A stretch of 54,177 nt of DNA, taken from the NCBI RefSeq assembly GCF_003667345.1, contig NZ_RCWF01000015.1, positions 1-54,177 on the forward strand. Reading direction: 5' to 3'. The notes under the pieces are model-generated. The model saw nothing but the letters and a program-made list of their open reading frames with translations. It was not told where the DNA came from and ran no database searches. This DNA comes from Poseidonibacter antarcticus (lineage in GTDB: Bacteria > Campylobacterota > Campylobacteria > Campylobacterales > Arcobacteraceae). The position numbers and the translations under genes were made by a program. Shown here piece by piece: positions 1 through 54,177 of this stretch (within the stretch, counting starts at the first letter, position 1; every line of letters begins with the position of its first letter).

Positions 1-1
1 A

Positions 2-73
2 CAAGAAACAATAGCACAAGAGTTAAAAGAACTAGCATCTAATTTTGTGATTTATACTCAATCTACGTATTAA
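2..73 (+). CDS. 3' end of an unidentified protein-coding gene (partial)
   Basis: An open frame enters from the left edge and ends at TAA 71-73, giving 23 C-terminal residues that finish with the residues VIYTQSTY. The tail is too short to assign to a family. The next gene starts 38 bases later on the same strand, so the two may be co-transcribed. Only the frame and the stop codon are seen directly; that it is a real gene is inferred from its codon use and the lack of any other gene there. Confidence 0.5.
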   Translation, partial: QETIAQELKELASNFVIYTQSTY

Positions 74-111
74 GAATATTTACTAGGTAATTTATTAAAT
101 AAGGATCAGTT

Positions 112-1035
112 ATGGAAATAAAAGGCGAAGAGTTTATAAAGAAAGTTCATCTTCAACAAGAAAGAGAAGAGTTAGAACAAAAATTAAGTGAATTAGAAGA
201 AGTTCAATCTTCAATTGGAGAAAACAGTACTATCTCTAATGAAAATATTGATAAAAATATTAATAAAGAAAATGATACCCAATTAGGGAATATCATGCTT
301 GATGAACCAAATACTAATGAAGAAAACAACAAGAAAAAGTACCTAATATTAGGTCTTGTTCTTGTTATCTTATTTTTATTTACAATTATAATAATACGTC
401 TTTTAACTGATGATTCAAAAGAAGATGCTTTTACAAATAACAAAACTGATCCAATTGAAACAAGAACAACTACTGAAGATAATAATATAGAAGAGAACTT
501 TCAAAAGATTATGAATGAAAGAATCAAAAATGATGCTACTGAAAATCAAAAACAAGAAGTTAGTTCTGAAGAAAAAATAAATGCAATAAATGAACAAAAA
601 GAGATTGCAGAAAATAATAAAGAACAAATTTCAGATGATATCTTAGACGAAACAATTCAAAAAATTGAAGCTAAGGTTACTCCAGAAAAAAAAGTTGTAA
701 AAAAAGAAGTAGTTAAAAATATAGTTAAGAAAAAAGAAGTAGTTAAAAAAGCCCCTAAAAAATCTGTACAAGATTTAGTAAAAGATATTTCAAGTAGTGC
801 TCCAAAAGGATATTTTGTTCAAATAGGTGCATTTTCAAAAAAACCTTCTAATTCATATATTAATAGAATTAGAAATGCAAATTTAAAATATAAAATTTAT
901 CAAGTTAATATAAAAGGAAAACTTTTCAATAAAGTTTTAATAGGACCATATTCATCAAGAGCAAGTGCTAGTGAGAATATAAAAAATATCAAGAATAAGC
1001 TTAATGTATCAAGTGCTTATATTCTTAAATTTTAA
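112..1035 (+). CDS. SPOR-domain inner-membrane protein
   Basis: This 307-residue protein has a charged coiled-coil-like N-terminus (about residues 8-35), one membrane segment at about residues 77-96, a long Lys/Glu/Asn-rich linker, and a SPOR domain at about residues 232-307 that begins with the residues GYFVQIGAFSKKPS. SPOR domains bind glycan strands lacking stem peptides and usually bring proteins to the division septum. The topology (cytoplasmic N-terminus, periplasmic SPOR) fits FtsN- or DamX-like proteins, but no orthology is claimed. AAGGA at about 101-105 serves the ATG. trpE follows after 13 bases, so the gene probably belongs to the trpE-pdxJ-pdxA transcript. Confidence 0.85.
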   Translation: MEIKGEEFIKKVHLQQEREELEQKLSELEEVQSSIGENSTISNENIDKNINKENDTQLGNIMLDEPNTNEENNKKKYLILGLVLVILFLFTIIIIRLLTDDSKEDAFTNNKTDPIETRTTTEDNNIEENFQKIMNERIKNDATENQKQEVSSEEKINAINEQKEIAENNKEQISDDILDETIQKIEAKVTPEKKVVKKEVVKNIVKKKEVVKKAPKKSVQDLVKDISSSAPKGYFVQIGAFSKKPSNSYINRIRNANLKYKIYQVNIKGKLFNKVLIGPYSSRASASENIKNIKNKLNVSSAYILKF

Positions 1036-1048
1036 AAGCTGAGTTAAT

Positions 1049-2458
1049 ATGAATTTTTATAGTAAAGAACTTTTTTTAGACCAATTTACACCTGTTTCAA
1101 TTTATGAAAAAATAAAAGTATTATACAAGAATGAAATAACATTTCTTTTTGAAAGTACAATTAATTCGAGTGAGGGAAACTATTCATTTGTTATTATAGG
1201 TCAAAGAGAACGAGTATGGTATGAAAATAATACTTGTTTTCATAAAAATGAAGAAGGTGTAGTATCTAAAGTAAACTCTAATCCATTAAAATTTTTACAA
1301 GAGTATTATAAAAAATTTGATAAAGAATTTTATAAGCAAAAAGCTAGTGAACTTGGAATTGGTTTAGTTGATGGTTTTATTGGAAATGTCGGTTATGATA
1401 TGGGTAAAGAGTTTGAACCTAGATTAAAAGATTCAATGAGTAATCTTGTTGACCAATTAAATATTCCTGATTTAGATTTAATCAGACCTAATATAATTTT
1501 AGGTTTTTCTCATAAAACATCAAAACTTGTAATGATTACATCTGTTGAATCAAAAAAAGATGAACTTGATAAAATAGAAAAAGAACTTTATACACCTTAT
1601 AAATATAATGCACCTAAAAAAGCTGAAATTTTAGATGAAGGTAAATTTAATTTTTCAAAAGATGAGTTTTTTGAAATGGTTGCAAAATCAAAAGAAATGA
1701 TTAAATCAGGAGATGTATTTCAGATTTTAATGTCAAATAGATTTATTCAAAAAGCAAAAGTTGACCATTTTAGTTTTTACAGAGCTTTACGAAGTAAAAA
1801 TCCAAGTCCCTATCTTTTCTTTTTAGAGTATGAAAACTTTTCAATTGCAGGTTCTTCACCTGAAGTAATGATAAAACTTCAAGATGGACATTTACTTTTA
1901 AGACCAATTGCAGGTACACGAAAAAGAGGTTCTACTATTGATAAAGATTTAGCAATGGAAAAAGAGCTTATTAATGATAGTAAAGAGCGAGCTGAGCATT
2001 TAATGCTTGTTGATTTAGGTAGAAATGATGTAGGTCGTGTTGCTAAACCAGGTACTGTTAAAGTAAGTGATTTAATGAGAATTGAGAGATATTCACATGT
2101 AATGCATATAGTTTCTGATGTTGAGGCAGTTATTGATGATAAATATGATATGTTTGATTTATTTGCAGCAACTTTTACAGCAGGAACAATGTCAGGTGCT
2201 CCAAAAATTAGGGCAATGGAATTAATAGCACAGTATGAAGGAATTAAAAGAAATTTCTATGCTGGAAGTATTGCATATTTTGGTTTTAATGGAAATATGG
2301 ATTCTACAATTACAATTAGAACTACTATGCTAACAGATGATACTCTAATTTTCCAAGCTGGTGCAGGAATTGTTGCTGATTCAAATCCTGATGATGAATA
2401 TTTAGAAGTTCAAAATAAATTAGCGGCTAATATTAATACATTAAAAGATTTATCTTAA
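1049..2458 (+). CDS. trpE: Anthranilate synthase component I
   Basis: This enzyme makes anthranilate from chorismate, using ammonia supplied by a TrpG glutaminase subunit, in the first step of tryptophan synthesis. The 469-residue length is normal for the family. The chorismate-binding half carries PIAGTRKRG, the block from ELINDSKERAEH to LVDLGRNDVGRV, and TAGTMSGAPK. The Ala in PIAGT points to TrpE, because PabB-type aminodeoxychorismate synthases usually have Lys there. No trpG or other trp gene lies beside it; the next genes make vitamin B6. So either the trp genes are scattered in this genome or this is a stand-alone copy. Confidence 0.9.
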   Translation: MNFYSKELFLDQFTPVSIYEKIKVLYKNEITFLFESTINSSEGNYSFVIIGQRERVWYENNTCFHKNEEGVVSKVNSNPLKFLQEYYKKFDKEFYKQKASELGIGLVDGFIGNVGYDMGKEFEPRLKDSMSNLVDQLNIPDLDLIRPNIILGFSHKTSKLVMITSVESKKDELDKIEKELYTPYKYNAPKKAEILDEGKFNFSKDEFFEMVAKSKEMIKSGDVFQILMSNRFIQKAKVDHFSFYRALRSKNPSPYLFFLEYENFSIAGSSPEVMIKLQDGHLLLRPIAGTRKRGSTIDKDLAMEKELINDSKERAEHLMLVDLGRNDVGRVAKPGTVKVSDLMRIERYSHVMHIVSDVEAVIDDKYDMFDLFAATFTAGTMSGAPKIRAMELIAQYEGIKRNFYAGSIAYFGFNGNMDSTITIRTTMLTDDTLIFQAGAGIVADSNPDDEYLEVQNKLAANINTLKDLS

Positions 2459-2474
2459 ATTAAAGGAAATAATT

Positions 2475-3251
2475 TTGTTACTTGGTGTAAATATAGACCA
2501 TATTGCGGTTTTAAGAGAAGCTAGAAAAATAAACGATCCAAATCCAGTTGATGCCCTATCAATTTGTAAAATTGCAGGTGCTAATCAAATCACTATTCAT
2601 TTAAGAGAGGATAGAAGACATATTCATGATAATGATGCAAAAGTTATTTGTGAACAATCTTCTCTTCCTGTAAATTTGGAGTGTTCAATAAATGAAGATA
2701 TTATTGATATTGTTTGCAAACTAAAACCTGCACGTGCAACATTAGTTCCTGAAAATAGAGCTGAAGTTACAACAGAAGGCGGATTAGATGTAAAAGGAAA
2801 TTTTGAAAAACTTCAAAAAGTTATAAAAAAACTTCATGATGAAGAGATAGAAGTTTCACTTTTTATTGACCCAAAAGAAGAGATTATTGAATTAGCATCA
2901 AAATTAAATGTTAAATGGATTGAACTTCATACAGGGACTTTTGCTAATGTTTATGCAATGTTAAACTCAGGATTATCGACAACTCATCATACAATTAAAG
3001 AGTTAGAACTTCCAAGAAAAGAGTTAAAAAATAAATTAAAAAAATCAATAAAAGAGATAAAAACTGCTTGTAAAGTTGCTAAAAAGAATAAATTAAAAGT
3101 AGCAGCAGGACATGGTTTAAATTATCAAAATGTTAAAGAAATCTCTTCTATTAAAAATATTAGCGAATTAAATATAGGTCAAAGTATAATTGCACGATCT
3201 GTTTTTACAGGATTAGAAAAAGCAATTATAGATATGAAAGAATTAATATAA
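2475..3251 (+). CDS. pdxJ: Pyridoxine 5'-phosphate synthase
   Basis: PdxJ condenses 1-deoxy-xylulose 5-phosphate with the PdxA product to form pyridoxine 5'-phosphate, the last ring-forming step of the DXP-dependent vitamin B6 pathway. The 258-residue protein begins with LLGVNIDHIAVLREAR, the conserved PdxJ start, and carries the TIHLREDRRHI and AAGHGLNY motifs of the TIM barrel. Translation starts at TTG 2475, preceded by AAAGGAAA; no ATG in frame would keep the conserved N-terminus. It lies 16 bases after trpE and 10 before pdxA, so pdxJ and pdxA are almost certainly co-transcribed. Confidence 0.95.
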   Translation: MLLGVNIDHIAVLREARKINDPNPVDALSICKIAGANQITIHLREDRRHIHDNDAKVICEQSSLPVNLECSINEDIIDIVCKLKPARATLVPENRAEVTTEGGLDVKGNFEKLQKVIKKLHDEEIEVSLFIDPKEEIIELASKLNVKWIELHTGTFANVYAMLNSGLSTTHHTIKELELPRKELKNKLKKSIKEIKTACKVAKKNKLKVAAGHGLNYQNVKEISSIKNISELNIGQSIIARSVFTGLEKAIIDMKELI

Positions 3252-3261
3252 AAGGTTCAAA

Positions 3262-4185
3262 ATGAAACCAAAAATAGCAATAAGTATTGGAGATATAAAT
3301 GGGATTGGAGTAGAAATTGCTCTACGCTCTCATGAAAAAATTTCTAAAATTTGTCAACCAATATATTGTATAAACAATAAAATGTTAAAACTAGCAGCCA
3401 ATGAATTAAAATTAGATATACCAAATGATTTTAAAACATTTGATACAAAAGGCATATTTGAATTAAAGCCAGGCTATGTTACTAAAAAATCTGGAAGATA
3501 CTCTTATAATTCATTTATGGATGCAATTAAATTAGCAGATAAGAAAAAAGTTGATGCTATTTGTACTTTACCTATAAATAAAGAAGCTTGGAATAAAGCA
3601 GATATTTCATACAAAGGTCATACTGAAGTTTTAAGAGATTATTTTGGACAAAATGCAATAATGATGCTTGGCTGTAAAAAGATGTTTGTTGGTTTATTTA
3701 CCGAGCATATACCACTAAAAAAAGTTCCTAAAAAAATAAATACAGAAGATTTAACAAGATTTTTACTTGATTTTCAAAAAAGTGTTAATTCTAAAAATAT
3801 TGGTGTATTAGGTTTAAATCCACATGCAAGTGATAATGGTGTTTTAGGTGATGAAGAAGTAGAAATATTCAAAGCAATAAAAAATGCAAATAAAAAACTT
3901 GATGAAAAAGTTTTTACAGGTCCTTTAGTACCAGATACAGCATTCTCACCAATGTCAAGAAAAAACTATAAATATTTTGTTGCAATGTATCATGACCAAG
4001 GTTTAGCTCCATTAAAAGCTTTATATTTTGATCAAAGTATAAATGTTAGTTTAAATTTACCAATTATTAGAACTTCTGTTGATCATGGAACTGCATTTAA
4101 TATTGCTTATAAAAATGAAAAAGTAAATTTAAAAAGTTATCTTAATGCAATAAAAGAAGCAATTATACTTATAAAAAATAAATAG
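3262..4185 (+). CDS. pdxA: 4-hydroxythreonine-4-phosphate dehydrogenase
   Basis: PdxA oxidises 4-phosphohydroxy-L-threonine to the amino-ketone used by PdxJ. The 307-residue protein shows the family's metal-binding histidines in KGHTEVLRDYF, NPHASDNG and YHDQGLAPLK, and begins with KIAISIGDINGIG. AAAGG lies just before the ATG. It sits directly behind pdxJ with a 10-base gap, so substrate-linked enzymes are encoded side by side. Confidence 0.95.
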   Translation: MKPKIAISIGDINGIGVEIALRSHEKISKICQPIYCINNKMLKLAANELKLDIPNDFKTFDTKGIFELKPGYVTKKSGRYSYNSFMDAIKLADKKKVDAICTLPINKEAWNKADISYKGHTEVLRDYFGQNAIMMLGCKKMFVGLFTEHIPLKKVPKKINTEDLTRFLLDFQKSVNSKNIGVLGLNPHASDNGVLGDEEVEIFKAIKNANKKLDEKVFTGPLVPDTAFSPMSRKNYKYFVAMYHDQGLAPLKALYFDQSINVSLNLPIIRTSVDHGTAFNIAYKNEKVNLKSYLNAIKEAIILIKNK

Positions 4186-4202
4186 TAATTAGACAAGTTA
4201 AA

Positions 4203-5270
4203 ATGAAAACACTTGAAAATTGCTATGAATTTAACTTTTCAAAAATTACATTTGTAGAACGAAAAATAAGAATAACTCATCCAAAGACTATTATCACAGG
4301 TGCTAGTAAAACGGGTAAGAGTTATCTTATTTATGATTTTTTATCAAATTTCAAAACCAAAGATTATATATATATTGACCTAAAAGACCCAAGAAATTCT
4401 TTGGAAGAAGTAAAAGATAATTTAGCTCTTTTTTTACGACAAAACCAAATCACAGTATTAGTATTAGAAAACTTTTCTTTTGAATTTGAACTTCCATATT
4501 GTGACAATATTATTATTTCAACTAGTATTCCTAAAAGTATAAGAGGTTTTAAAAATATTACAGTAAGTGCTTTAGATTTTGAAGAGTATTTATTGCACGA
4601 TAATAGACATCAAAATATGCTACAAAGTTTCAATAATTTTTTTAAATATGGGAACTTATCAGAAGTAATAAATATTGAAGAACATAAAAAAGTACAAAGA
4701 TTACAAGAAATAATAAAATTACAAGTTCAAAATGAAACTCAATTAGAGATATTAAAACTATTATTTGAAAATATTGATGAAAAAAAATCTTTATATCAAT
4801 TATTTACAACATTAAAAAATAAAATAAAAATTTCTAAAGATAAATTTTATGAAACGTGTAAAATATTTGAGAATAATAAAACAATCTATTTTGTATCAAA
4901 ATATAATCAAGAAAAAGCAAATAAAAAAATATATTCATACAATCACTCTTTTTTAAATGCAATAAGTCATAATAAAAAATTTAAGAATGAGTTTACAAAT
5001 ATGATTTTTTTAGAATTAATTGATAAATATAAGAATATTTACTATTTAGATAATATTGATTTTTATATTAAGTCAAAAAATATTGCAATAGTTGGGATAC
5101 CATTTTTTAATACTCTTTTAGTAAATTCAGCCTTAAGAAAAATTTATAAAATAATGGATGAGTATCAAATAAAAGAACTAAATATCATCACAATTTCTAA
5201 TGATGAGAAAATTTCACATGAAAATTTTAAAATAAATGTAATCCCATTTTATGAATGGGCGCTTAGTTAA
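4203..5270 (+). CDS. P-loop ATPase of unknown role (AAA_14/DUF4143-like)
   Basis: This 355-residue protein has a Walker A motif, GASKTGKS, at residues 33-40, a short Walker B-like segment (ITVLVLENF) and a DFEEYLLHDN stretch like that in AAA_14/DUF4143-type ATPases. The C-terminal half is Lys/Asn-rich and may carry a winged-helix and a nuclease-like segment (residues FYIKSKNIAIVGIPFF), which I cannot assign firmly. It lacks a signal peptide and membrane segments. It follows pdxA by 17 bases and is the last gene before a new promoter. Its substrate is unknown; proteins of this type occur in Campylobacterota, but I cannot name a function. Confidence 0.7.
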   Translation: MKTLENCYEFNFSKITFVERKIRITHPKTIITGASKTGKSYLIYDFLSNFKTKDYIYIDLKDPRNSLEEVKDNLALFLRQNQITVLVLENFSFEFELPYCDNIIISTSIPKSIRGFKNITVSALDFEEYLLHDNRHQNMLQSFNNFFKYGNLSEVINIEEHKKVQRLQEIIKLQVQNETQLEILKLLFENIDEKKSLYQLFTTLKNKIKISKDKFYETCKIFENNKTIYFVSKYNQEKANKKIYSYNHSFLNAISHNKKFKNEFTNMIFLELIDKYKNIYYLDNIDFYIKSKNIAIVGIPFFNTLLVNSALRKIYKIMDEYQIKELNIITISNDEKISHENFKINVIPFYEWALS

Positions 5271-5304
5271 AACTTTATTAATTAGAAATTAAACAAAATT
5301 AGGA

Positions 5305-6042
<738 letters not shown>

Positions 6043-6062
6043 AAATTAAATAAGGAAGAAAT

Positions 6063-6278
6063 ATGAGATTAGAAGAAAGAATGTCAAAAGCTTTAGAAAA
6101 AACAAATAATGATAGATATATTTTAGCTATTGCTGTTGGACAAAGAGCTGATGAGTTAAGTAGAGGGGCAAAACCTTTATTAGCACAAAATACTCAAAAA
6201 ATGAAATATACTGATATTGCTATTGATGAAATTGCAAGTGGTTTATTAGTTATTGAAGGTTTTGTAGACAAAGAATAG
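6063..6278 (+). CDS. rpoZ: RNA polymerase omega subunit
   Basis: Omega is the small RNA polymerase subunit that assists folding of beta'. In several bacteria it contributes to a (p)ppGpp-binding site. The 71-residue protein keeps the core pattern RLEERMSKAL, RYILAIAVGQRADEL and KYTDIAIDEIASG. AAGGAAGA precedes the ATG. It is followed at once by a palindrome and then by spoT, so omega and the (p)ppGpp enzyme are encoded together. Confidence 0.95.
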   Translation: MRLEERMSKALEKTNNDRYILAIAVGQRADELSRGAKPLLAQNTQKMKYTDIAIDEIASGLLVIEGFVDKE

Positions 6279-6301
6279 TTATAAAAGCTTAGCTTTTATA
6301 A
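6279..6301 (+). promoter_or_regulatory. Perfect 11-bp inverted repeat between rpoZ and spoT
   Basis: TTATAAAAGCT at 6279-6289 is mirrored exactly by AGCTTTTATAA at 6291-6301 around one central base. It starts right after the rpoZ stop and ends one base before the TTG start of spoT. As RNA it would form a hairpin over the region where a spoT ribosome-binding site should be. No T-run follows, so it does not look like an ordinary terminator. It may control spoT translation or mark an RNA-processing site. Confidence 0.55.
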
Positions 6302-6302
6302 C

Positions 6303-8465
6303 TTGTCTACTCCTAATATGGATCCGTTTATTAAAAAAGTTCGATATATTAATACTATCGAAGATGCTATCAAAGAGCTTGAAGCTCAAACTACAATTAC
6401 TCCAAAACTAAAAGATTTAATTGATTTTATTATAGAAGCACATTCAGGCCAATATAGAAAAAGTGGTGAACCTTATTGTGTACATCCTATACTTGTAGCT
6501 TCTATTACAGCACATTTTTCTAAGGAAGAATCAATTATAGCAACTGCCCTACTTCATGATGTTGTAGAAGATACAAATTTTTCTCTTGATTATGTTGAAC
6601 AAAGATGGGGAAGTGATATTGCTCATATGGTTGATGGACTTACAAAAATTGTTGAAATAAGAGAGAATGAATTTATACCTTCTGATCATGTAAATGATTC
6701 AAAATTAATCTCATCAGCACTTACTTTTAGAAAAATGTTAATTGCTTCAATTGATGATGTTAGAGTTTTAGTTGTTAAATTATGTGATAGATTACATAAT
6801 ATGCTTACTCTTGATGCTTTAGCTCCGGCTAAGCAAAAAAGAATTTCAGAAGAAACACTTGTTGTTTATATACCAATTGCAAATAGATTAGGTATTTCTA
6901 CTCTAAAAAATGCACTTGAAGATTTAGCTTTTTATTATATATATCCTAAAGAATATAAAATAATTGATGACTTTTTAAAAGAAGAACAGCATGCTATTCA
7001 ATTAACATTTAATACATTTATATCTACAACTAAAAAATTATTAGCAAAAAATGGTTATGACTTAGATAAAATAAAAATCTATAGTAGAATTAAACATCAT
7101 TACTCTATTTATCTTAAAATGCAAAGAAAAGGGATTTCTATTGAAGAAGTACTTGATCTTTTTGCAATTAGAATATTAGTTGAAGATGATATTGATTGTT
7201 ATAATGTTTTAGGATGTATTCATATAGAATATAAGCCATTAATCACTAGATTCAAAGATTATATTGCAACTCCTAAAGAAAATGGTTACCAAACGATACA
7301 TACAACAGTTTTTTATAATTCTAAGATTTATGAAATTCAAATACGTTCATTTGAAATGGATAGAGTCGCTGAATTTGGTATTGCTGCACATTGGAAATAT
7401 AAATCAGGTGTAAAACATACTACAAATTTAAATTGGTTAAAATCTTTAGAATTTTCAAATGAAAATGTAGAAGAGTTCTATCAAGAAACAAAAGAAAACT
7501 TATATGTAGAAGAAATAGTTGTTTATTCTCCAAAGGGTAAAATATACAATTTACCAACTGGTTCAACAGCTTATGATTTTGCATTTGCTGTTCATACAGA
7601 TGTAGGTAAAAATGCTGTTTCTTGTATTATTAATAAAATAAAAAAGCCTTTATTAACTGAATTAAAAAGTACTGATATTGTAAATATTGAAACTGGTGAT
7701 GTCTCAATTGCTAGGTGTTCATGGGTTGATATGGTAAAAACGTCAAGAGCAAAAAAGCAAATTAGACTTTTATGCTTGCATAGACAAAGAGAAATTGATA
7801 ATATGTACGGTAGAAATATTATTGATACTGTTTTTTCAAGATATAATTTAGAAGTTTCAAAGATTTATAATATAGATACACCTTATAAAATTTCTGAAAT
7901 TCTTGATTATTTTAAACATGTTAAGCAAACTATTGAGAAAAAAATTGTTAAAGATAGAGGTATTCTTACAAGATTTAAAATTCTAACTAGTAAAATTAAA
8001 GAATTTAAGTTTGACAATATCTTAATATATTCTAATTTTAGTATAAATTCTGTATCATTTGACCACTGTTGTCACCCTAAATTTGGCGACGATATGGTAG
8101 CATTTAGAAATGGAAATGAAGCGGTAATTCATCACAAAATGTGTGATAAGGCCTATGATAAGATAAAAGCAAAACAGCAAATGCTCTTTTGTACATGGAC
8201 AAAAGATACTTTATACCAATATAAAATGGTAGTTAGTATGCCAAATACAAAAGGTGAACTAGCAAGAGTTTTAATGTACATGTCACAATATGAAGGATAT
8301 ATTCTTTCAGTTGAGTACGGAAGACAACAACACTTGTATAGACAATATTGTGATATAGAATTTGAAATAAATAAATCTAATATAGATGAAGTAAGAAAAA
8401 TTATTGAAAGAAAAGTAAAAGTTATAGAATTCTTCTCAAAAAAGGATGCTTATACTAAGCGGTAA
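6303..8465 (+). CDS. spoT: Bifunctional (p)ppGpp synthetase/hydrolase (RelA/SpoT family)
   Basis: This enzyme makes and degrades the stringent-response alarmone. The 720-residue protein has an N-terminal HD hydrolase domain with intact HDVVED (His85-Asp86), a synthetase domain containing RIKHHYSIYLKM and YIATPKENGYQTIHTTVF, a TGS domain (about 405-465) and a C-terminal ACT-like region. Both catalytic halves look complete, as expected for a bifunctional Rel. The start is either TTG 6303 or ATG 6318, five codons later; neither has a good Shine-Dalgarno sequence, because the palindrome after rpoZ occupies that place. It is followed 18 bases later by tyrS. Confidence 0.95.
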   Translation: MSTPNMDPFIKKVRYINTIEDAIKELEAQTTITPKLKDLIDFIIEAHSGQYRKSGEPYCVHPILVASITAHFSKEESIIATALLHDVVEDTNFSLDYVEQRWGSDIAHMVDGLTKIVEIRENEFIPSDHVNDSKLISSALTFRKMLIASIDDVRVLVVKLCDRLHNMLTLDALAPAKQKRISEETLVVYIPIANRLGISTLKNALEDLAFYYIYPKEYKIIDDFLKEEQHAIQLTFNTFISTTKKLLAKNGYDLDKIKIYSRIKHHYSIYLKMQRKGISIEEVLDLFAIRILVEDDIDCYNVLGCIHIEYKPLITRFKDYIATPKENGYQTIHTTVFYNSKIYEIQIRSFEMDRVAEFGIAAHWKYKSGVKHTTNLNWLKSLEFSNENVEEFYQETKENLYVEEIVVYSPKGKIYNLPTGSTAYDFAFAVHTDVGKNAVSCIINKIKKPLLTELKSTDIVNIETGDVSIARCSWVDMVKTSRAKKQIRLLCLHRQREIDNMYGRNIIDTVFSRYNLEVSKIYNIDTPYKISEILDYFKHVKQTIEKKIVKDRGILTRFKILTSKIKEFKFDNILIYSNFSINSVSFDHCCHPKFGDDMVAFRNGNEAVIHHKMCDKAYDKIKAKQQMLFCTWTKDTLYQYKMVVSMPNTKGELARVLMYMSQYEGYILSVEYGRQQHLYRQYCDIEFEINKSNIDEVRKIIERKVKVIEFFSKKDAYTKR

Positions 8466-8483
8466 AAAAAGGTAAAGATATAA

Positions 8484-9692
8484 ATGGAAAATAAAGTAAA
8501 AGAAGCATTAGAAGAGATAAAAAGAGGGACATCTGAAATTATTGATATTGAATCAATTGAAAAATTAATTAAAAGATATTATGAAACGGGTGAAAACTTC
8601 TATGTTAAGGCAGGTTTTGATCCTACTGCACCTGATTTACACTTAGGACATACAGTTTTAATTCAAAAATTAGCATTATTCCAAAAATTTGGAGGAATTG
8701 TTCAGTTTTTAATTGGAGATTTTACAGCAACTATTGGAGATCCAACAGGTAAAAGTGAAACAAGAAAAGTTTTAAGTGAACAAAATGTATTAGATAATGC
8801 ACAAAGTTATAAAGAACAAGTGTTTAAAATATTAGATGAATCTAAAACAGAAGTAAAATTTAACTCTAAATGGTTAAAAGAATTAGGAGCAGCAGGCTTA
8901 ATTACACTTACTTCAAATTTAACAGTTGCTAGAATGATAGAAAGAGATGATTTCTCAAAAAGATATGAATCAAATACTCCAATTGCAGTAAGTGAATTTA
9001 TATATCCACTACTTCAAGGTTATGATTCAGTTGCTATGGGTACTGATATAGAGTTAGGTGGAACAGATCAAAAGTTTAACCTTTTAATGGGTAGGACTTT
9101 ACAAAAAGCTTATAACTGTAAGAAACAACAAGCTGTTTTAATGATGCCAATTCTAGAAGGTTTAGATGGTGTTCAAAAAATGTCTAAATCACTAGGTAAT
9201 TATATTGGTGTTACGGACGAACCTTTTGATATGTTTGGTAAAATTTTATCAATTTCAGATGAATTAATGTGGAGATATTTTGAATTATTATCTTCTAAAT
9301 CATTAAAACAAATCGAAGAATTAAAAATTGGTGTAGAAAATAAAACTCTTCATCCAAAAGAAGTAAAAGATTCACTTGCTATTGAAATAGTAAATAGATT
9401 TCATGGAATGGGAAAAGGTGAAGAAGCAAAAGCTGAATTTAAAAGAGTTTTTGCAAAAAAAGACATTCCAACAGATATGGATGAATACACATTTGAAGGT
9501 CAAACTTGGATTTGTCAAGCTTTAGTTGATTCTAAACTTGTAAACTCTACTTCACAAGCAAGAAGAGATATAAAATCTAATGCTGTATCAATAAACCAAG
9601 AAAAAATATCTGATGATAAATTAAATTTACAAATTGGTGAATACATTTTACAAAAAGGTAAAAAGAATTTCGCTAGAATAATTATAAAATAA
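8484..9692 (+). CDS. tyrS: Tyrosyl-tRNA synthetase
   Basis: TyrS charges tRNA-Tyr. The 402-residue class I synthetase shows the HIGH-type signature HLGH within [15 protein letters not shown], the KMSKS signature in QKMSKSLGN, and a C-terminal S4 RNA-binding domain (about 340-400). AAAGGTAAAG precedes the ATG. It is an operon member between spoT and the flavoprotein gene, with gaps of 18 and 11 bases. Confidence 0.97.
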
Positions 9693-9703
9693 AAGGGCTA
9701 AAT

Positions 9704-10783
9704 TTGAGAATAGGAAAATATGAGATAAAGCACCCTATCATCCAAGGTGGAATGGGTGTAGGAATTAGCTGGGATCAATTAGCTGGTAATGTTAGTTTAG
9801 AAGGTGGACTTGGAGTAATTTCAAGCGTTGGTACTGGTTATTATAAAAATATAACAGAAAAAGTACATATTGTTAGAAAAAAAGATAAACCTAAAGATGT
9901 AGCAAACTTCTATAGTAAAGATGCATTAACTGAGATAATAAATAATGCTAGAAAAATTTGTGGAGATGCACCATTAGCGTGTAATGTTTTATATGCTATA
10001 AATGATTATGGTAGAGTTGTACGTGATGCGTGTGAAGCTGGTTTTAATATGATTATCACAGGTGCAGGACTGCCTACAAATATGCCTGAATTTACAAAAG
10101 AATTTCCAGATGTTGCATTAATACCAATTGTATCAAGTGCAAGAGCTTTAAAACTTATTTGTAAAAAATGGAAAAGATATAATAAAATTCCTGATGCTGT
10201 AATTGTTGAGGGACCATTAAGTGGTGGACACCAAGGTTTTACATATGATCAATGTATGCAAGAAGAGTATCAATTAGAAAATATTGTAGGTCCTGTTATA
10301 GAAGAAGCAAAAAATTGGGGAGATATTCCTATTATTGCTGCAGGTGGGGTTTGGGATAAAAAAGATATTGATAAATTCCTTGATATGGGTTGTGAAGGTG
10401 TACAAATGGCAACAAGATTCATTGGAACATATGAATGTGATGCTGATGCAAAATTCAAAGGTGTATTATTAGATGCTAAAAAAGAAGATATTACATTAAT
10501 GAAATCACCAGTAGGTTTACCAGCACGTGGTGTTAGAACAAACTTACAATTTTCTATGGAAAATAAAACAGCGCCAAAAGTTCAATGTATTTCAAATTGT
10601 GTTTCTCCTTGTAATAGAGGAACTGAAGCTAAAATTGTTGGATACTGTATTGCAGATAGATTAGGTGCTGCTTATCAAGGTGATGTTGATACTGGATTAT
10701 TTTTTACAGGATCTAATGGTTATAGAATTCAAAAAATCATTTCTGTAAAAGAGTTAATGGGAAAATTAACTAAGGGAGAATAA
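9704..10783 (+). CDS. Nitronate monooxygenase / FabK-like flavoprotein
   Basis: This 359-residue FMN-type TIM-barrel protein begins with YEIKHPIIQGGMGVGISW and carries VEGPLSGGHQGF, GDIPIIAAGG and GCEGVQMATRFI. These are typical of the nitronate monooxygenase / 2-nitropropane dioxygenase family, which also includes the enoyl-ACP reductase FabK. The His in GGHQG matches the family's proposed catalytic base. It has a C-terminal Cys-rich stretch (CISNCVSPCNRG) seen in the longer class of these proteins. The TTG start at 9704 has AAAGGG eight bases upstream. The physiological substrate cannot be told from sequence. Confidence 0.8.
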   Translation: MRIGKYEIKHPIIQGGMGVGISWDQLAGNVSLEGGLGVISSVGTGYYKNITEKVHIVRKKDKPKDVANFYSKDALTEIINNARKICGDAPLACNVLYAINDYGRVVRDACEAGFNMIITGAGLPTNMPEFTKEFPDVALIPIVSSARALKLICKKWKRYNKIPDAVIVEGPLSGGHQGFTYDQCMQEEYQLENIVGPVIEEAKNWGDIPIIAAGGVWDKKDIDKFLDMGCEGVQMATRFIGTYECDADAKFKGVLLDAKKEDITLMKSPVGLPARGVRTNLQFSMENKTAPKVQCISNCVSPCNRGTEAKIVGYCIADRLGAAYQGDVDTGLFFTGSNGYRIQKIISVKELMGKLTKGE

Positions 10784-10785
10784 AA

Positions 10786-12495
10786 ATTTTTAATAAATTT
10801 TTAATTCTTATTATTACATATTCAATCTTTTCGATCTCAGTACTTGCTGCTGTAGATTTAAAAGAAGAATATCGTACAGCTAAAATGAATTATTTAAAAG
10901 CAATTTTAAGAAAAGATAATTCTGCAAAAATTCATGAACTAAAAAAACTAATTGAAATAGGTGAAAAGTTAAACAAAGACACTCGTCCTGATATAAAGAA
11001 ATTAGAAGTCCTAGAAAAAAGAAATCATAAAACTTCAAAAAATAGCTCTAAAAAACAGACTAATACAATAAATTATAAATACTCAATAAAATCTGTATAC
11101 ACTCAAGATGATTCAATCATTGTTAATTTTAATACTAAAATATCAAAAAATTATATTAAATTTTTCGAGCTTAAACGTGATAATTTACACAAAGATGTTT
11201 TTGATATAAAAGGTAATTTTAAAGATGCTCAACCTACTGTATTAAAAATCAATAATATTAAGAAGATTACAATAGGTCAATTTAAACCTAAAGTATTAAG
11301 AATAGTATTAGCAAATGAAAAAAATTTAAATACATCCTACACAATAAAAGAAAAACAATTAATAATAAATATACGTAATTTAAATAATAAAAGAAAAGTA
11401 ATAGCAAAAAAAACAGTAACTAATAAAAATTCAAATAATTATATAGATAAAAATAATAAAATAAGAACAATAAATACAAAAGATAATTCTATAGTAATAG
11501 AATTTAATAAAAATTTTACAAAAAAAGATTTGTCTTATTCAACATATAAAAATAATGGAAACTATGATGATGTTTTTGATTTAAAGGGAAAGTTTAAATA
11601 TACAAAACCTATTAAATTATCTATTGATGGAATTAAAAAAATTACAGTTTCTTCAAAAGATAAAAATACAACAAGAATTAGAATTTCAAATAGAAAAGAT
11701 TTAAAAGTTTATTATATTTTAAATAAAAGAAAATTAACTATAAAAATTTCTGGTATTTCAAAGAATAGTAAAAAAGTTACAACTTCAACATTACCATATT
11801 CAAATTTCAAAAGTAAAACTATTGTAATAGATGCAGGGCATGGAGCTAATGACCCAGGAGCTGTTGGACCAAATAAAAGATATGAGAAAGTGGTTACTTT
11901 AAAAATTGCAAAATATCTATATTCTATTTTAAAACAACGTGGACATAAAGTATATTTAACTAGAAGTACTGATACTTTTATAAAAGTTGGGAAAAGAACA
12001 GATTTAGCATTAAAAAAGAATGCTGATGTATTTATTTCTATTCATGCAAACTCAGTTCCTAAAAAAGATGCAGCTAAAGTAAGTGGAATAGAAACTTATT
12101 ATTTAAGTCCTGCTAAAACAGCAAGAGCAAAAAGAGTTGCAGCTAAAGAAAACCGATCAGATATAAGAAAAATGAGTAATTCTAATACTGAAGCATTTCT
12201 TTCATCTTTAAATAGTCCAAAACTTAGATATTCAAGATTATTATCTATTGATGTACAAAGAGAGATGTTAGCAGAAGTTAGAACTAAACATAAAGTAAAA
12301 GATAAGGGTTCTAGACCTGGACCATTTTGGGTACTACTAGATGCACCACAAGCATCAATTTTAGTTGAAGTTGGTTATATTTCCCATCCAATTGAAAGTA
12401 GAAGATTATATACGAGTTCTTATCAAAAACTATTAGCAAGAGGTATGGCTAATGGAATTGATGCTTATTTTGAATTTAAAGCAAGATTTGATTAA
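10786..12495 (+). CDS. N-acetylmuramoyl-L-alanine amidase with AMIN-like domains, probable AUU start
   Basis: This periplasmic zinc amidase cuts the amide bond between MurNAc and the stem peptide, as AmiA/B/C do at cell separation. From ATT 10786 it has 569 residues: a signal peptide (FNKFLILIITYSIFSISVLA then A), two AMIN-like beta modules (about 90-170 and 200-290), and an Amidase_3 domain (about 345-565). The zinc and catalytic residues are visible: His352 in DAGHG, Glu367, His420 in SIHAN and Glu528 in LVEVGYISH. The first ATG in frame, 10885, lies after the signal peptide and would leave the enzyme in the cytoplasm. TAAGGGAG at 10771-10778 stands seven bases before the ATT. The frame is closed upstream by TAA 10771-10773 and contains no ATG, GTG or TTG before 10885. 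Its stop overlaps that of the convergent Nudix gene. Confidence 0.85.
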   Translation: MFNKFLILIITYSIFSISVLAAVDLKEEYRTAKMNYLKAILRKDNSAKIHELKKLIEIGEKLNKDTRPDIKKLEVLEKRNHKTSKNSSKKQTNTINYKYSIKSVYTQDDSIIVNFNTKISKNYIKFFELKRDNLHKDVFDIKGNFKDAQPTVLKINNIKKITIGQFKPKVLRIVLANEKNLNTSYTIKEKQLIINIRNLNNKRKVIAKKTVTNKNSNNYIDKNNKIRTINTKDNSIVIEFNKNFTKKDLSYSTYKNNGNYDDVFDLKGKFKYTKPIKLSIDGIKKITVSSKDKNTTRIRISNRKDLKVYYILNKRKLTIKISGISKNSKKVTTSTLPYSNFKSKTIVIDAGHGANDPGAVGPNKRYEKVVTLKIAKYLYSILKQRGHKVYLTRSTDTFIKVGKRTDLALKKNADVFISIHANSVPKKDAAKVSGIETYYLSPAKTARAKRVAAKENRSDIRKMSNSNTEAFLSSLNSPKLRYSRLLSIDVQREMLAEVRTKHKVKDKGSRPGPFWVLLDAPQASILVEVGYISHPIESRRLYTSSYQKLLARGMANGIDAYFEFKARFD

Positions 12496-12938
12496 GAAGA
12501 AAGTTTACTATTTTTTAAAGATTTAGTAATCTCTTCTACTAGAATTATTTGTTTACTTCTAATATCAGGTAGGTCATATATTGAAAAGAATTTAACCTTA
12601 GAATTTTCCCATGATAAATAATTGTTTTTTAATTTTTCGTTAACAAACATTGATTCTAAACCTTCAATATTTGAAGCATTAACTAGCCATACACCAATGT
12701 CTTTTTCTAGATTAATTTGTTCAAAGTAATCTTCAAAAATCCCAATCTCGACTTTAATACTACTCTCTTCAAATAACTCTCTTTGCGCACATTCATAAGC
12801 ATTTTCATCTTTTTCTTTAAGACCTTTTAAACAGCCCCATTTGTCCTTACTTTTAACTGATTTACATAATAATATTTTTATATCATTTTGTGTAACTAAG
12901 TAAGGAACAACACCGTACGCTTTTATATGTGATTTCAT
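12492..12938 (-). CDS. Nudix hydrolase
   Basis: This 148-residue cytoplasmic hydrolase cleaves a nucleoside-diphosphate-linked substrate that cannot be named here. The Nudix box is GLKEKDENAYECAQRELFEE followed by SSI, keeping the REXXEE core that binds the metal; the usual Gly near the end of the box is Ser. The N-terminus AYGVVPYL resembles the diadenosine-polyphosphate/NudA-like group. It is the last gene of the rplY-pth-permease run, 14 bases after the permease. It ends inside the same TTAA that forms the amidase stop, so no intergenic terminator can fit. Confidence 0.8.
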   Translation of the reverse strand: MKSHIKAYGVVPYLVTQNDIKILLCKSVKSKDKWGCLKGLKEKDENAYECAQRELFEESSIKVEIGIFEDYFEQINLEKDIGVWLVNASNIEGLESMFVNEKLKNNYLSWENSKVKFFSIYDLPDIRSKQIILVEEITKSLKNSKLSS

Positions 12939-12952
12939 AAATCGTTTACCTT

Positions 12953-14020
12953 TTAAGAATTAATTTTCTTTTTATAAAATACTAAAGAACCAACTATCCA
13001 TAGAATAAAAGGTACTAAAATAGATATCTCAGGGATTAAAATTCCCCCGTTAGTAAATTTAAAGAGCATAAAAAATATTCCCCAAATGATAAGCGTTCCA
13101 AAAATTGATATTGAAGTAAATTTCCCTATATTAAAAAACCTACTATTTAATGATGCATATGCAAAAATAAGTAAAAGTATTGGTATTACAAAAAAAGAAA
13201 CTATTACTTGATTATATAATGCACCTCTAATTTTATCTGTATTAATCTCTTGATTAGTTAATAAAATCAAAGCTGAAACTGCATCTAATATTGAAAAATT
13301 TGATTTTGCTTCATAAACATTATCAAGAATTTTTGGTTTAAATCCTTCAAGTGTATTTAAAAATTTTTCATATTTAATTTCTAGTTTTGCAGTATCTAAT
13401 TTCAGATTAGATGGTTTGTTCATAACTTTTGCATCAACAACATACCATTTATTATTTTGAAAGTATGCATTTTTAGCAACAATTGATTGAATAATATCAC
13501 TATTTTCAATTTTGTAAATATATATACCCTCTGCTTTTTTTTCTAAGGGATAAAGCTTTTTAAAATATACATAGTTATTATTATATTTTAAAAAAATATC
13601 TGTTTTTGTACTTGTAAAGTATTCATTATGCAATATTTTTCTCTTTTGCTCATAAGAATAAGCAAGAGGTGTAGCTTGCATTAAAATTAATAATGTTATT
13701 AAAAATAGTGATATTTTTACAACAGGAGCATAAATATCTTTGCTTCTACTTCCTAAAGCATTAAATGCAACTAATTCATTATTTTTAATAAATATTACTA
13801 AAGTAACAATCCATCCAAAAACAATAGATAAGGGCAAGGCTAATGTAAGAGTAAAAAAACCATTATATAATACATATAAAAGTTGTAAGTTGGCAGAATC
13901 TGGTAGCTTCTTAAAATTTTGCAAGAAATCAATTCCTACAAAAAATAGCTCCAAAGAGATTAGGACAATAATAAAGTTTAATAGATATTTCTTTAAAATA
14001 TATTTTGTTAATATGCTCAT
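12953..14020 (-). CDS. LptF/LptG-family lipopolysaccharide export permease
   Basis: This 355-residue integral membrane protein belongs to the YjgP/YjgQ family, whose members pair as LptF-LptG with the LptB ATPase to lift lipopolysaccharide from the inner membrane. Membrane segments are seen at about 13-33, 47-75 and 100-120 and as three more at about 268-350, with a periplasmic beta-jellyroll segment of about 140 residues between them. The start is SILTKYILKKYLLNF, typical of the family. The single gene cannot be assigned to F or G by sequence alone. It starts one base after the pth stop, so the two are translationally linked. Confidence 0.85.
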   Translation of the reverse strand: MSILTKYILKKYLLNFIIVLISLELFFVGIDFLQNFKKLPDSANLQLLYVLYNGFFTLTLALPLSIVFGWIVTLVIFIKNNELVAFNALGSRSKDIYAPVVKISLFLITLLILMQATPLAYSYEQKRKILHNEYFTSTKTDIFLKYNNNYVYFKKLYPLEKKAEGIYIYKIENSDIIQSIVAKNAYFQNNKWYVVDAKVMNKPSNLKLDTAKLEIKYEKFLNTLEGFKPKILDNVYEAKSNFSILDAVSALILLTNQEINTDKIRGALYNQVIVSFFVIPILLLIFAYASLNSRFFNIGKFTSISIFGTLIIWGIFFMLFKFTNGGILIPEISILVPFILWIVGSLVFYKKKINS

Positions 14021-14021
14021 T

Positions 14022-14573
14022 TTATTTCAATGTAAATTTAGATTTTACTTGATCAATTTCTTCAGTTTTAAGTGCTTCAATCGCTTTAATAGTATGAGTT
14101 ATTATATCTTGAAGTTTATTCAATTCTTCTTTTGAGAAGTTGCTTAATACATAATTTGCAACATCACCTTTGATTTGAGGTTTTCCGATTCCAATTCTAA
14201 CACGAATATACTCTTTACCACAATGTGCATCAATAGATCTTAAACCATTGTGTCCACCATGTCCTCCACCTAATTTGTACTTAACTGTACCAAATGGTAA
14301 ATCTAAATCATCATGAATTACAATTATATCTTCAATAGGAATTTTATAATACTCCATAATAGCATGAACAGCCTCACCTGAGTTATTCATATAAGTTGTT
14401 GGTTTTGAAAATAAGTTATAAGCTGATTTTAAAAGTGTTGATTGAAAATTTGATTTGTTTATATTTGAAGTTGCAAGATTTTTGGTCATCTCATCGATAA
14501 CCATAAATCCTACATTATGTCTTGTTAGATGGTATTTATCACCAATATTTCCAAGACCAATTATTAAATGCAT
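14022..14573 (-). CDS. pth: Peptidyl-tRNA hydrolase
   Basis: Pth recycles tRNA from peptidyl-tRNAs that fall off the ribosome. The 183-residue protein shows LIIGLGNIGDKYHLTRHNVGF, with the catalytic His in the TRHNVG motif, the TYMNNSGEAV segment and the HDDLDLPFG motif. All key residues are present. It lies 9 bases after rplY, a pairing common in bacteria that ties ribosome function to tRNA recycling. Confidence 0.97.
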   Translation of the reverse strand: MHLIIGLGNIGDKYHLTRHNVGFMVIDEMTKNLATSNINKSNFQSTLLKSAYNLFSKPTTYMNNSGEAVHAIMEYYKIPIEDIIVIHDDLDLPFGTVKYKLGGGHGGHNGLRSIDAHCGKEYIRVRIGIGKPQIKGDVANYVLSNFSKEELNKLQDIITHTIKAIEALKTEEIDQVKSKFTLK

Positions 14574-14582
14574 AAAGTTAAA

Positions 14583-15119
14583 TTACTTAGCTTTAATTAT
14601 ACCAACAACTGGAACTCTTGGATCTAAGAAACATTTAACATTGTCAGAGAAAGATAAATCTCTAATTAAAATATTATGCCCTACATCTAAGTCAGTTACA
14701 TCTAAAACAATATTTTCTGGTAAATTTTCAATTGAACATTTAACAGGTACTCTTTTAGTATGAATCATTAAAAGACCTTTGTTTTTAATACCAATTGCTA
14801 AACCAGTAATTGAAACAGGAACTTTATAAGTTGCAATAACACCTGGTTGTGCAACCATTAAATCAACATGTAATAAATCTGAAGTTAATGGACATTTTTG
14901 GTACTCTTGTACTACTACTTTAAAAGACTTTCCAGCTACAGTAACATCAAATGCTAATGATTCTTTATTTCTTAAAAATTTGATAAACTCATTCTTTTTG
15001 AATGCAGTTGAAACATTTTCTAAACCTTTTCCATAGATATTTGCAATAATATATCCATCTTTTCTTAAAGCTTTAGTTGCTTGTTTTGTCATACTATCTC
15101 TTACGATACCCTCTAACAT
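14583..15119 (-). CDS. rplY: 50S ribosomal protein L25 (long, Ctc/TL5 type)
   Basis: This 5S rRNA-binding ribosomal protein has 178 residues. It is the long form, with an N-terminal L25 domain (about 1-90) and a C-terminal TL5 beta domain (about 92-178). Recognisable stretches are [33 protein letters not shown] and [23 protein letters not shown] lies before the ATG. It heads the rplY-pth-permease-Nudix transcript, with a clear -10 box about 35 bases upstream. Confidence 0.95.
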
Positions 15120-15152
15120 AACGATCCTTTTATATTTTTATTTTAGGGCGCA

Positions 15153-15158
15153 ATTATA
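15153..15158 (-). promoter_or_regulatory. -10 element for the rplY operon
   Basis: On the minus strand TATAAT is followed by TGCGCCC, a classic -10 box with an initiation region about 34 bases upstream of the rplY start. On the opposite strand TATTAT at 15232-15237 could serve folD. The 157-base gap 15120-15276 therefore holds two divergent promoters and no gene that I can see. Confidence 0.6.
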
Positions 15159-15276
15159 TTTAAGTTATACTAAATTCTTCATTAAGCTATTAATATATTT
15201 ATAATTTAACTTTTTGTAATTGTATTTTAGCTATTATCATCTACTTATAAAACATATTAATAGAAGGTTCAATCCC

Positions 15277-16137
15277 ATGACATTACTAGATGGAAAAGCA
15301 TTATCAAACAAAATTAAAGACGAAGTAAAAGTTGAAGTTGAAGAACTTATAAAAGAAAAACACATAACTCCAGGGTTAGCTGTAATTTTAGTTGGAAATG
15401 ATCCAGCAAGTTCTACGTATGTAGCTAGTAAAGCAAAATCTTGTAAAAATGCAGGCATTTACTCTGTTGTACATGAAATGCCAGAGACTATTACACAAGC
15501 AGAGCTTCTTGAAACAATTAAAAGAATGAATGAAAATCCATCTTTAGATGGTATTTTAGTTCAGTTGCCATTGCCAAAACATATTGATACAACTATTGTA
15601 CTTGAAGCAATAGACCCATCAAAAGATGTTGATGGTTTCCATCCTTATAATGTAGGAAGAATGGTTTCAAACCTTGATTCATTTTTACCAGCAACACCTT
15701 TTGGTATTATGAGAATGTGTGAAGAATATAATATTCAATTATCCGGTAAAAATGTATGTGTAATTGGAAGTTCAGATATTGTTGGTAAACCAATGGCATC
15801 ACTTCTAATTAATGCAAAAGCGACAGTTACTGTATGTAATTCAAGAACAAAAGATTTAAAATCACATACTTTAGCAGCGGATATAATTATTATTGCAGTT
15901 GGTGTTCCTCATCTTTTAAAAGCTGATATGATTAAAGAAGGTGCAGTTGTAATTGATGTAGGTATTAATAGATTAGATACAGGAAAATTAACAGGAGATG
16001 TTGATTTTGAAGATTGTAAAGAAAAGTCATCATTTATAACTCCAGTTCCAGGTGGAGTTGGACCTATGACAATTGCAATGCTTCTTAAAAATACTGTTAA
16101 AGCTGCAATTTTAAGAGATAAAAGAGAAAGTAAATAG
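15277..16137 (+). CDS. folD: Methylenetetrahydrofolate dehydrogenase/cyclohydrolase
   Basis: FolD interconverts 5,10-methylene- and 10-formyl-tetrahydrofolate in one-carbon metabolism. The 286-residue protein carries STYVASKAKSC with catalytic Tyr48 and Lys52, DGILVQLPLPKHID, and the NADP-binding VIGSSDIVGKP. ATG 15277 is chosen because AGAAGG stands 10 bases before it and the family begins near this point. An upstream in-frame ATG at 15220 would add 19 untypical residues and overlap the promoter. lepB begins with no spacer at all. Confidence 0.95.
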   Translation: MTLLDGKALSNKIKDEVKVEVEELIKEKHITPGLAVILVGNDPASSTYVASKAKSCKNAGIYSVVHEMPETITQAELLETIKRMNENPSLDGILVQLPLPKHIDTTIVLEAIDPSKDVDGFHPYNVGRMVSNLDSFLPATPFGIMRMCEEYNIQLSGKNVCVIGSSDIVGKPMASLLINAKATVTVCNSRTKDLKSHTLAADIIIIAVGVPHLLKADMIKEGAVVIDVGINRLDTGKLTGDVDFEDCKEKSSFITPVPGGVGPMTIAMLLKNTVKAAILRDKRESK

Positions 16138-16923
16138 ATGGTAAAAAAGCTCTATAACTGGTCATCAACATGGACAGGAACTATTGTAATAGTTCTTGTT
16201 ATCATGTCTTTTATTGCACAAGCCTTTGTAATTCCTAGCGGAAGTATGAAAAATACATTATTAATAGGTGATATGCTTTTTGTAAAGAAATTCACTTATG
16301 GTTTGCCAATTCCTAGAATCCCATGGCTAGAAGTTAAAATACTTCCTGATTTTAATGATAATGGTCATTTATTAGAAGGTGATAGACCTAAACGTGGAGA
16401 TATCGTTGTATTTAGATATCCAAATAATGAAACAATTCATTATGTAAAAAGAGCAGTAGCAACAGGTGGTGACATTGTTGCAATAAAAGACAAGCATTTA
16501 TTACTTCATCCAAAAGAAGGTAATGAATATGTAAAAGCTAATTATCCCAAAAATAGTATTGTAGAGTTTGCTGATAAATTATGGGCTGTAGATCCATATA
16601 GAAAAGCACATCCTGGTATTCATAATGATCCAAGTGTTGTAGATAATGGTTTAAATCCTAGTGAATTATTTAATATGATGCCTAGAATTGTTCCTGAAGA
16701 TGAAACATTTATGATGGGTGATAATAGAGACCATTCTAATGATTCAAGATTTTGGGGAACTGTAGCTTATAAATTTGTAGTTGGAACTCCTTGGTTTATT
16801 TATTTCTCATGGGATAAAAACAAAGAAATTAGATGGGATAGAGTATTAAAGCAAGTTAGCACAATAGAAGAAAAAACAAATATAAAAGATATGGAAATTA
16901 AACATGAAAAAGGAATCTATTAA
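16138..16923 (+). CDS. lepB: Signal peptidase I
   Basis: LepB removes signal peptides from exported proteins at the outer face of the inner membrane. The 261-residue protein has an N-terminal membrane anchor (about 13-31), the catalytic Ser36 in PSGSM, the general-base Lys104 in HYVKRAVATGGD, and the MGDNRDHSNDSRFWG motif. Its ATG abuts the folD TAG directly and rpiB starts right after its own stop, so folD-lepB-rpiB form one tightly coupled unit. No other type I signal peptidase is visible in the window. Confidence 0.96.
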   Translation: MVKKLYNWSSTWTGTIVIVLVIMSFIAQAFVIPSGSMKNTLLIGDMLFVKKFTYGLPIPRIPWLEVKILPDFNDNGHLLEGDRPKRGDIVVFRYPNNETIHYVKRAVATGGDIVAIKDKHLLLHPKEGNEYVKANYPKNSIVEFADKLWAVDPYRKAHPGIHNDPSVVDNGLNPSELFNMMPRIVPEDETFMMGDNRDHSNDSRFWGTVAYKFVVGTPWFIYFSWDKNKEIRWDRVLKQVSTIEEKTNIKDMEIKHEKGIY

Positions 16924-17379
16924 ATGAAATATTATATTGGAGCAGATCACGCAGGTATTGATATTAAAGCTTATGTAAAAGATTTATTTGAAAAAAGAGG
17001 TCATGAAGTAATTGATTTAGGGCCATATACAAAAGATAGAGTTGATTATCCTGATTTTGCAGCAAAAGTATGTAAAAGTGTATTAGAAAATGAAGGGAGT
17101 AAGGGTATTTTAATCTGTGGTTCTGGAATTGGTATGAGTATGTCTGCTAATAAATTTGATGGAATTAGAGCTGCACTTTGTCACAATGAATATTCTGCAA
17201 AAATGGCAAGAGAACATAATGATGCAAATGTTATTTGTCTAGGTGAGCGAGTTTCTGGATTTGGAATGGTTGAAGCTATTGTTGATGCTTGGGACAATGC
17301 ATCTTTTCAAGGTGGAAGACATGAAGGTCGAGTTGAAAAAATTAATGCCTTAAGTAAAATGGGAAGCTGTAGAGTTTAA
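16924..17379 (+). CDS. rpiB: Ribose-5-phosphate isomerase B
   Basis: RpiB interconverts ribose 5-phosphate and ribulose 5-phosphate in the pentose-phosphate pathway. The 151-residue protein begins with YYIGADHAGIDIK and has the catalytic Cys in ILICGSGIGMSMSANK and the AREHNDANVICLG segment. Its Asp-His pair and the GSGIGMS anion hole are intact. It is the third gene of the folD-lepB-rpiB run, with zero spacing to lepB. Confidence 0.95.
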   Translation: MKYYIGADHAGIDIKAYVKDLFEKRGHEVIDLGPYTKDRVDYPDFAAKVCKSVLENEGSKGILICGSGIGMSMSANKFDGIRAALCHNEYSAKMAREHNDANVICLGERVSGFGMVEAIVDAWDNASFQGGRHEGRVEKINALSKMGSCRV

Positions 17380-17401
17380 TTTTAGTTAAAAAGGATAATT
17401 T

Positions 17402-17521
17402 ATGAGAGAGCCTTGGCAAATATATTTAATGATGTTTATTGTTGTGGCTTTAATGCTTCTTGGCAAGAAAATGATGTTCTTTTCTAATAGTGAAGAAGAT
17501 GATAAAAAGAATAAAAAATAA
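17402..17521 (+). CDS. 39-residue single-span membrane protein
   Basis: ATG 17402 opens a 39-residue frame that starts with REPWQIY, has a hydrophobic span at about 7-27, and ends with an acidic then basic tail (SEEDDKKNKK). AAAGGA stands 7 bases before the ATG. It sits 22 bases after rpiB and is followed by a strong terminator, so it would be the last gene of the operon. The good ribosome-binding site, the hydrophobic core and the terminator placement all argue for a real gene. I do not recognise a family. Confidence 0.6.
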   Translation: MREPWQIYLMMFIVVALMLLGKKMMFFSNSEEDDKKNKK

Positions 17522-17534
17522 ATATATTTTAATT

Positions 17535-17562
17535 AAAATATAGCTTTTAAAAGCTATATTTT
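17535..17562. terminator. Bidirectional terminator hairpin, perfect 14-bp stem
   Basis: AAAATATAGCTTTT at 17535-17548 is followed directly by its exact reverse complement at 17549-17562. The U-rich end of the stem works in both directions, ending the folD operon from the left and the TonB-receptor gene from the right. The receptor's stop codon (17547-17549) lies inside it. Confidence 0.7.
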
Positions 17563-19496
17563 AAGTTTGCGTAGAAATATCTTCCTGGATCGTTTAATAA
17601 TACTCTATCTCCACCTGTTTCAACATATGTAACATCTTGATATGTATTAGTTGAAGCATAATTTTTATCAAATAAATTATCAATACCAAATGTAAAACCA
17701 ACATTTTTATGTAATTGATTATTATATTTTAGATTCATAACTGCATATCCACCTAATTCTTGTTCTTTTGCACTGCTATCATAAGTATCCCATCTATCAA
17801 CTGCTATAACTTCAGCTGTATACTTAGCATTATTATGTTCATAATTTAATGCCAAATTAGCTTTTAATGGTGGTATTTCAGCTAAATCTTTATCTAATGA
17901 AGAATCATCTTTTTTACCTCTTTGATAAGCTACACCATAGTCAAATGAGAAATTATCAGATATTAAATAAAGTCCTGATATATCTAAACCATAAATCTTT
18001 GCATCAATATTTTCAAAAGTACCAGTATTATAAATATAATCTTTTAACACAGAATAAAATACTTTTGATTTAATATTAAAATTACCAATTGTTTTATCAA
18101 ATCCTAAATCTACTTCATAATTTTGTGTATCATCTAAATTATTATTTGTTGACCCCATATAAAGCTCTCTAGCATCAGGTACTCTTGAAGATTTACCAAT
18201 ACCAGCAAAATATTTTGTATTTTCATCTGCATTATATGTTGCAAAAACATTTGCATTTAATGATGTATATTTTTTATCTGTTTTAGAAGCATTTACAGAA
18301 TCAATATCAGTATAATCATATCTAGCACCAAACTGTAAATCTAGTTTTCCAAATGATTTTGCTACTTCTGTAAAAATTGCTTTATTTGTAGTATCTGTTG
18401 AATCTAAACTAGCAAATGATGGCATTTGCATTCCAGACATTACATTAGTCATATACTTTTGACCTCTCCAATTTCTTACACTTGTATCTAAACCTATAGT
18501 TACTAATGAATCAGCAAGTTCAAAACTATTTTTTAATTTAGTTCCCCAAATTGAAGATTTCATATGATTAGTCATATACATCATACTTCCACCATTTCTT
18601 AACTTTGTACTCATTGGATGATCAACATGAGAATAGTAATAATCAAGATTTAATTCTTTTGAAAAAGTCCCTAAATTTCTTGCTGTATATCCAATAGTAT
18701 AAATATCTGAATCATCATAGTCAGCATCCATTGGAGTATTTGGATATAACACATTATCACTTCTATTTGCTGTATATGAAAGTTTTATTTCTTGATCATC
18801 TGTGATATTAAATATTGCTTTTGTTAAAACTGTTTTTTTCTCAAAGGCATCTAACCCATCTCTTGAATATTGATTCCCTGACATAACACCTTTTTCAAGT
18901 TGTTGTTCTAAAAAGTTATTTCCATTTCCATCTTCGTATTGATCACCCTCTTCTGTTGAAGCAGAAACAAGTAATTTAAATCTATCTGTTCCACCACTAA
19001 CTGTTGCACTAGCTTTTCTATATCCAAAGCTTCCCGCATTTAGATTTACTTCACCGTGAATATCTTTTGTTGGTTCTTTAGTTTTTACTTGTACTAAACC
19101 ACTTAAAGTTCCAAAATTCTCAACATCATAAGGTCCTTCAATAACTTTTACACTTTCAATATTATTTGTTAAAACATGAGAAGTTACAGGATCCATTCTA
19201 TTTGGACACGCACCATAAATTTTTGCATTATCAAGAATAATATTGATATTATCTTTCTTTTGTCCTCTAAGAATAATATCATTTGCAATTCCACTTCTTC
19301 TTACAATTGATATAGAAGGGATGTTTTTTGTAAGTGCTTCGGCTAAATCGGCACTTTTGATTTGCTCATTACTTACATCTTTTACTATTTGCGCATTCTC
19401 TTTTTCCACTACATTAATAGCTTCTAAAGTTTTAGTTTCTGACGCATGCAAGATAATACTAGCGCAACATAAAGATAATGAGACAATTTTTTTCAT
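17547..19496 (-). CDS. TonB-dependent copper receptor (OprC/NosA-like)
   Basis: This 649-residue outer-membrane protein has a signal peptide ending near ILHASE, a plug domain (about 25-140) and a 22-strand-type barrel ending in the C-terminal Phe (FYANLKYSF). The plug contains YGACPNRMDP, in which Cys97 and Met101 form a CxxxM pair, and the barrel contains HPM at 293-295. OprC of Pseudomonas binds copper through a CxxxM pair and an HxM pair, so this receptor probably imports copper. The assignment to copper is from motif memory and not from alignment. The gene is single, flanked by a terminator and a divergent promoter region with a 10-bp inverted repeat. Confidence 0.8.
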   Translation of the reverse strand: MKKIVSLSLCCASIILHASETKTLEAINVVEKENAQIVKDVSNEQIKSADLAEALTKNIPSISIVRRSGIANDIILRGQKKDNINIILDNAKIYGACPNRMDPVTSHVLTNNIESVKVIEGPYDVENFGTLSGLVQVKTKEPTKDIHGEVNLNAGSFGYRKASATVSGGTDRFKLLVSASTEEGDQYEDGNGNNFLEQQLEKGVMSGNQYSRDGLDAFEKKTVLTKAIFNITDDQEIKLSYTANRSDNVLYPNTPMDADYDDSDIYTIGYTARNLGTFSKELNLDYYYSHVDHPMSTKLRNGGSMMYMTNHMKSSIWGTKLKNSFELADSLVTIGLDTSVRNWRGQKYMTNVMSGMQMPSFASLDSTDTTNKAIFTEVAKSFGKLDLQFGARYDYTDIDSVNASKTDKKYTSLNANVFATYNADENTKYFAGIGKSSRVPDARELYMGSTNNNLDDTQNYEVDLGFDKTIGNFNIKSKVFYSVLKDYIYNTGTFENIDAKIYGLDISGLYLISDNFSFDYGVAYQRGKKDDSSLDKDLAEIPPLKANLALNYEHNNAKYTAEVIAVDRWDTYDSSAKEQELGGYAVMNLKYNNQLHKNVGFTFGIDNLFDKNYASTNTYQDVTYVETGGDRVLLNDPGRYFYANLKYSF

Positions 19497-19505
19497 AAAA
19501 ATTCC

Positions 19506-19535
19506 TTGTAATAATATTTTGCGTAATTATTACAA
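19506..19535. promoter_or_regulatory. 10-bp inverted repeat upstream of the TonB receptor
   Basis: TTGTAATAAT at 19506-19515 is mirrored exactly by ATTATTACAA at 19526-19535 with a 10-base spacer, ending 10 bases before the receptor start. A second weaker palindrome, GTTAA-N7-TTAAC, lies at 19542-19558. The placement fits an operator for a metal-responsive repressor or an mRNA leader hairpin. The regulator is unknown. Confidence 0.5.
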
Positions 19536-19645
19536 AAAGCTGTTAATTATTTGTTAACTTATAAGTTTTTACAATGATTCTTTTGGCTATTTTTTATTTT
19601 TTTATAAATATGAGCTATAATTACATAAATAAAAAAGGATATACA

Positions 19646-19903
19646 TTGAGTAAAATAATATTAGATGTTGAAGATAGAAATATTGAAACAGTATTAACAA
19701 TTTTAAATAATTTAAAACCAGGGTTAATTAAAAATTTATCAACAAATACAAATAATTTAAATTCTAGACTACAAGCAAAGAAAGTATTAAAACAACAAAT
19801 TATAGAAGAAGATGAATTTATAAGTAATACACCAAGTATGGGTAAGTATCTATCAAAATCTGGTTATAAAAATAAATTATATAAAGGAAAAGGATGCAAA
19901 TAA
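19646..19903 (+). CDS. 85-residue protein of unknown function
   Basis: TTG 19646 is preceded by AAAAAAGGA and opens an 85-residue basic, helical-looking protein that begins SKIILDVEDRNIETVLTILN and ends with KLYKGKGCK. An in-frame ATG at 19574 lies before the Shine-Dalgarno sequence and would add an unlikely hydrophobic extension, so it is rejected. The gene overlaps the next one by 10 bases, which suggests translational coupling. I do not recognise a family; the N-terminus with its predicted helix could be an interaction module. No signal peptide is seen. Confidence 0.6.
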   Translation: MSKIILDVEDRNIETVLTILNNLKPGLIKNLSTNTNNLNSRLQAKKVLKQQIIEEDEFISNTPSMGKYLSKSGYKNKLYKGKGCK

Positions 19904-20292
19904 TTATATTTTCATTAATAATTCTCGCCGTATTAATATATTTAATACTTAAAATTAAAAAGTCATTTACAAAAAAAGATGTTATTTCTTTTTTTGCAAT
20001 AATCGCAATAATATTAGCAGCAATAACTTATTATAATAAAGTTCAAAAAGATAAAATCCCAAATCTTTTTAAAGCAAATTATATGCAAGAAAAAAATATA
20101 CAAATTCAAAAACTAACGTTAACACAGGTTAATATTGAAGATTTAAGTAGCACAAGAGCTGTTTATGATTTTTTATATATTATCAACAAAAATGGAAAAG
20201 ATTTTGTTTGTGAAGCTAAAAATGTAGAAGTTCAAAAGATTGAAGATGAATATGTTTTCAAAAAATATACAGAAAAATGTAGATTAAAATAA
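19894..20292 (+). CDS. Membrane-anchored protein of unknown function
   Basis: This 132-residue protein has two hydrophobic spans (about 1-20 and 30-47) and then a roughly 85-residue soluble domain that ends with Cys-Arg-Leu-Lys and holds another Cys in DFVCEAKN. AAGGAAAAGG precedes the ATG. It overlaps the upstream gene by 10 bases and is followed by a strong terminator, so the two form a short bicistronic unit. No family is recognised. The soluble part, with alternating beta-like segments, could lie outside the membrane, where the two Cys residues might pair. Confidence 0.65.
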   Translation: MQIIIFSLIILAVLIYLILKIKKSFTKKDVISFFAIIAIILAAITYYNKVQKDKIPNLFKANYMQEKNIQIQKLTLTQVNIEDLSSTRAVYDFLYIINKNGKDFVCEAKNVEVQKIEDEYVFKKYTEKCRLK

Positions 20293-20298
20293 GCACTG

Positions 20299-20329
20299 TA
20301 AAATAAAGTATTAAAAATACTTTATTTTA
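20299..20329. terminator. Bidirectional terminator hairpin, 14-bp stem
   Basis: TAAAATAAAGTATT at 20299-20312 pairs with AATACTTTATTTTA at 20316-20329 around a 3-base loop. It lies between the convergent small-protein operon (+) and nth (-) and can end both, with T-rich and A-rich flanks. Confidence 0.7.
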
Positions 20330-20348
20330 TAAACCCATAATTTTAAAA

Positions 20349-20996
20349 TCAACCTGGCTTAAAACTTTTCTTTGTTTTACAAACATGAGGAAATAAACAG
20401 TTATCACAGTCAGGCTTAACTGCTTTACAAATATATCTACCAAATAAAACCATTGCCTGATGAAAAATATGTAAATCATGACCTTTTAGTTTTTTAACCA
20501 AATCAGCCTCAGTAATTTCAACCGTTTTTCCATCACTTAAACCAAGTCTGTGAGAAACTCTAAATACATGAGTATCAACAGCCATTAAATTAGCCCCCTC
20601 AAACTCAATCATAAAAACATTTGCAGTTTTATTACCTACCCCTGCTAGTTTCATCAACTCTTTTTGAATATGTGGAATTTCTCCATCATAATTTTCTATT
20701 ACACTTTGTGCCATTTTTATAATATTTTTTGATTTATTATTAAAAAATGAACATGATTTTAATAACTCTTTTACCTCATCAAGTGATGCATCAGCTAGTT
20801 CATAAACAGTAGGATACTTTTCAAAAAGTGCAGGAGTTATAATATTTACCCTTTTATCTGTACATTGTGCTGATAAAATAATAGCTATTAATAACTCATA
20901 ATCATTTTTATAAGCAAGTTCTGTAACAGCATCTGAGTATTTTCCTATAAAGGCTTCTTTTAATATTTCTATTTCTTTTTTTGTTGCTTTTTTCAT
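20349..20996 (-). CDS. nth: Endonuclease III (DNA glycosylase/AP lyase)
   Basis: Nth removes oxidised pyrimidines and nicks abasic sites in base-excision repair. The 215-residue protein has LSAQCTDKRV with the catalytic Lys, the helix-hairpin-helix segment LAGVGNKTANV, the catalytic Asp in VDTHVFRVSHRLG, and the iron-sulphur motif C-x6-C-x2-C-x5-C at the end. It starts 10 bases after the uvrB stop, so a nucleotide-excision and a base-excision repair gene are co-transcribed. Confidence 0.96.
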   Translation of the reverse strand: MKKATKKEIEILKEAFIGKYSDAVTELAYKNDYELLIAIILSAQCTDKRVNIITPALFEKYPTVYELADASLDEVKELLKSCSFFNNKSKNIIKMAQSVIENYDGEIPHIQKELMKLAGVGNKTANVFMIEFEGANLMAVDTHVFRVSHRLGLSDGKTVEITEADLVKKLKGHDLHIFHQAMVLFGRYICKAVKPDCDNCLFPHVCKTKKSFKPG

Positions 20997-21006
20997 TTTA
21001 TATCTT

Positions 21007-22980
21007 TTATATTTTTTTGATTTTTTCTATTTCATCTCTTAATCTTATTGCTTCTTCAAAGTTTAAATCATGCGATGCTTTTTTCATTTGTTTATTTAGT
21101 TCTATTAATATTTTTTTTCGCTCAGCAGCTGGCATTTTTTCTACTTTTTCTTTTTTCCATGCTAGTTCATCGTATTCTTCTAGTTTTAAACTTCCGTCTA
21201 ATTTTCTTTTTGTTGATTTTGGTGTTATTCCATGTTTTTTATTATGTGCTTCTTGTATTTCTCTTCTTCTATTTGTTTCATCTATTGCAAATTGCATTGA
21301 GTCTGTTATTCTTTTTGCAAAAAGGATTACTCTTCCATTTTCATTTCTTGCACCTCTTCCCATTGTTTGAATAAGAGCTGTACGTGAACGTAAAAATCCT
21401 TCTTTATCTGCATCTAAAATAGCTATTAGTGAAGCTTCTGGTATATCTAAACCTTCTCTAAGGAGGTTAATACCAATTAGTACATCAAACTCCCCTAGTC
21501 TTAATTGTCTTATTATATGATTTCTTTGAATTGCATCTATCTCACTATGCATATATTTAACTTTTATTCCTAAATCACTGTAGTATGAAGCTAATTCTTC
21601 TGCCATTTTTTTTGTTAAAACAGTTACTAAAACTCTTTCATTTTTTTCTACTACTCTTTTTATTTCATCATATAATTTTTCAACTTGAAATTCTGAATCC
21701 ATAATATCAATTTTTGGTTCAATTAGTCCTGTTGGTCTTATTACTTGCTCTGCAACTACGGAGCTTAAATTTAATTCCAATTCATTTGGCGTTGCACTTA
21801 CAAAAAGAAAACTAGGAGCTTTTTTAATAAACTCATCAAACTTTAAAGGTCTATTATCCAAAGCACTTGGAAGTCTAAATCCATAATCAACTAATACTTC
21901 TTTTCTTGACCTATCAGCTGCGTGCATTCCACGAAATTGAGGAAGAGAAACATGTGATTCATCTACAATTAATAAAAAGTCTTTGCCTATTTGTTCAAAG
22001 TAGTTCATCAAAGAGTATGGTGTTTCACCTGGTTTTTGACCAGTTAAATGTCGTGCATAGTTTTCAATTCCCTTACACATTCCTGTACCTTCAATCATTT
22101 CTAAATCAAATTCTACTCTTTGTTTTAGTCTTTGATATTCAACTAATTTATCATTTTCTTTTAAGTTCTTTAATCTAATATCTAGCTCTTCTTCTATTTC
22201 TTTTACTGCAACAGAAAGCTTATCATTTGATACAACAAATGGATTTACTGAGTAGATTATCACTTCTTTTAAGTCTTGTGTTTTATTATTAGTCATATAT
22301 TCGTGTTTTGTGATTGATTCAACTTCATCACCAAAAAACTCAACTCTAATAAATTCATCTTCATAATATGCTGGATAAATATCAATTACATCGCCATTTA
22401 CCCTAAAATCTGATCTATCAAAAAACTTATCATTTCTTTTATATCCCATTTCTACAAGTTTTAATAATAACTCACGTTGAGAATATTCAAATCCTACATC
22501 CAATCTTTGAACCATCGCTTGATACTCTTCAGGATTTCCTAAACCATAGTTTGCTGAAACCGATGCTATTACAATTACATCATCAAAAGAAAGTAGCGAT
22601 GCTGTTGTACTAAGTCTTAGTCTTTCAAGTTCTTCATTTATAGAAGAATCTTTTTCAATAAATAAATCAGATCGTGGAATATATGCTTCAGGTTGATAAT
22701 AATCATAGTATGAAATGAAATATTCAACATGATTATTTGGAAAGAATTGCTTAAACTCTGAATATAATTGAGCTGCAAGAGTTTTATTATGAGTCATTAT
22801 TAGCGTTGGTTTTTGAGTCTTTTCAATTACCTTTGCCATAGTATAAGTCTTACCTGAACCTGTAACACCTAAAAGAGTATTATATTGATTCCCTGCATCT
22901 ATTGAATCACTTAATGCTTTTATAGCTTCTGGTTGATCACCTGCTGGCTTATAATCACTTATTACTTCAAACTTTGCGAT
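21007..22980 (-). CDS. uvrB: Excinuclease ABC subunit B, probable AUC (or AUU) start
   Basis: UvrB is the DNA-damage-verifying helicase of nucleotide-excision repair. From ATC 22980 it has 657 residues, close to the family's usual 660-675. The N-terminus reads [20 protein letters not shown], followed by Walker A GVTGSGKT (about 38-45), the beta-hairpin [15 protein letters not shown], helicase motifs including DESHVSLPQ and QTMGRGARN, and a C-terminal UVR domain. The first ATG in frame (22839) falls after Walker A, so it cannot be the true start. The frame is closed by TAA 22986-22984, and only ATT 22983 or ATC 22980 can start it. AAGGA at 22991-22987 stands 6 bases before ATC and 3 before ATT, favouring ATC. 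nth follows in the same transcript. Confidence 0.92.
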
Positions 22981-23084
22981 AATTTATCCTTAGATATTTT
23001 TTGTAAATTTTATTGTAATTGTATCTAAGATTTTATTATGATGAGTTTTATATATGAAATTTATGAGTAGAAATTTTAAGAGAA

Positions 23085-23118
23085 ATCAAGCTTATTACCT
23101 TTTGGTAATAAACTTGAT
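23085..23118 (-). terminator. Probable terminator downstream of the YceI gene
   Basis: ATCAAGCTTATTACC at 23085-23099 pairs with GGTAATAAACTTGAT at 23104-23118 with one mismatch and a four-base loop. It lies 25 bases past the YceI stop and before the uvrB promoter region. The following run is pyrimidine-rich rather than a pure T-tract, so strength is uncertain. Confidence 0.55.
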
Positions 23119-23142
23119 ATTTCATATTTTGTTTGTGTAAAA

Positions 23143-23709
23143 CTATTTAGCTAAGATACCTTCTAATTCAATAGTCAGCTTAACTTCTTCACCAACAACA
23201 ACTCCACCTGCTTCTAAGGCTTTATTCCAATTAAGTCCGAAGTCTTTTCTATTTATTTTTCCTTCTAATTCTAAACCAACTCTTTTATTTCCCCATGGAT
23301 CTGTGATTTCTCCATTGTTTTCAAAATCTAATTTGATATCTTTTGAAACACCTTTCATTGTTAATACACCATAAGCATCATCACCATCAATTTTAGTTAA
23401 TTTAAATGTTAATGTAGGATATTTTTTTGCATCAAAAAAATCTGCTGATTTTAAATGTCCATCTCTTTTTTCATTTTCTGTATTAATTGAACTTACTTGT
23501 GCTTCACCACTAAGTGCTTTAATCGTTTTTGTTTTTTCATCATATTCAAATGAACCAGAAAAGTCATTAAAGTTACCTCTAACACTAGAGATCATTAAAT
23601 GCTTAACTTTAAATCCAAGATTTGAATGACTTGTATCAACCTTGTATGTACCTGCGTATAATGCACCTGCTGCTAAAAGTGATGCTAATCCTAATTTTAC
23701 TAATTTCAT
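23143..23709 (-). CDS. YceI-family periplasmic lipocalin-like protein
   Basis: This 188-residue protein has a signal peptide (about 1-19, ending LYAG) and a YceI beta-barrel starting TYKVDTSHSNLGFKVKHLM. Later motifs are SSVRGNFNDFSGSFEYD and GVSKDIKLDFENNG. YceI proteins bind isoprenoid-like lipids in the periplasm, and some are induced by base or stress; the exact ligand here is unknown. The gene is single, with its own upstream region (23710-23857) and a hairpin behind it. The region 22984-23142 holds that hairpin and the uvrB leader only. Confidence 0.9.
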   Translation of the reverse strand: MKLVKLGLASLLAAGALYAGTYKVDTSHSNLGFKVKHLMISSVRGNFNDFSGSFEYDEKTKTIKALSGEAQVSSINTENEKRDGHLKSADFFDAKKYPTLTFKLTKIDGDDAYGVLTMKGVSKDIKLDFENNGEITDPWGNKRVGLELEGKINRKDFGLNWNKALEAGGVVVGEEVKLTIELEGILAK

Positions 23710-23847
23710 ATTTAATCCTTTTAATAATATTTAAATTTGTTTTAGATGCCTTAATTTACTTATTTCAGCCTAGAATTATCTATAAAATAACTCGTAAGAT
23801 GATTATACTAATAAATAATACAAAAAGTCAAATTAAAAGCATAAAAA

Positions 23848-23867
23848 ATATTATTATTTAATAATAT
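23848..23867 (-). terminator. AT-only hairpin at the end of the DUF808 gene
   Basis: ATATTATTA at 23848-23856 pairs with TAATAATAT at 23859-23867 across two bases. On the minus strand it is followed by six T residues. The DUF808 stop codon (23858-23860) lies inside it. The stem has no G-C pair, so it is a weak candidate. Confidence 0.4.
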
Positions 23868-24718
23868 GTGTTTTTTATTAAACTTTTACTCTTATGAACA
23901 ACAAATAAGACAATAAAACCAACAACAACTCCAAGGATTAATTCATTAACAATAAATGGAATTGATTCAATAAAAATATGATGGATAAAATCAATATTAT
24001 GAGCTAATATTCCACCACCTACAAGTATCATTGCAATAGTTCCAACAATAGATAATACATTTATAAGTCTTGGCATTAGTGCAATAAAAAAGTTTCCTAT
24101 TCTTATTTTCTCTTTTTTAATAAACCAAAAACCTAAATTATCAATTCTAACAATTAAAGCTACAATTCCATAAACTCCAATAGTTGCAACAATGGCAACA
24201 ACTGTTGTTGATATAATCTGCGTAATCAAAGGTTTATCTAAAACTGTTGTAAGTGCTAATATTATGATTTCAATTGAAAGAATAAAATCTGTAAAAACTG
24301 CAGATTTTATTTTTGCTTTTTCAATATCAACAATATTTTCAACTGTAGAATTTTTTAAAATCTTTTCATTTTTTTCATCTTTATCTTTTAAAAAATATTC
24401 TTCGATTTTTTCAGCACCTTCATATAAAAGATATAATCCACCAAAAACTAAAATAATAGAAATTAACCAAGGAGCAAATGCACTTAATACAAAAGCAATA
24501 GGTAAAATAATAGCTTTATTTTTTAAAGAACCTTTTGTTATTTCCCAAATTACTTTTAATTCTCGCTCCTGTTTAAAGCCAGTTGCTTTTTCAGCATTAA
24601 CAGCTAAATCATCACCCAATATTGCAGCTGTTTTTTGTGTAGCTACTTTTGTACTTAATGCAATATCATCTGCTAATACAGCAATATCATCTAATAATGC
24701 GAACATTCCTGATGCCAT
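23858..24718 (-). CDS. DUF808 (YedI-family) inner-membrane protein
   Basis: This 286-residue membrane protein begins with MASGMFALLDDIAVLADDIA, the hallmark of the DUF808/YedI family, followed by KVATQKTAAILGDDLAVNAE. About seven hydrophobic spans follow, with GVVVGFIVLFVVHK near the end. The family's function is not established. It is 18 bases behind the lpxH-like gene, so it is the last member of the greA-argC-lpxH-like transcript. Nothing in its sequence ties it to its neighbours. Confidence 0.88.
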   Translation of the reverse strand: MASGMFALLDDIAVLADDIALSTKVATQKTAAILGDDLAVNAEKATGFKQERELKVIWEITKGSLKNKAIILPIAFVLSAFAPWLISIILVFGGLYLLYEGAEKIEEYFLKDKDEKNEKILKNSTVENIVDIEKAKIKSAVFTDFILSIEIIILALTTVLDKPLITQIISTTVVAIVATIGVYGIVALIVRIDNLGFWFIKKEKIRIGNFFIALMPRLINVLSIVGTIAMILVGGGILAHNIDFIHHIFIESIPFIVNELILGVVVGFIVLFVVHKSKSLIKNTYY

Positions 24719-24736
24719 TAATCTTACCTTTTAAAA

Positions 24737-25435
24737 TTATATTTTTATTTTTGAAAATTCGTGATTTTTAAGTTTGATATATGTTTTATCGCAACAAAGA
24801 GAAGGGATATTTACATATATTTTATCTTTAAAATTATGTATTGAACCTTGGTGATAATGACCTTCAATTACAATATCGCTTTTATAGTTTTTCATTCTTT
24901 TTTCAACTAAAGTTTTAAAGTTTTTCATTTCATGACAAATATTCTTTTCTAAAAGAGATGAATCAATTTTTTTTGAAATAAAGTTTCCAAAATCAATCAT
25001 ATTTAAAAATTTTAATAAAATTGGATTTCTTATAATAAAACAATATAAATCATATTGCCAATTAATAAAATTATCACCATGTGATAATGCAATTGTTTTA
25101 TCTTTATATTTTCCAATCAAGGGTTGTTCTTCTCTTTTATAAACTTTTATATTTGGAAATAGTTTTTGTAGATTATAATCATGATTCCCTTCTAAATAAA
25201 CTATTTGTATGCTTAAAGATAATTTATTTAGAATATCAATTAGGATTTTGTTTTGTTTTATAAAGTATTTACTTTCACCTGATAAAAAGTCAAAGTTATC
25301 ACCCATTAAGATGAGTTGATGTGTTTCAATCTTTTTAGAGTCTAGCTGCTCTAAAAAGATTAAAAATTCTCTATTTTTTAAGTTAAAATGAGAATCTGCT
25401 ACAAAAATTGCATTATCTTCTAGATTAAGGAACAT
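24737..25435 (-). CDS. Metallophosphoesterase, LpxH-like (UDP-2,3-diacylglucosamine pyrophosphatase)
   Basis: This 232-residue calcineurin-type phosphoesterase shows the full metal ladder: ADSHF, LMGDNFD, LEGNHDY, LSHGD and IEGHYHQGS. The order and length match LpxH, which hydrolyses UDP-2,3-diacylglucosamine to lipid X in lipid A synthesis at the membrane surface. The usual E. coli form is about 240 residues. A related phosphatase cannot be excluded, so the name is a best guess. It overlaps the argC end by 11 bases. Confidence 0.7.
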   Translation of the reverse strand: MFLNLEDNAIFVADSHFNLKNREFLIFLEQLDSKKIETHQLILMGDNFDFLSGESKYFIKQNKILIDILNKLSLSIQIVYLEGNHDYNLQKLFPNIKVYKREEQPLIGKYKDKTIALSHGDNFINWQYDLYCFIIRNPILLKFLNMIDFGNFISKKIDSSLLEKNICHEMKNFKTLVEKRMKNYKSDIVIEGHYHQGSIHNFKDKIYVNIPSLCCDKTYIKLKNHEFSKIKI

Positions 25436-26429
25436 AGGCTATTTTTGGAATTCCTTCATTATCTTCAAAGCCACACATAATATTTGCATTTACAACAGCT
25501 TGAGATGAAGCTCCTCTTAATAAGTTATCAATTGAAGAATTTATAAATAACGCTTTTTTATTTCTAGCTACAAAAACATCACAAAAATTTGTACCTGCTG
25601 TTGATTTAATATCAACTGCACTTTTTCTAACTCTTACGAATTCATTATTTTTATATCTTTCTTCTAAAATTTCTTCAACATTCACTTCTTCTTTTAGTGT
25701 TGCATAAATAGAAATTAACATACCTCTTGTAACAGGAATTAGTTGAGGAACAAAATTAATTTGAAACTCTTTATTTTTTACTAATTTAATTTTCTCTTCA
25801 ATTTCAGGCATATGTCTATGTTTAAAAGGATTATAAGCCATCATATTTTCATTTAAATTAGCAAAATGTGCTAGTTCTGTTAATTTTTTTCCAGCTCCAC
25901 TTATTCCAGATTTTGCATCAATAAAAATTTGACTTCCTTCTTCTATATAATCAATAAAAGGTAATAATCCTAATAATGAAGCAGTTGGATAACATCCAGG
26001 GTTTGCAACTAAATTAGTATTTTTTATTTCATTTTTATAATATTCAGGTAATCCATAAACAGAATTAGGAATATTTTCCTTATCTTCATGAGCACAATAA
26101 TGTTCTTCATAAGTATCAAGCTCAAGTCTATAATCAGCTGATAAATCTACAACTTTTATGTCTAAAGCTAATAACTCTTTTGCAAAAGACATAGATGCTT
26201 TATGAGGAAGTGCTAAAAAAGCTAAATCAGCCTTAGCAGCAACATCACTAGCACTTGCTTTTTCTACTTTAATATTTAATACACCTTTTAAACAAGGATG
26301 TAAATCTTCTACATTAATATCACCTGTTGTATTTGCAATATAAGTAATATTAAATTTTGGATGTGTTAATAATATTTTAATTAATTCTAAACCAGTGTAT
26401 CCACTAGCTCCTATAATTGCTACATTCAT
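25425..26429 (-). CDS. argC: N-acetyl-gamma-glutamyl-phosphate reductase
   Basis: ArgC reduces N-acetylglutamyl phosphate to the semialdehyde in arginine synthesis. The 334-residue protein starts with MNVAIIGASGYTGLEL, a dinucleotide-binding fold, and has the active-site Cys146 in NPGCYPTA and His in KHRHMPEIE. It overlaps greA by one base at its start and the lpxH-like gene by 11 bases at its end. argH, the last arginine enzyme, lies about 2.2 kb away but in a separate unit. Confidence 0.96.
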   Translation of the reverse strand: MNVAIIGASGYTGLELIKILLTHPKFNITYIANTTGDINVEDLHPCLKGVLNIKVEKASASDVAAKADLAFLALPHKASMSFAKELLALDIKVVDLSADYRLELDTYEEHYCAHEDKENIPNSVYGLPEYYKNEIKNTNLVANPGCYPTASLLGLLPFIDYIEEGSQIFIDAKSGISGAGKKLTELAHFANLNENMMAYNPFKHRHMPEIEEKIKLVKNKEFQINFVPQLIPVTRGMLISIYATLKEEVNVEEILEERYKNNEFVRVRKSAVDIKSTAGTNFCDVFVARNKKALFINSSIDNLLRGASSQAVVNANIMCGFEDNEGIPKIAYVP

Positions 26430-26914
26430 TATATTTTTAACTCCTTATATCCTACACTTAGTATTTCAAAAGTTTTAATTCCTCCTGGAAGTGTAGCTTT
26501 AATTTCGTCGCCCTCTTCTTTTCCTAAAAGTTGTTTTGCTAAAGGTGAGTTAAATGAGATTAATCCATTATCAGCATTTGATTCAACTCCACCAACAATT
26601 GCATATTTGAATTCTTCATCTGTATCTACATCAACCAATTCAATAGTTGAACCAAAACTTACTTTTGTATGAGGAAGAGTTGTTGGATCTATGATTACAG
26701 CTTTAGAAATTATTGCACCAATTTCTGCCATTTGTATATCTATTAATGCTAATTTCTCTTTTGCCGAATGATACTCTGCATTCTCTTTTAAGTCACCTAG
26801 TTGTCTAGCTTCTTCTAATGCAATTACAGTTTCTGGTCTCTCTTTCTTTTTTAGAAACTCTAATTCGCCTGTAATTTTTTCGTATCCGATATTTGTCATG
26901 GGTTCTTTATCCAT
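26429..26914 (-). CDS. greA: Transcription elongation factor GreA
   Basis: GreA makes backtracked RNA polymerase cleave its transcript. The 161-residue protein has the N-terminal coiled coil (RPETVIALEEARQLGDLKEN, then AEYHSAKE) with the acidic tip residues and a C-terminal FKBP-like domain. ATG 26914 has AGGAG six bases upstream; the TTG three bases before it (26917) is too close to the Shine-Dalgarno sequence. The N-terminus DKEPMTNIGYEK resembles E. coli GreA. It leads the greA-argC-lpxH-like-DUF808 transcript. Confidence 0.95.
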   Translation of the reverse strand: MDKEPMTNIGYEKITGELEFLKKKERPETVIALEEARQLGDLKENAEYHSAKEKLALIDIQMAEIGAIISKAVIIDPTTLPHTKVSFGSTIELVDVDTDEEFKYAIVGGVESNADNGLISFNSPLAKQLLGKEEGDEIKATLPGGIKTFEILSVGYKELKI

Positions 26915-26938
26915 CAATATCTCCTATCTTTAATTTAT

Positions 26939-26946
26939 GTTATAAT
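26939..26946 (+). promoter_or_regulatory. Extended -10 box for tcdA
   Basis: TGTTATAATAG in the 60-base gap between the divergent greA and tcdA genes gives TATAAT at 26941-26946, 28 bases before the tcdA start. Its near-palindromic centre also reads TATTAT on the minus strand, so greA may share overlapping promoter elements. Confidence 0.5.
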
Positions 26947-26974
26947 AGCGAAAATTTTTAAAAGAGTAGTTTAT

Positions 26975-27625
26975 ATGAAATATGATAGAACAAAAAAGCT
27001 ATTTGGTGATGAAACTTTTAATAAATTCCAAAATACAAAACTAATTTTATTAGGTGTAGGTGGAGTTGGAAGTTTTGCACTAGATGCACTTTATAATACA
27101 GGAATTACAGATATCACAATTGTAGATTTTGATACCTATGAAGATTCAAATATGAATAGACAATTAGGAAGTGTTGGGAATATTGGAAGAGTTAAAGTTG
27201 ATGTAATGAAAGAAAGATACCCAGAAGTAATTGCAATTAATGAAAAAATCACACCTGAATGGATTGATGACTTTGATTTTTCTTCTTATGATTATATTTT
27301 AGATGCAATTGATGATATAAAACCAAAAGTTCATTTGATTCAAAGACATTATAAAAAAATTATTACAACAAGTGGCGGAGCAAAAAGAATAGATCCTAGT
27401 AAGATTGAATATAAATCAATTTGGGATACTTATAATGATCCATTTATAAGAAAAATAAGAACTGAATTAAAGCAAAAAGGTTTTAAGAAAAAGTTTAAAG
27501 TAATTTTTTCATCTGAAAATCCAATGTGTATTGAAAAAGGAAGTTTTGAGGGAGTTACGGGTTCTTTTGGTTTAATGATGGCATCTGTAACTATACAAAA
27601 AATTGTAAATAAACTTAAAAAATAA
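26975..27625 (+). CDS. tcdA: tRNA threonylcarbamoyladenosine dehydratase (TcdA/CsdL-like E1 protein)
   Basis: TcdA cyclises t6A37 on tRNAs to ct6A, using ATP. The 216-residue protein starts with RTKKLFGDETFNKFQNTKL, has the ATP-binding GVGGVGSFALDAL, then DFDTYEDSNMNRQLGS, and TTSGGAKRIDPSKI, the diagnostic TcdA stretch where MoeB/ThiF proteins differ. E. coli TcdA is about 268 residues and membrane-attached by a C-terminal span; this one is shorter and lacks it. The paralogue HesA/MoeB is the main alternative. Confidence 0.85.
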   Translation: MKYDRTKKLFGDETFNKFQNTKLILLGVGGVGSFALDALYNTGITDITIVDFDTYEDSNMNRQLGSVGNIGRVKVDVMKERYPEVIAINEKITPEWIDDFDFSSYDYILDAIDDIKPKVHLIQRHYKKIITTSGGAKRIDPSKIEYKSIWDTYNDPFIRKIRTELKQKGFKKKFKVIFSSENPMCIEKGSFEGVTGSFGLMMASVTIQKIVNKLKK

Positions 27626-27653
27626 CTTAAAGTTAGTTAAAGAATAAAACATA

Positions 27654-27659
27654 TATAAT
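27654..27659 (+). promoter_or_regulatory. -10 box for cheV
   Basis: TATAATAAATG lies 29 bases before the cheV start in a 62-base gap after tcdA, with an A-rich upstream tract. AAAGGA precedes the ATG. The cheV promoter is therefore separate from that of tcdA. Confidence 0.45.
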
Positions 27660-27687
27660 AAATGTCATAGACTACAAAAGGATTAAT

Positions 27688-28593
27688 ATGAGCGGAATTA
27701 GTGGTAGTGTTGAACAAATGACACAAGCACATTTGAGAAATGTTCAGCAATTAGCAGTATTTTACACTGGTCACAATAATATTTACGCAATTAATATAGC
27801 AAAGGTAAAAGCTTTTATAATTACAGAAGAAGTAGCTATAAATGATACTCCTACAGACTCTGATATAATTGCAGGAATTGCAACTATTAGAGGAGAACCT
27901 GTTACATTAATAAATCTAGATGCTTGGTTAGGACATAAAGCATTAGATGTTCATGAATATAAATTAATCATCTTTTGTGAATTTAATCATAAAAAAATTG
28001 GTTTCTTAATAAAAGATATGTTAGATATTGTTGAAAAAACGACTGATGAATTAAGACATACAGAAGAGACTAATTCAAAAATAACATATACAACTTATAT
28101 TAAAGCTCATGACAAAGACGAACTTTGTACAGTATTTAATGCAGAACAATTATTAAGAGATATTGGTTGGACTGATGATGGAGAAAAAGATGTACAAAAA
28201 TATGTAGAAAGTACTCTTGATTCAAGTAAAATTATATTAGCAGCAGAAGATTCAGGAGTTGCTAGAGAAGTTCTGAATAGTTTTTTTAAAAAAACAGGTG
28301 TTAGATTTGAAATATATACAAATGGAACACTTCTTTTAAAAAGATTAGAAGAAATTAATCCAGATTCCATAGGAATGATACTTACTGATATTGAAATGCC
28401 TGGAACTGATGGGTATCAAGTTGCATCATTTATTAAAACAAATTCAAAATATGCAAATATCCCAGTTATTGTAAACTCATCAATGACAACAGATGCAGTT
28501 AAGGGAAAAATGAATCAAATTGGTGTTGATGGATTTGTAGGGAAAACAGATATTCCTGCATTGTTTAAATTAACAAAAAAATTCTTAGCATAA
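27688..28593 (+). CDS. cheV: Chemotaxis coupling protein CheV (CheW-like plus receiver domain)
   Basis: CheV couples chemoreceptors to the CheA kinase and adapts the signal through phosphorylation of its receiver. The 301-residue protein has a CheW-like domain (about 20-165) and a receiver (about 181-301). The receiver has Glu187-Asp188, the phospho-acceptor Asp234 in LTDIEMPG, a Ser at NSSM and Lys in VGKTD, so it looks active. Campylobacterota usually have one to several CheV proteins. No other chemotaxis genes are adjacent, which is usual for the group. Confidence 0.93.
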   Translation: MSGISGSVEQMTQAHLRNVQQLAVFYTGHNNIYAINIAKVKAFIITEEVAINDTPTDSDIIAGIATIRGEPVTLINLDAWLGHKALDVHEYKLIIFCEFNHKKIGFLIKDMLDIVEKTTDELRHTEETNSKITYTTYIKAHDKDELCTVFNAEQLLRDIGWTDDGEKDVQKYVESTLDSSKIILAAEDSGVAREVLNSFFKKTGVRFEIYTNGTLLLKRLEEINPDSIGMILTDIEMPGTDGYQVASFIKTNSKYANIPVIVNSSMTTDAVKGKMNQIGVDGFVGKTDIPALFKLTKKFLA

Positions 28594-28630
28594 AAAACTA
28601 AACTAGAAGAAATTCTTCTAGTTTAGTTTT
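28594..28630. terminator. Bidirectional terminator, perfect 18-bp inverted repeat
   Basis: AAAACTAAACTAGAAGAA at 28594-28611 is mirrored exactly at 28613-28630 around one base. It starts directly after the cheV stop (28591-28593) and covers the argH stop (28623-28625). The arms end in A and T runs, so it can act both ways. Confidence 0.8.
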
Positions 28631-30014
28631 GATCTAACCAAGTTTTGAACTCTTCTATTTGAACTTTTGTTTGTTCTGTTGATGTTCCACCTTTTGATGT
28701 TCTTGCATTCATTGAATTTCTTAAATCTAAATACATAACAATTTCTTCATCAATATCTTTAATTTCATCATTTGATTGTCTAATTTCTTCAACACTAAGT
28801 TCTGAAATATCTTTATTTAAACTATTTGCTTTTTCTACTACATCTTTTGTAATATAATAAGCAGTTCTAAAAGGCATATTTTGTTTTTGAACTAAAAAAT
28901 CTGCTAAATCAGTAGCACTTAAGTGTCCAATTTTACAAGCAAATTCCATTTTATCTACATTTACAATCATTGTTTTAATTACTTCATTTAAAATCTTTAA
29001 TGAAATTTCAATAGTTTTTACTGAATCAAAAACACCCTCTTTATCTTCTTGTGTATCTTTATTATATGCTAGTGGTAAACCTTTCATAACAGTGAATAAT
29101 GAAATCAAGTTTCCATAAACTCGACCTGTTTTACCTCGAAGTAATTCAGGAACATCAGGGTTTTTCTTTTGTGGCATAATTGATGAAGTTGTAGCATACT
29201 CATCACTCATTCTAACAAATTGAAATTCGTAAGAAGACCAAGTTACAAGCTCTTCTGAAATTCTAGATATATGCATCATTGAAGTTGAGATATTAAATAA
29301 AATTTCTAAAGCAAAATCTCTATCAGATACACTATCCATAGCATGAGATGTAGGTGCACTAAACCCTAATTTATCTGATGTACTTTGTCTATTAATATTA
29401 TGTGGAGTTCCAGCAAGTGCAGCACTTCCTAGAGGTGAATAATTATTTCTTTCATAAGAGCTTTCAAATCGCTCAAAATCTCTTTTAAACATATTTGCAT
29501 AAGCTAGTAAGTGATAACCAAAATTAAGAGGTTGTGCGTGTTGTAAATGAGTCATTCCTGGGATTAAAGTATCAGTATGTTTTGAAGCAACATTTACAAA
29601 TGTTTCAACTATTTGTTTTAATTGTTCTTTTATAGAAAGTGATTTTTCTTGAACATAAAGTCTAAAATCTAGTGCTACTTGGTCATTTCTACTTCTTGCT
29701 GTATGAAGTCTTTTTCCAGGTTCTCCTACTATTTCAGTTAGTCTATTTTCAACTGCCATATGAATATCTTCATATGCTAGTGAAAATTCAAATTTTCCAG
29801 ATTCTATTTCTTCTTTTACTTGTAATAAACCTGATTCTATAAGTTCTTGTTCTTCTTTTGTTAAGATACCTTGTTCGCATAACATTTGAGAGTGAGCTAT
29901 TGAACCTTTTATATCTTGTGAATAAAGTTCTTTATCGAACATAATTGAAGCATTAAACTCATCTAAAATTTGTGCATTTGTATTTTTTAATATTTGATTA
30001 TTTTGGTTTGACAT
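28623..30014 (-). CDS. argH: Argininosuccinate lyase
   Basis: ArgH splits argininosuccinate to arginine and fumarate, the last step of arginine synthesis. The 463-residue protein carries the fumarase/aspartase-superfamily signature [11 protein letters not shown], the [14 protein letters not shown] segment and [14 protein letters not shown] with the catalytic His. It is a lone gene with its own promoter and a shared terminator. argC lies about 2.2 kb away on the same strand, but cheV and tcdA stand between. Confidence 0.96.
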
Positions 30015-30052
30015 TATATATATTCCTATCTATGAAAAGCGTGATTTTGCGT

Positions 30053-30058
30053 ATTATA
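30053..30058 (-). promoter_or_regulatory. -10 element for argH
   Basis: On the minus strand GATATAATACGC gives TATAAT 39 bases before the argH ATG. It lies just beyond the terminator of the lapD gene, so argH is not part of the Lap block. The gap 30015-30129 holds these two elements only. Confidence 0.6.
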
Positions 30059-30080
30059 TCATAAGTGATATTATTTAAAA

Positions 30081-30114
30081 GTCAATGGCTTTATAATAAG
30101 TAAAAGCCAAAGAC
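30081..30114 (-). terminator. Terminator of the Lap block after lapD
   Basis: On the minus strand GTCTTTGGCTTTTA and its imperfect partner TAAAGCCATTGAC (two mismatches) form a stem closed by a short loop, followed by TTTTAAAT. It begins 16 bases after the lapD stop and so should end the long adhesin transcript before argH. Confidence 0.6.
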
Positions 30115-30129
30115 CTATGCATATTAATT

Positions 30130-32019
30130 TTATTTTTTTATTTTTTCCATAACTGGTCCACAAACTGCATTGATCCCAATATTTGATAATATTTTAATAT
30201 CTGATTCTTTATTCACAGAAGTTGCTATTAATTTTATATCTAAAGACTGTGTTAAAATTTTTAACATATTTAAACTTTGTGTTGATTCTAATAAGAAATA
30301 TTTTGAAGCTTTAACATATAAAGGTTTTAACTCTTTTAAATAAGAGTAATCATTGCTATTTGCAATAAAATTGAATATAGCAAATCTGAAATTAAACTCT
30401 TCAAACAAATTAATGTACATAATTGTGTTATTAAGATTTTGATTAAATGATTCTTCTTCTATTTCAAATATGATATTTTGATTATTTATGTTTTGATACT
30501 TTTCAAATAAGACTTTTAATTTTGAATAATTATTAAAATCTATTATAAATACTATGGGTAATTGGATTGTGATTTTACTATTTGTTTCATTATTTTTTAA
30601 TATTTTTTCTATAATATGTAAATAAACTTCACTTAATCGACCTTGTGCCAAAATAGCAGGAATCAAGCCTTTATATGAAAAATTATTATCCTCATAATTT
30701 AATTCAAAACTTATAGTTTTATGTAAGATATCTTTTAAATTTATATCTATTACATCACGATAAAGGAGTTTGAAATAATTTTTTTCTAATGATATATTAA
30801 TTATTTTTATCCATTCTTCTTTTGTTAAACACTTATCAATATCTTCTATAAAGAAATAATCTTTATCAGGAAATGTTTTTGCTTGAGAAATAACATAATC
30901 CATTTTAGTTAAAAGTGTTTTTACACTTTGTTCTTCTTCATATTTGAATAAACCAACAAATATATCATCAAATGATATTTCTAAATTATCATTTATATTT
31001 TTTATAAAATTTGATATAGATTTTTTCATTTTTGATTCATCTATGTTAGGAATTACTAAAACAAATTCTGAACCATTCATTCTTGCAATTAAATTTGAGC
31101 CACCACCAAACTCTTCTTTCATTAAATTTGATAAATTTACTAAAATAGTATTTGTTTTTTCATAACCAAATTTTTTGTTTAATTCATCTATTTTTAAAGA
31201 AACTATACTAATAAAACCTTGATTATTTGAATTGTCTTTATCTAAAAACTCATTTGCTTTTAATATAAAATATTTTCTATTATGTAACTTACTTACTTCA
31301 TCAAAATATAATAGTTTTTTATTTAATTTTAAAACATTATTTGTATTTTCAAACATTTTTTCAATTTTACTTATCATACTATTTATACTTAATGTTACAG
31401 ATTTAAATTCAGAAGTAAAAGGTAAATCTTTTTCTATAATAAACTCATTTCTCATAACAGCTAGAGCTTGCTTTTTAATAGTTTTTAGAGGTTTTAGAAT
31501 ATAAGCAAATAAGAAGAACAGTATTACTGTCAAAATTGCAAAACTTATTAATAATGAAAAAATAAGATTTTTAAAAATTGAATATGTTTGATGATAAAAT
31601 ATTGTTCTATCATTAAAAATTTCAATTGTTCCTAAAACATTCCAACCATTTGAAATAGTTGATTTTGCAGATATTTCGCCAATATCTATAAGATTTATAA
31701 ACCACAAAGGAATATCATTTTTTTCTTCTGATATATCTTTTGATACTTCATAAATACTTACTTCTTCATTATCTTTAAAAATGATTTTTTCATAATTACC
31801 ATTATCAAAACTAGCATTTATAACAGTTTTTATTGAAGATATATCAGAACCTGCATTTGTAATTGATAAGCTTACACTTGTTGCACTATTTTGTACATTT
31901 TCATATAAAGATTTTTCACTAGAGTCTTTTATAATTTTGAATGAAACTACAGTAATTAATATAAATAATATTGTAAAAATAAATAATATTACAATTGAAA
32001 CTTGTTTAAATAAACTCAT
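30130..32019 (-). CDS. lapD: LapD-like inner-membrane c-di-GMP receptor (degenerate GGDEF-EAL)
   Basis: LapD senses cytoplasmic c-di-GMP and, when bound, sequesters the LapG protease at its periplasmic domain. From ATG 32019 it has 629 residues: membrane span (about 5-28), periplasmic domain, second span (about 152-175), HAMP-like linker, GGDEF (about 235-350) and EAL (about 380-625). The GGDEF loop is NGSEF and the EAL motif is replaced by SFELN, so it probably has no cyclase or phosphodiesterase activity and acts as a receptor. The periplasmic PLWF (Trp106) matches the Trp loop with which Pseudomonas LapD holds LapG. ATG 32019 has AAAAGGA upstream and the LapD-like start SLFKQ; an earlier ATG at 32058 lies deep inside lapG. 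It overlaps the lapG stop as ATGA. Confidence 0.85.
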   Translation of the reverse strand: MSLFKQVSIVILFIFTILFILITVVSFKIIKDSSEKSLYENVQNSATSVSLSITNAGSDISSIKTVINASFDNGNYEKIIFKDNEEVSIYEVSKDISEEKNDIPLWFINLIDIGEISAKSTISNGWNVLGTIEIFNDRTIFYHQTYSIFKNLIFSLLISFAILTVILFFLFAYILKPLKTIKKQALAVMRNEFIIEKDLPFTSEFKSVTLSINSMISKIEKMFENTNNVLKLNKKLLYFDEVSKLHNRKYFILKANEFLDKDNSNNQGFISIVSLKIDELNKKFGYEKTNTILVNLSNLMKEEFGGGSNLIARMNGSEFVLVIPNIDESKMKKSISNFIKNINDNLEISFDDIFVGLFKYEEEQSVKTLLTKMDYVISQAKTFPDKDYFFIEDIDKCLTKEEWIKIINISLEKNYFKLLYRDVIDINLKDILHKTISFELNYEDNNFSYKGLIPAILAQGRLSEVYLHIIEKILKNNETNSKITIQLPIVFIIDFNNYSKLKVLFEKYQNINNQNIIFEIEEESFNQNLNNTIMYINLFEEFNFRFAIFNFIANSNDYSYLKELKPLYVKASKYFLLESTQSLNMLKILTQSLDIKLIATSVNKESDIKILSNIGINAVCGPVMEKIKK

Positions 32020-32618
32020 ATTTTGTTCCTTTTGATTTTTCTTAATAACACATCCCATTTTTTATGTGCTGATGTTCTTTTTCCATTTCTTAAGATATTT
32101 GGATTGAAGTTATAAACTGGTGTTAAATCAGTTCTTTTTGATGCAGGGAATATTATACGTCTAATGCTATCTAGGATTAATGGTTCTGAATTTGGAGTTT
32201 CAAAATAAGACAAGACCATATGAGCATCTTTTAATCCAGCAACTCGTACATAAGTTAAAAACATTTTTGAAGTAGGAATACCAAGATTCTTTAATGCAAA
32301 ATATTTAGCAATTACATAATCTTCACAATCCCCTTTATCTCGAGCTAAAAATTCAGAAGGAGAAGCCCAATAATCACTAATACCATAGACTTCTTTATCA
32401 CTTTTATATTTTACAAAATTAAAAAACTCATTAACTCTTTCAAGTTTTTTCTTTGTACTACTTTTTTGTAATCTTTTTAATAACCTATTTAGTGCCACAA
32501 ATCTATTTTTTGCAAATCTATTATATTTCTTTTCCACTTTTTTTATAAGAGAAGAACTTGCAAAATCAGCTGAGTAGCTAGTAAAAATTAGTAATAAAAT
32601 GATTATAAATATTTTCAT
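32016..32618 (-). CDS. lapG: LapG-like periplasmic cysteine protease (bacterial transglutaminase-like)
   Basis: LapG cuts the N-terminus of the surface adhesin, freeing it from the cell when c-di-GMP falls. The 200-residue protein has a signal peptide (about 1-16) and the DUF920/transglutaminase-like triad Cys98 (GDCEDY), His133 (DAHMVL) and Asp150 (LILDSI). Asp97 and Glu99, next to the Cys, correspond to the calcium-binding pair known from Pseudomonas LapG. The mature length fits. It lies 63 bases after the adhesin gene and overlaps lapD by four bases, so protease and receptor are translationally coupled. Confidence 0.88.
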   Translation of the reverse strand: MKIFIIILLLIFTSYSADFASSSLIKKVEKKYNRFAKNRFVALNRLLKRLQKSSTKKKLERVNEFFNFVKYKSDKEVYGISDYWASPSEFLARDKGDCEDYVIAKYFALKNLGIPTSKMFLTYVRVAGLKDAHMVLSYFETPNSEPLILDSIRRIIFPASKRTDLTPVYNFNPNILRNGKRTSAHKKWDVLLRKIKRNKI

Positions 32619-32681
32619 AAGTAAATTGTATCAAAATAGGCAAAGAGACAAATAAATTTCATCTCCTTGCACTTTTTTTAA

Positions 32682-35600
32682 CTAATTAGTTATACCATCT
32701 GTGATTATTTGTTCAACTTTTACTTGAACACTTGCATTATCAGTATTTGTATATACATCAAATGTTGTTTCATCTTCAGTAACTGTTGATGTTGTAGACC
32801 ATTTATTATTATCTGCTCCATCTTCAAATAAAACAGAATCCGTACTATTACCTGTAATTTTAAGGTCATTATTTTCATCTGTCATATTAATAACATCTTG
32901 TAATGATAAACTAATATTATGCGTACCATTTGTTAAATCAAGTTCTTCAATATTGTCAAGTTTTGAGAAATCAAAACTAGCACTTGCTTCTAATTGTATG
33001 ATATCATATCCAGTTCCACCATTTATAGTATCTAAACCATCTGTAATAATAGTATCATTTCCTGCATCTGCATTAATTATATCATTTTCTGAACCACCAT
33101 CAATAATATCATCACCTTCACCACCACTTATAGTATCAGTACCAATTCCACCATCAATAGTATCGTTTCCTGCTTCACCATTTATGATATCATCTCCACT
33201 TTCTCCATAAATAGTGTCATCACCTTCACCCGCATTTATCGTATCATTTCCTGCACCTGCATTAATTGTATCAGCATTATCACTTCCTATAATATTATCA
33301 TCACCAGTTGTTCCATCTATAGTGCCTGTATCAACTGTTACATTTAAGGCTACATCATTAACTGTTACTTCATCAGATTTTTCATCTGAATTTTTTTCTA
33401 GTTGTGAATATGCACTAATATCAATATTTTCAACACTTCCATCTGTAGTAGTTGAGATTAATTTTATATCTCCATTTGCAAGTGCTGTTAAAGCATCTTC
33501 ATAAGTACTATCACTTGCATTTCCAATATTAATTATCCAATCACCATCAGTATTTTGTGTAGCTGAAACTCCTGCGATACTTGAAACATCAAGATCAAAA
33601 GAATCACCTAAGCCACTTACTTTTAGATATAAAGATTCACTACCATCTTTGTCTAATAAATCTAAACTTGTTACATAAAGAGCAATAGTATATGAACTAC
33701 TTATTATATTGTTTTTACTAGTATCAATTTGATTATCAATGCTACTTGTAAAACTAGTAACACCACTTGCTTTTGATTCAAGTATTATATCAAATGTATT
33801 TGTTGTTTGAACGGCACTTGTACTAGAACCGTCAACTGTCCAAGCAGTTGTTGTTATGGTACCACCTTTATATCCTGTTGGAGTTAAGACAGATAGGTCA
33901 TTGACTTTTTCATAATCTATACCTGAAATAGTGTATATCCCTGTAGTGTCATCATAGCTACTAGCTATTGGTGTAGTCCCTCCATCTAAACTAAACGAAC
34001 TATCTTCTGGAAGTCCATCAAATGTCACAGAAATAGTTTCACTACCATCTGTATCTTGAACATTAATATTAAGATTAATTTGAGTCCATGCTGACTCACT
34101 ATTTACATACTCATCACCAATTGCATCTGTTGGACTAAAAGAGATTAAATCATCTGCAACTGCATTAAATGTAATATTGAAAGAATCAGAAGTTTGTGCA
34201 GTTTCATTTCCTGGTTCACCACTTGTTACACTTAATGTAACACCAGTAATTTCACCACTAAAGTCTTCTACTCCTATTTTTTTTACTCCAATTTTCTCAA
34301 GTTCGGCAACACTTGAAACATTAAAGTTGTATTCATAAATATATTCGCCGTTTTCTTGACCTATTATAGTTCCAGTTACTGCTATTCCATTATTAGTAAC
34401 TTCATATCCAAAAGGAATACCTGTAAGTTTCGCACTAATTATATCCTCTGTTATATCAATTAAATGTCCTTCTCCAAAATCTAATAACACTATCTCATCT
34501 TCATTTCCAGACATTATTGGTGTAAATGGAGTAATACCATCATTTACTGGAGTAATTGTTATAGTTTTACTTGCTATTGGAGATTCAACTTCAGAAGTTT
34601 CATAAATGTCTCCATTTTGATCTGTTGCACCATTCACATCCTCTTGTGTTGTCACTTTAGAGTCTATTACTAAAGTTCCATAATGATTTTCTGGAGGTGT
34701 GTAAACAAATGATATATTAGTATCTAAATCAGTAATACCTGTAATTGCATAATATCCATCCCCGTCAGGAGTAAGAGTATTAATATTTGTACCATTGTAA
34801 GTTATAGTTCCAATTACAGTATCTGTACTGTCATCAGTATAGTCTTCTGCAAACTTAACATAAACTGTTCCACCCTTTATAATTGTTCTACTATTTCCAT
34901 CTGCGTCATTACTTAAATCTAATGTAATAGTTTGAGAAGTTGGACTTGAACTTTCTGCAACATCACTTCCTGATATAGCAATAGTAGTTTCATCACTTAC
35001 TGGTGCTAATTCAGCATCCAAAGTAGTTCCATCAACTAGATAACTATTTTGATTCGTTTCACTAGTATATGTTATTACCTTAATGTCTAAGTCAACTTTA
35101 TCTATTTCTAAAGTATTTTCATTTTCATTTGGACTCACTATTATATTTCCAAGAGATGTATTTATATTAGATACATTACCTTCTCCATATAACACATAAT
35201 AAGTAGTTCCATCTACATTTTTAGTTTCTGTTGTTCCTGATACACTATATCCACTTGGTAAATTAGAAACTAGAATTGCATAGTTGCTACTATCTGCCGT
35301 AGTTGTTCCGTCAGTTGCAGTTACTAATTGTGCTAAATTAAAGTCTACATCTTCAGTAAGTTGAACATCAGCGATTGGTGTTAATACCATATCCATTTGA
35401 ACATCAGTAACATTATCATTTGTTCCATCAGTTCCATCAAAGTTATCATCAATTACTAAAGTAAATGACTTCACATTAGTTAGTTCCTCATCTTGCGAAT
35501 CTTGGTGTGATACACCTATAGATATTGTTTCAGTAGTTGTTTCGCCATTAAAATTAACTGCTTCTCCATTAATGTTAAATTCAATAGTATTTGATGTGCC

Positions 35601-38600
35601 ATCTGAATCAAGAGTATTATCTGTTATAGGAAGACTCCATTTACCAGAGTTTATGATAGTCCCTGTATCAGAAAGTATATCTCCTAAATAAGTCCCACCA
35701 ACAACACTAACACCTTCAGGAACTCCTGAAACTGTAATAGTTGTAATTTGCTCACTGCCATCTTTATCAGAAACTGAGTCAAGTTCAAATGGTACATTTA
35801 TAATGACATTTGTTTTCGCGGCAGTTACAGCATAACCAACTGTATCATCTCCACTTACTAAAGCTTTACTTGTATCAGCTGAGTTTATATTACTTATAGA
35901 TGATATTGCAGCATCAGTAATAGGAGTTACGCCAACTGTATATGTTTTTGTAATATAATCACTTGGATCACTAAAAGTTTCATTATAGATATCACTGCCA
36001 CTTGTAGTTGTGCTGTAATCAGTATAAGTTACACCACCATCTGCTACAGTATCTGAAACACTATATCTAATATCAAAGTTATAAGCTCCTGATTTATCAG
36101 CCCATGAACTATCAAGTTGTGCTGTAACAGTTTCTACGATATCATTGGTTACAGTTAATTCTACCCATTGAGCACTTCCAACTGAAGTTTGAGTTAATGT
36201 AGCATTATTTGTTATAAGAGATACACCAGCATCAATTGATTCTGTGTTTATCCAAATACTTTCAAGTTTCTCACCACTATCTGCTCGAGTAAAACTAAAG
36301 TCAAGTACATTATCTCCCGAATCTTCCTCTTGTGAATCATGAATATTTACTGTACTTTCAGCTTCTGGAGTAACTAGTATTTTTAAAGGAATAATTTCAA
36401 TTAATGATTTGTCTCCATCATCTTCAATAGTTTGAAGCTTTAAATTAAGTTCTACTTCTCCACTATAGTCTGAAGGAATTGTTAATTTAATACTATTAAA
36501 ATTGCTCGCTTCTACAACCCAATTATCACCTATTTTAACAACATCTGTTCCCGTAATACCAAAACCTGCAGGTAAATCAGAAATAGTTACAAAAAGAGTT
36601 TCTGAATCATCTCCTACTGTTGATATATCAACAGATGAGAAGTTTGGAGTATCTGATGGAAATAATGTATATAAAGAAATAGAACTTGTATCTTCTGTCA
36701 CTACTGCATTATATGTATCATCTGTAACACTATCTACAGGATTATCATAAGTTGGAGTATCTGCTACACCTGTAACTTTTACTAAAATATCTAATTTTGG
36801 TGCTGTACTTAAATCTGCTGGATTAACATCACTTCCATCAACTGCTTGTGCTTGTACTTTTAAAGTTATATTTTCATTAGAATCCTCTTCAGGAACATAA
36901 GTAAATAATTTTGATTTATCAAAATTTTTAATCTCTAATTCCCATTTTCCATCAGAACTATTTGAATCTGTTGCTACTATTTCAAAGTTCTCATCTGAGA
37001 ATTGACCTGTAGTTGAATCTGAAGTTCCAACTGTAATTGTACCACTAGAAAGTGTAACTAATTGCCCATTATAATAAATCTGTGCACCATCTGGAATATC
37101 ACTAAGTTTTAAAGTATATGATTCTGAACCATCTTTATCTGATGAACTTACACCTACATTTAGATCTATTCCTGCATCTTCATTTCCAAATGATTGTTTT
37201 ATAGCAACTGTTACATCATCTGCAATAGGATTAACTGTAATAGTTAAAGTATCTCCTTGACTAATAGCTGTGCTTGGAGATTCTTTATTACTAGCATCAT
37301 CATCATAATCTATAGATTTGATTTGTGTAGTAAGAATCATTGTTCCACTATATTCAGCAGGTGCTTTTACTTGTAAAGTATCTAAAGCAGTACTTGGAAT
37401 TTCAACTGCTGTTCCTGCATATATAAATTCTGTAGTTTCCCCACCATAAGTAAAGATTGTTCCAATTAAATCAGCACCATTTTCATCTTTTGCAGTAAAT
37501 AGTACAGTTGTTGTTTCAGATGCACTATCTTCATTTATTAAAGTAAGACCTGTAAATGTACCTTCTGTTATATTTAAATTGAAAAATTCATCTTCATTTG
37601 CTTTTGTTGCATAGTTGTGAGTTCCTTGAGTGATAATGTCATTTCCATCTGTCCCAGAAATAGTTCCTGCTGTATTTGTCTCAGTGCTTTCAGCAATAGG
37701 ACTTACTACTAAATCAAATGTTTTCACTAAATCCGTCGCTGTATTAGTAATAGGAATACCATCAATTACATTCACATCCTGTACTGTTGCAGTTACTGTA
37801 ATACTCATATCTAAACTACTATGAGCAGGTGGAGTAATTGTTGCTGCTTGGATTGTTGCTATATCCAAAATTGAGCTTCCATCACCAATAGTAAATGTAC
37901 CAGAACTATCAATAGTAGTAGTTACTCCACCATAAACAACTACACTTCCCTCATCTAGTCCTGTTATAACAACTTTCATGACACTTTCAGTTCCAGCTAT
38001 ATCTTTATCTGTCAAATCAAAATCACTTAAAAATGCTACTGCTGTATCTTCATCTGTAGTCTTCGCCACCATATCAGCAATATCATCTGCAATAGGGTTT
38101 ACATGTAAAGATAAAGTTACGCTATCTTTTGAATCATAAATAGTTTTATTTGCTAGCGTTGTAGTATCAACACTTGATTCATCGTTATGAGTAGAATCCG
38201 TATCTGTGTCATGTGCAACTAAAGTAATCGTAATATCTGACATATCACCACTAAAGTTTTTTGGTGGAGTTAATGATAATGCTGGAATTGTTCCATCACT
38301 ATTTAAATCTATAGTATAAGTTCCAGTTGTTATTGTATTTCCATTGATAATAGTACCAGATGGTAAATCACTCAACACAATACTTCTATTTTCACTTCCA
38401 TCCATATCAGCAAATGTAACTGTAAGAAGTGATTGTAAATCTAAAGGTCTATCTTCATCTATTGTTGTTTCATATGAAGTGTCAGAATTGTTAATTTTGA
38501 TATCAACTGGGTCAGTTACTGCTAAAACATCTACATCTACAGTAATTGTTGATTCTGCACCTGCAACTGGATTACCAGATATTTCAAATATATTACCACT

Positions 38601-41600
38601 TTCATCAACTTCATATTCTGTTACTTTCATTGTAACTTTAAAATCTTTCGCATCTTGAGATGATGGACGAACTTCCATTAAATTAAAATCGTCTTTTGAC
38701 ATACTTAAAGTCTCACCACTTAATCCATTAAGATGAGTATCGTTATCAGTGAATTTAATTGTAATATCTCCACCAGTTGAAGTAAAAGTATTTCCACCAT
38801 ATGATAATTCTACCCCACTTGGAATACCGCTTAAAGTAACTAAACCTAATAATTCAGGATTATCACCTAACGCAGCACCATTATTATCTGTTGTATCAGT
38901 AATAGTTGGAGCATTAAGACCTAATGCTACAGGTGTATCCTCAAGAGTATAAACAGTATCAGCATCAACTGTCACACCTGGAGCATCTGATATTGGGTTG
39001 ACAGTGAAAGTAACTGTTGTAGTTGTCGTTTGTAAAACTCCATTTTCATCTATCTCCTCTACTGTATAAGTTAGAGTATCTACTCCACTATATTCATCAT
39101 TAGGAGTGTAATGTAACTTACCATCGGTATCTATCGTAGCTATACCATGTACTGGACTTGTATGAATGCTAGTATTGCTTGAAGTTGCCCCTGCTTGTGT
39201 AGCATAAGTAGCTTCTCCACTATCTTCATCAATTGTATAATCTTGTATAGATAGATTATCATCTACTACATTAATAGTAAAGGTTTTAGTAACACTGTCT
39301 CCATCATAATCCACTACTTGATAACTAAAAGGCAGCGCAGTTGTTTCTTCAGAATTATCAATAACACCAGAAAGAGTGAATTTATATTTTGCCGAAGAAG
39401 TACTAAACTTGTTAATCTTAACAGTAAATATAGTATCTCCTCCAGCTGTTGCTGTAAGTTTATGCCCATCTGCACTAATAGTGTAAGATAAAGGCGTACC
39501 TTGTGAAGTTAAATTTAGAGCATCTAAAGTAGTTTGACTTGTACTAAATGTAGTGTCAAAACTATCTGCATCTTTATTAACTGCTAGTGAACCTGTTTGT
39601 GTTAAGGCAGCATTATCAGGATTACTACCACTTGCTAAATTCGCTTCATTAACAGTAGCTGTATCAGCTGTACCAATAGTTGGTATATCATCTATAATAG
39701 CTACTGTTAAATCATTTGCTGCAGTATCACCATCTGCATCTGTAGCTATGTAATGAAGTACAACATCTTTACTATTCTCTCCACTTGCAGCATCATGATC
39801 TATAGTACCTTTTAACTCAAAAGTATATCCTGTTGAAGCTGTTTCATTATCAGGATCTGTAATAGTTGCAACAAAAATTTCTTTTGAACCTACTTTACCT
39901 GTAATAGTATGTCCATCATCACTTAGAGTATAAACAATAGCTTTTCCATTTGAAGTAAGAGTTTCTGTTCCTGTAGTATCAAATACAGTATCAAGTGCAT
40001 CTGTACCAGATCCAATATTTAAATCCCCTGTAGCAACAAGTGTTTCTTTAACTGTATCACTACCTGAACTTAAATCATCTTCATCAAGGCTTGCAGAAGT
40101 TGCTCCATCATTTGTAGGATTAGCTCCATCTGTTACTTTAATTTCTTGAATTGCACTTGAAATGTCACCATCAAAGTCAGTGATAGTATAAGTAAAGTTA
40201 TCAGTAACCGCAGCTGTATTATTAATCTCACTACCATCTGATATATAAGACCATGAACCATCACTATTTACAGTAAGTAATCCATATTGAGTATCTACTT
40301 GTGTTCCTAGTGTTCCTGTTTGTTCATTACCCTCTTCATCAGTATATTTAAAACCTGTTACAGTTGATAGTCCATCTGCACCTGTTACATCATTATCTAG
40401 TAAATTAACACCAGTTAAAGGGACATTTCCTTCATTAACTGTAACTACACTTGTATCTTCAACTGCTGTTGGAATATCATCTGTAATATTTACTTTTATT
40501 TGTGATTCAACAGTATCATCTATTTCAACAACACTAAATGGGATATCTATATCAAGATTATTTTCACCATCTGCCGTTGTATGGTCAAGTACACCTTTAA
40601 GTTCAAAAGTATATGTACTATTTTCATCATAATCATTAGCTGTACCGTTATTATTAATAGTTACTACAAATACATCATTACCAATACTATCTTTAGCTGT
40701 TAAAACATGATTTGAATCACTTAAACTAAATGTTAAAGCTTGTCCACCTGATTTTAAACTTGTCATATTAGTATCTGCATTAATTTTTGATATATCAAAT
40801 ACTACATCTGTGATATCATCTTTTCCTGTAGTTATTCCTAATGAATTATTTTCTGATGTTAAAGATTCTTTTATTGATTCACTTCCACTTGTTAAATCAT
40901 CTTCATCAATAATTACAGTATCAATAGGTGCTACAGTTGCAATTGTATCTGTTACGGTAATTGTGTTTGTAGCTTCACTTGACACATCACCATCACCGTC
41001 AATAAGTGTATATGTGAAGCTTCCACTTGTATTACTATTATTTTCTGTTCCAACTGCTGTTGAATTATCATCATGGTCAACTGAAGCTATAGGAGTAAAT
41101 TTCCATGAACCATTTTGATTTACAGTTAATTCACCTGTTGGAGTAATTACAGTATAAGTTGTGTTTGAATCACTAAATGTTAGTGTTTCATCAGCAGTTC
41201 CATCTGCTTTTGTATATGTAAAGTTATTTAAAATAGCTTCATCTGCACCTACAATATCTACCCCACTTGTATCATCATCTGTTATCACATTTCCAGTAAT
41301 TGCAGCTGTTGTTCCTTCAACTACTGTTGCACTATTATTTTTTGCTGTTGGTACATCATCTACTATTGTAATAGTTAAGTTTGTAGCTGGTGCACTTGTT
41401 TCATTTCTATCAGTCACTGTTAATGAGATAACATCTGTAACTTCATTATTCCCATCTGCATCTGCATGCGTTTGTTCAGTTTTTAATGTATAGGTGTAGT
41501 TTATAGTTCCACTACCATCTTGATGTGTTCCATCACTTGGAGTAAAGCCATTAATTACCAAAGTACCCTCACCTGTATCAATATTGATAGCTGTTGTTCC

Positions 41601-44600
41601 ACTATCTAGTAATTGTGCTTGAGTTATATCAGTTCCACCGATGTTTACACTTACTAATCCATCTTTTGCTGAGATAGTGATTGTTCCTGATGTTGTCTCT
41701 GTAGTTGCACTTGCATCACTTCCTGTTGCCAAACCTGATTCATAAACGGTTGCATCTCCATTTGGATGAGCATCACTACTGTTACCATCTACTGCTGTAA
41801 TCGTTGGAACATCATTTGTTCCCTTGATTGTAATAGTTAATGTTGTTGTACTTGTATCACCATCTGCATCTTTGATTGTATAGGTAAAGATATCTGTTAA
41901 TGTTTCATCAGGTATAAGATGTTGTACTCTTACATCATTATTAGTAAGTGTATATATATAACGTCCATCACTCTCTATTTTTACACTTCCATAAGTGCCA
42001 TTTATACCATCTCCTACATGTTCTGTTACATCTGAACTTGTATCACTTCCTGCTGCTACTCCTAAGACTACTATTGGGGTATCTGCTCCACTTATATCAT
42101 TTTGTGTATCATCTGTTGTATTAACTATAACATTTCCATTTACTGTTAATGTTGTATCTTCTATAACTGTATTTGTATCTACATTTGCAGCTGGAACATC
42201 ATCTACAATATTTACTGTAAATGTCGTAGTTGCCACATCACCATCAAACTCAATCACTTTTACTCCAGAAGTTACTGCTAATTCATTTGCACCTGCTGCA
42301 TCAGCATGATCTAATGGAGCACTTAGGGTAAAAGTATAATCTGGTGTTGTTGTTGCTGTATCACTCAATACTGTCGTAAATACAGTTGGTCCTGAATTTC
42401 CAGCAGTTGCTGTAAGCGTATGCCCATCAACTGAGATTTTGTACACTAAATCCACTCCACCTGAACTCAATTCACTTGGAAGAGTAGAAACATCGAACTG
42501 AACATCAAATGTATCTGTTGCAGGAGTAACACTTAATTCTCCTGTAACAGATGTTGCTAGTGCATCAGTATCAGAACCATCAGGAAGTGTATTCTCATAC
42601 ATACTAACAGTAGATCCACTAATCGTAGCATCTAAATCTTTCACATTGATTGTAAGTGTTGCACTTGTTTCATCTCCATCTTTATCTTCAATAGTATAAG
42701 TAAATGTCTCTACTAGATCAGCTCCTAATGGATTATCTAAATCACTTTTTGCTTCAAAGGTATATGAACCATCACTATTAAATGTAATATATCCATCATC
42801 CGTTTCAGTTCTTGTTCCAAGTGTTATTTCAGTAGCACCATACATTAGTTTAATTACAGGACTACCAATAAATCCATCAGCATTACCATGATCAGCATTA
42901 TCTCCATTGGTTGTTCCTGTTACAACATTCCCAGTAATAGAGTTTGTTGCTCCCTCATTAATATCTCTTGTATCATTAACTGCTGTTGGTACATCATCTA
43001 CTATTGTAATAGTTAAGTTTGTAGCTGGTGCACTTGTTTCATTTCTATCAGTCACTGTTAATGAGATAACATCTGTAACTTCATTATTCCCATCTGCATC
43101 TGCATGCGTTTGTTCAGTTTTTAATGTATAGGTGTAGTTTATAGTTCCACTACCATCTTGATGTGTTCCATCACTTGGAGTAAAGCCATTAATTACCAAA
43201 GTACCCTCACCTGTATCAATATTGATAGCTGTTGTTCCACTATCTAGTAATTGTGCTTGAGTTATATCAGTTCCACCGATGTTTACACTTACTAATCCAT
43301 CTTTTGCTGAGATAGTGATTGTTCCTGATGTTGTCTCTGTAGTTGCACTTGCATCACTTCCTGCTGCCAAACCTGATTCATAAACGGTTGCATCTCCATT
43401 TGGATGAGCATCACTACTGTTACCATCTACTGCTGTAATCGTTGGAACATCATTTGTTCCCTTGATTGTAATAGTTAATGTTGTTGTACTTGTATCACCA
43501 TCTGCATCTTTGATTGTATAGGTAAAGATATCTGTTAATGTTTCATCAGGTATAAGATGTTGTACTCTTACATCATCATTAGTAAGTGTATATATATAAC
43601 TTCCATCACTCTCTATTTTTACACTTCCATAAGTGCCATTTATACCATCTCCTACATGTTCTGTTACATCTGAACTTGTATCACTTCCTGCTGCTACTCC
43701 TAAGACTACTATTGGGGTATCTGCTCCACTTATATCATCTTGTGTATCATCTGTAGTATTATTTATAACATTTCCATTTGCTGTTAATGTTGTATCTTCT
43801 ATAACTGTATTTGTATCTGCTACAGCTGTTGGAGCAGTATCTGTTACGGTAACTGTAAATTTTGCCGTTGCTGTTGCACCTGTAGAATCTTGAACTTTAT
43901 AAGTAATAACATCATCCACGCCAGTTGGATTGTTTTCAGTAGCATCAGAAGTAAAACTCCATGTTCCATCTTCATTTACTGTTACACTACCATACTGAGT
44001 ATTGGCTGTTGCAGTTATGACACCTCCAACATTTGATAATGTAGCCGTTTGAGTATTTCCCGCTTCATCTTTATACTCAAAACTTACTATTTTCCCATTT
44101 GCACCTATTTCATCATTATCGAGTAGATTAAGTGACTCTGTTGTGCTAGTAATAGTATGTGTACCCTCTACTACTGTTTCTGTTTTATTTGTGAGGTTGA
44201 TTTCATCTGTAATAGTTCCTGAACCTGTATCACTTGAATCTGTGATTTGAGAATCTGTTGTTGTTGCAGCTAGAACTACTGTTTCATTTGGTTCAGTGAT
44301 TGCATCATCTTTTACTTCTGCTCTTACTTGTACAGTTGAAGCATCTGCTGGAAGTGTGATTTTTCCATCAGCTGGAACTGCTACCCAAGAAGTACCATCA
44401 AAGAACTCTAAGTTTGATTCATAATCAGTTCCTGCTGTTGCTGTTCCACTTGTAGCTAATGTTACTTCTACATTTTCACCTACAGCGTTTGATAATTTTA
44501 CATCATATGTTAAGTATGTATTATTTGCTTCTGTTACAGTTGCTGCATCACCAACTACTACTGTTGCTGTAATATCTGAATCTACATTTGGATTATCTGT

Positions 44601-46778
44601 TCCTCTATCATCTGTAATAGTTCCTGAACCTGTATCACTTGAATCTGTGATTTGAGAATCTGTTGTTGTTGCAGCTAGAACTACTGTTTCATTTGGTTCA
44701 GTGATTGCATCATCTTTTACTTCTGCTCTTACTTGTACAGTTGAAGCATCTGCTGGAAGTGTGATTTTTCCATCAGCTGGAACTGCTACCCAAGAAGTAC
44801 CATCAAAGAACTCTAAGTTTGATTCATAATCAGTTCCTGCTGTTGCTGTTCCACTTGTAGCTAATGTTACTTCTACATTTTCACCTACAGCGTTTGATAA
44901 TTTTACATCATATGTTAAGTATGTATTATTTGCTTCTGTTACAGTTGCTGCATCACCAACTACTACTGTTGCTGTAATATCTGAATCTACAGGGTTTGTG
45001 CCTAAATCTTCTGTAATAGTTGTTGTTACATTATTATCTGTTGCATGTTCTGTTATTGCTTCGAAGTTTGTATCTGTAATAGCATTAATTGCAATATTAA
45101 AGCTTTCAGTTCCTTCTGCTAATGCATCATCAAGTGTTGTTATATCAAATGTTGTTGAGTTTGATCCTGCTGGAATTATTACTGATGATACTCCTGTAAA
45201 GTCTGTTCCATCTACTGCTACACCTGTATATGTAAATGTCACTGTAATATCTGTTTTTACATCTGTTGCTAATTGATCTACACTTACTGTATATGAAGCT
45301 GTTGTTTCACCTTCAACTACATTTGCTGGTCCTACTAAACTTACTATTGCTGTATCTTCTAAGTTATCTTCAATTACTGTCGATACTGTATCATTCCCTA
45401 AATCAATGTTTTCAAAACTTCCTGTATCTATTGGTGTTCCGATTATTACATTAAATACTTCACTTCCCTCAGCTAAAGTATCTTCTATTGTTTCTATATT
45501 AAAGTTAACACTTTGATTATTTTCATCTAATATTATTTGTACTGTATTTGTTATTATATCTTCACTGCTTGCTGATATATAACTATAAGTTAAAGGCACT
45601 GTTATTGTTTCACCTGATGCTATTACTTGATCTACTTCTATCTTATATGTTGCAGCAGAACCTTCTTCAACCAATTCATCTCCGCTAATTGATACTATTG
45701 CTGTATCTACATTATCTAAAATAGTCCCTATAGCTTCAGAATTACTAATATTTGCATTCCCTTCAACATTAGAAATATTAATTCTTACCGTTTCTCCATT
45801 ATCTGATATATAGTCATTTATAATTGGAACTTGTATTGTAGTACTTATACTTCCTGCTGGTATTGTAATACTGCCTGAAATATCAGAATAATCTTCACCA
45901 TTTGCTGATGCTGTTATAGCTGTTGTATCATAGTCAAAAGTTACAGATGAACTTAAACTTCTATCAAGAGTAACTGTAAATATTAAAAATCCATCATTTT
46001 CATAATTAGTTGCATTATTAATACTTAAGTTTCCTATTATCGGTGTAGAAACTGGTGTTTCAACAACTTCTTCTTCAGTATTATCAACAGGAATAACAGA
46101 TGGTGGTGTAGGATTAACTGTTGGTACTGAAGGAGTATTAACAATAGAATCTGTATAATCTGGTCTTTCTGTAGCATTATTTGGAGTTAATCTCCCCTCT
46201 GATTCACTCTCAAATTGAGTTAAATCTTCAAAAGTTTGAGTTCTTGCTACAAATTGCGTATTTCTCAAATCAGTATTAATATCTGTTGCAGTTCCATCTC
46301 TTGCTTCAAATTCACCACTTTCAAGTGCTTCATCTTCAGCTTCTTCTTCACCTTCTGCTGTTTCTTCTTCAGTAATATTATCATCATTATCTGATATACT
46401 ACCATCTTCTTCTAATTCAAGTTTTTCATCAACAAATTCTGCATCTCTTAAATCACTTATAATATCAACATTTGAAGATTGATCTTCACCGTTTAAATTT
46501 AAGCTTTCTCTCGTAAAAAATAATTCTTCTGTTCCGAATGCAGTTTCAATTAAAGAAGAGTCTATTAATTGTTCTTGTCCTTGACTTAAAACGATAACAT
46601 CATTACCTGAAAGTTGAATTTCTATTCGTGAAGATGATGAATTGTCACTATTACCATAGATTGTATCATTTTCATAGATTTCATCACCTACTTTTAAAAC
46701 TCTAATATTTCCATTTTCATCTTTTACATTAAAAGTTCCATTTGATAAACTTATTATACTTCCTGCAATTGTTGCCAT
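32682..46778 (-). CDS. Giant LapA-like RTX adhesin, 4698 residues
   Basis: This is a cell-surface adhesin exported by the type I system encoded upstream. Residues 1 to about 115 form a LapA-type retention module (AGSIISLSNGTFNVKDENGN then IRVLKVGD), followed by an acidic linker with a candidate LapG site, TAEG at 140-143. Three Calx-beta-like modules lie at about 245-590. A very long array of Ig/cadherin/VCBS-like modules follows, often ending in linkers such as DDVPTA. RTX calcium-binding nonapeptides lie near residues 4490-4590, before a C-terminal secretion signal. The protein is Asp/Thr/Ser-rich and I found no Cys. No conventional signal peptide is present, as expected for type I export. 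The coding frame is uninterrupted for 14.1 kb. Ligand specificity is not predictable. Confidence 0.9.
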   Translation of the reverse strand: MATIAGSIISLSNGTFNVKDENGNIRVLKVGDEIYENDTIYGNSDNSSSSRIEIQLSGNDVIVLSQGQEQLIDSSLIETAFGTEELFFTRESLNLNGEDQSSNVDIISDLRDAEFVDEKLELEEDGSISDNDDNITEEETAEGEEEAEDEALESGEFEARDGTATDINTDLRNTQFVARTQTFEDLTQFESESEGRLTPNNATERPDYTDSIVNTPSVPTVNPTPPSVIPVDNTEEEVVETPVSTPIIGNLSINNATNYENDGFLIFTVTLDRSLSSSVTFDYDTTAITASANGEDYSDISGSITIPAGSISTTIQVPIINDYISDNGETVRINISNVEGNANISNSEAIGTILDNVDTAIVSISGDELVEEGSAATYKIEVDQVIASGETITVPLTYSYISASSEDIITNTVQIILDENNQSVNFNIETIEDTLAEGSEVFNVIIGTPIDTGSFENIDLGNDTVSTVIEDNLEDTAIVSLVGPANVVEGETTASYTVSVDQLATDVKTDITVTFTYTGVAVDGTDFTGVSSVIIPAGSNSTTFDITTLDDALAEGTESFNIAINAITDTNFEAITEHATDNNVTTTITEDLGTNPVDSDITATVVVGDAATVTEANNTYLTYDVKLSNAVGENVEVTLATSGTATAGTDYESNLEFFDGTSWVAVPADGKITLPADASTVQVRAEVKDDAITEPNETVVLAATTTDSQITDSSDTGSGTITDDRGTDNPNVDSDITATVVVGDAATVTEANNTYLTYDVKLSNAVGENVEVTLATSGTATAGTDYESNLEFFDGTSWVAVPADGKITLPADASTVQVRAEVKDDAITEPNETVVLAATTTDSQITDSSDTGSGTITDEINLTNKTETVVEGTHTITSTTESLNLLDNDEIGANGKIVSFEYKDEAGNTQTATLSNVGGVITATANTQYGSVTVNEDGTWSFTSDATENNPTGVDDVITYKVQDSTGATATAKFTVTVTDTAPTAVADTNTVIEDTTLTANGNVINNTTDDTQDDISGADTPIVVLGVAAGSDTSSDVTEHVGDGINGTYGSVKIESDGSYIYTLTNDDVRVQHLIPDETLTDIFTYTIKDADGDTSTTTLTITIKGTNDVPTITAVDGNSSDAHPNGDATVYESGLAAGSDASATTETTSGTITISAKDGLVSVNIGGTDITQAQLLDSGTTAINIDTGEGTLVINGFTPSDGTHQDGSGTINYTYTLKTEQTHADADGNNEVTDVISLTVTDRNETSAPATNLTITIVDDVPTAVNDTRDINEGATNSITGNVVTGTTNGDNADHGNADGFIGSPVIKLMYGATEITLGTRTETDDGYITFNSDGSYTFEAKSDLDNPLGADLVETFTYTIEDKDGDETSATLTINVKDLDATISGSTVSMYENTLPDGSDTDALATSVTGELSVTPATDTFDVQFDVSTLPSELSSGGVDLVYKISVDGHTLTATAGNSGPTVFTTVLSDTATTTPDYTFTLSAPLDHADAAGANELAVTSGVKVIEFDGDVATTTFTVNIVDDVPAANVDTNTVIEDTTLTVNGNVIVNTTDDTQNDISGADTPIVVLGVAAGSDTSSDVTEHVGDGINGTYGSVKIESDGRYIYTLTNNDVRVQHLIPDETLTDIFTYTIKDADGDTSTTTLTITIKGTNDVPTITAVDGNSSDAHPNGDATVYESGLATGSDASATTETTSGTITISAKDGLVSVNIGGTDITQAQLLDSGTTAINIDTGEGTLVINGFTPSDGTHQDGSGTINYTYTLKTEQTHADADGNNEVTDVISLTVTDRNETSAPATNLTITIVDDVPTAKNNSATVVEGTTAAITGNVITDDDTSGVDIVGADEAILNNFTYTKADGTADETLTFSDSNTTYTVITPTGELTVNQNGSWKFTPIASVDHDDNSTAVGTENNSNTSGSFTYTLIDGDGDVSSEATNTITVTDTIATVAPIDTVIIDEDDLTSGSESIKESLTSENNSLGITTGKDDITDVVFDISKINADTNMTSLKSGGQALTFSLSDSNHVLTAKDSIGNDVFVVTINNNGTANDYDENSTYTFELKGVLDHTTADGENNLDIDIPFSVVEIDDTVESQIKVNITDDIPTAVEDTSVVTVNEGNVPLTGVNLLDNDVTGADGLSTVTGFKYTDEEGNEQTGTLGTQVDTQYGLLTVNSDGSWSYISDGSEINNTAAVTDNFTYTITDFDGDISSAIQEIKVTDGANPTNDGATSASLDEDDLSSGSDTVKETLVATGDLNIGSGTDALDTVFDTTGTETLTSNGKAIVYTLSDDGHTITGKVGSKEIFVATITDPDNETASTGYTFELKGTIDHDAASGENSKDVVLHYIATDADGDTAANDLTVAIIDDIPTIGTADTATVNEANLASGSNPDNAALTQTGSLAVNKDADSFDTTFSTSQTTLDALNLTSQGTPLSYTISADGHKLTATAGGDTIFTVKINKFSTSSAKYKFTLSGVIDNSEETTALPFSYQVVDYDGDSVTKTFTINVVDDNLSIQDYTIDEDSGEATYATQAGATSSNTSIHTSPVHGIATIDTDGKLHYTPNDEYSGVDTLTYTVEEIDENGVLQTTTTTVTFTVNPISDAPGVTVDADTVYTLEDTPVALGLNAPTITDTTDNNGAALGDNPELLGLVTLSGIPSGVELSYGGNTFTSTGGDITIKFTDNDTHLNGLSGETLSMSKDDFNLMEVRPSSQDAKDFKVTMKVTEYEVDESGNIFEISGNPVAGAESTITVDVDVLAVTDPVDIKINNSDTSYETTIDEDRPLDLQSLLTVTFADMDGSENRSIVLSDLPSGTIINGNTITTGTYTIDLNSDGTIPALSLTPPKNFSGDMSDITITLVAHDTDTDSTHNDESSVDTTTLANKTIYDSKDSVTLSLHVNPIADDIADMVAKTTDEDTAVAFLSDFDLTDKDIAGTESVMKVVITGLDEGSVVVYGGVTTTIDSSGTFTIGDGSSILDIATIQAATITPPAHSSLDMSITVTATVQDVNVIDGIPITNTATDLVKTFDLVVSPIAESTETNTAGTISGTDGNDIITQGTHNYATKANEDEFFNLNITEGTFTGLTLINEDSASETTTVLFTAKDENGADLIGTIFTYGGETTEFIYAGTAVEIPSTALDTLQVKAPAEYSGTMILTTQIKSIDYDDDASNKESPSTAISQGDTLTITVNPIADDVTVAIKQSFGNEDAGIDLNVGVSSSDKDGSESYTLKLSDIPDGAQIYYNGQLVTLSSGTITVGTSDSTTGQFSDENFEIVATDSNSSDGKWELEIKNFDKSKLFTYVPEEDSNENITLKVQAQAVDGSDVNPADLSTAPKLDILVKVTGVADTPTYDNPVDSVTDDTYNAVVTEDTSSISLYTLFPSDTPNFSSVDISTVGDDSETLFVTISDLPAGFGITGTDVVKIGDNWVVEASNFNSIKLTIPSDYSGEVELNLKLQTIEDDGDKSLIEIIPLKILVTPEAESTVNIHDSQEEDSGDNVLDFSFTRADSGEKLESIWINTESIDAGVSLITNNATLTQTSVGSAQWVELTVTNDIVETVTAQLDSSWADKSGAYNFDIRYSVSDTVADGGVTYTDYSTTTSGSDIYNETFSDPSDYITKTYTVGVTPITDAAISSISNINSADTSKALVSGDDTVGYAVTAAKTNVIINVPFELDSVSDKDGSEQITTITVSGVPEGVSVVGGTYLGDILSDTGTIINSGKWSLPITDNTLDSDGTSNTIEFNINGEAVNFNGETTTETISIGVSHQDSQDEELTNVKSFTLVIDDNFDGTDGTNDNVTDVQMDMVLTPIADVQLTEDVDFNLAQLVTATDGTTTADSSNYAILVSNLPSGYSVSGTTETKNVDGTTYYVLYGEGNVSNINTSLGNIIVSPNENENTLEIDKVDLDIKVITYTSETNQNSYLVDGTTLDAELAPVSDETTIAISGSDVAESSSPTSQTITLDLSNDADGNSRTIIKGGTVYVKFAEDYTDDSTDTVIGTITYNGTNINTLTPDGDGYYAITGITDLDTNISFVYTPPENHYGTLVIDSKVTTQEDVNGATDQNGDIYETSEVESPIASKTITITPVNDGITPFTPIMSGNEDEIVLLDFGEGHLIDITEDIISAKLTGIPFGYEVTNNGIAVTGTIIGQENGEYIYEYNFNVSSVAELEKIGVKKIGVEDFSGEITGVTLSVTSGEPGNETAQTSDSFNITFNAVADDLISFSPTDAIGDEYVNSESAWTQINLNINVQDTDGSETISVTFDGLPEDSSFSLDGGTTPIASSYDDTTGIYTISGIDYEKVNDLSVLTPTGYKGGTITTTAWTVDGSSTSAVQTTNTFDIILESKASGVTSFTSSIDNQIDTSKNNIISSSYTIALYVTSLDLLDKDGSESLYLKVSGLGDSFDLDVSSIAGVSATQNTDGDWIINIGNASDSTYEDALTALANGDIKLISTTTDGSVENIDISAYSQLEKNSDEKSDEVTVNDVALNVTVDTGTIDGTTGDDNIIGSDNADTINAGAGNDTINAGEGDDTIYGESGDDIINGEAGNDTIDGGIGTDTISGGEGDDIIDGGSENDIINADAGNDTIITDGLDTINGGTGYDIIQLEASASFDFSKLDNIEELDLTNGTHNISLSLQDVINMTDENNDLKITGNSTDSVLFEDGADNNKWSTTSTVTEDETTFDVYTNTDNASVQVKVEQIITDGITN
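33020..33315 (-). repeat. RTX nonapeptide repeats in the adhesin C-terminus
   Basis: This stretch encodes roughly nine to ten tandem GGxGxDxxx-type repeats, for example GGEGDDIID and GEAGNDTID, which fold as a calcium-binding beta roll after export. They lie about 100-110 residues before the C-terminus, followed by the secretion signal. The count is by eye. Confidence 0.85.
41344..42180 (-). repeat. Near-identical 837-bp repeat in the adhesin gene, copy 2
   Basis: This block (adhesin residues about 1533-1812) matches 42982-43818 (about 987-1266) at a period of 1638 bases, with only about ten base differences seen by eye. It encodes two consecutive domains that start near NTVIEDTTLT and end near DDVPTA. 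The first copy precedes a different 801-bp segment, so the repeat is not simply tandem. Confidence 0.85.
42982..43818 (-). repeat. Near-identical 837-bp repeat in the adhesin gene, copy 1
   Basis: This is the partner of 41344-42180. It encodes the residues around NTVIEDTTLTANGNVINN and SDAHPNGDATVYESGLAAGS. Synonymous and nonsynonymous differences are both few, which points to a recent duplication or gene conversion. Confidence 0.85.
44204..44586 (-). repeat. Exact 383-bp tandem repeat in the adhesin gene, copy 2
   Basis: This block repeats 44609-44991 at a period of 405 bases (135 residues). Reading both copies side by side I found no difference over about 383 bases. Each copy encodes a Calx-beta-like module that starts near SDITATVVVGDAATVTEANN and ends near SDTGSGTITD. 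Confidence 0.85.
44609..44991 (-). repeat. Exact 383-bp tandem repeat in the adhesin gene, copy 1
   Basis: This is the first copy in transcription order (adhesin residues about 596-723). Identity at the DNA level implies very recent duplication or continuing homogenisation, and marks a likely site of copy-number change. Confidence 0.85.
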
Positions 46779-46830
46779 AGTTTGTCCTTTAAGACTTTAT
46801 TATTAAATTATATTTATATTATAGTAGAAT

Positions 46831-46887
46831 TTTTGTAGTTTTTATATCACCCAACTGGGTGATATAAATTAAATTTTGTAGTTTTTA
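46831..46887. promoter_or_regulatory. 13-bp inverted repeat framed by 14-bp direct repeats upstream of the adhesin
   Basis: TTTATATCACCCA at 46841-46853 pairs with TGGGTGATATAAA at 46856-46868 around AC. On both sides stands TTTTGTAGTTTTTA (46831-46844 and 46874-46887), giving repeats at a 43-base period. It occupies the 123-base gap between the regulator stop (46902) and the adhesin start (46778). No T-run follows on the minus strand, so it is not a standard terminator. An operator or an mRNA stem-loop that sets adhesin level is more likely. Confidence 0.55.
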
Positions 46888-46901
46888 ATTATTTGATTAT
46901 T

Positions 46902-47504
46902 TTAGTTACTAGATAAGTTAGAAAAAGACAATCTATCTGTTACATTTAGTTTTTCATAAATATGCTTTATATGTGTTTTTACTGTATTTATAGATATATT
47001 TAATTCTTCACTTATATTTCTATTTGTATAAGCATTTTTTAGTAAAAGTGCAATAGTTTTTTCTGTTTTTGTTAAATCAGCAAAAAGTTTTTCTTCATCA
47101 ATTTTATTATCCTTTTTTGCTATTATATTTTTTAATAATTCACTTGTGATCTCAGGTAATAACCAAATATAGTTATCTACTATAGTTTCAACAGCAGAAT
47201 TTAAATACGATGAAGTCATCAAAGAATTACCATATCCATGAACACCTTTTTCTAACCATTTTTTTGCATTATTGATTTCAGGAACTCTTTTTAATACTAA
47301 AATTTTATTTGAATTTTTTAACAATGTTGCAATCACAAAATTATTATCTTTTAAATTCACACAATCACTTAAAATTAATAAATAGTCCTTGAGTGTAAAT
47401 AATTCTTCATAATCCTCAATAATTTTAATCTTATACGCACTTAAAAAAGATTCCCATCTATTAATAAGTGAAATTTCATTGCTATAGAGTGCTATTTTCA
47501 TCAT
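46902..47504 (-). CDS. CsgD/VpsT-like LuxR-family regulator with degenerate receiver
   Basis: This 200-residue DNA-binding protein has an N-terminal receiver-like domain (about 1-115) and a C-terminal LuxR helix-turn-helix (about 140-197, with LTKTEKTIALLLKNAYTNRN and INTVKTHIKHIYEKLNV). The receiver has Asp47 at the expected strand-3 place but lacks the acidic pair after strand 1 and the conserved Lys, so normal phosphorylation is unlikely. This layout recalls CsgD and VpsT, regulators of biofilm matrix. VpsT binds c-di-GMP through a W[FLM][TS]R motif; the matching place here reads WLLP (114-117), so such binding is doubtful. It overlaps the HlyD gene by four bases. Confidence 0.75.
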   Translation of the reverse strand: MMKIALYSNEISLINRWESFLSAYKIKIIEDYEELFTLKDYLLILSDCVNLKDNNFVIATLLKNSNKILVLKRVPEINNAKKWLEKGVHGYGNSLMTSSYLNSAVETIVDNYIWLLPEITSELLKNIIAKKDNKIDEEKLFADLTKTEKTIALLLKNAYTNRNISEELNISINTVKTHIKHIYEKLNVTDRLSFSNLSSN

Positions 47505-48880
47505 CTTTCCGTAAATGTATATTGTTTTGTTTTTAAAATTGGTTTTAGAATATAATCTAAAATTGTTTTTTTACCAGTAACTATATCAACATTAGCAACC
47601 ATTCCTGGAATAATTTTCAATTGCTTATCTTCATCCCCGATGTAGTTTCTATCAGTCTCAATTCGTACTAAATAATAAGTTTTATCGTCTTTTTCTGTTA
47701 TTGTATCCGGACTTATATTTATAACTTTTCCTTCTAATCCTCCATAAATTGAAAAATCATATGCTGAAAATTTAACTATAGCTTTTTGCCCATGATAAAT
47801 AAATGCAATATCTTTTGGCAATAATTTTACTTCTACAATTAATTTATAGTCTGTTGGCACAATTTCAATTAAATCTTGTGCTGGTTTAACAGCACCACCA
47901 ATAGTATTTATATGTAATTTTTGAACAATACCATTAGATGGTGATTTAACAATTGTTCTAAAAACTTGATCTGTAGAAGCAACTGAATTTGCTTCTAAAT
48001 CTCTTAATGATGTAATTGTTTCATTAAGTTTTTGTCTAGTTTCTGAATCATTCATTTGATATGTTTCATCTATTTTTTTATTTAATTCTAAGATTTCTGA
48101 TTTTGTTTTAGAAATAGATAAAATAGCACTTTGTAATTTTTGTTTAGCATCACTTTCTTCTCTTTGAAGTTTTAAGAAATCAACTTGAGAACGTATTCCT
48201 CTTTTAACCATAGGTCTTGTCATATCAACTTCTTGTTTAATTGCATTAACTGAGAATCTCATATGAGTGATTGTTTGTCTTGCATCTTTTAATTCATTGT
48301 TTTTTTGTTTAATTTGTTCTTTTAATATCAAAACTTTTGATTTAAGTTCATTTTGATCTATTTGATACAATTCATTTTCATTATCTAAAAAAGCATTTAA
48401 TTGTTGATTATCAGTTTTTTTATAAACAAAAGGTTCTCTTTTTAATTCTGCTGTAAGTCTTTGTATTTGTGCTTGTAAATAAAAAGATTTTAATTTATTA
48501 GAAGCATCTGTTGATGATGATTTTTCATTACTTATTTTAATTAGAATTTGATTTTTTTTTACGAAATCACCCTCTTTTACTAAAATTTCAGAGACTATCC
48601 CGCCCTCTAGGTTTTGAAGGATTTGATTTTGTCCATTAGGAACTATTTTTCCATTTCCTCTTGCAATCTCATCTATTTGTGCATATGAAGCCCAAACTAT
48701 AAAAAGAGTTATTGTTATAAAAAAAGCAATCAATACCCAATGTAATTTTCTATTTCTATGATAAAGCACAGAAGCACTAACACTACTCATAAATTCATAA
48801 TCATCTTTACTCAATGACTTTTTAGGTCTTTTAGGAGTTTTTTGAAAAAATGCAGAATTAATTTCTTTTATATCAGCCAT
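47501..48880 (-). CDS. LapC-like type I secretion membrane-fusion protein (HlyD family)
   Basis: The adaptor links the ABC transporter in the inner membrane to the outer-membrane channel. The 459-residue protein has a short cytoplasmic N-terminus, one membrane span at about 46-66, a lipoyl/barrel-sandwich half (GKIVPNGQNQILQNLEGGIV), a long alpha-helical hairpin (about 135-290) and a C-terminal half with KSPSNGIVQKLHINTIGGAV and the family's closing segment. It overlaps the ABC gene by eight bases and the regulator by four, so the proteins are translated in a coupled way. Confidence 0.93.
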   Translation of the reverse strand: MADIKEINSAFFQKTPKRPKKSLSKDDYEFMSSVSASVLYHRNRKLHWVLIAFFITITLFIVWASYAQIDEIARGNGKIVPNGQNQILQNLEGGIVSEILVKEGDFVKKNQILIKISNEKSSSTDASNKLKSFYLQAQIQRLTAELKREPFVYKKTDNQQLNAFLDNENELYQIDQNELKSKVLILKEQIKQKNNELKDARQTITHMRFSVNAIKQEVDMTRPMVKRGIRSQVDFLKLQREESDAKQKLQSAILSISKTKSEILELNKKIDETYQMNDSETRQKLNETITSLRDLEANSVASTDQVFRTIVKSPSNGIVQKLHINTIGGAVKPAQDLIEIVPTDYKLIVEVKLLPKDIAFIYHGQKAIVKFSAYDFSIYGGLEGKVINISPDTITEKDDKTYYLVRIETDRNYIGDEDKQLKIIPGMVANVDIVTGKKTILDYILKPILKTKQYTFTER

Positions 48881-51032
48881 TATTTTCTCCTAATTTTTTT
48901 ATAACATCTTTCTTTTCACCATCTAAAACTTTCTCTCCATTATGCATAACGATAACTCTTGAAACTAAGTCAAGCATATTCATTTTTTGAGTAACTAGTA
49001 ATAAGGTTTTATCATTCATATCTTTTCTTAAATTATTTAAAACATGACTTTCACTAGTTTGATCCATTGCATTTGTGGGTTCATCAAACAAATACATATT
49101 AGAATTATTTATCAAGGCTCTAGCTATTCCAACACTTTGTCTTTGACCACCTGAAAGTCCTGCACCTCTTTCACCAATAGGCATATCATAACCCATAGGA
49201 TGTAATTTTACAAATTCATCAGTACCACTAATTTTTGAACATTTAAGCATCCATTCATCATCAACAAATTTATAAGATCCCAATATATTATTTTTTATAC
49301 TATTCCTAAATAAATGAATATCTTGTGGTACATAACTTACTTTTTTTCTTAAATCTGCAGGATCAATTTGTGAAATATCTATTCCATCAATTAATACAGA
49401 ACCACTTTCAGGTTCATATAATTTTAAAATTAATTTTGCGATAGTTGACTTACCTGAACCAATTCTTCCAATAAATGCAACTTTTTCACCTTCTTTTATA
49501 GAAAAACTTACATTTTTTAATGCATATGCTTCACTATCAGGATATTTAAAAGATACATTTCTAAATTCAATATTTCCTTTTAAAGAAGGTCTTTTTACAA
49601 ACTCTCTAGCAAGTGGTCTTTCTAATGGTTTATTAACTATTTCATCAAGCATATTAAACGAAGTTTTTGCATCTTCATAATTAGTTATAAGTCCTGCTAT
49701 TTGTCCCATTGGAGCAATAGCACGTCCTGATAAAATCATTGTAGCTATTAACCCACCCATTGTTAATTCAAATTCTTGGATAAGATAAACTCCAAAAACA
49801 ATTATTAAAACAGTATTTAATCCAACTAATAAACCTGTAACCGTTGGAATTGAAGAGGATAATAATCTTGATTTTAGACTTTTATTAGCAATCTCACCTG
49901 TGGATTCTTCCCAATTAAACTGAATATTTCCTGACATTCCTTGTGCTTTAATTGTTTCTATATTTTGTAAAGCTTCAATTAGTATCCCATTTTTCTTAGC
50001 ACTTGCTTCATAAGTACTTTCAATACTTGTTTGTAAAGGTTTTTTAACAATTAATGCATAAATTATTATTATTAGAATAATTATCATAGGAACAAAAACC
50101 AAAATACCTGAAATATAAAAAATCACACATAAAAAGAGTATTGCGAAAGGGAAATCAATAAGTACACTTAACGTTGCATTTGTTAAAAAACCTCTAATAC
50201 TATCAAAACTTTTTAAATTATTTGCAAAAGAACCAACAGATTTTGGATGTGCATCCATTTGTAAATCTAAAACTTTTTCAAATATAATAGAAGACATAAT
50301 AATATCACTTTTTTTACCAGCCATTTCTAAAAAATATGTTCTTAAAAATTTTAATGTTGCATCCAAAAGGAAGACAACAACTATACCTATTGTAAACACA
50401 AGTAAAGTTTCTTGTGCATTATTGGGAATAACTCTATCATATACGTTCATAGTAAATAATGGAGTAGCAAGAACAAATAAATTTATTAAAATTGAGGCTA
50501 GAATACAATCCATATAAATTTTTCTTGAAAAACCTAAAGTACTCCAAAACCAATGTTTTTGATTATTTAAATCAAGTGTTTTTTTACCATTTTCATGTTC
50601 ATACTCATAAGCTTTTTTTAACATAAAAGCAAAACCTAAATATTCTTCTTCAAGTTTATCTACATCTATCCACTCTTCTAAAGGTTCTTCAACACCTGCA
50701 AAAATAATTTTTGCTTTTGTTTTATCATCAGAGAAATTTTCTAAAATACAACTATTCCCATTTGATAAAAGTAATATTACAGGTAATTGTAGAGCTAAAA
50801 TATCTTTAATTGATCTTTGAATAATAGTTGTTTTTAATCCTGCTCTTGATGCTGCTCTTGAAAATAAAGATTTAGAATTTGTTTTTGAAAAAAGCATTGG
50901 AGAACTTAAGTTTGTATCCATTGGTAAACCAGATAATAAAGATTCTGAAGAAAAAGGTTTATGGAATAACCTTGTATATAAAACTAAAGACTCCAATAAA
51001 GTGTCTTCAGTTTTTAAAATTTTTTTTCTCAT
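48873..51032 (-). CDS. LapB-like type I secretion ABC transporter
   Basis: The transporter drives export of the giant adhesin with ATP. The 719-residue protein has an N-terminal C39-like domain (about 1-135) in which the catalytic Cys is absent, as in RTX-toxin and adhesin exporters, then a six-span membrane domain (about 170-440) and a nucleotide-binding domain with Walker A GRIGSGKS at 522-529, signature LSGGQRQ and Walker B MYLFDEPT. Everything needed for activity is present. It lies 13 bases after the channel gene. Confidence 0.94.
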   Translation of the reverse strand: MRKKILKTEDTLLESLVLYTRLFHKPFSSESLLSGLPMDTNLSSPMLFSKTNSKSLFSRAASRAGLKTTIIQRSIKDILALQLPVILLLSNGNSCILENFSDDKTKAKIIFAGVEEPLEEWIDVDKLEEEYLGFAFMLKKAYEYEHENGKKTLDLNNQKHWFWSTLGFSRKIYMDCILASILINLFVLATPLFTMNVYDRVIPNNAQETLLVFTIGIVVVFLLDATLKFLRTYFLEMAGKKSDIIMSSIIFEKVLDLQMDAHPKSVGSFANNLKSFDSIRGFLTNATLSVLIDFPFAILFLCVIFYISGILVFVPMIIILIIIIYALIVKKPLQTSIESTYEASAKKNGILIEALQNIETIKAQGMSGNIQFNWEESTGEIANKSLKSRLLSSSIPTVTGLLVGLNTVLIIVFGVYLIQEFELTMGGLIATMILSGRAIAPMGQIAGLITNYEDAKTSFNMLDEIVNKPLERPLAREFVKRPSLKGNIEFRNVSFKYPDSEAYALKNVSFSIKEGEKVAFIGRIGSGKSTIAKLILKLYEPESGSVLIDGIDISQIDPADLRKKVSYVPQDIHLFRNSIKNNILGSYKFVDDEWMLKCSKISGTDEFVKLHPMGYDMPIGERGAGLSGGQRQSVGIARALINNSNMYLFDEPTNAMDQTSESHVLNNLRKDMNDKTLLLVTQKMNMLDLVSRVIVMHNGEKVLDGEKKDVIKKLGENNG

Positions 51033-51045
51033 TAATTAACCTTCT

Positions 51046-53622
51046 TTATTTATTTTCTACTCTTTTAAGTACAGCTTCAATTCTTCTATTTAATGCTCGA
51101 CCTTCTACTGTATCATTACTCGTAACTGGCTCACTAAAACCTCTTCCTATTGCTTCTATTCTATATAATTCAATTCCATTTTCTACTAATAAATTTTTTA
51201 TAGCTTCTGCTCTTCTTTCTGACAACTTTTGATTGTAAATAACACCTGATCTAATATTATCTTTACTTGCATGCCCTGTTATTACTGTATTAAACTCTTT
51301 ATTATCTTTTAAATATTTCGCAAATGCTAATACTTTCTCTTTTGTATTTGTTTTTACTATTGCTGAGTCATTTTCAAATAATACTTCTAAGTTTATTTTA
51401 TTTGTACATCCATTTTCATCTACTGTATATCCTGCTGGTGTATTTGGACATTTATCTAATGAATTTACTACTCCATCTTTATCATCATCTAATACTATTG
51501 GTGCGTCTATTGCTTTTGGTACATATAATGCTATTGCTACTACATTATTTAATGTCTTATCTTCTTTATTTATTTCTAGGTATGCTTTATCATAATCTAC
51601 TCTTGATTCTTCTATTAGCACATCTTTATTTACACCTCTTTTTACTAATTCATCTTTTATTATTTTTGAATAAGATGCTGCTTTTTCATAACTTCTATTT
51701 TTATCTTTCATCTCTTGTGTATGACCGATTATTGTTACTTTTATATTTTGATCTTTATATTTTGAGATTTCATTAGCTATTATTGATAAACCCTTATCAT
51801 TAAAATCAAATTTATCCATATTTAAGAATTCAAATCTTTTTATCAAGGCAAATTTATCATACATTAGGTGATTATCTAAGGCTGTTGATTTCACATTCTT
51901 ATTTGCTGCTACATTAAATTCATAATCATACAGTCCTAATTTATCTGATTTTTTTGGGCTTTCATTTGTATATGAAACTACTTCATTTACATAATCTTCT
52001 TTATTTACTGTAAATTTATTAATTGAATTCTCTATTTCACAACCATTTTCATCTACTGTTACTCCAAATGCACTTTCTGGACATTTATCTTTAGAGTTAA
52101 TTATTCCATCTAAGTCTGAGTCTTCTTCTTTTTGAGAACATCCATATGGCGTTATATCATTATTATTTATTGAGTTATCACAAATATCTAAAGAGTCTAC
52201 TATTTTATCTGAGTCTACATCTTGATTTACTGGCAATTTATCTTTTACTATTGTAAATGGTTTTAATGTTGGAGCTGCTATTTTATTATATTCTGCACTA
52301 TCTTCTACTACTGTATTTACTAATAATCCCATTGCATCTAATATTCTATATTGTGAGTATAATTTATCCATTTGTGCATTTATTATTTGACTTTTTGAGC
52401 TTACTAAGTCATTTTGTGCTGATAGTAGGTCAAGTAGTGTTCTTCTTCCTAATTCATATTCACTTTGGTAACTTTCTAATGTTTCTTGTGAATAATTATA
52501 GTATTTATATAATTCTTCTAATTGATTACCTATTAATTTATATGCAGACCACGATAATTCTAGTCCTTCAATTGTTTGTCTTTTTAGGTCTCTTTGTATT
52601 TCTACTTCTTTATTTATTGTACTTTTACTTTTTTGTATATCTGATATATGTGCTCCACCACTATATAGATTCCAGTTTACTACTACATATGCTTTTGATC
52701 TATCATCTGGAGAGTCAAAGCTATTTGTATGATTTGAATCATCAAACACTTGTTCTAATTCTAAATCTATTGTTGGGTAAAAATTACTTTTTTTCTCTTT
52801 ATATAATGCTTGTGCACCTTTTATATTAAAATTACTTACTAAAATTGAAGGATTATTTTTTATTGCGTACATTGTTGCACGTTCAATACTCTCTGGCATC
52901 GCATAATTTAAGCTTGGTAATGTAAATGTTGACACGTCTGCATCTCGTCCAAACAATCTTTTAAATCTAAACTCTTTATCTACTGTATTATTCTTTTGCA
53001 CAATCATATTTGATTTTGCTAATGACAAGGATGCATATATTTTTGTCATCTCTGATTTTGTTGTTAATCCTTGTTTAAAAAGTGAGTTTACATCTTCATA
53101 TATCTTTTCATTCACTACCACATTATCTTTTGCATTTTGATACAATTGATAACTTCTTACTACATCTAAATATGCTCCTACCATTTGGAATGCTATATCA
53201 TTTGCATTTTCTAAATAATTATATGCTGCACCTAATATTCTTGCTTCTTGGTAATCTATTTTATGTGTTGTACTAAATCCATTAAATAAATTTTGTGTTA
53301 ATTTTAGTGAATTTGTATAGCTATTATAGCTTTCATCAGTTACTTGGTGATCATATTTTCCACCTGCTGAATCTTTTATATTTCCTGCACTATTTATTCC
53401 AAATGTACCCACATAATCCAAAGATGGTAGCCATTCAGATTTTGTAATTTCTAAATCTTGTTGTGTTTCATTAAAGTTTTTTAATCTTTCTTGAACTACA
53501 GGATTTGTATGTAATGCTTCTAACACACTTTCTTTTAGTGTCAATGCTTGTACGTTTATACTTAATATGCACACACTACTAGCTATTACACTAAATAACC
53601 TCTTTTTATTTTTTAGTTTCAT
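51046..53622 (-). CDS. TolC-like outer-membrane channel fused to two OmpA-like domains (LapE analogue)
   Basis: The first part is a type I secretion outer-membrane channel of the TolC/LapE kind: signal peptide (about 1-26), paired outer-membrane efflux repeats (about 27-445) with ALTLKESVLEALHTNPVVQE. It then continues for over 400 residues instead of ending near 450. Residues 468-530 hold thrombospondin type 3-like Asp-rich repeats (DSDLDGIINSKDKCP), about 598-702 a divergent OmpA-like fold (KVTIIGHTQ), 710-742 another Asp-rich repeat (DDDKDGVVNSLDKCP), and 743-856 a complete OmpA peptidoglycan-binding domain (VITGHASKDN, LSERRAEAIKN, GRALNRRIEAVL). The fusion would tie the exit pore, and the adhesin held in it, to the cell wall. 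It is uninterrupted at DNA level and starts the Lap block. Confidence 0.9.
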   Translation of the reverse strand: MKLKNKKRLFSVIASSVCILSINVQALTLKESVLEALHTNPVVQERLKNFNETQQDLEITKSEWLPSLDYVGTFGINSAGNIKDSAGGKYDHQVTDESYNSYTNSLKLTQNLFNGFSTTHKIDYQEARILGAAYNYLENANDIAFQMVGAYLDVVRSYQLYQNAKDNVVVNEKIYEDVNSLFKQGLTTKSEMTKIYASLSLAKSNMIVQKNNTVDKEFRFKRLFGRDADVSTFTLPSLNYAMPESIERATMYAIKNNPSILVSNFNIKGAQALYKEKKSNFYPTIDLELEQVFDDSNHTNSFDSPDDRSKAYVVVNWNLYSGGAHISDIQKSKSTINKEVEIQRDLKRQTIEGLELSWSAYKLIGNQLEELYKYYNYSQETLESYQSEYELGRRTLLDLLSAQNDLVSSKSQIINAQMDKLYSQYRILDAMGLLVNTVVEDSAEYNKIAAPTLKPFTIVKDKLPVNQDVDSDKIVDSLDICDNSINNNDITPYGCSQKEEDSDLDGIINSKDKCPESAFGVTVDENGCEIENSINKFTVNKEDYVNEVVSYTNESPKKSDKLGLYDYEFNVAANKNVKSTALDNHLMYDKFALIKRFEFLNMDKFDFNDKGLSIIANEISKYKDQNIKVTIIGHTQEMKDKNRSYEKAASYSKIIKDELVKRGVNKDVLIEESRVDYDKAYLEINKEDKTLNNVVAIALYVPKAIDAPIVLDDDKDGVVNSLDKCPNTPAGYTVDENGCTNKINLEVLFENDSAIVKTNTKEKVLAFAKYLKDNKEFNTVITGHASKDNIRSGVIYNQKLSERRAEAIKNLLVENGIELYRIEAIGRGFSEPVTSNDTVEGRALNRRIEAVLKRVENK

Positions 53623-53853
53623 TTTTAACCCTTGATTAAATAATTATTATTACTTTAACATAAAATAGCTAATAAAGAAGAGAAATATTTAAGATACAAT
53701 AAAGGAAATCTATACTTAATATATTTATACTGAGACATATATTAATTATTTTAATACTAGGTACATTATAGAAGATAGTATATAAGTAAAGACTTTATTA
53801 TTATTTAAATTATTAAATATATAAATAATTTAATAATTTTAGAAACCGCGCGC

Positions 53854-53905
53854 AAAAAAAAAGCTTAGCTTAAAACACTAGAATAAGTGTAAAAAGCTAA
53901 GCTAA
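53854..53905 (-). terminator. Strong terminator of the rRNA operon
   Basis: On the minus strand a long stem (AGCTTAGCTTTTTACAC with GTGTTTTAAGCTAAGCT, one mismatch) is followed by nine T residues. It stands 20 bases after the 5S gene. The stretch 53623-53853 between it and the channel gene holds only AT-rich upstream sequence for the Lap block, with no gene that I can see. Confidence 0.85.
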
Positions 53906-53924
53906 TTTGAATAAATACTCAAGA

Positions 53925-54040
53925 GCTGGCAGTGACCTACGTTTCCGACAAGGGGACCCTGCAGTATTATCAGCGATGAAGAGCTTGACTTCCAGGTTCG
54001 AAATGGGACTGGGTATTTCCTCTTCTCTATAACCACCAGC
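53925..54040 (-). rRNA. rrf: 5S ribosomal RNA
   Basis: The minus strand reads GCTGGTGGTTATAGAGAAGA near the 5' end, then ACCCAGTCCCATTTCGAACC and GGTCACTGCCAGC at the 3' end. The first and last bases pair to close the molecule, and the loop B/C landmark is intact. Ends are placed by the closing stem and may shift by one or two bases. The 23S gene would lie to the right, beyond the window. Confidence 0.93.
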
Positions 54041-54116
54041 AAAACTGAGTAATCAATATATATATAAAATAAAATCTATAAATATGAAAATTATAAATCT
54101 TAATCTAATATACTCA

Positions 54117-54140
54117 TTACTCAACTTATATGTTGAGTAA
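54117..54140. promoter_or_regulatory. 9-bp inverted repeat in the 23S-5S spacer
   Basis: TTACTCAAC at 54117-54125 pairs with GTTGAGTAA at 54132-54140. TGAGTAAT at 54046-54053, just before the 5S gene, is also complementary to ATTACTCA at 54115-54122. Such pairings suggest RNA-processing stems around the 5S or the 3' end of 23S. I could not recognise the 23S end itself. Confidence 0.35.
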
Positions 54141-54177
54141 AAGATATTTTAATGTTAAAGTCACACAATGTATACTT

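Follow-up and report, generated by a model that had tools for sequence, protein, structure and literature searches.

The N-acetylmuramoyl-L-alanine amidase gene of Poseidonibacter antarcticus almost certainly begins at an AUU codon, judging from its reading frame and from the codon that its relatives carry at the same place. We consider it probable that translation of the amidase starts at AUU 10786 on a strong Shine-Dalgarno (SD) sequence, that this start is ancestral and selected, most likely for dosage, and that the starts of uvrB, ftsK, and tatD belong to the same class. The gene lies in the window analyzed here, i.e., the whole stretch of 54,177 nucleotides of contig NZ_RCWF01000015.1. 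ATT, ATC, and ATA are collectively written as AUH below.

Reading frame and start region of the amidase gene

The amidase frame lies directly 3′ of an in-frame TAA (10771-10773) and, as read from the sequence, is open from 10774 to 12495 on the forward strand (Table 1). The first ATG, GTG, or TTG in this frame after the TAA is ATG 10885. No such codon able to serve as an in-frame start stands ahead of the hydrophobic N terminus, the only exception among the crown genomes (defined below) being G022, which has a TTG. The N terminus contains a lysine, is strongly hydrophobic, and ends in VLA/A; the PF01520 amidase body follows, with a score of 152.7 bits against a cut-off of 27. The AAGGGAG motif is separated by 7 bases from ATT 10786 and by only 1 base from ATA 10780. 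We set ATA 10780 aside as a start for this short distance; moreover, many relatives have GTA at that place or carry it in another frame.

All positions given in an earlier note on this DNA (TAA 10771-10773, AAGGGAG, ATT 10786, ATA 10780, and ATG 10885) proved correct when re-read from the sequence. The note had also proposed that the signal peptide is encoded 5′ of the first ATG and needs an AUU start, and the conserved codon together with the SD sequence supports this proposal. Its preference for ATT 10786 over ATA 10780 agrees with both the spacing and the relatives.

A run of 37 codons lacking NTG is expected in 34% of random stretches (NTG frequency of 0.0284 per codon). Because chance gives so high a value, we did not use the missing NTG of a single gene as evidence. 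The excess over chance lies in the conservation of the AUH codon after the SD sequence, not in the absence of NTG.

Table 1 Features of the amidase and uvrB loci in the window
Feature	Position	Strand	Remarks
Nitronate monooxygenase open frame (stop to stop), upstream of amidase	9677-10783	+	PF03060
Shine-Dalgarno sequence AAGGGAG	10772-10778	+	Read directly; contained in the 3′-terminal codons of the nitronate monooxygenase gene
TAA stop of nitronate monooxygenase gene	10781-10783	+	Falls between the SD sequence and the amidase start
ATT, putative AUU start codon of amidase	10786-10788	+	AUH in 73/74 genomes, 13 genera
Predicted signal peptide (M)FNKFLILIITYSIFSISVLA	10786-10848	+	Translation; cleavage probably after VLA, judged by eye
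N-acetylmuramoyl-L-alanine amidase (Amidase_3)	10786-12495	+	PF01520, residues 346-559 counted from ATT, E 1.4e-44
uvrB coding sequence	21007-22980 (ORF 21007-22983)	-	UvrB domains
ATC, putative AUC start codon of uvrB	22978-22980	-	ATC/ATA in 28/36 Arcobacteraceae loci read
Shine-Dalgarno sequence AAGGA of uvrB	22987-22991	-	6 nt 5′ of ATC

Elsewhere in the window, the reverse strand at 30130-53643 encodes a giant repeat protein of 4704 aa (32682-46796), a LapD-like GGDEF/EAL protein (PF16448), and a BTLCP protease (PF06035). At 51046-53643, on the same strand, an outer-membrane efflux protein is fused to TSP3 and OmpA domains. By analogy, this region resembles an adhesin system of the LapA/LapG/LapD type.

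The amidase start codon across Arcobacteraceae

Searching the family for the amidase, we obtained matches in 100 of 104 genomes; the start region was read in 90 of them (G079 masked), and the other 10 are not included. The gene is present in all ten genomes of the genus of the window, group g1, and all ten have an aligned ATT after AAGGAG or AGGGAG. The crown set comprises 74 genomes from 13 genera (g1-g5, g10, g12, and g14-g19). Its aligned start codon is ATT in 66, ATA in four, ATC in three, and TTG in one (G022), where the genomes are related by descent and the counts are not independent events. Among the 73 AUH genomes, G012 is an ambiguous member, with TTG as the very next codon after ATT. 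The named Halarcobacter record L017 duplicates genome G074; it was removed from the count of 74 genomes and is still in the counts of 75 loci.

The SD sequence resembles AAGGAG or AGGGAG in nearly all relatives. Its distance to the start is 7 nt in 52 of the 75 crown loci (L017 included), 6 nt in 20, 5 nt in two, and 9 nt in one, a spacing of 4-9 nt being itself part of the rule by which crown loci were selected. A lysine or arginine falls within residues 2-8 of the N terminus in 75/75 crown loci, which had been selected in part for a hydrophobic stretch. In the deep genera, the readable rows show TTG in g6, g13, and two g20 genomes, and ATG in four g8 genomes. The comparison indicates that AUU has long been kept across crown Arcobacteraceae, with a standard codon outside the crown; the AUU start is not a quirk of one genome.

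uvrB, ftsK, and tatD also lack a standard start

The earlier note spoke of a second gene in the window without a standard start and left it unnamed. This is most likely uvrB, where we found AAGGA and an ATC codon at 22980. We examined 58 uvrB loci and parsed 52 (L065, L070, L206, L207, L208, and L214 were dropped). The 36 Arcobacteraceae rows carry ATC (24) or ATA (4), and otherwise ATG or TTG; the AUH codon stands shortly after an AAGGA-type SD sequence. AUH was the sole start candidate in none of the 16 rows from other families, which use TTG, GTG, CTG, or ATG (L227 was unassigned by rule). Their starts are mostly TTG, GTG, or CTG, which are also weak. In the outgroup loci L218 and L221, an ATC directly 5′ of the TTG was not scored as ATC. 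On the 52-row tree, four changes between AUH and NTG suffice. Two outgroup genomes of genus g55 (L226 and L231) have an apparently CTG-started uvrB.

The earlier note had further suggested a search of the genome for frames extending upstream to ATT, ATC, or ATA with an SD sequence. We scanned 454 kb of the genome of the window for coding signal before the first NTG, blind to the identity of the start codon. Of 411 called genes, 20 showed such a signal, and about six of them were judged convincing by a well-placed SD sequence plus an AUH codon: the amidase, uvrB, ftsK, tatD, a CobB/CbiA-like protein, and a TetR regulator. We rejected the remaining 14, which are short or fragmentary or have no such combination. 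The candidate start of the CobB/CbiA-like gene (L081:5390-6652, reverse strand) is AAGGA-N6-ATA, and that of the TetR gene (L089:16149-16739, reverse strand) is AAGGA-N6-ATT.

Family searches for ftsK and tatD covered 30 loci each, of which ftsK L299 and tatD L324 and L348 were dropped. The ftsK start is ATA in 27 and ATC in two of the 29 loci read, and ATA also occurs in the deep, distant genus g20. For tatD, 26 of 28 loci read have ATA, one ATT, and one ATC. The same scan over 400 kb of G010 (392 genes) gave no convincing further case, and 400 kb of G102 (363 genes) gave ftsK and possibly others. In other families, 400-kb scans of G213 (392 genes) and G229 (374 genes) yielded a few candidates. 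Those of G213 are a TsaD-domain protein with a possible ATA start (L158:4424-4879) and a radical SAM protein with a possible ATC start (L162:3523-4431); in G229, an IPP transferase (MiaA-like) has a possible ATC start (L192:1346-2260). AUH starts are thus uncommon, at roughly 0.5-1.5% of genes, and unevenly distributed.

A gene-specific third base at the start codon

The third base of the start codon is gene-specific: ATT in the amidase, ATC in uvrB, and ATA in ftsK and tatD. We compared the start columns with internal columns of conserved isoleucine, using related rows, so that the comparisons stand within one tree and are not independent counts. At the ftsK start, the ATA fraction is 0.93; among 39 internal columns it does not exceed 0.52, although 5 of these 39 are as uniform as the start column on other codons. 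At the tatD start it is 0.93 versus at most 0.75 in 10 internal columns. The ATC fraction at the uvrB start is 0.86 versus at most 0.64 in 33 internal columns, with 6 of the 33 as uniform on other codons. For the amidase, the modal codon ATT reaches 0.87 over 30 full-length loci, a higher modal fraction than in any of the 12 internal columns. The third base thus varies far less than at internal conserved isoleucines, which argues against drift and against an equivalence of the AUH codons. A positional control on the SD sequence was weakly supportive: AUH made up 8 of 26 non-NTG codons at a spacing of 4-7 versus 3 of 31 at 11-14.

These patterns bear on the two explanations offered in the earlier note. 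A mutational trend is not borne out, as the near-cognate codon is kept across genera with a gene-specific third base. A general relaxation of start selection in the lineage, through an altered IF3, initiator tRNA, or ribosome, would make AUH starts neutral. It could account for AUH starts in several unrelated genes (about six of 411 in 454 kb) and for candidates in the outgroup families (G213 and G229). However, neutral AUH starts would be expected to interchange, whereas every gene here retains a third base of its own, and across genera it is the same genes that carry AUH. The note had also advised a look at the IF3 gene. The IF3 of the genome of the window aligns normally to a solved IF3, and the IMDYGKF, RGRE, and GR motifs, which we take to hold the residues that matter, are recognizable. 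We set aside a change in IF3 as the cause, since this alignment is unremarkable. The tRNAs detected in the stretches of G000 and G010 that we sampled did not include an initiator tRNA. With so few genes concerned and the IF3 motifs kept, relaxed initiation throughout the organism is not supported; the data do not require it, and we regard it as improbable.

Other starts or routes for the amidase

ALTERNATIVES for the amidase gene, namely ATG 10885, a fusion from the upstream gene, and ATA 10780, were all set aside. A start at ATG 10885 would leave the upstream hydrophobic frame untranslated and the amidase either cytoplasmic or exported by another route. This ATG is the first standard start codon in frame, and 43 of the 68 crown genomes that could be placed (six could not) have ATG there as well. 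In the remaining 25, the aligned codon is ATA (19), ATT (5), or GTA (1), so ATG 10885 cannot be the shared start. The SD sequence just 5′ of the AUU argues against it as well, and the peptide encoded upstream of 10885 stays signal-like, with K/R plus a hydrophobic stretch, in 75 crown loci. In some genomes, the amidase frame runs without NTG for 53-275 codons. We consider this reading very unlikely.

It is hardly credible that the amidase is made as a fusion with the upstream protein, through a frameshift or readthrough of the stop. The nitronate monooxygenase and amidase genes do abut tightly, and in genus g19 the amidase start follows the TAA directly in the same frame. Nevertheless, the offset from the upstream stop to the amidase start is -5 nt in 51 loci, -4 in 20, and -3 in two, with two outliers; as all three relative phases occur in relatives, neither event can be a shared route. 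Moreover, a fusion to the upstream protein would bury the signal peptide. Finally, a single base change does turn ATT into ATG, but we give practically no weight to a sequencing error or single-strain mutation with ATT in all ten genomes of the genus and 66/74 crown genomes, among them the named isolate Poseidonibacter lekithochrous A1R12 (L016, identical to G002).

Discussion

On the best reading of these comparisons, the codons are true near-cognate starts that selection maintains, most likely because they keep dosage low. Initiation at AUU 10786 would presumably use formyl-methionine, and the strong AAGGGAG at the 3′ end of the nitronate monooxygenase gene would serve it. Translational coupling to upstream termination may contribute, because the SD sequence lies inside the upstream gene and the stop comes just before the start. 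Judged by its hydropathy and charge, the product is predicted to carry a Sec-type signal peptide. A near-cognate start on a strong SD sequence would give a low, fixed, and probably IF3-sensitive yield, which would suit a wall hydrolase that is likely harmful in excess. AUU would then be an ancestral, selected feature of the crown Arcobacteraceae, with uvrB (AUC), ftsK (AUA), and tatD (AUA) as probable further members of the class in the same genomes. Selection for a low yield of uvrB fits the weak codons that relatives outside the crown also use.

More tentatively, and with rather less confidence than we place in the amidase start, AUA, AUC, and AUU might form a standing low-dosage tier in Arcobacteraceae, and perhaps in the wider Campylobacterota. 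It would serve a defined set of roughly 0.5-1.5% of genes, including the amidase, uvrB, ftsK, and tatD, with each gene locked to one third base; through the level of IF3, the cell could then adjust wall cleavage, chromosome segregation, and repair jointly.

Gene finders are normally limited to ATG, GTG, and TTG, which leaves ftsK, uvrB, tatD, and the amidase liable to truncated N termini; such calls lose the signal peptide or transmembrane domain. The genome paper of A. butzleri allowed only these three starts (PMC2147049). The family-wide keeping of a specific near-cognate codon offers a natural set for gauging the evolutionary worth of start-codon strength, and IF3-dependent dosage control becomes testable in several genes of one organism.

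Comparison with known systems

This kind of start is already known. For the genes described here, for the keeping of their codon throughout the family, and for its gene-specific third base, we found no earlier report in open-licence papers. We found no mention of AUU, AUC, or AUA starts in Arcobacteraceae in open-licence PMC literature, and ATT, ATA, and AUU do not occur as whole words in the main text of a Ribo-seq paper on C. jejuni (PMC11955535). In published work, near-cognate starts with a strong SD sequence yield roughly one-tenth as much as AUG, and IF3 disfavors non-canonical starts (PMC13009471, PMC5472188). The initiation regions described here share this layout. Low dosage through such a start is on record for infC, pcnB, ccpN, and cvfC1. 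In S. aureus, ccpN (AUA), cvfC1 (AUU), and infC (AUA) combine a near-cognate start with a strong SD sequence, and in poor medium, reporters carrying the native ccpN, cvfC1, and citZ starts reached about 10% of the AUG level (PMC13009471).

Like the amidase, E. coli infC and pcnB have an AUU start, and theirs limits translation (papers cited within PMC13009471 and PMC5472188). E. coli infC is autoregulated by IF3, unlike the amidase, uvrB, ftsK, and tatD genes found here; infC itself is apparently TTG-started in our set (L001, L124). The ccpN gene of S. aureus and B. subtilis (AUA) and staphylococcal cvfC1 (AUU) resemble our cases in their strong SD sequences and their conservation in relatives (PMC13009471). 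The staphylococcal cases reported are a handful, whereas we see such starts across a family in four or more unrelated genes of housekeeping or envelope function, each with its own third base. In Streptomyces sigR, a GTC start repressed by IF3 holds dosage down and is misannotated in genomes (PMC5472188). It is akin to the starts proposed here in this respect and differs from them in its codon and in belonging to a regulator gene.

Follow-up and report, generated by a model that had tools for sequence, protein, structure and literature searches.

Why would the channel of an adhesin secretion system continue into a long tail of OmpA character, and what would that tail do? The LapE/AggA channels of the Lap (LapA-LapG-LapD) systems of Pseudomonas fluorescens and Shewanella are TolC-family proteins encoded beside LapB, LapC, a giant adhesin, LapG and LapD. 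The channel encoded in the window (the whole stretch of DNA that was analysed, 54,177 nucleotides of the marine bacterium Poseidonibacter antarcticus) is likewise of the TolC family and has the same kinds of neighbours but, unlike LapE/AggA, has a tail of about 410 further residues in which TSP3-like segments accompany two OmpA folds. The reading we favour, with a probability of about 0.6, is that such a channel was fused to a neighbouring OmpA-like gene and that the tail tethers the channel and the adhesin retained in it to peptidoglycan.

The fused chain and its gene cluster

The channel gene is one open reading frame, from ATG to stop and free of internal stops, and thus unbroken at the DNA level, as the earlier note had claimed. 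Its parts and the genes that accompany it are as follows.

51046..53622, minus strand: channel protein of 858 residues, LapE-type fused to an OmpA-type partner, in the order TolC-TSP3-TSP3-OmpA-like-TSP3-OmpA
53545..53622, minus strand: probable Sec signal peptide, residues 1-26 (..VQA-LTLKES), by eye
52288..53544, minus strand: TolC/OEP channel domain, residues 27-445 (Pfam OEP, TIGR01844, AlphaFold2, Foldseek to TolC)
52138..52221, minus strand: TSP3-like Asp/Cys segment 1, residues 468-495 (motif, invariant Cys481 and Cys495)
52039..52122, minus strand: TSP3-like Asp/Cys segment 2, residues 501-528 (Pfam TSP_3, motif)
51505..51936, minus strand: middle region, residues 563-706, apparent former mature N-terminus (GLYDYEF) and divergent OmpA-like fold (AlphaFold2, alignment, profile comparison)
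51406..51489, minus strand: TSP3-like Asp/Cys segment 3, residues 712-739 (Pfam, motif, invariant cysteines)
51061..51399, minus strand: complete OmpA domain, residues 742-854, with Arg804 kept and Ser786 at the usual Asp position (Pfam, Foldseek, 3td5 match, alignment)
48873..51032, minus strand: LapB-type ABC transporter, LssB subfamily (TIGR03375, 867 bits, over cut-off)
47501..48880, minus strand: LapC/HlyD-type adaptor (TIGR01843, 390 bits, over cut-off)
46902..47504, minus strand: LuxR-type (GerE) regulator (Pfam GerE, 1.2e-13)
32682..46778, minus strand: LapA-like giant adhesin, 4698 residues, RTX-like C-terminus
46350..46361, minus strand: TAEG, adhesin residues 140-143, candidate LapG cleavage site (by-eye comparison with relatives)
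32016..32618, minus strand: LapG-like periplasmic cysteine protease (Pfam Peptidase_C93, 3.3e-14)
30130..32058, minus strand: LapD-like c-di-GMP receptor (LapD_MoxY_N, GGDEF, EAL; Pfam, 2.3e-26)

In the 858-residue chain, Pfam matched OEP twice (7.1e-51), OmpA in two stretches (7.5e-23, best at 748-846) and TSP_3 (3.8e-6). The NCBIfam model TIGR01844 (type_I_sec_TolC) covered residues 25-446 with 239.7 bits against a cut-off of 225.15, and the terminal OmpA domain reached 81.2 bits against PF00691, whose gathering score is 27.2. AlphaFold2, run with 21 homologues, predicted a TolC fold of long helices and four strands followed by two beta-alpha-beta domains at about 591-702 and 742-854; the mean pLDDT of the full chain was 68.7, with low values in the linkers 454-498 and 541-589. 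Foldseek matched the predicted chain to E. coli TolC (4.8e-19) and to the peptidoglycan-binding OmpA-C domain of OprF (1e-7). A separate model of residues 560-858 (299 residues, pLDDT 81.8) matched OmpA domains and superimposed on the complex of Acinetobacter baumannii OmpA with a peptidoglycan peptide (3td5) with a Z score of 16.2 and an rmsd of 2.9 over 115 residues. Thus, both the TolC-like channel and the complete OmpA fold that had been placed at 743-856 were recovered. Since the rows of the structure alignment span only residues 171-297 of that model, the fold of the middle domain rests on the model itself and on profile comparison, in which it matched the terminal OmpA profile with a probability of 98.0% (E 1.7e-13) while 30 column-shuffled controls gave at most 2.2%. 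The middle domain (about 586-706) is clearly OmpA-like and, by profile comparison, a diverged OmpA fold, in agreement with the earlier note.

The note had counted two TSP3-like segments, whereas there are three, each with the pattern DxDxDxxxxxxDxC...GC, and their six cysteines are invariant among five orthologues. Compared with three relatives, every segment of the chain for which dN/dS could be computed gave 0.10 to 0.28. The whole chain is therefore under purifying selection, which preserves the tail and shows that it is not in decay.

The channel gene is the first of a complete Lap-type adhesin cluster, ordered as channel, LapB-type transporter, adaptor, LuxR-type regulator, LapA-like adhesin, LapG-like protease and LapD-like receptor, which bears out the LapA-like neighbourhood proposed before. 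Only 13 bases separate it from the downstream transporter gene. The LapG-like and LapD-like proteins both scored below the NCBIfam equivalog cut-offs (the protease had 170 bits against NF045674, cut-off 320), and the retention module of the adhesin matched NF033682 weakly, with 16.4 bits against a cut-off of 50. Related adhesins share an ETAAG motif, and the equivalent place in the window adhesin reads ETAEG. Upstream of the channel gene, some 300 bases away, the contig ends with a 5S rRNA gene (53924-54040, minus strand). The same genome encodes a second LapB-type type I secretion system (G000:C3:1201-2562, L057); the C-terminus of its channel is SPOR-like, although Pfam did not confirm the domain.

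Origin of the fusion

That the join arose from a fault of assembly or reading frame, or is two genes read through and in decay, is contradicted by its presence elsewhere. Full fusions occur in the genera Aliarcobacter, Arcobacter and Poseidonibacter. A frame of 847-921 codons that covers the middle domain is present in 26 of 101 Arcobacteraceae genomes, the fusion in a genome of the same genus (G001) is 77% identical, and pACLO, a complete plasmid of Arcobacter cloacae LMG 26153, holds the whole cluster in identical order, with a channel of 76% identity annotated merely as "TolC family outer membrane protein." These independent assemblies rule out an assembly artefact, which the earlier note had named as a possible refutation, and the join is genuine; with purifying selection along the entire chain, the chance that it is an artefact or a decaying read-through is negligible. 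On this 189-kb A. cloacae plasmid (L193; NZ_CP053834.1, 95240-137813) an integrase gene adjoins the Lap-type cluster with its fusion, and the cluster may thus be mobile.

When 100 channels were placed on a tree, all 13 full fusions from Arcobacteraceae fell into one clade with a support of 100. Its sister, joined to it with a support of 98, is a two-gene form found at two loci (L043 and L044), in which a channel of 534-535 residues is followed by a separate protein of 326-328 residues, made up of the middle domain, a TSP3-like segment and an OmpA domain, and then by LapB. After its signal peptide, the separate protein begins with GVYDYPY/GLYDDSY, and this mature N-terminus aligns with GLYDYEF of the fused chain at residue 563; thus, the fusion resembles a channel to which the downstream protein was joined minus its signal peptide. 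Both forms occur together in one genome (G016). Sulfurimonas has a third arrangement, in which a channel with a TSP3-like segment and an OmpA domain (about 670 residues) precedes a separate gene for a middle domain, TSP3-like segment and OmpA domain. The fusion is best read as the single-chain version of a known two-gene arrangement, formed when the LapE/AggA-type channel gene was joined to its neighbour, which encoded an OmpA-like protein of the periplasm. The label "channel with OmpA" changed at least six times on well-supported branches of the tree, in which deep placements are uncertain owing to long branches; OmpA fusions to channels therefore arose or were lost repeatedly. The N-termini of the adhesins that belong to the two-gene form lack the ETAAG motif of other relatives, so their release may differ.

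The tail and peptidoglycan

TolC proteins have their C-termini in the periplasm, at about the height of the peptidoglycan layer, so that each channel should bear three flexible arms with two OmpA folds each. With the equatorial domain of TolC also thought to be near peptidoglycan (PMC13082787), these arms would be rightly placed. We propose that the channel, as a trimer, exports the LapA-like adhesin, whose N-terminal module would then keep it lodged in the channel until cleavage by LapG under the control of LapD. The terminal OmpA domains would most likely grip peptidoglycan, moor the loaded channel to the wall and resist pull-out under shear. Since the channel chain bears two domains of the wall-gripping kind, the adhesin is probably moored not to the membrane alone but also to the wall.

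The C-terminal domains of OmpA proteins bind peptidoglycan by way of an Asp and an Arg in contact with diaminopimelate, which in A. baumannii OmpA are Asp271 and Arg286 (cited in PMC5974059). Arg804 corresponds to this Arg and is invariant in 23 aligned proteins. The contact Asp is replaced by Ser786. As read from the aligned motifs, Ser occupies this position in every one of the 15 full fusions examined from Arcobacteraceae, in both Arcobacteraceae proteins of the two-gene form and in 12 of the 14 fusions of Sulfurimonas type; Asp is kept in the separate Sulfurimonas OmpA proteins and in 4 of 5 gammaproteobacterial fusions. Asp788 of the window protein is not conserved among the orthologues. 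As judged from the alignment, the Asp-to-Ser change is fixed and lineage specific, and neither contact residue was present in the middle domain. Ser at this position lowers confidence in classical diaminopimelate binding but still allows wall binding, which we consider plausible for the tail. The OmpA folds could instead no longer bind the wall and act as docking sites for LapG, LapD, LapC or each other, as the fixed replacement in the terminal domain and the absence of both residues from the middle domain might suggest. The invariant Arg, the Asp retained in Sulfurimonas partners and most gammaproteobacterial fusions, and the presence on some related channels of SPOR, a different wall-binding fold, instead of OmpA speak against this, and we regard docking as quite improbable.

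Anchoring to peptidoglycan is thus still the best reading, because the OmpA part is a separate neighbouring gene in close relatives and because OmpA domains, or SPOR domains with Pfam support, occur on related channels of many lineages; the earlier note's proposal stands to that extent, and the fixed Ser weakens it. Its premise that only the outer membrane would otherwise hold the tether was too strong, since the channel gene of the sister lineages and of Shewanella has a separate OmpA-like gene for company. The bpfA cluster of Shewanella oneidensis has an OmpA-like gene, SO4321, with the channel genes on one side and bpfG on the other, and biofilm formation is affected when it is deleted (PMC4523816). 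SO4321 is encoded with AggA and BpfG/BpfD, and its likeness to the tail is one of position and annotation only; it is a separate gene, whereas the OmpA part in the window is fused to the channel. That the two are fused in nature points to the channel as the place where the OmpA partner acts and makes its role testable.

Other systems share single elements of the proposed tether. In Acinetobacter Tol 5, the peptidoglycan-binding periplasmic protein TpgA reinforces the anchor of the giant adhesin AtaA (PMC13082670). The idea of a giant-adhesin anchor with a wall-binding periplasmic partner is the same, but AtaA is a trimeric autotransporter, the two proteins are separate and the anchor is unrelated. 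The module of OprF/OmpA-type proteins also consists of a TSP3-like segment followed by an OmpA domain, and the window tail is 45% identical to part of an OmpA-family protein from the same genome; there, however, the module sits on a small barrel, whereas here it sits on a TolC channel and has Ser for the diaminopimelate-contact Asp.

Wall-binding domains on related channels

How often the fusion occurs, a question raised in the earlier note, was addressed with a survey of 200 Campylobacterota genomes that was anchored on LapB-type transporters rather than on the fusion itself. The TIGR03375 cut-off was passed by 65 loci in 55 genomes. OmpA was present in the channel chain at 10 loci, a SPOR-like C-terminus at 4 (called by a profile built for this analysis) and a neighbouring OmpA gene at 2; at 45 loci neither OmpA nor SPOR was detectable on or next to the channel, and at 4 the channel was not found. 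Its presence in about a quarter of the Arcobacteraceae genomes makes the fusion common. A tether is not essential, given the 45 loci without a detectable wall-binding domain. SPOR exceeded the Pfam cut-off on three channels (L046, L053 and L151). Among 40 gammaproteobacterial loci, a channel was nearby in 26, of which 5 had OmpA and 1 had SPOR (calls Pfam-confirmed for the representatives scanned); an architecture comparable to that of the Arcobacteraceae fusion is present in Gammaproteobacteria. A literature search, thin in subscription journals, found no paper on a TolC-OmpA fusion.

The arms might bind the wall and yet serve chiefly to place or steady the channel while it is assembled and while it exports, without carrying adhesive load. 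E. coli TolC likewise has an accessory periplasmic module, the DUF3828 lipoprotein YbjP, which seemingly lacks avid peptidoglycan binding and evident load bearing (PMC13082787), and some fusions lie beside LssB-type transporters with no LapG gene in the stretch examined. Yet the channels on which the survey met OmpA and SPOR additions belong to LssB-type systems, and a LapA-like gene adjoins many of them; a mainly positioning role seems rather unlikely to us. The favoured reading, tethering of the loaded channel to the wall, could be extended, tentatively, to a recurrent layer of Lap-type systems, in which fused OmpA, separate OmpA and SPOR would serve one mechanical need and the Ser pocket would be a channel-specific way of binding the wall; we regard this extension as possible but doubtful.

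An N-terminal SPOR-like domain was considered for the channels of one Campylobacterota genus (g25; L055 and similar) and rejected, as an independent profile and Pfam both missed it; these channels were counted as having neither domain. They have an N-terminal extension, the first 110-150 residues, before the TolC part. Further C-terminal additions were a BBP2_2 beta-barrel (871 residues; L166:182-2797), Sel1 repeats (740 residues; L130:10629-12851) and, on a 751-residue channel, Big_9 plus OmpA (L189:13356-15611).
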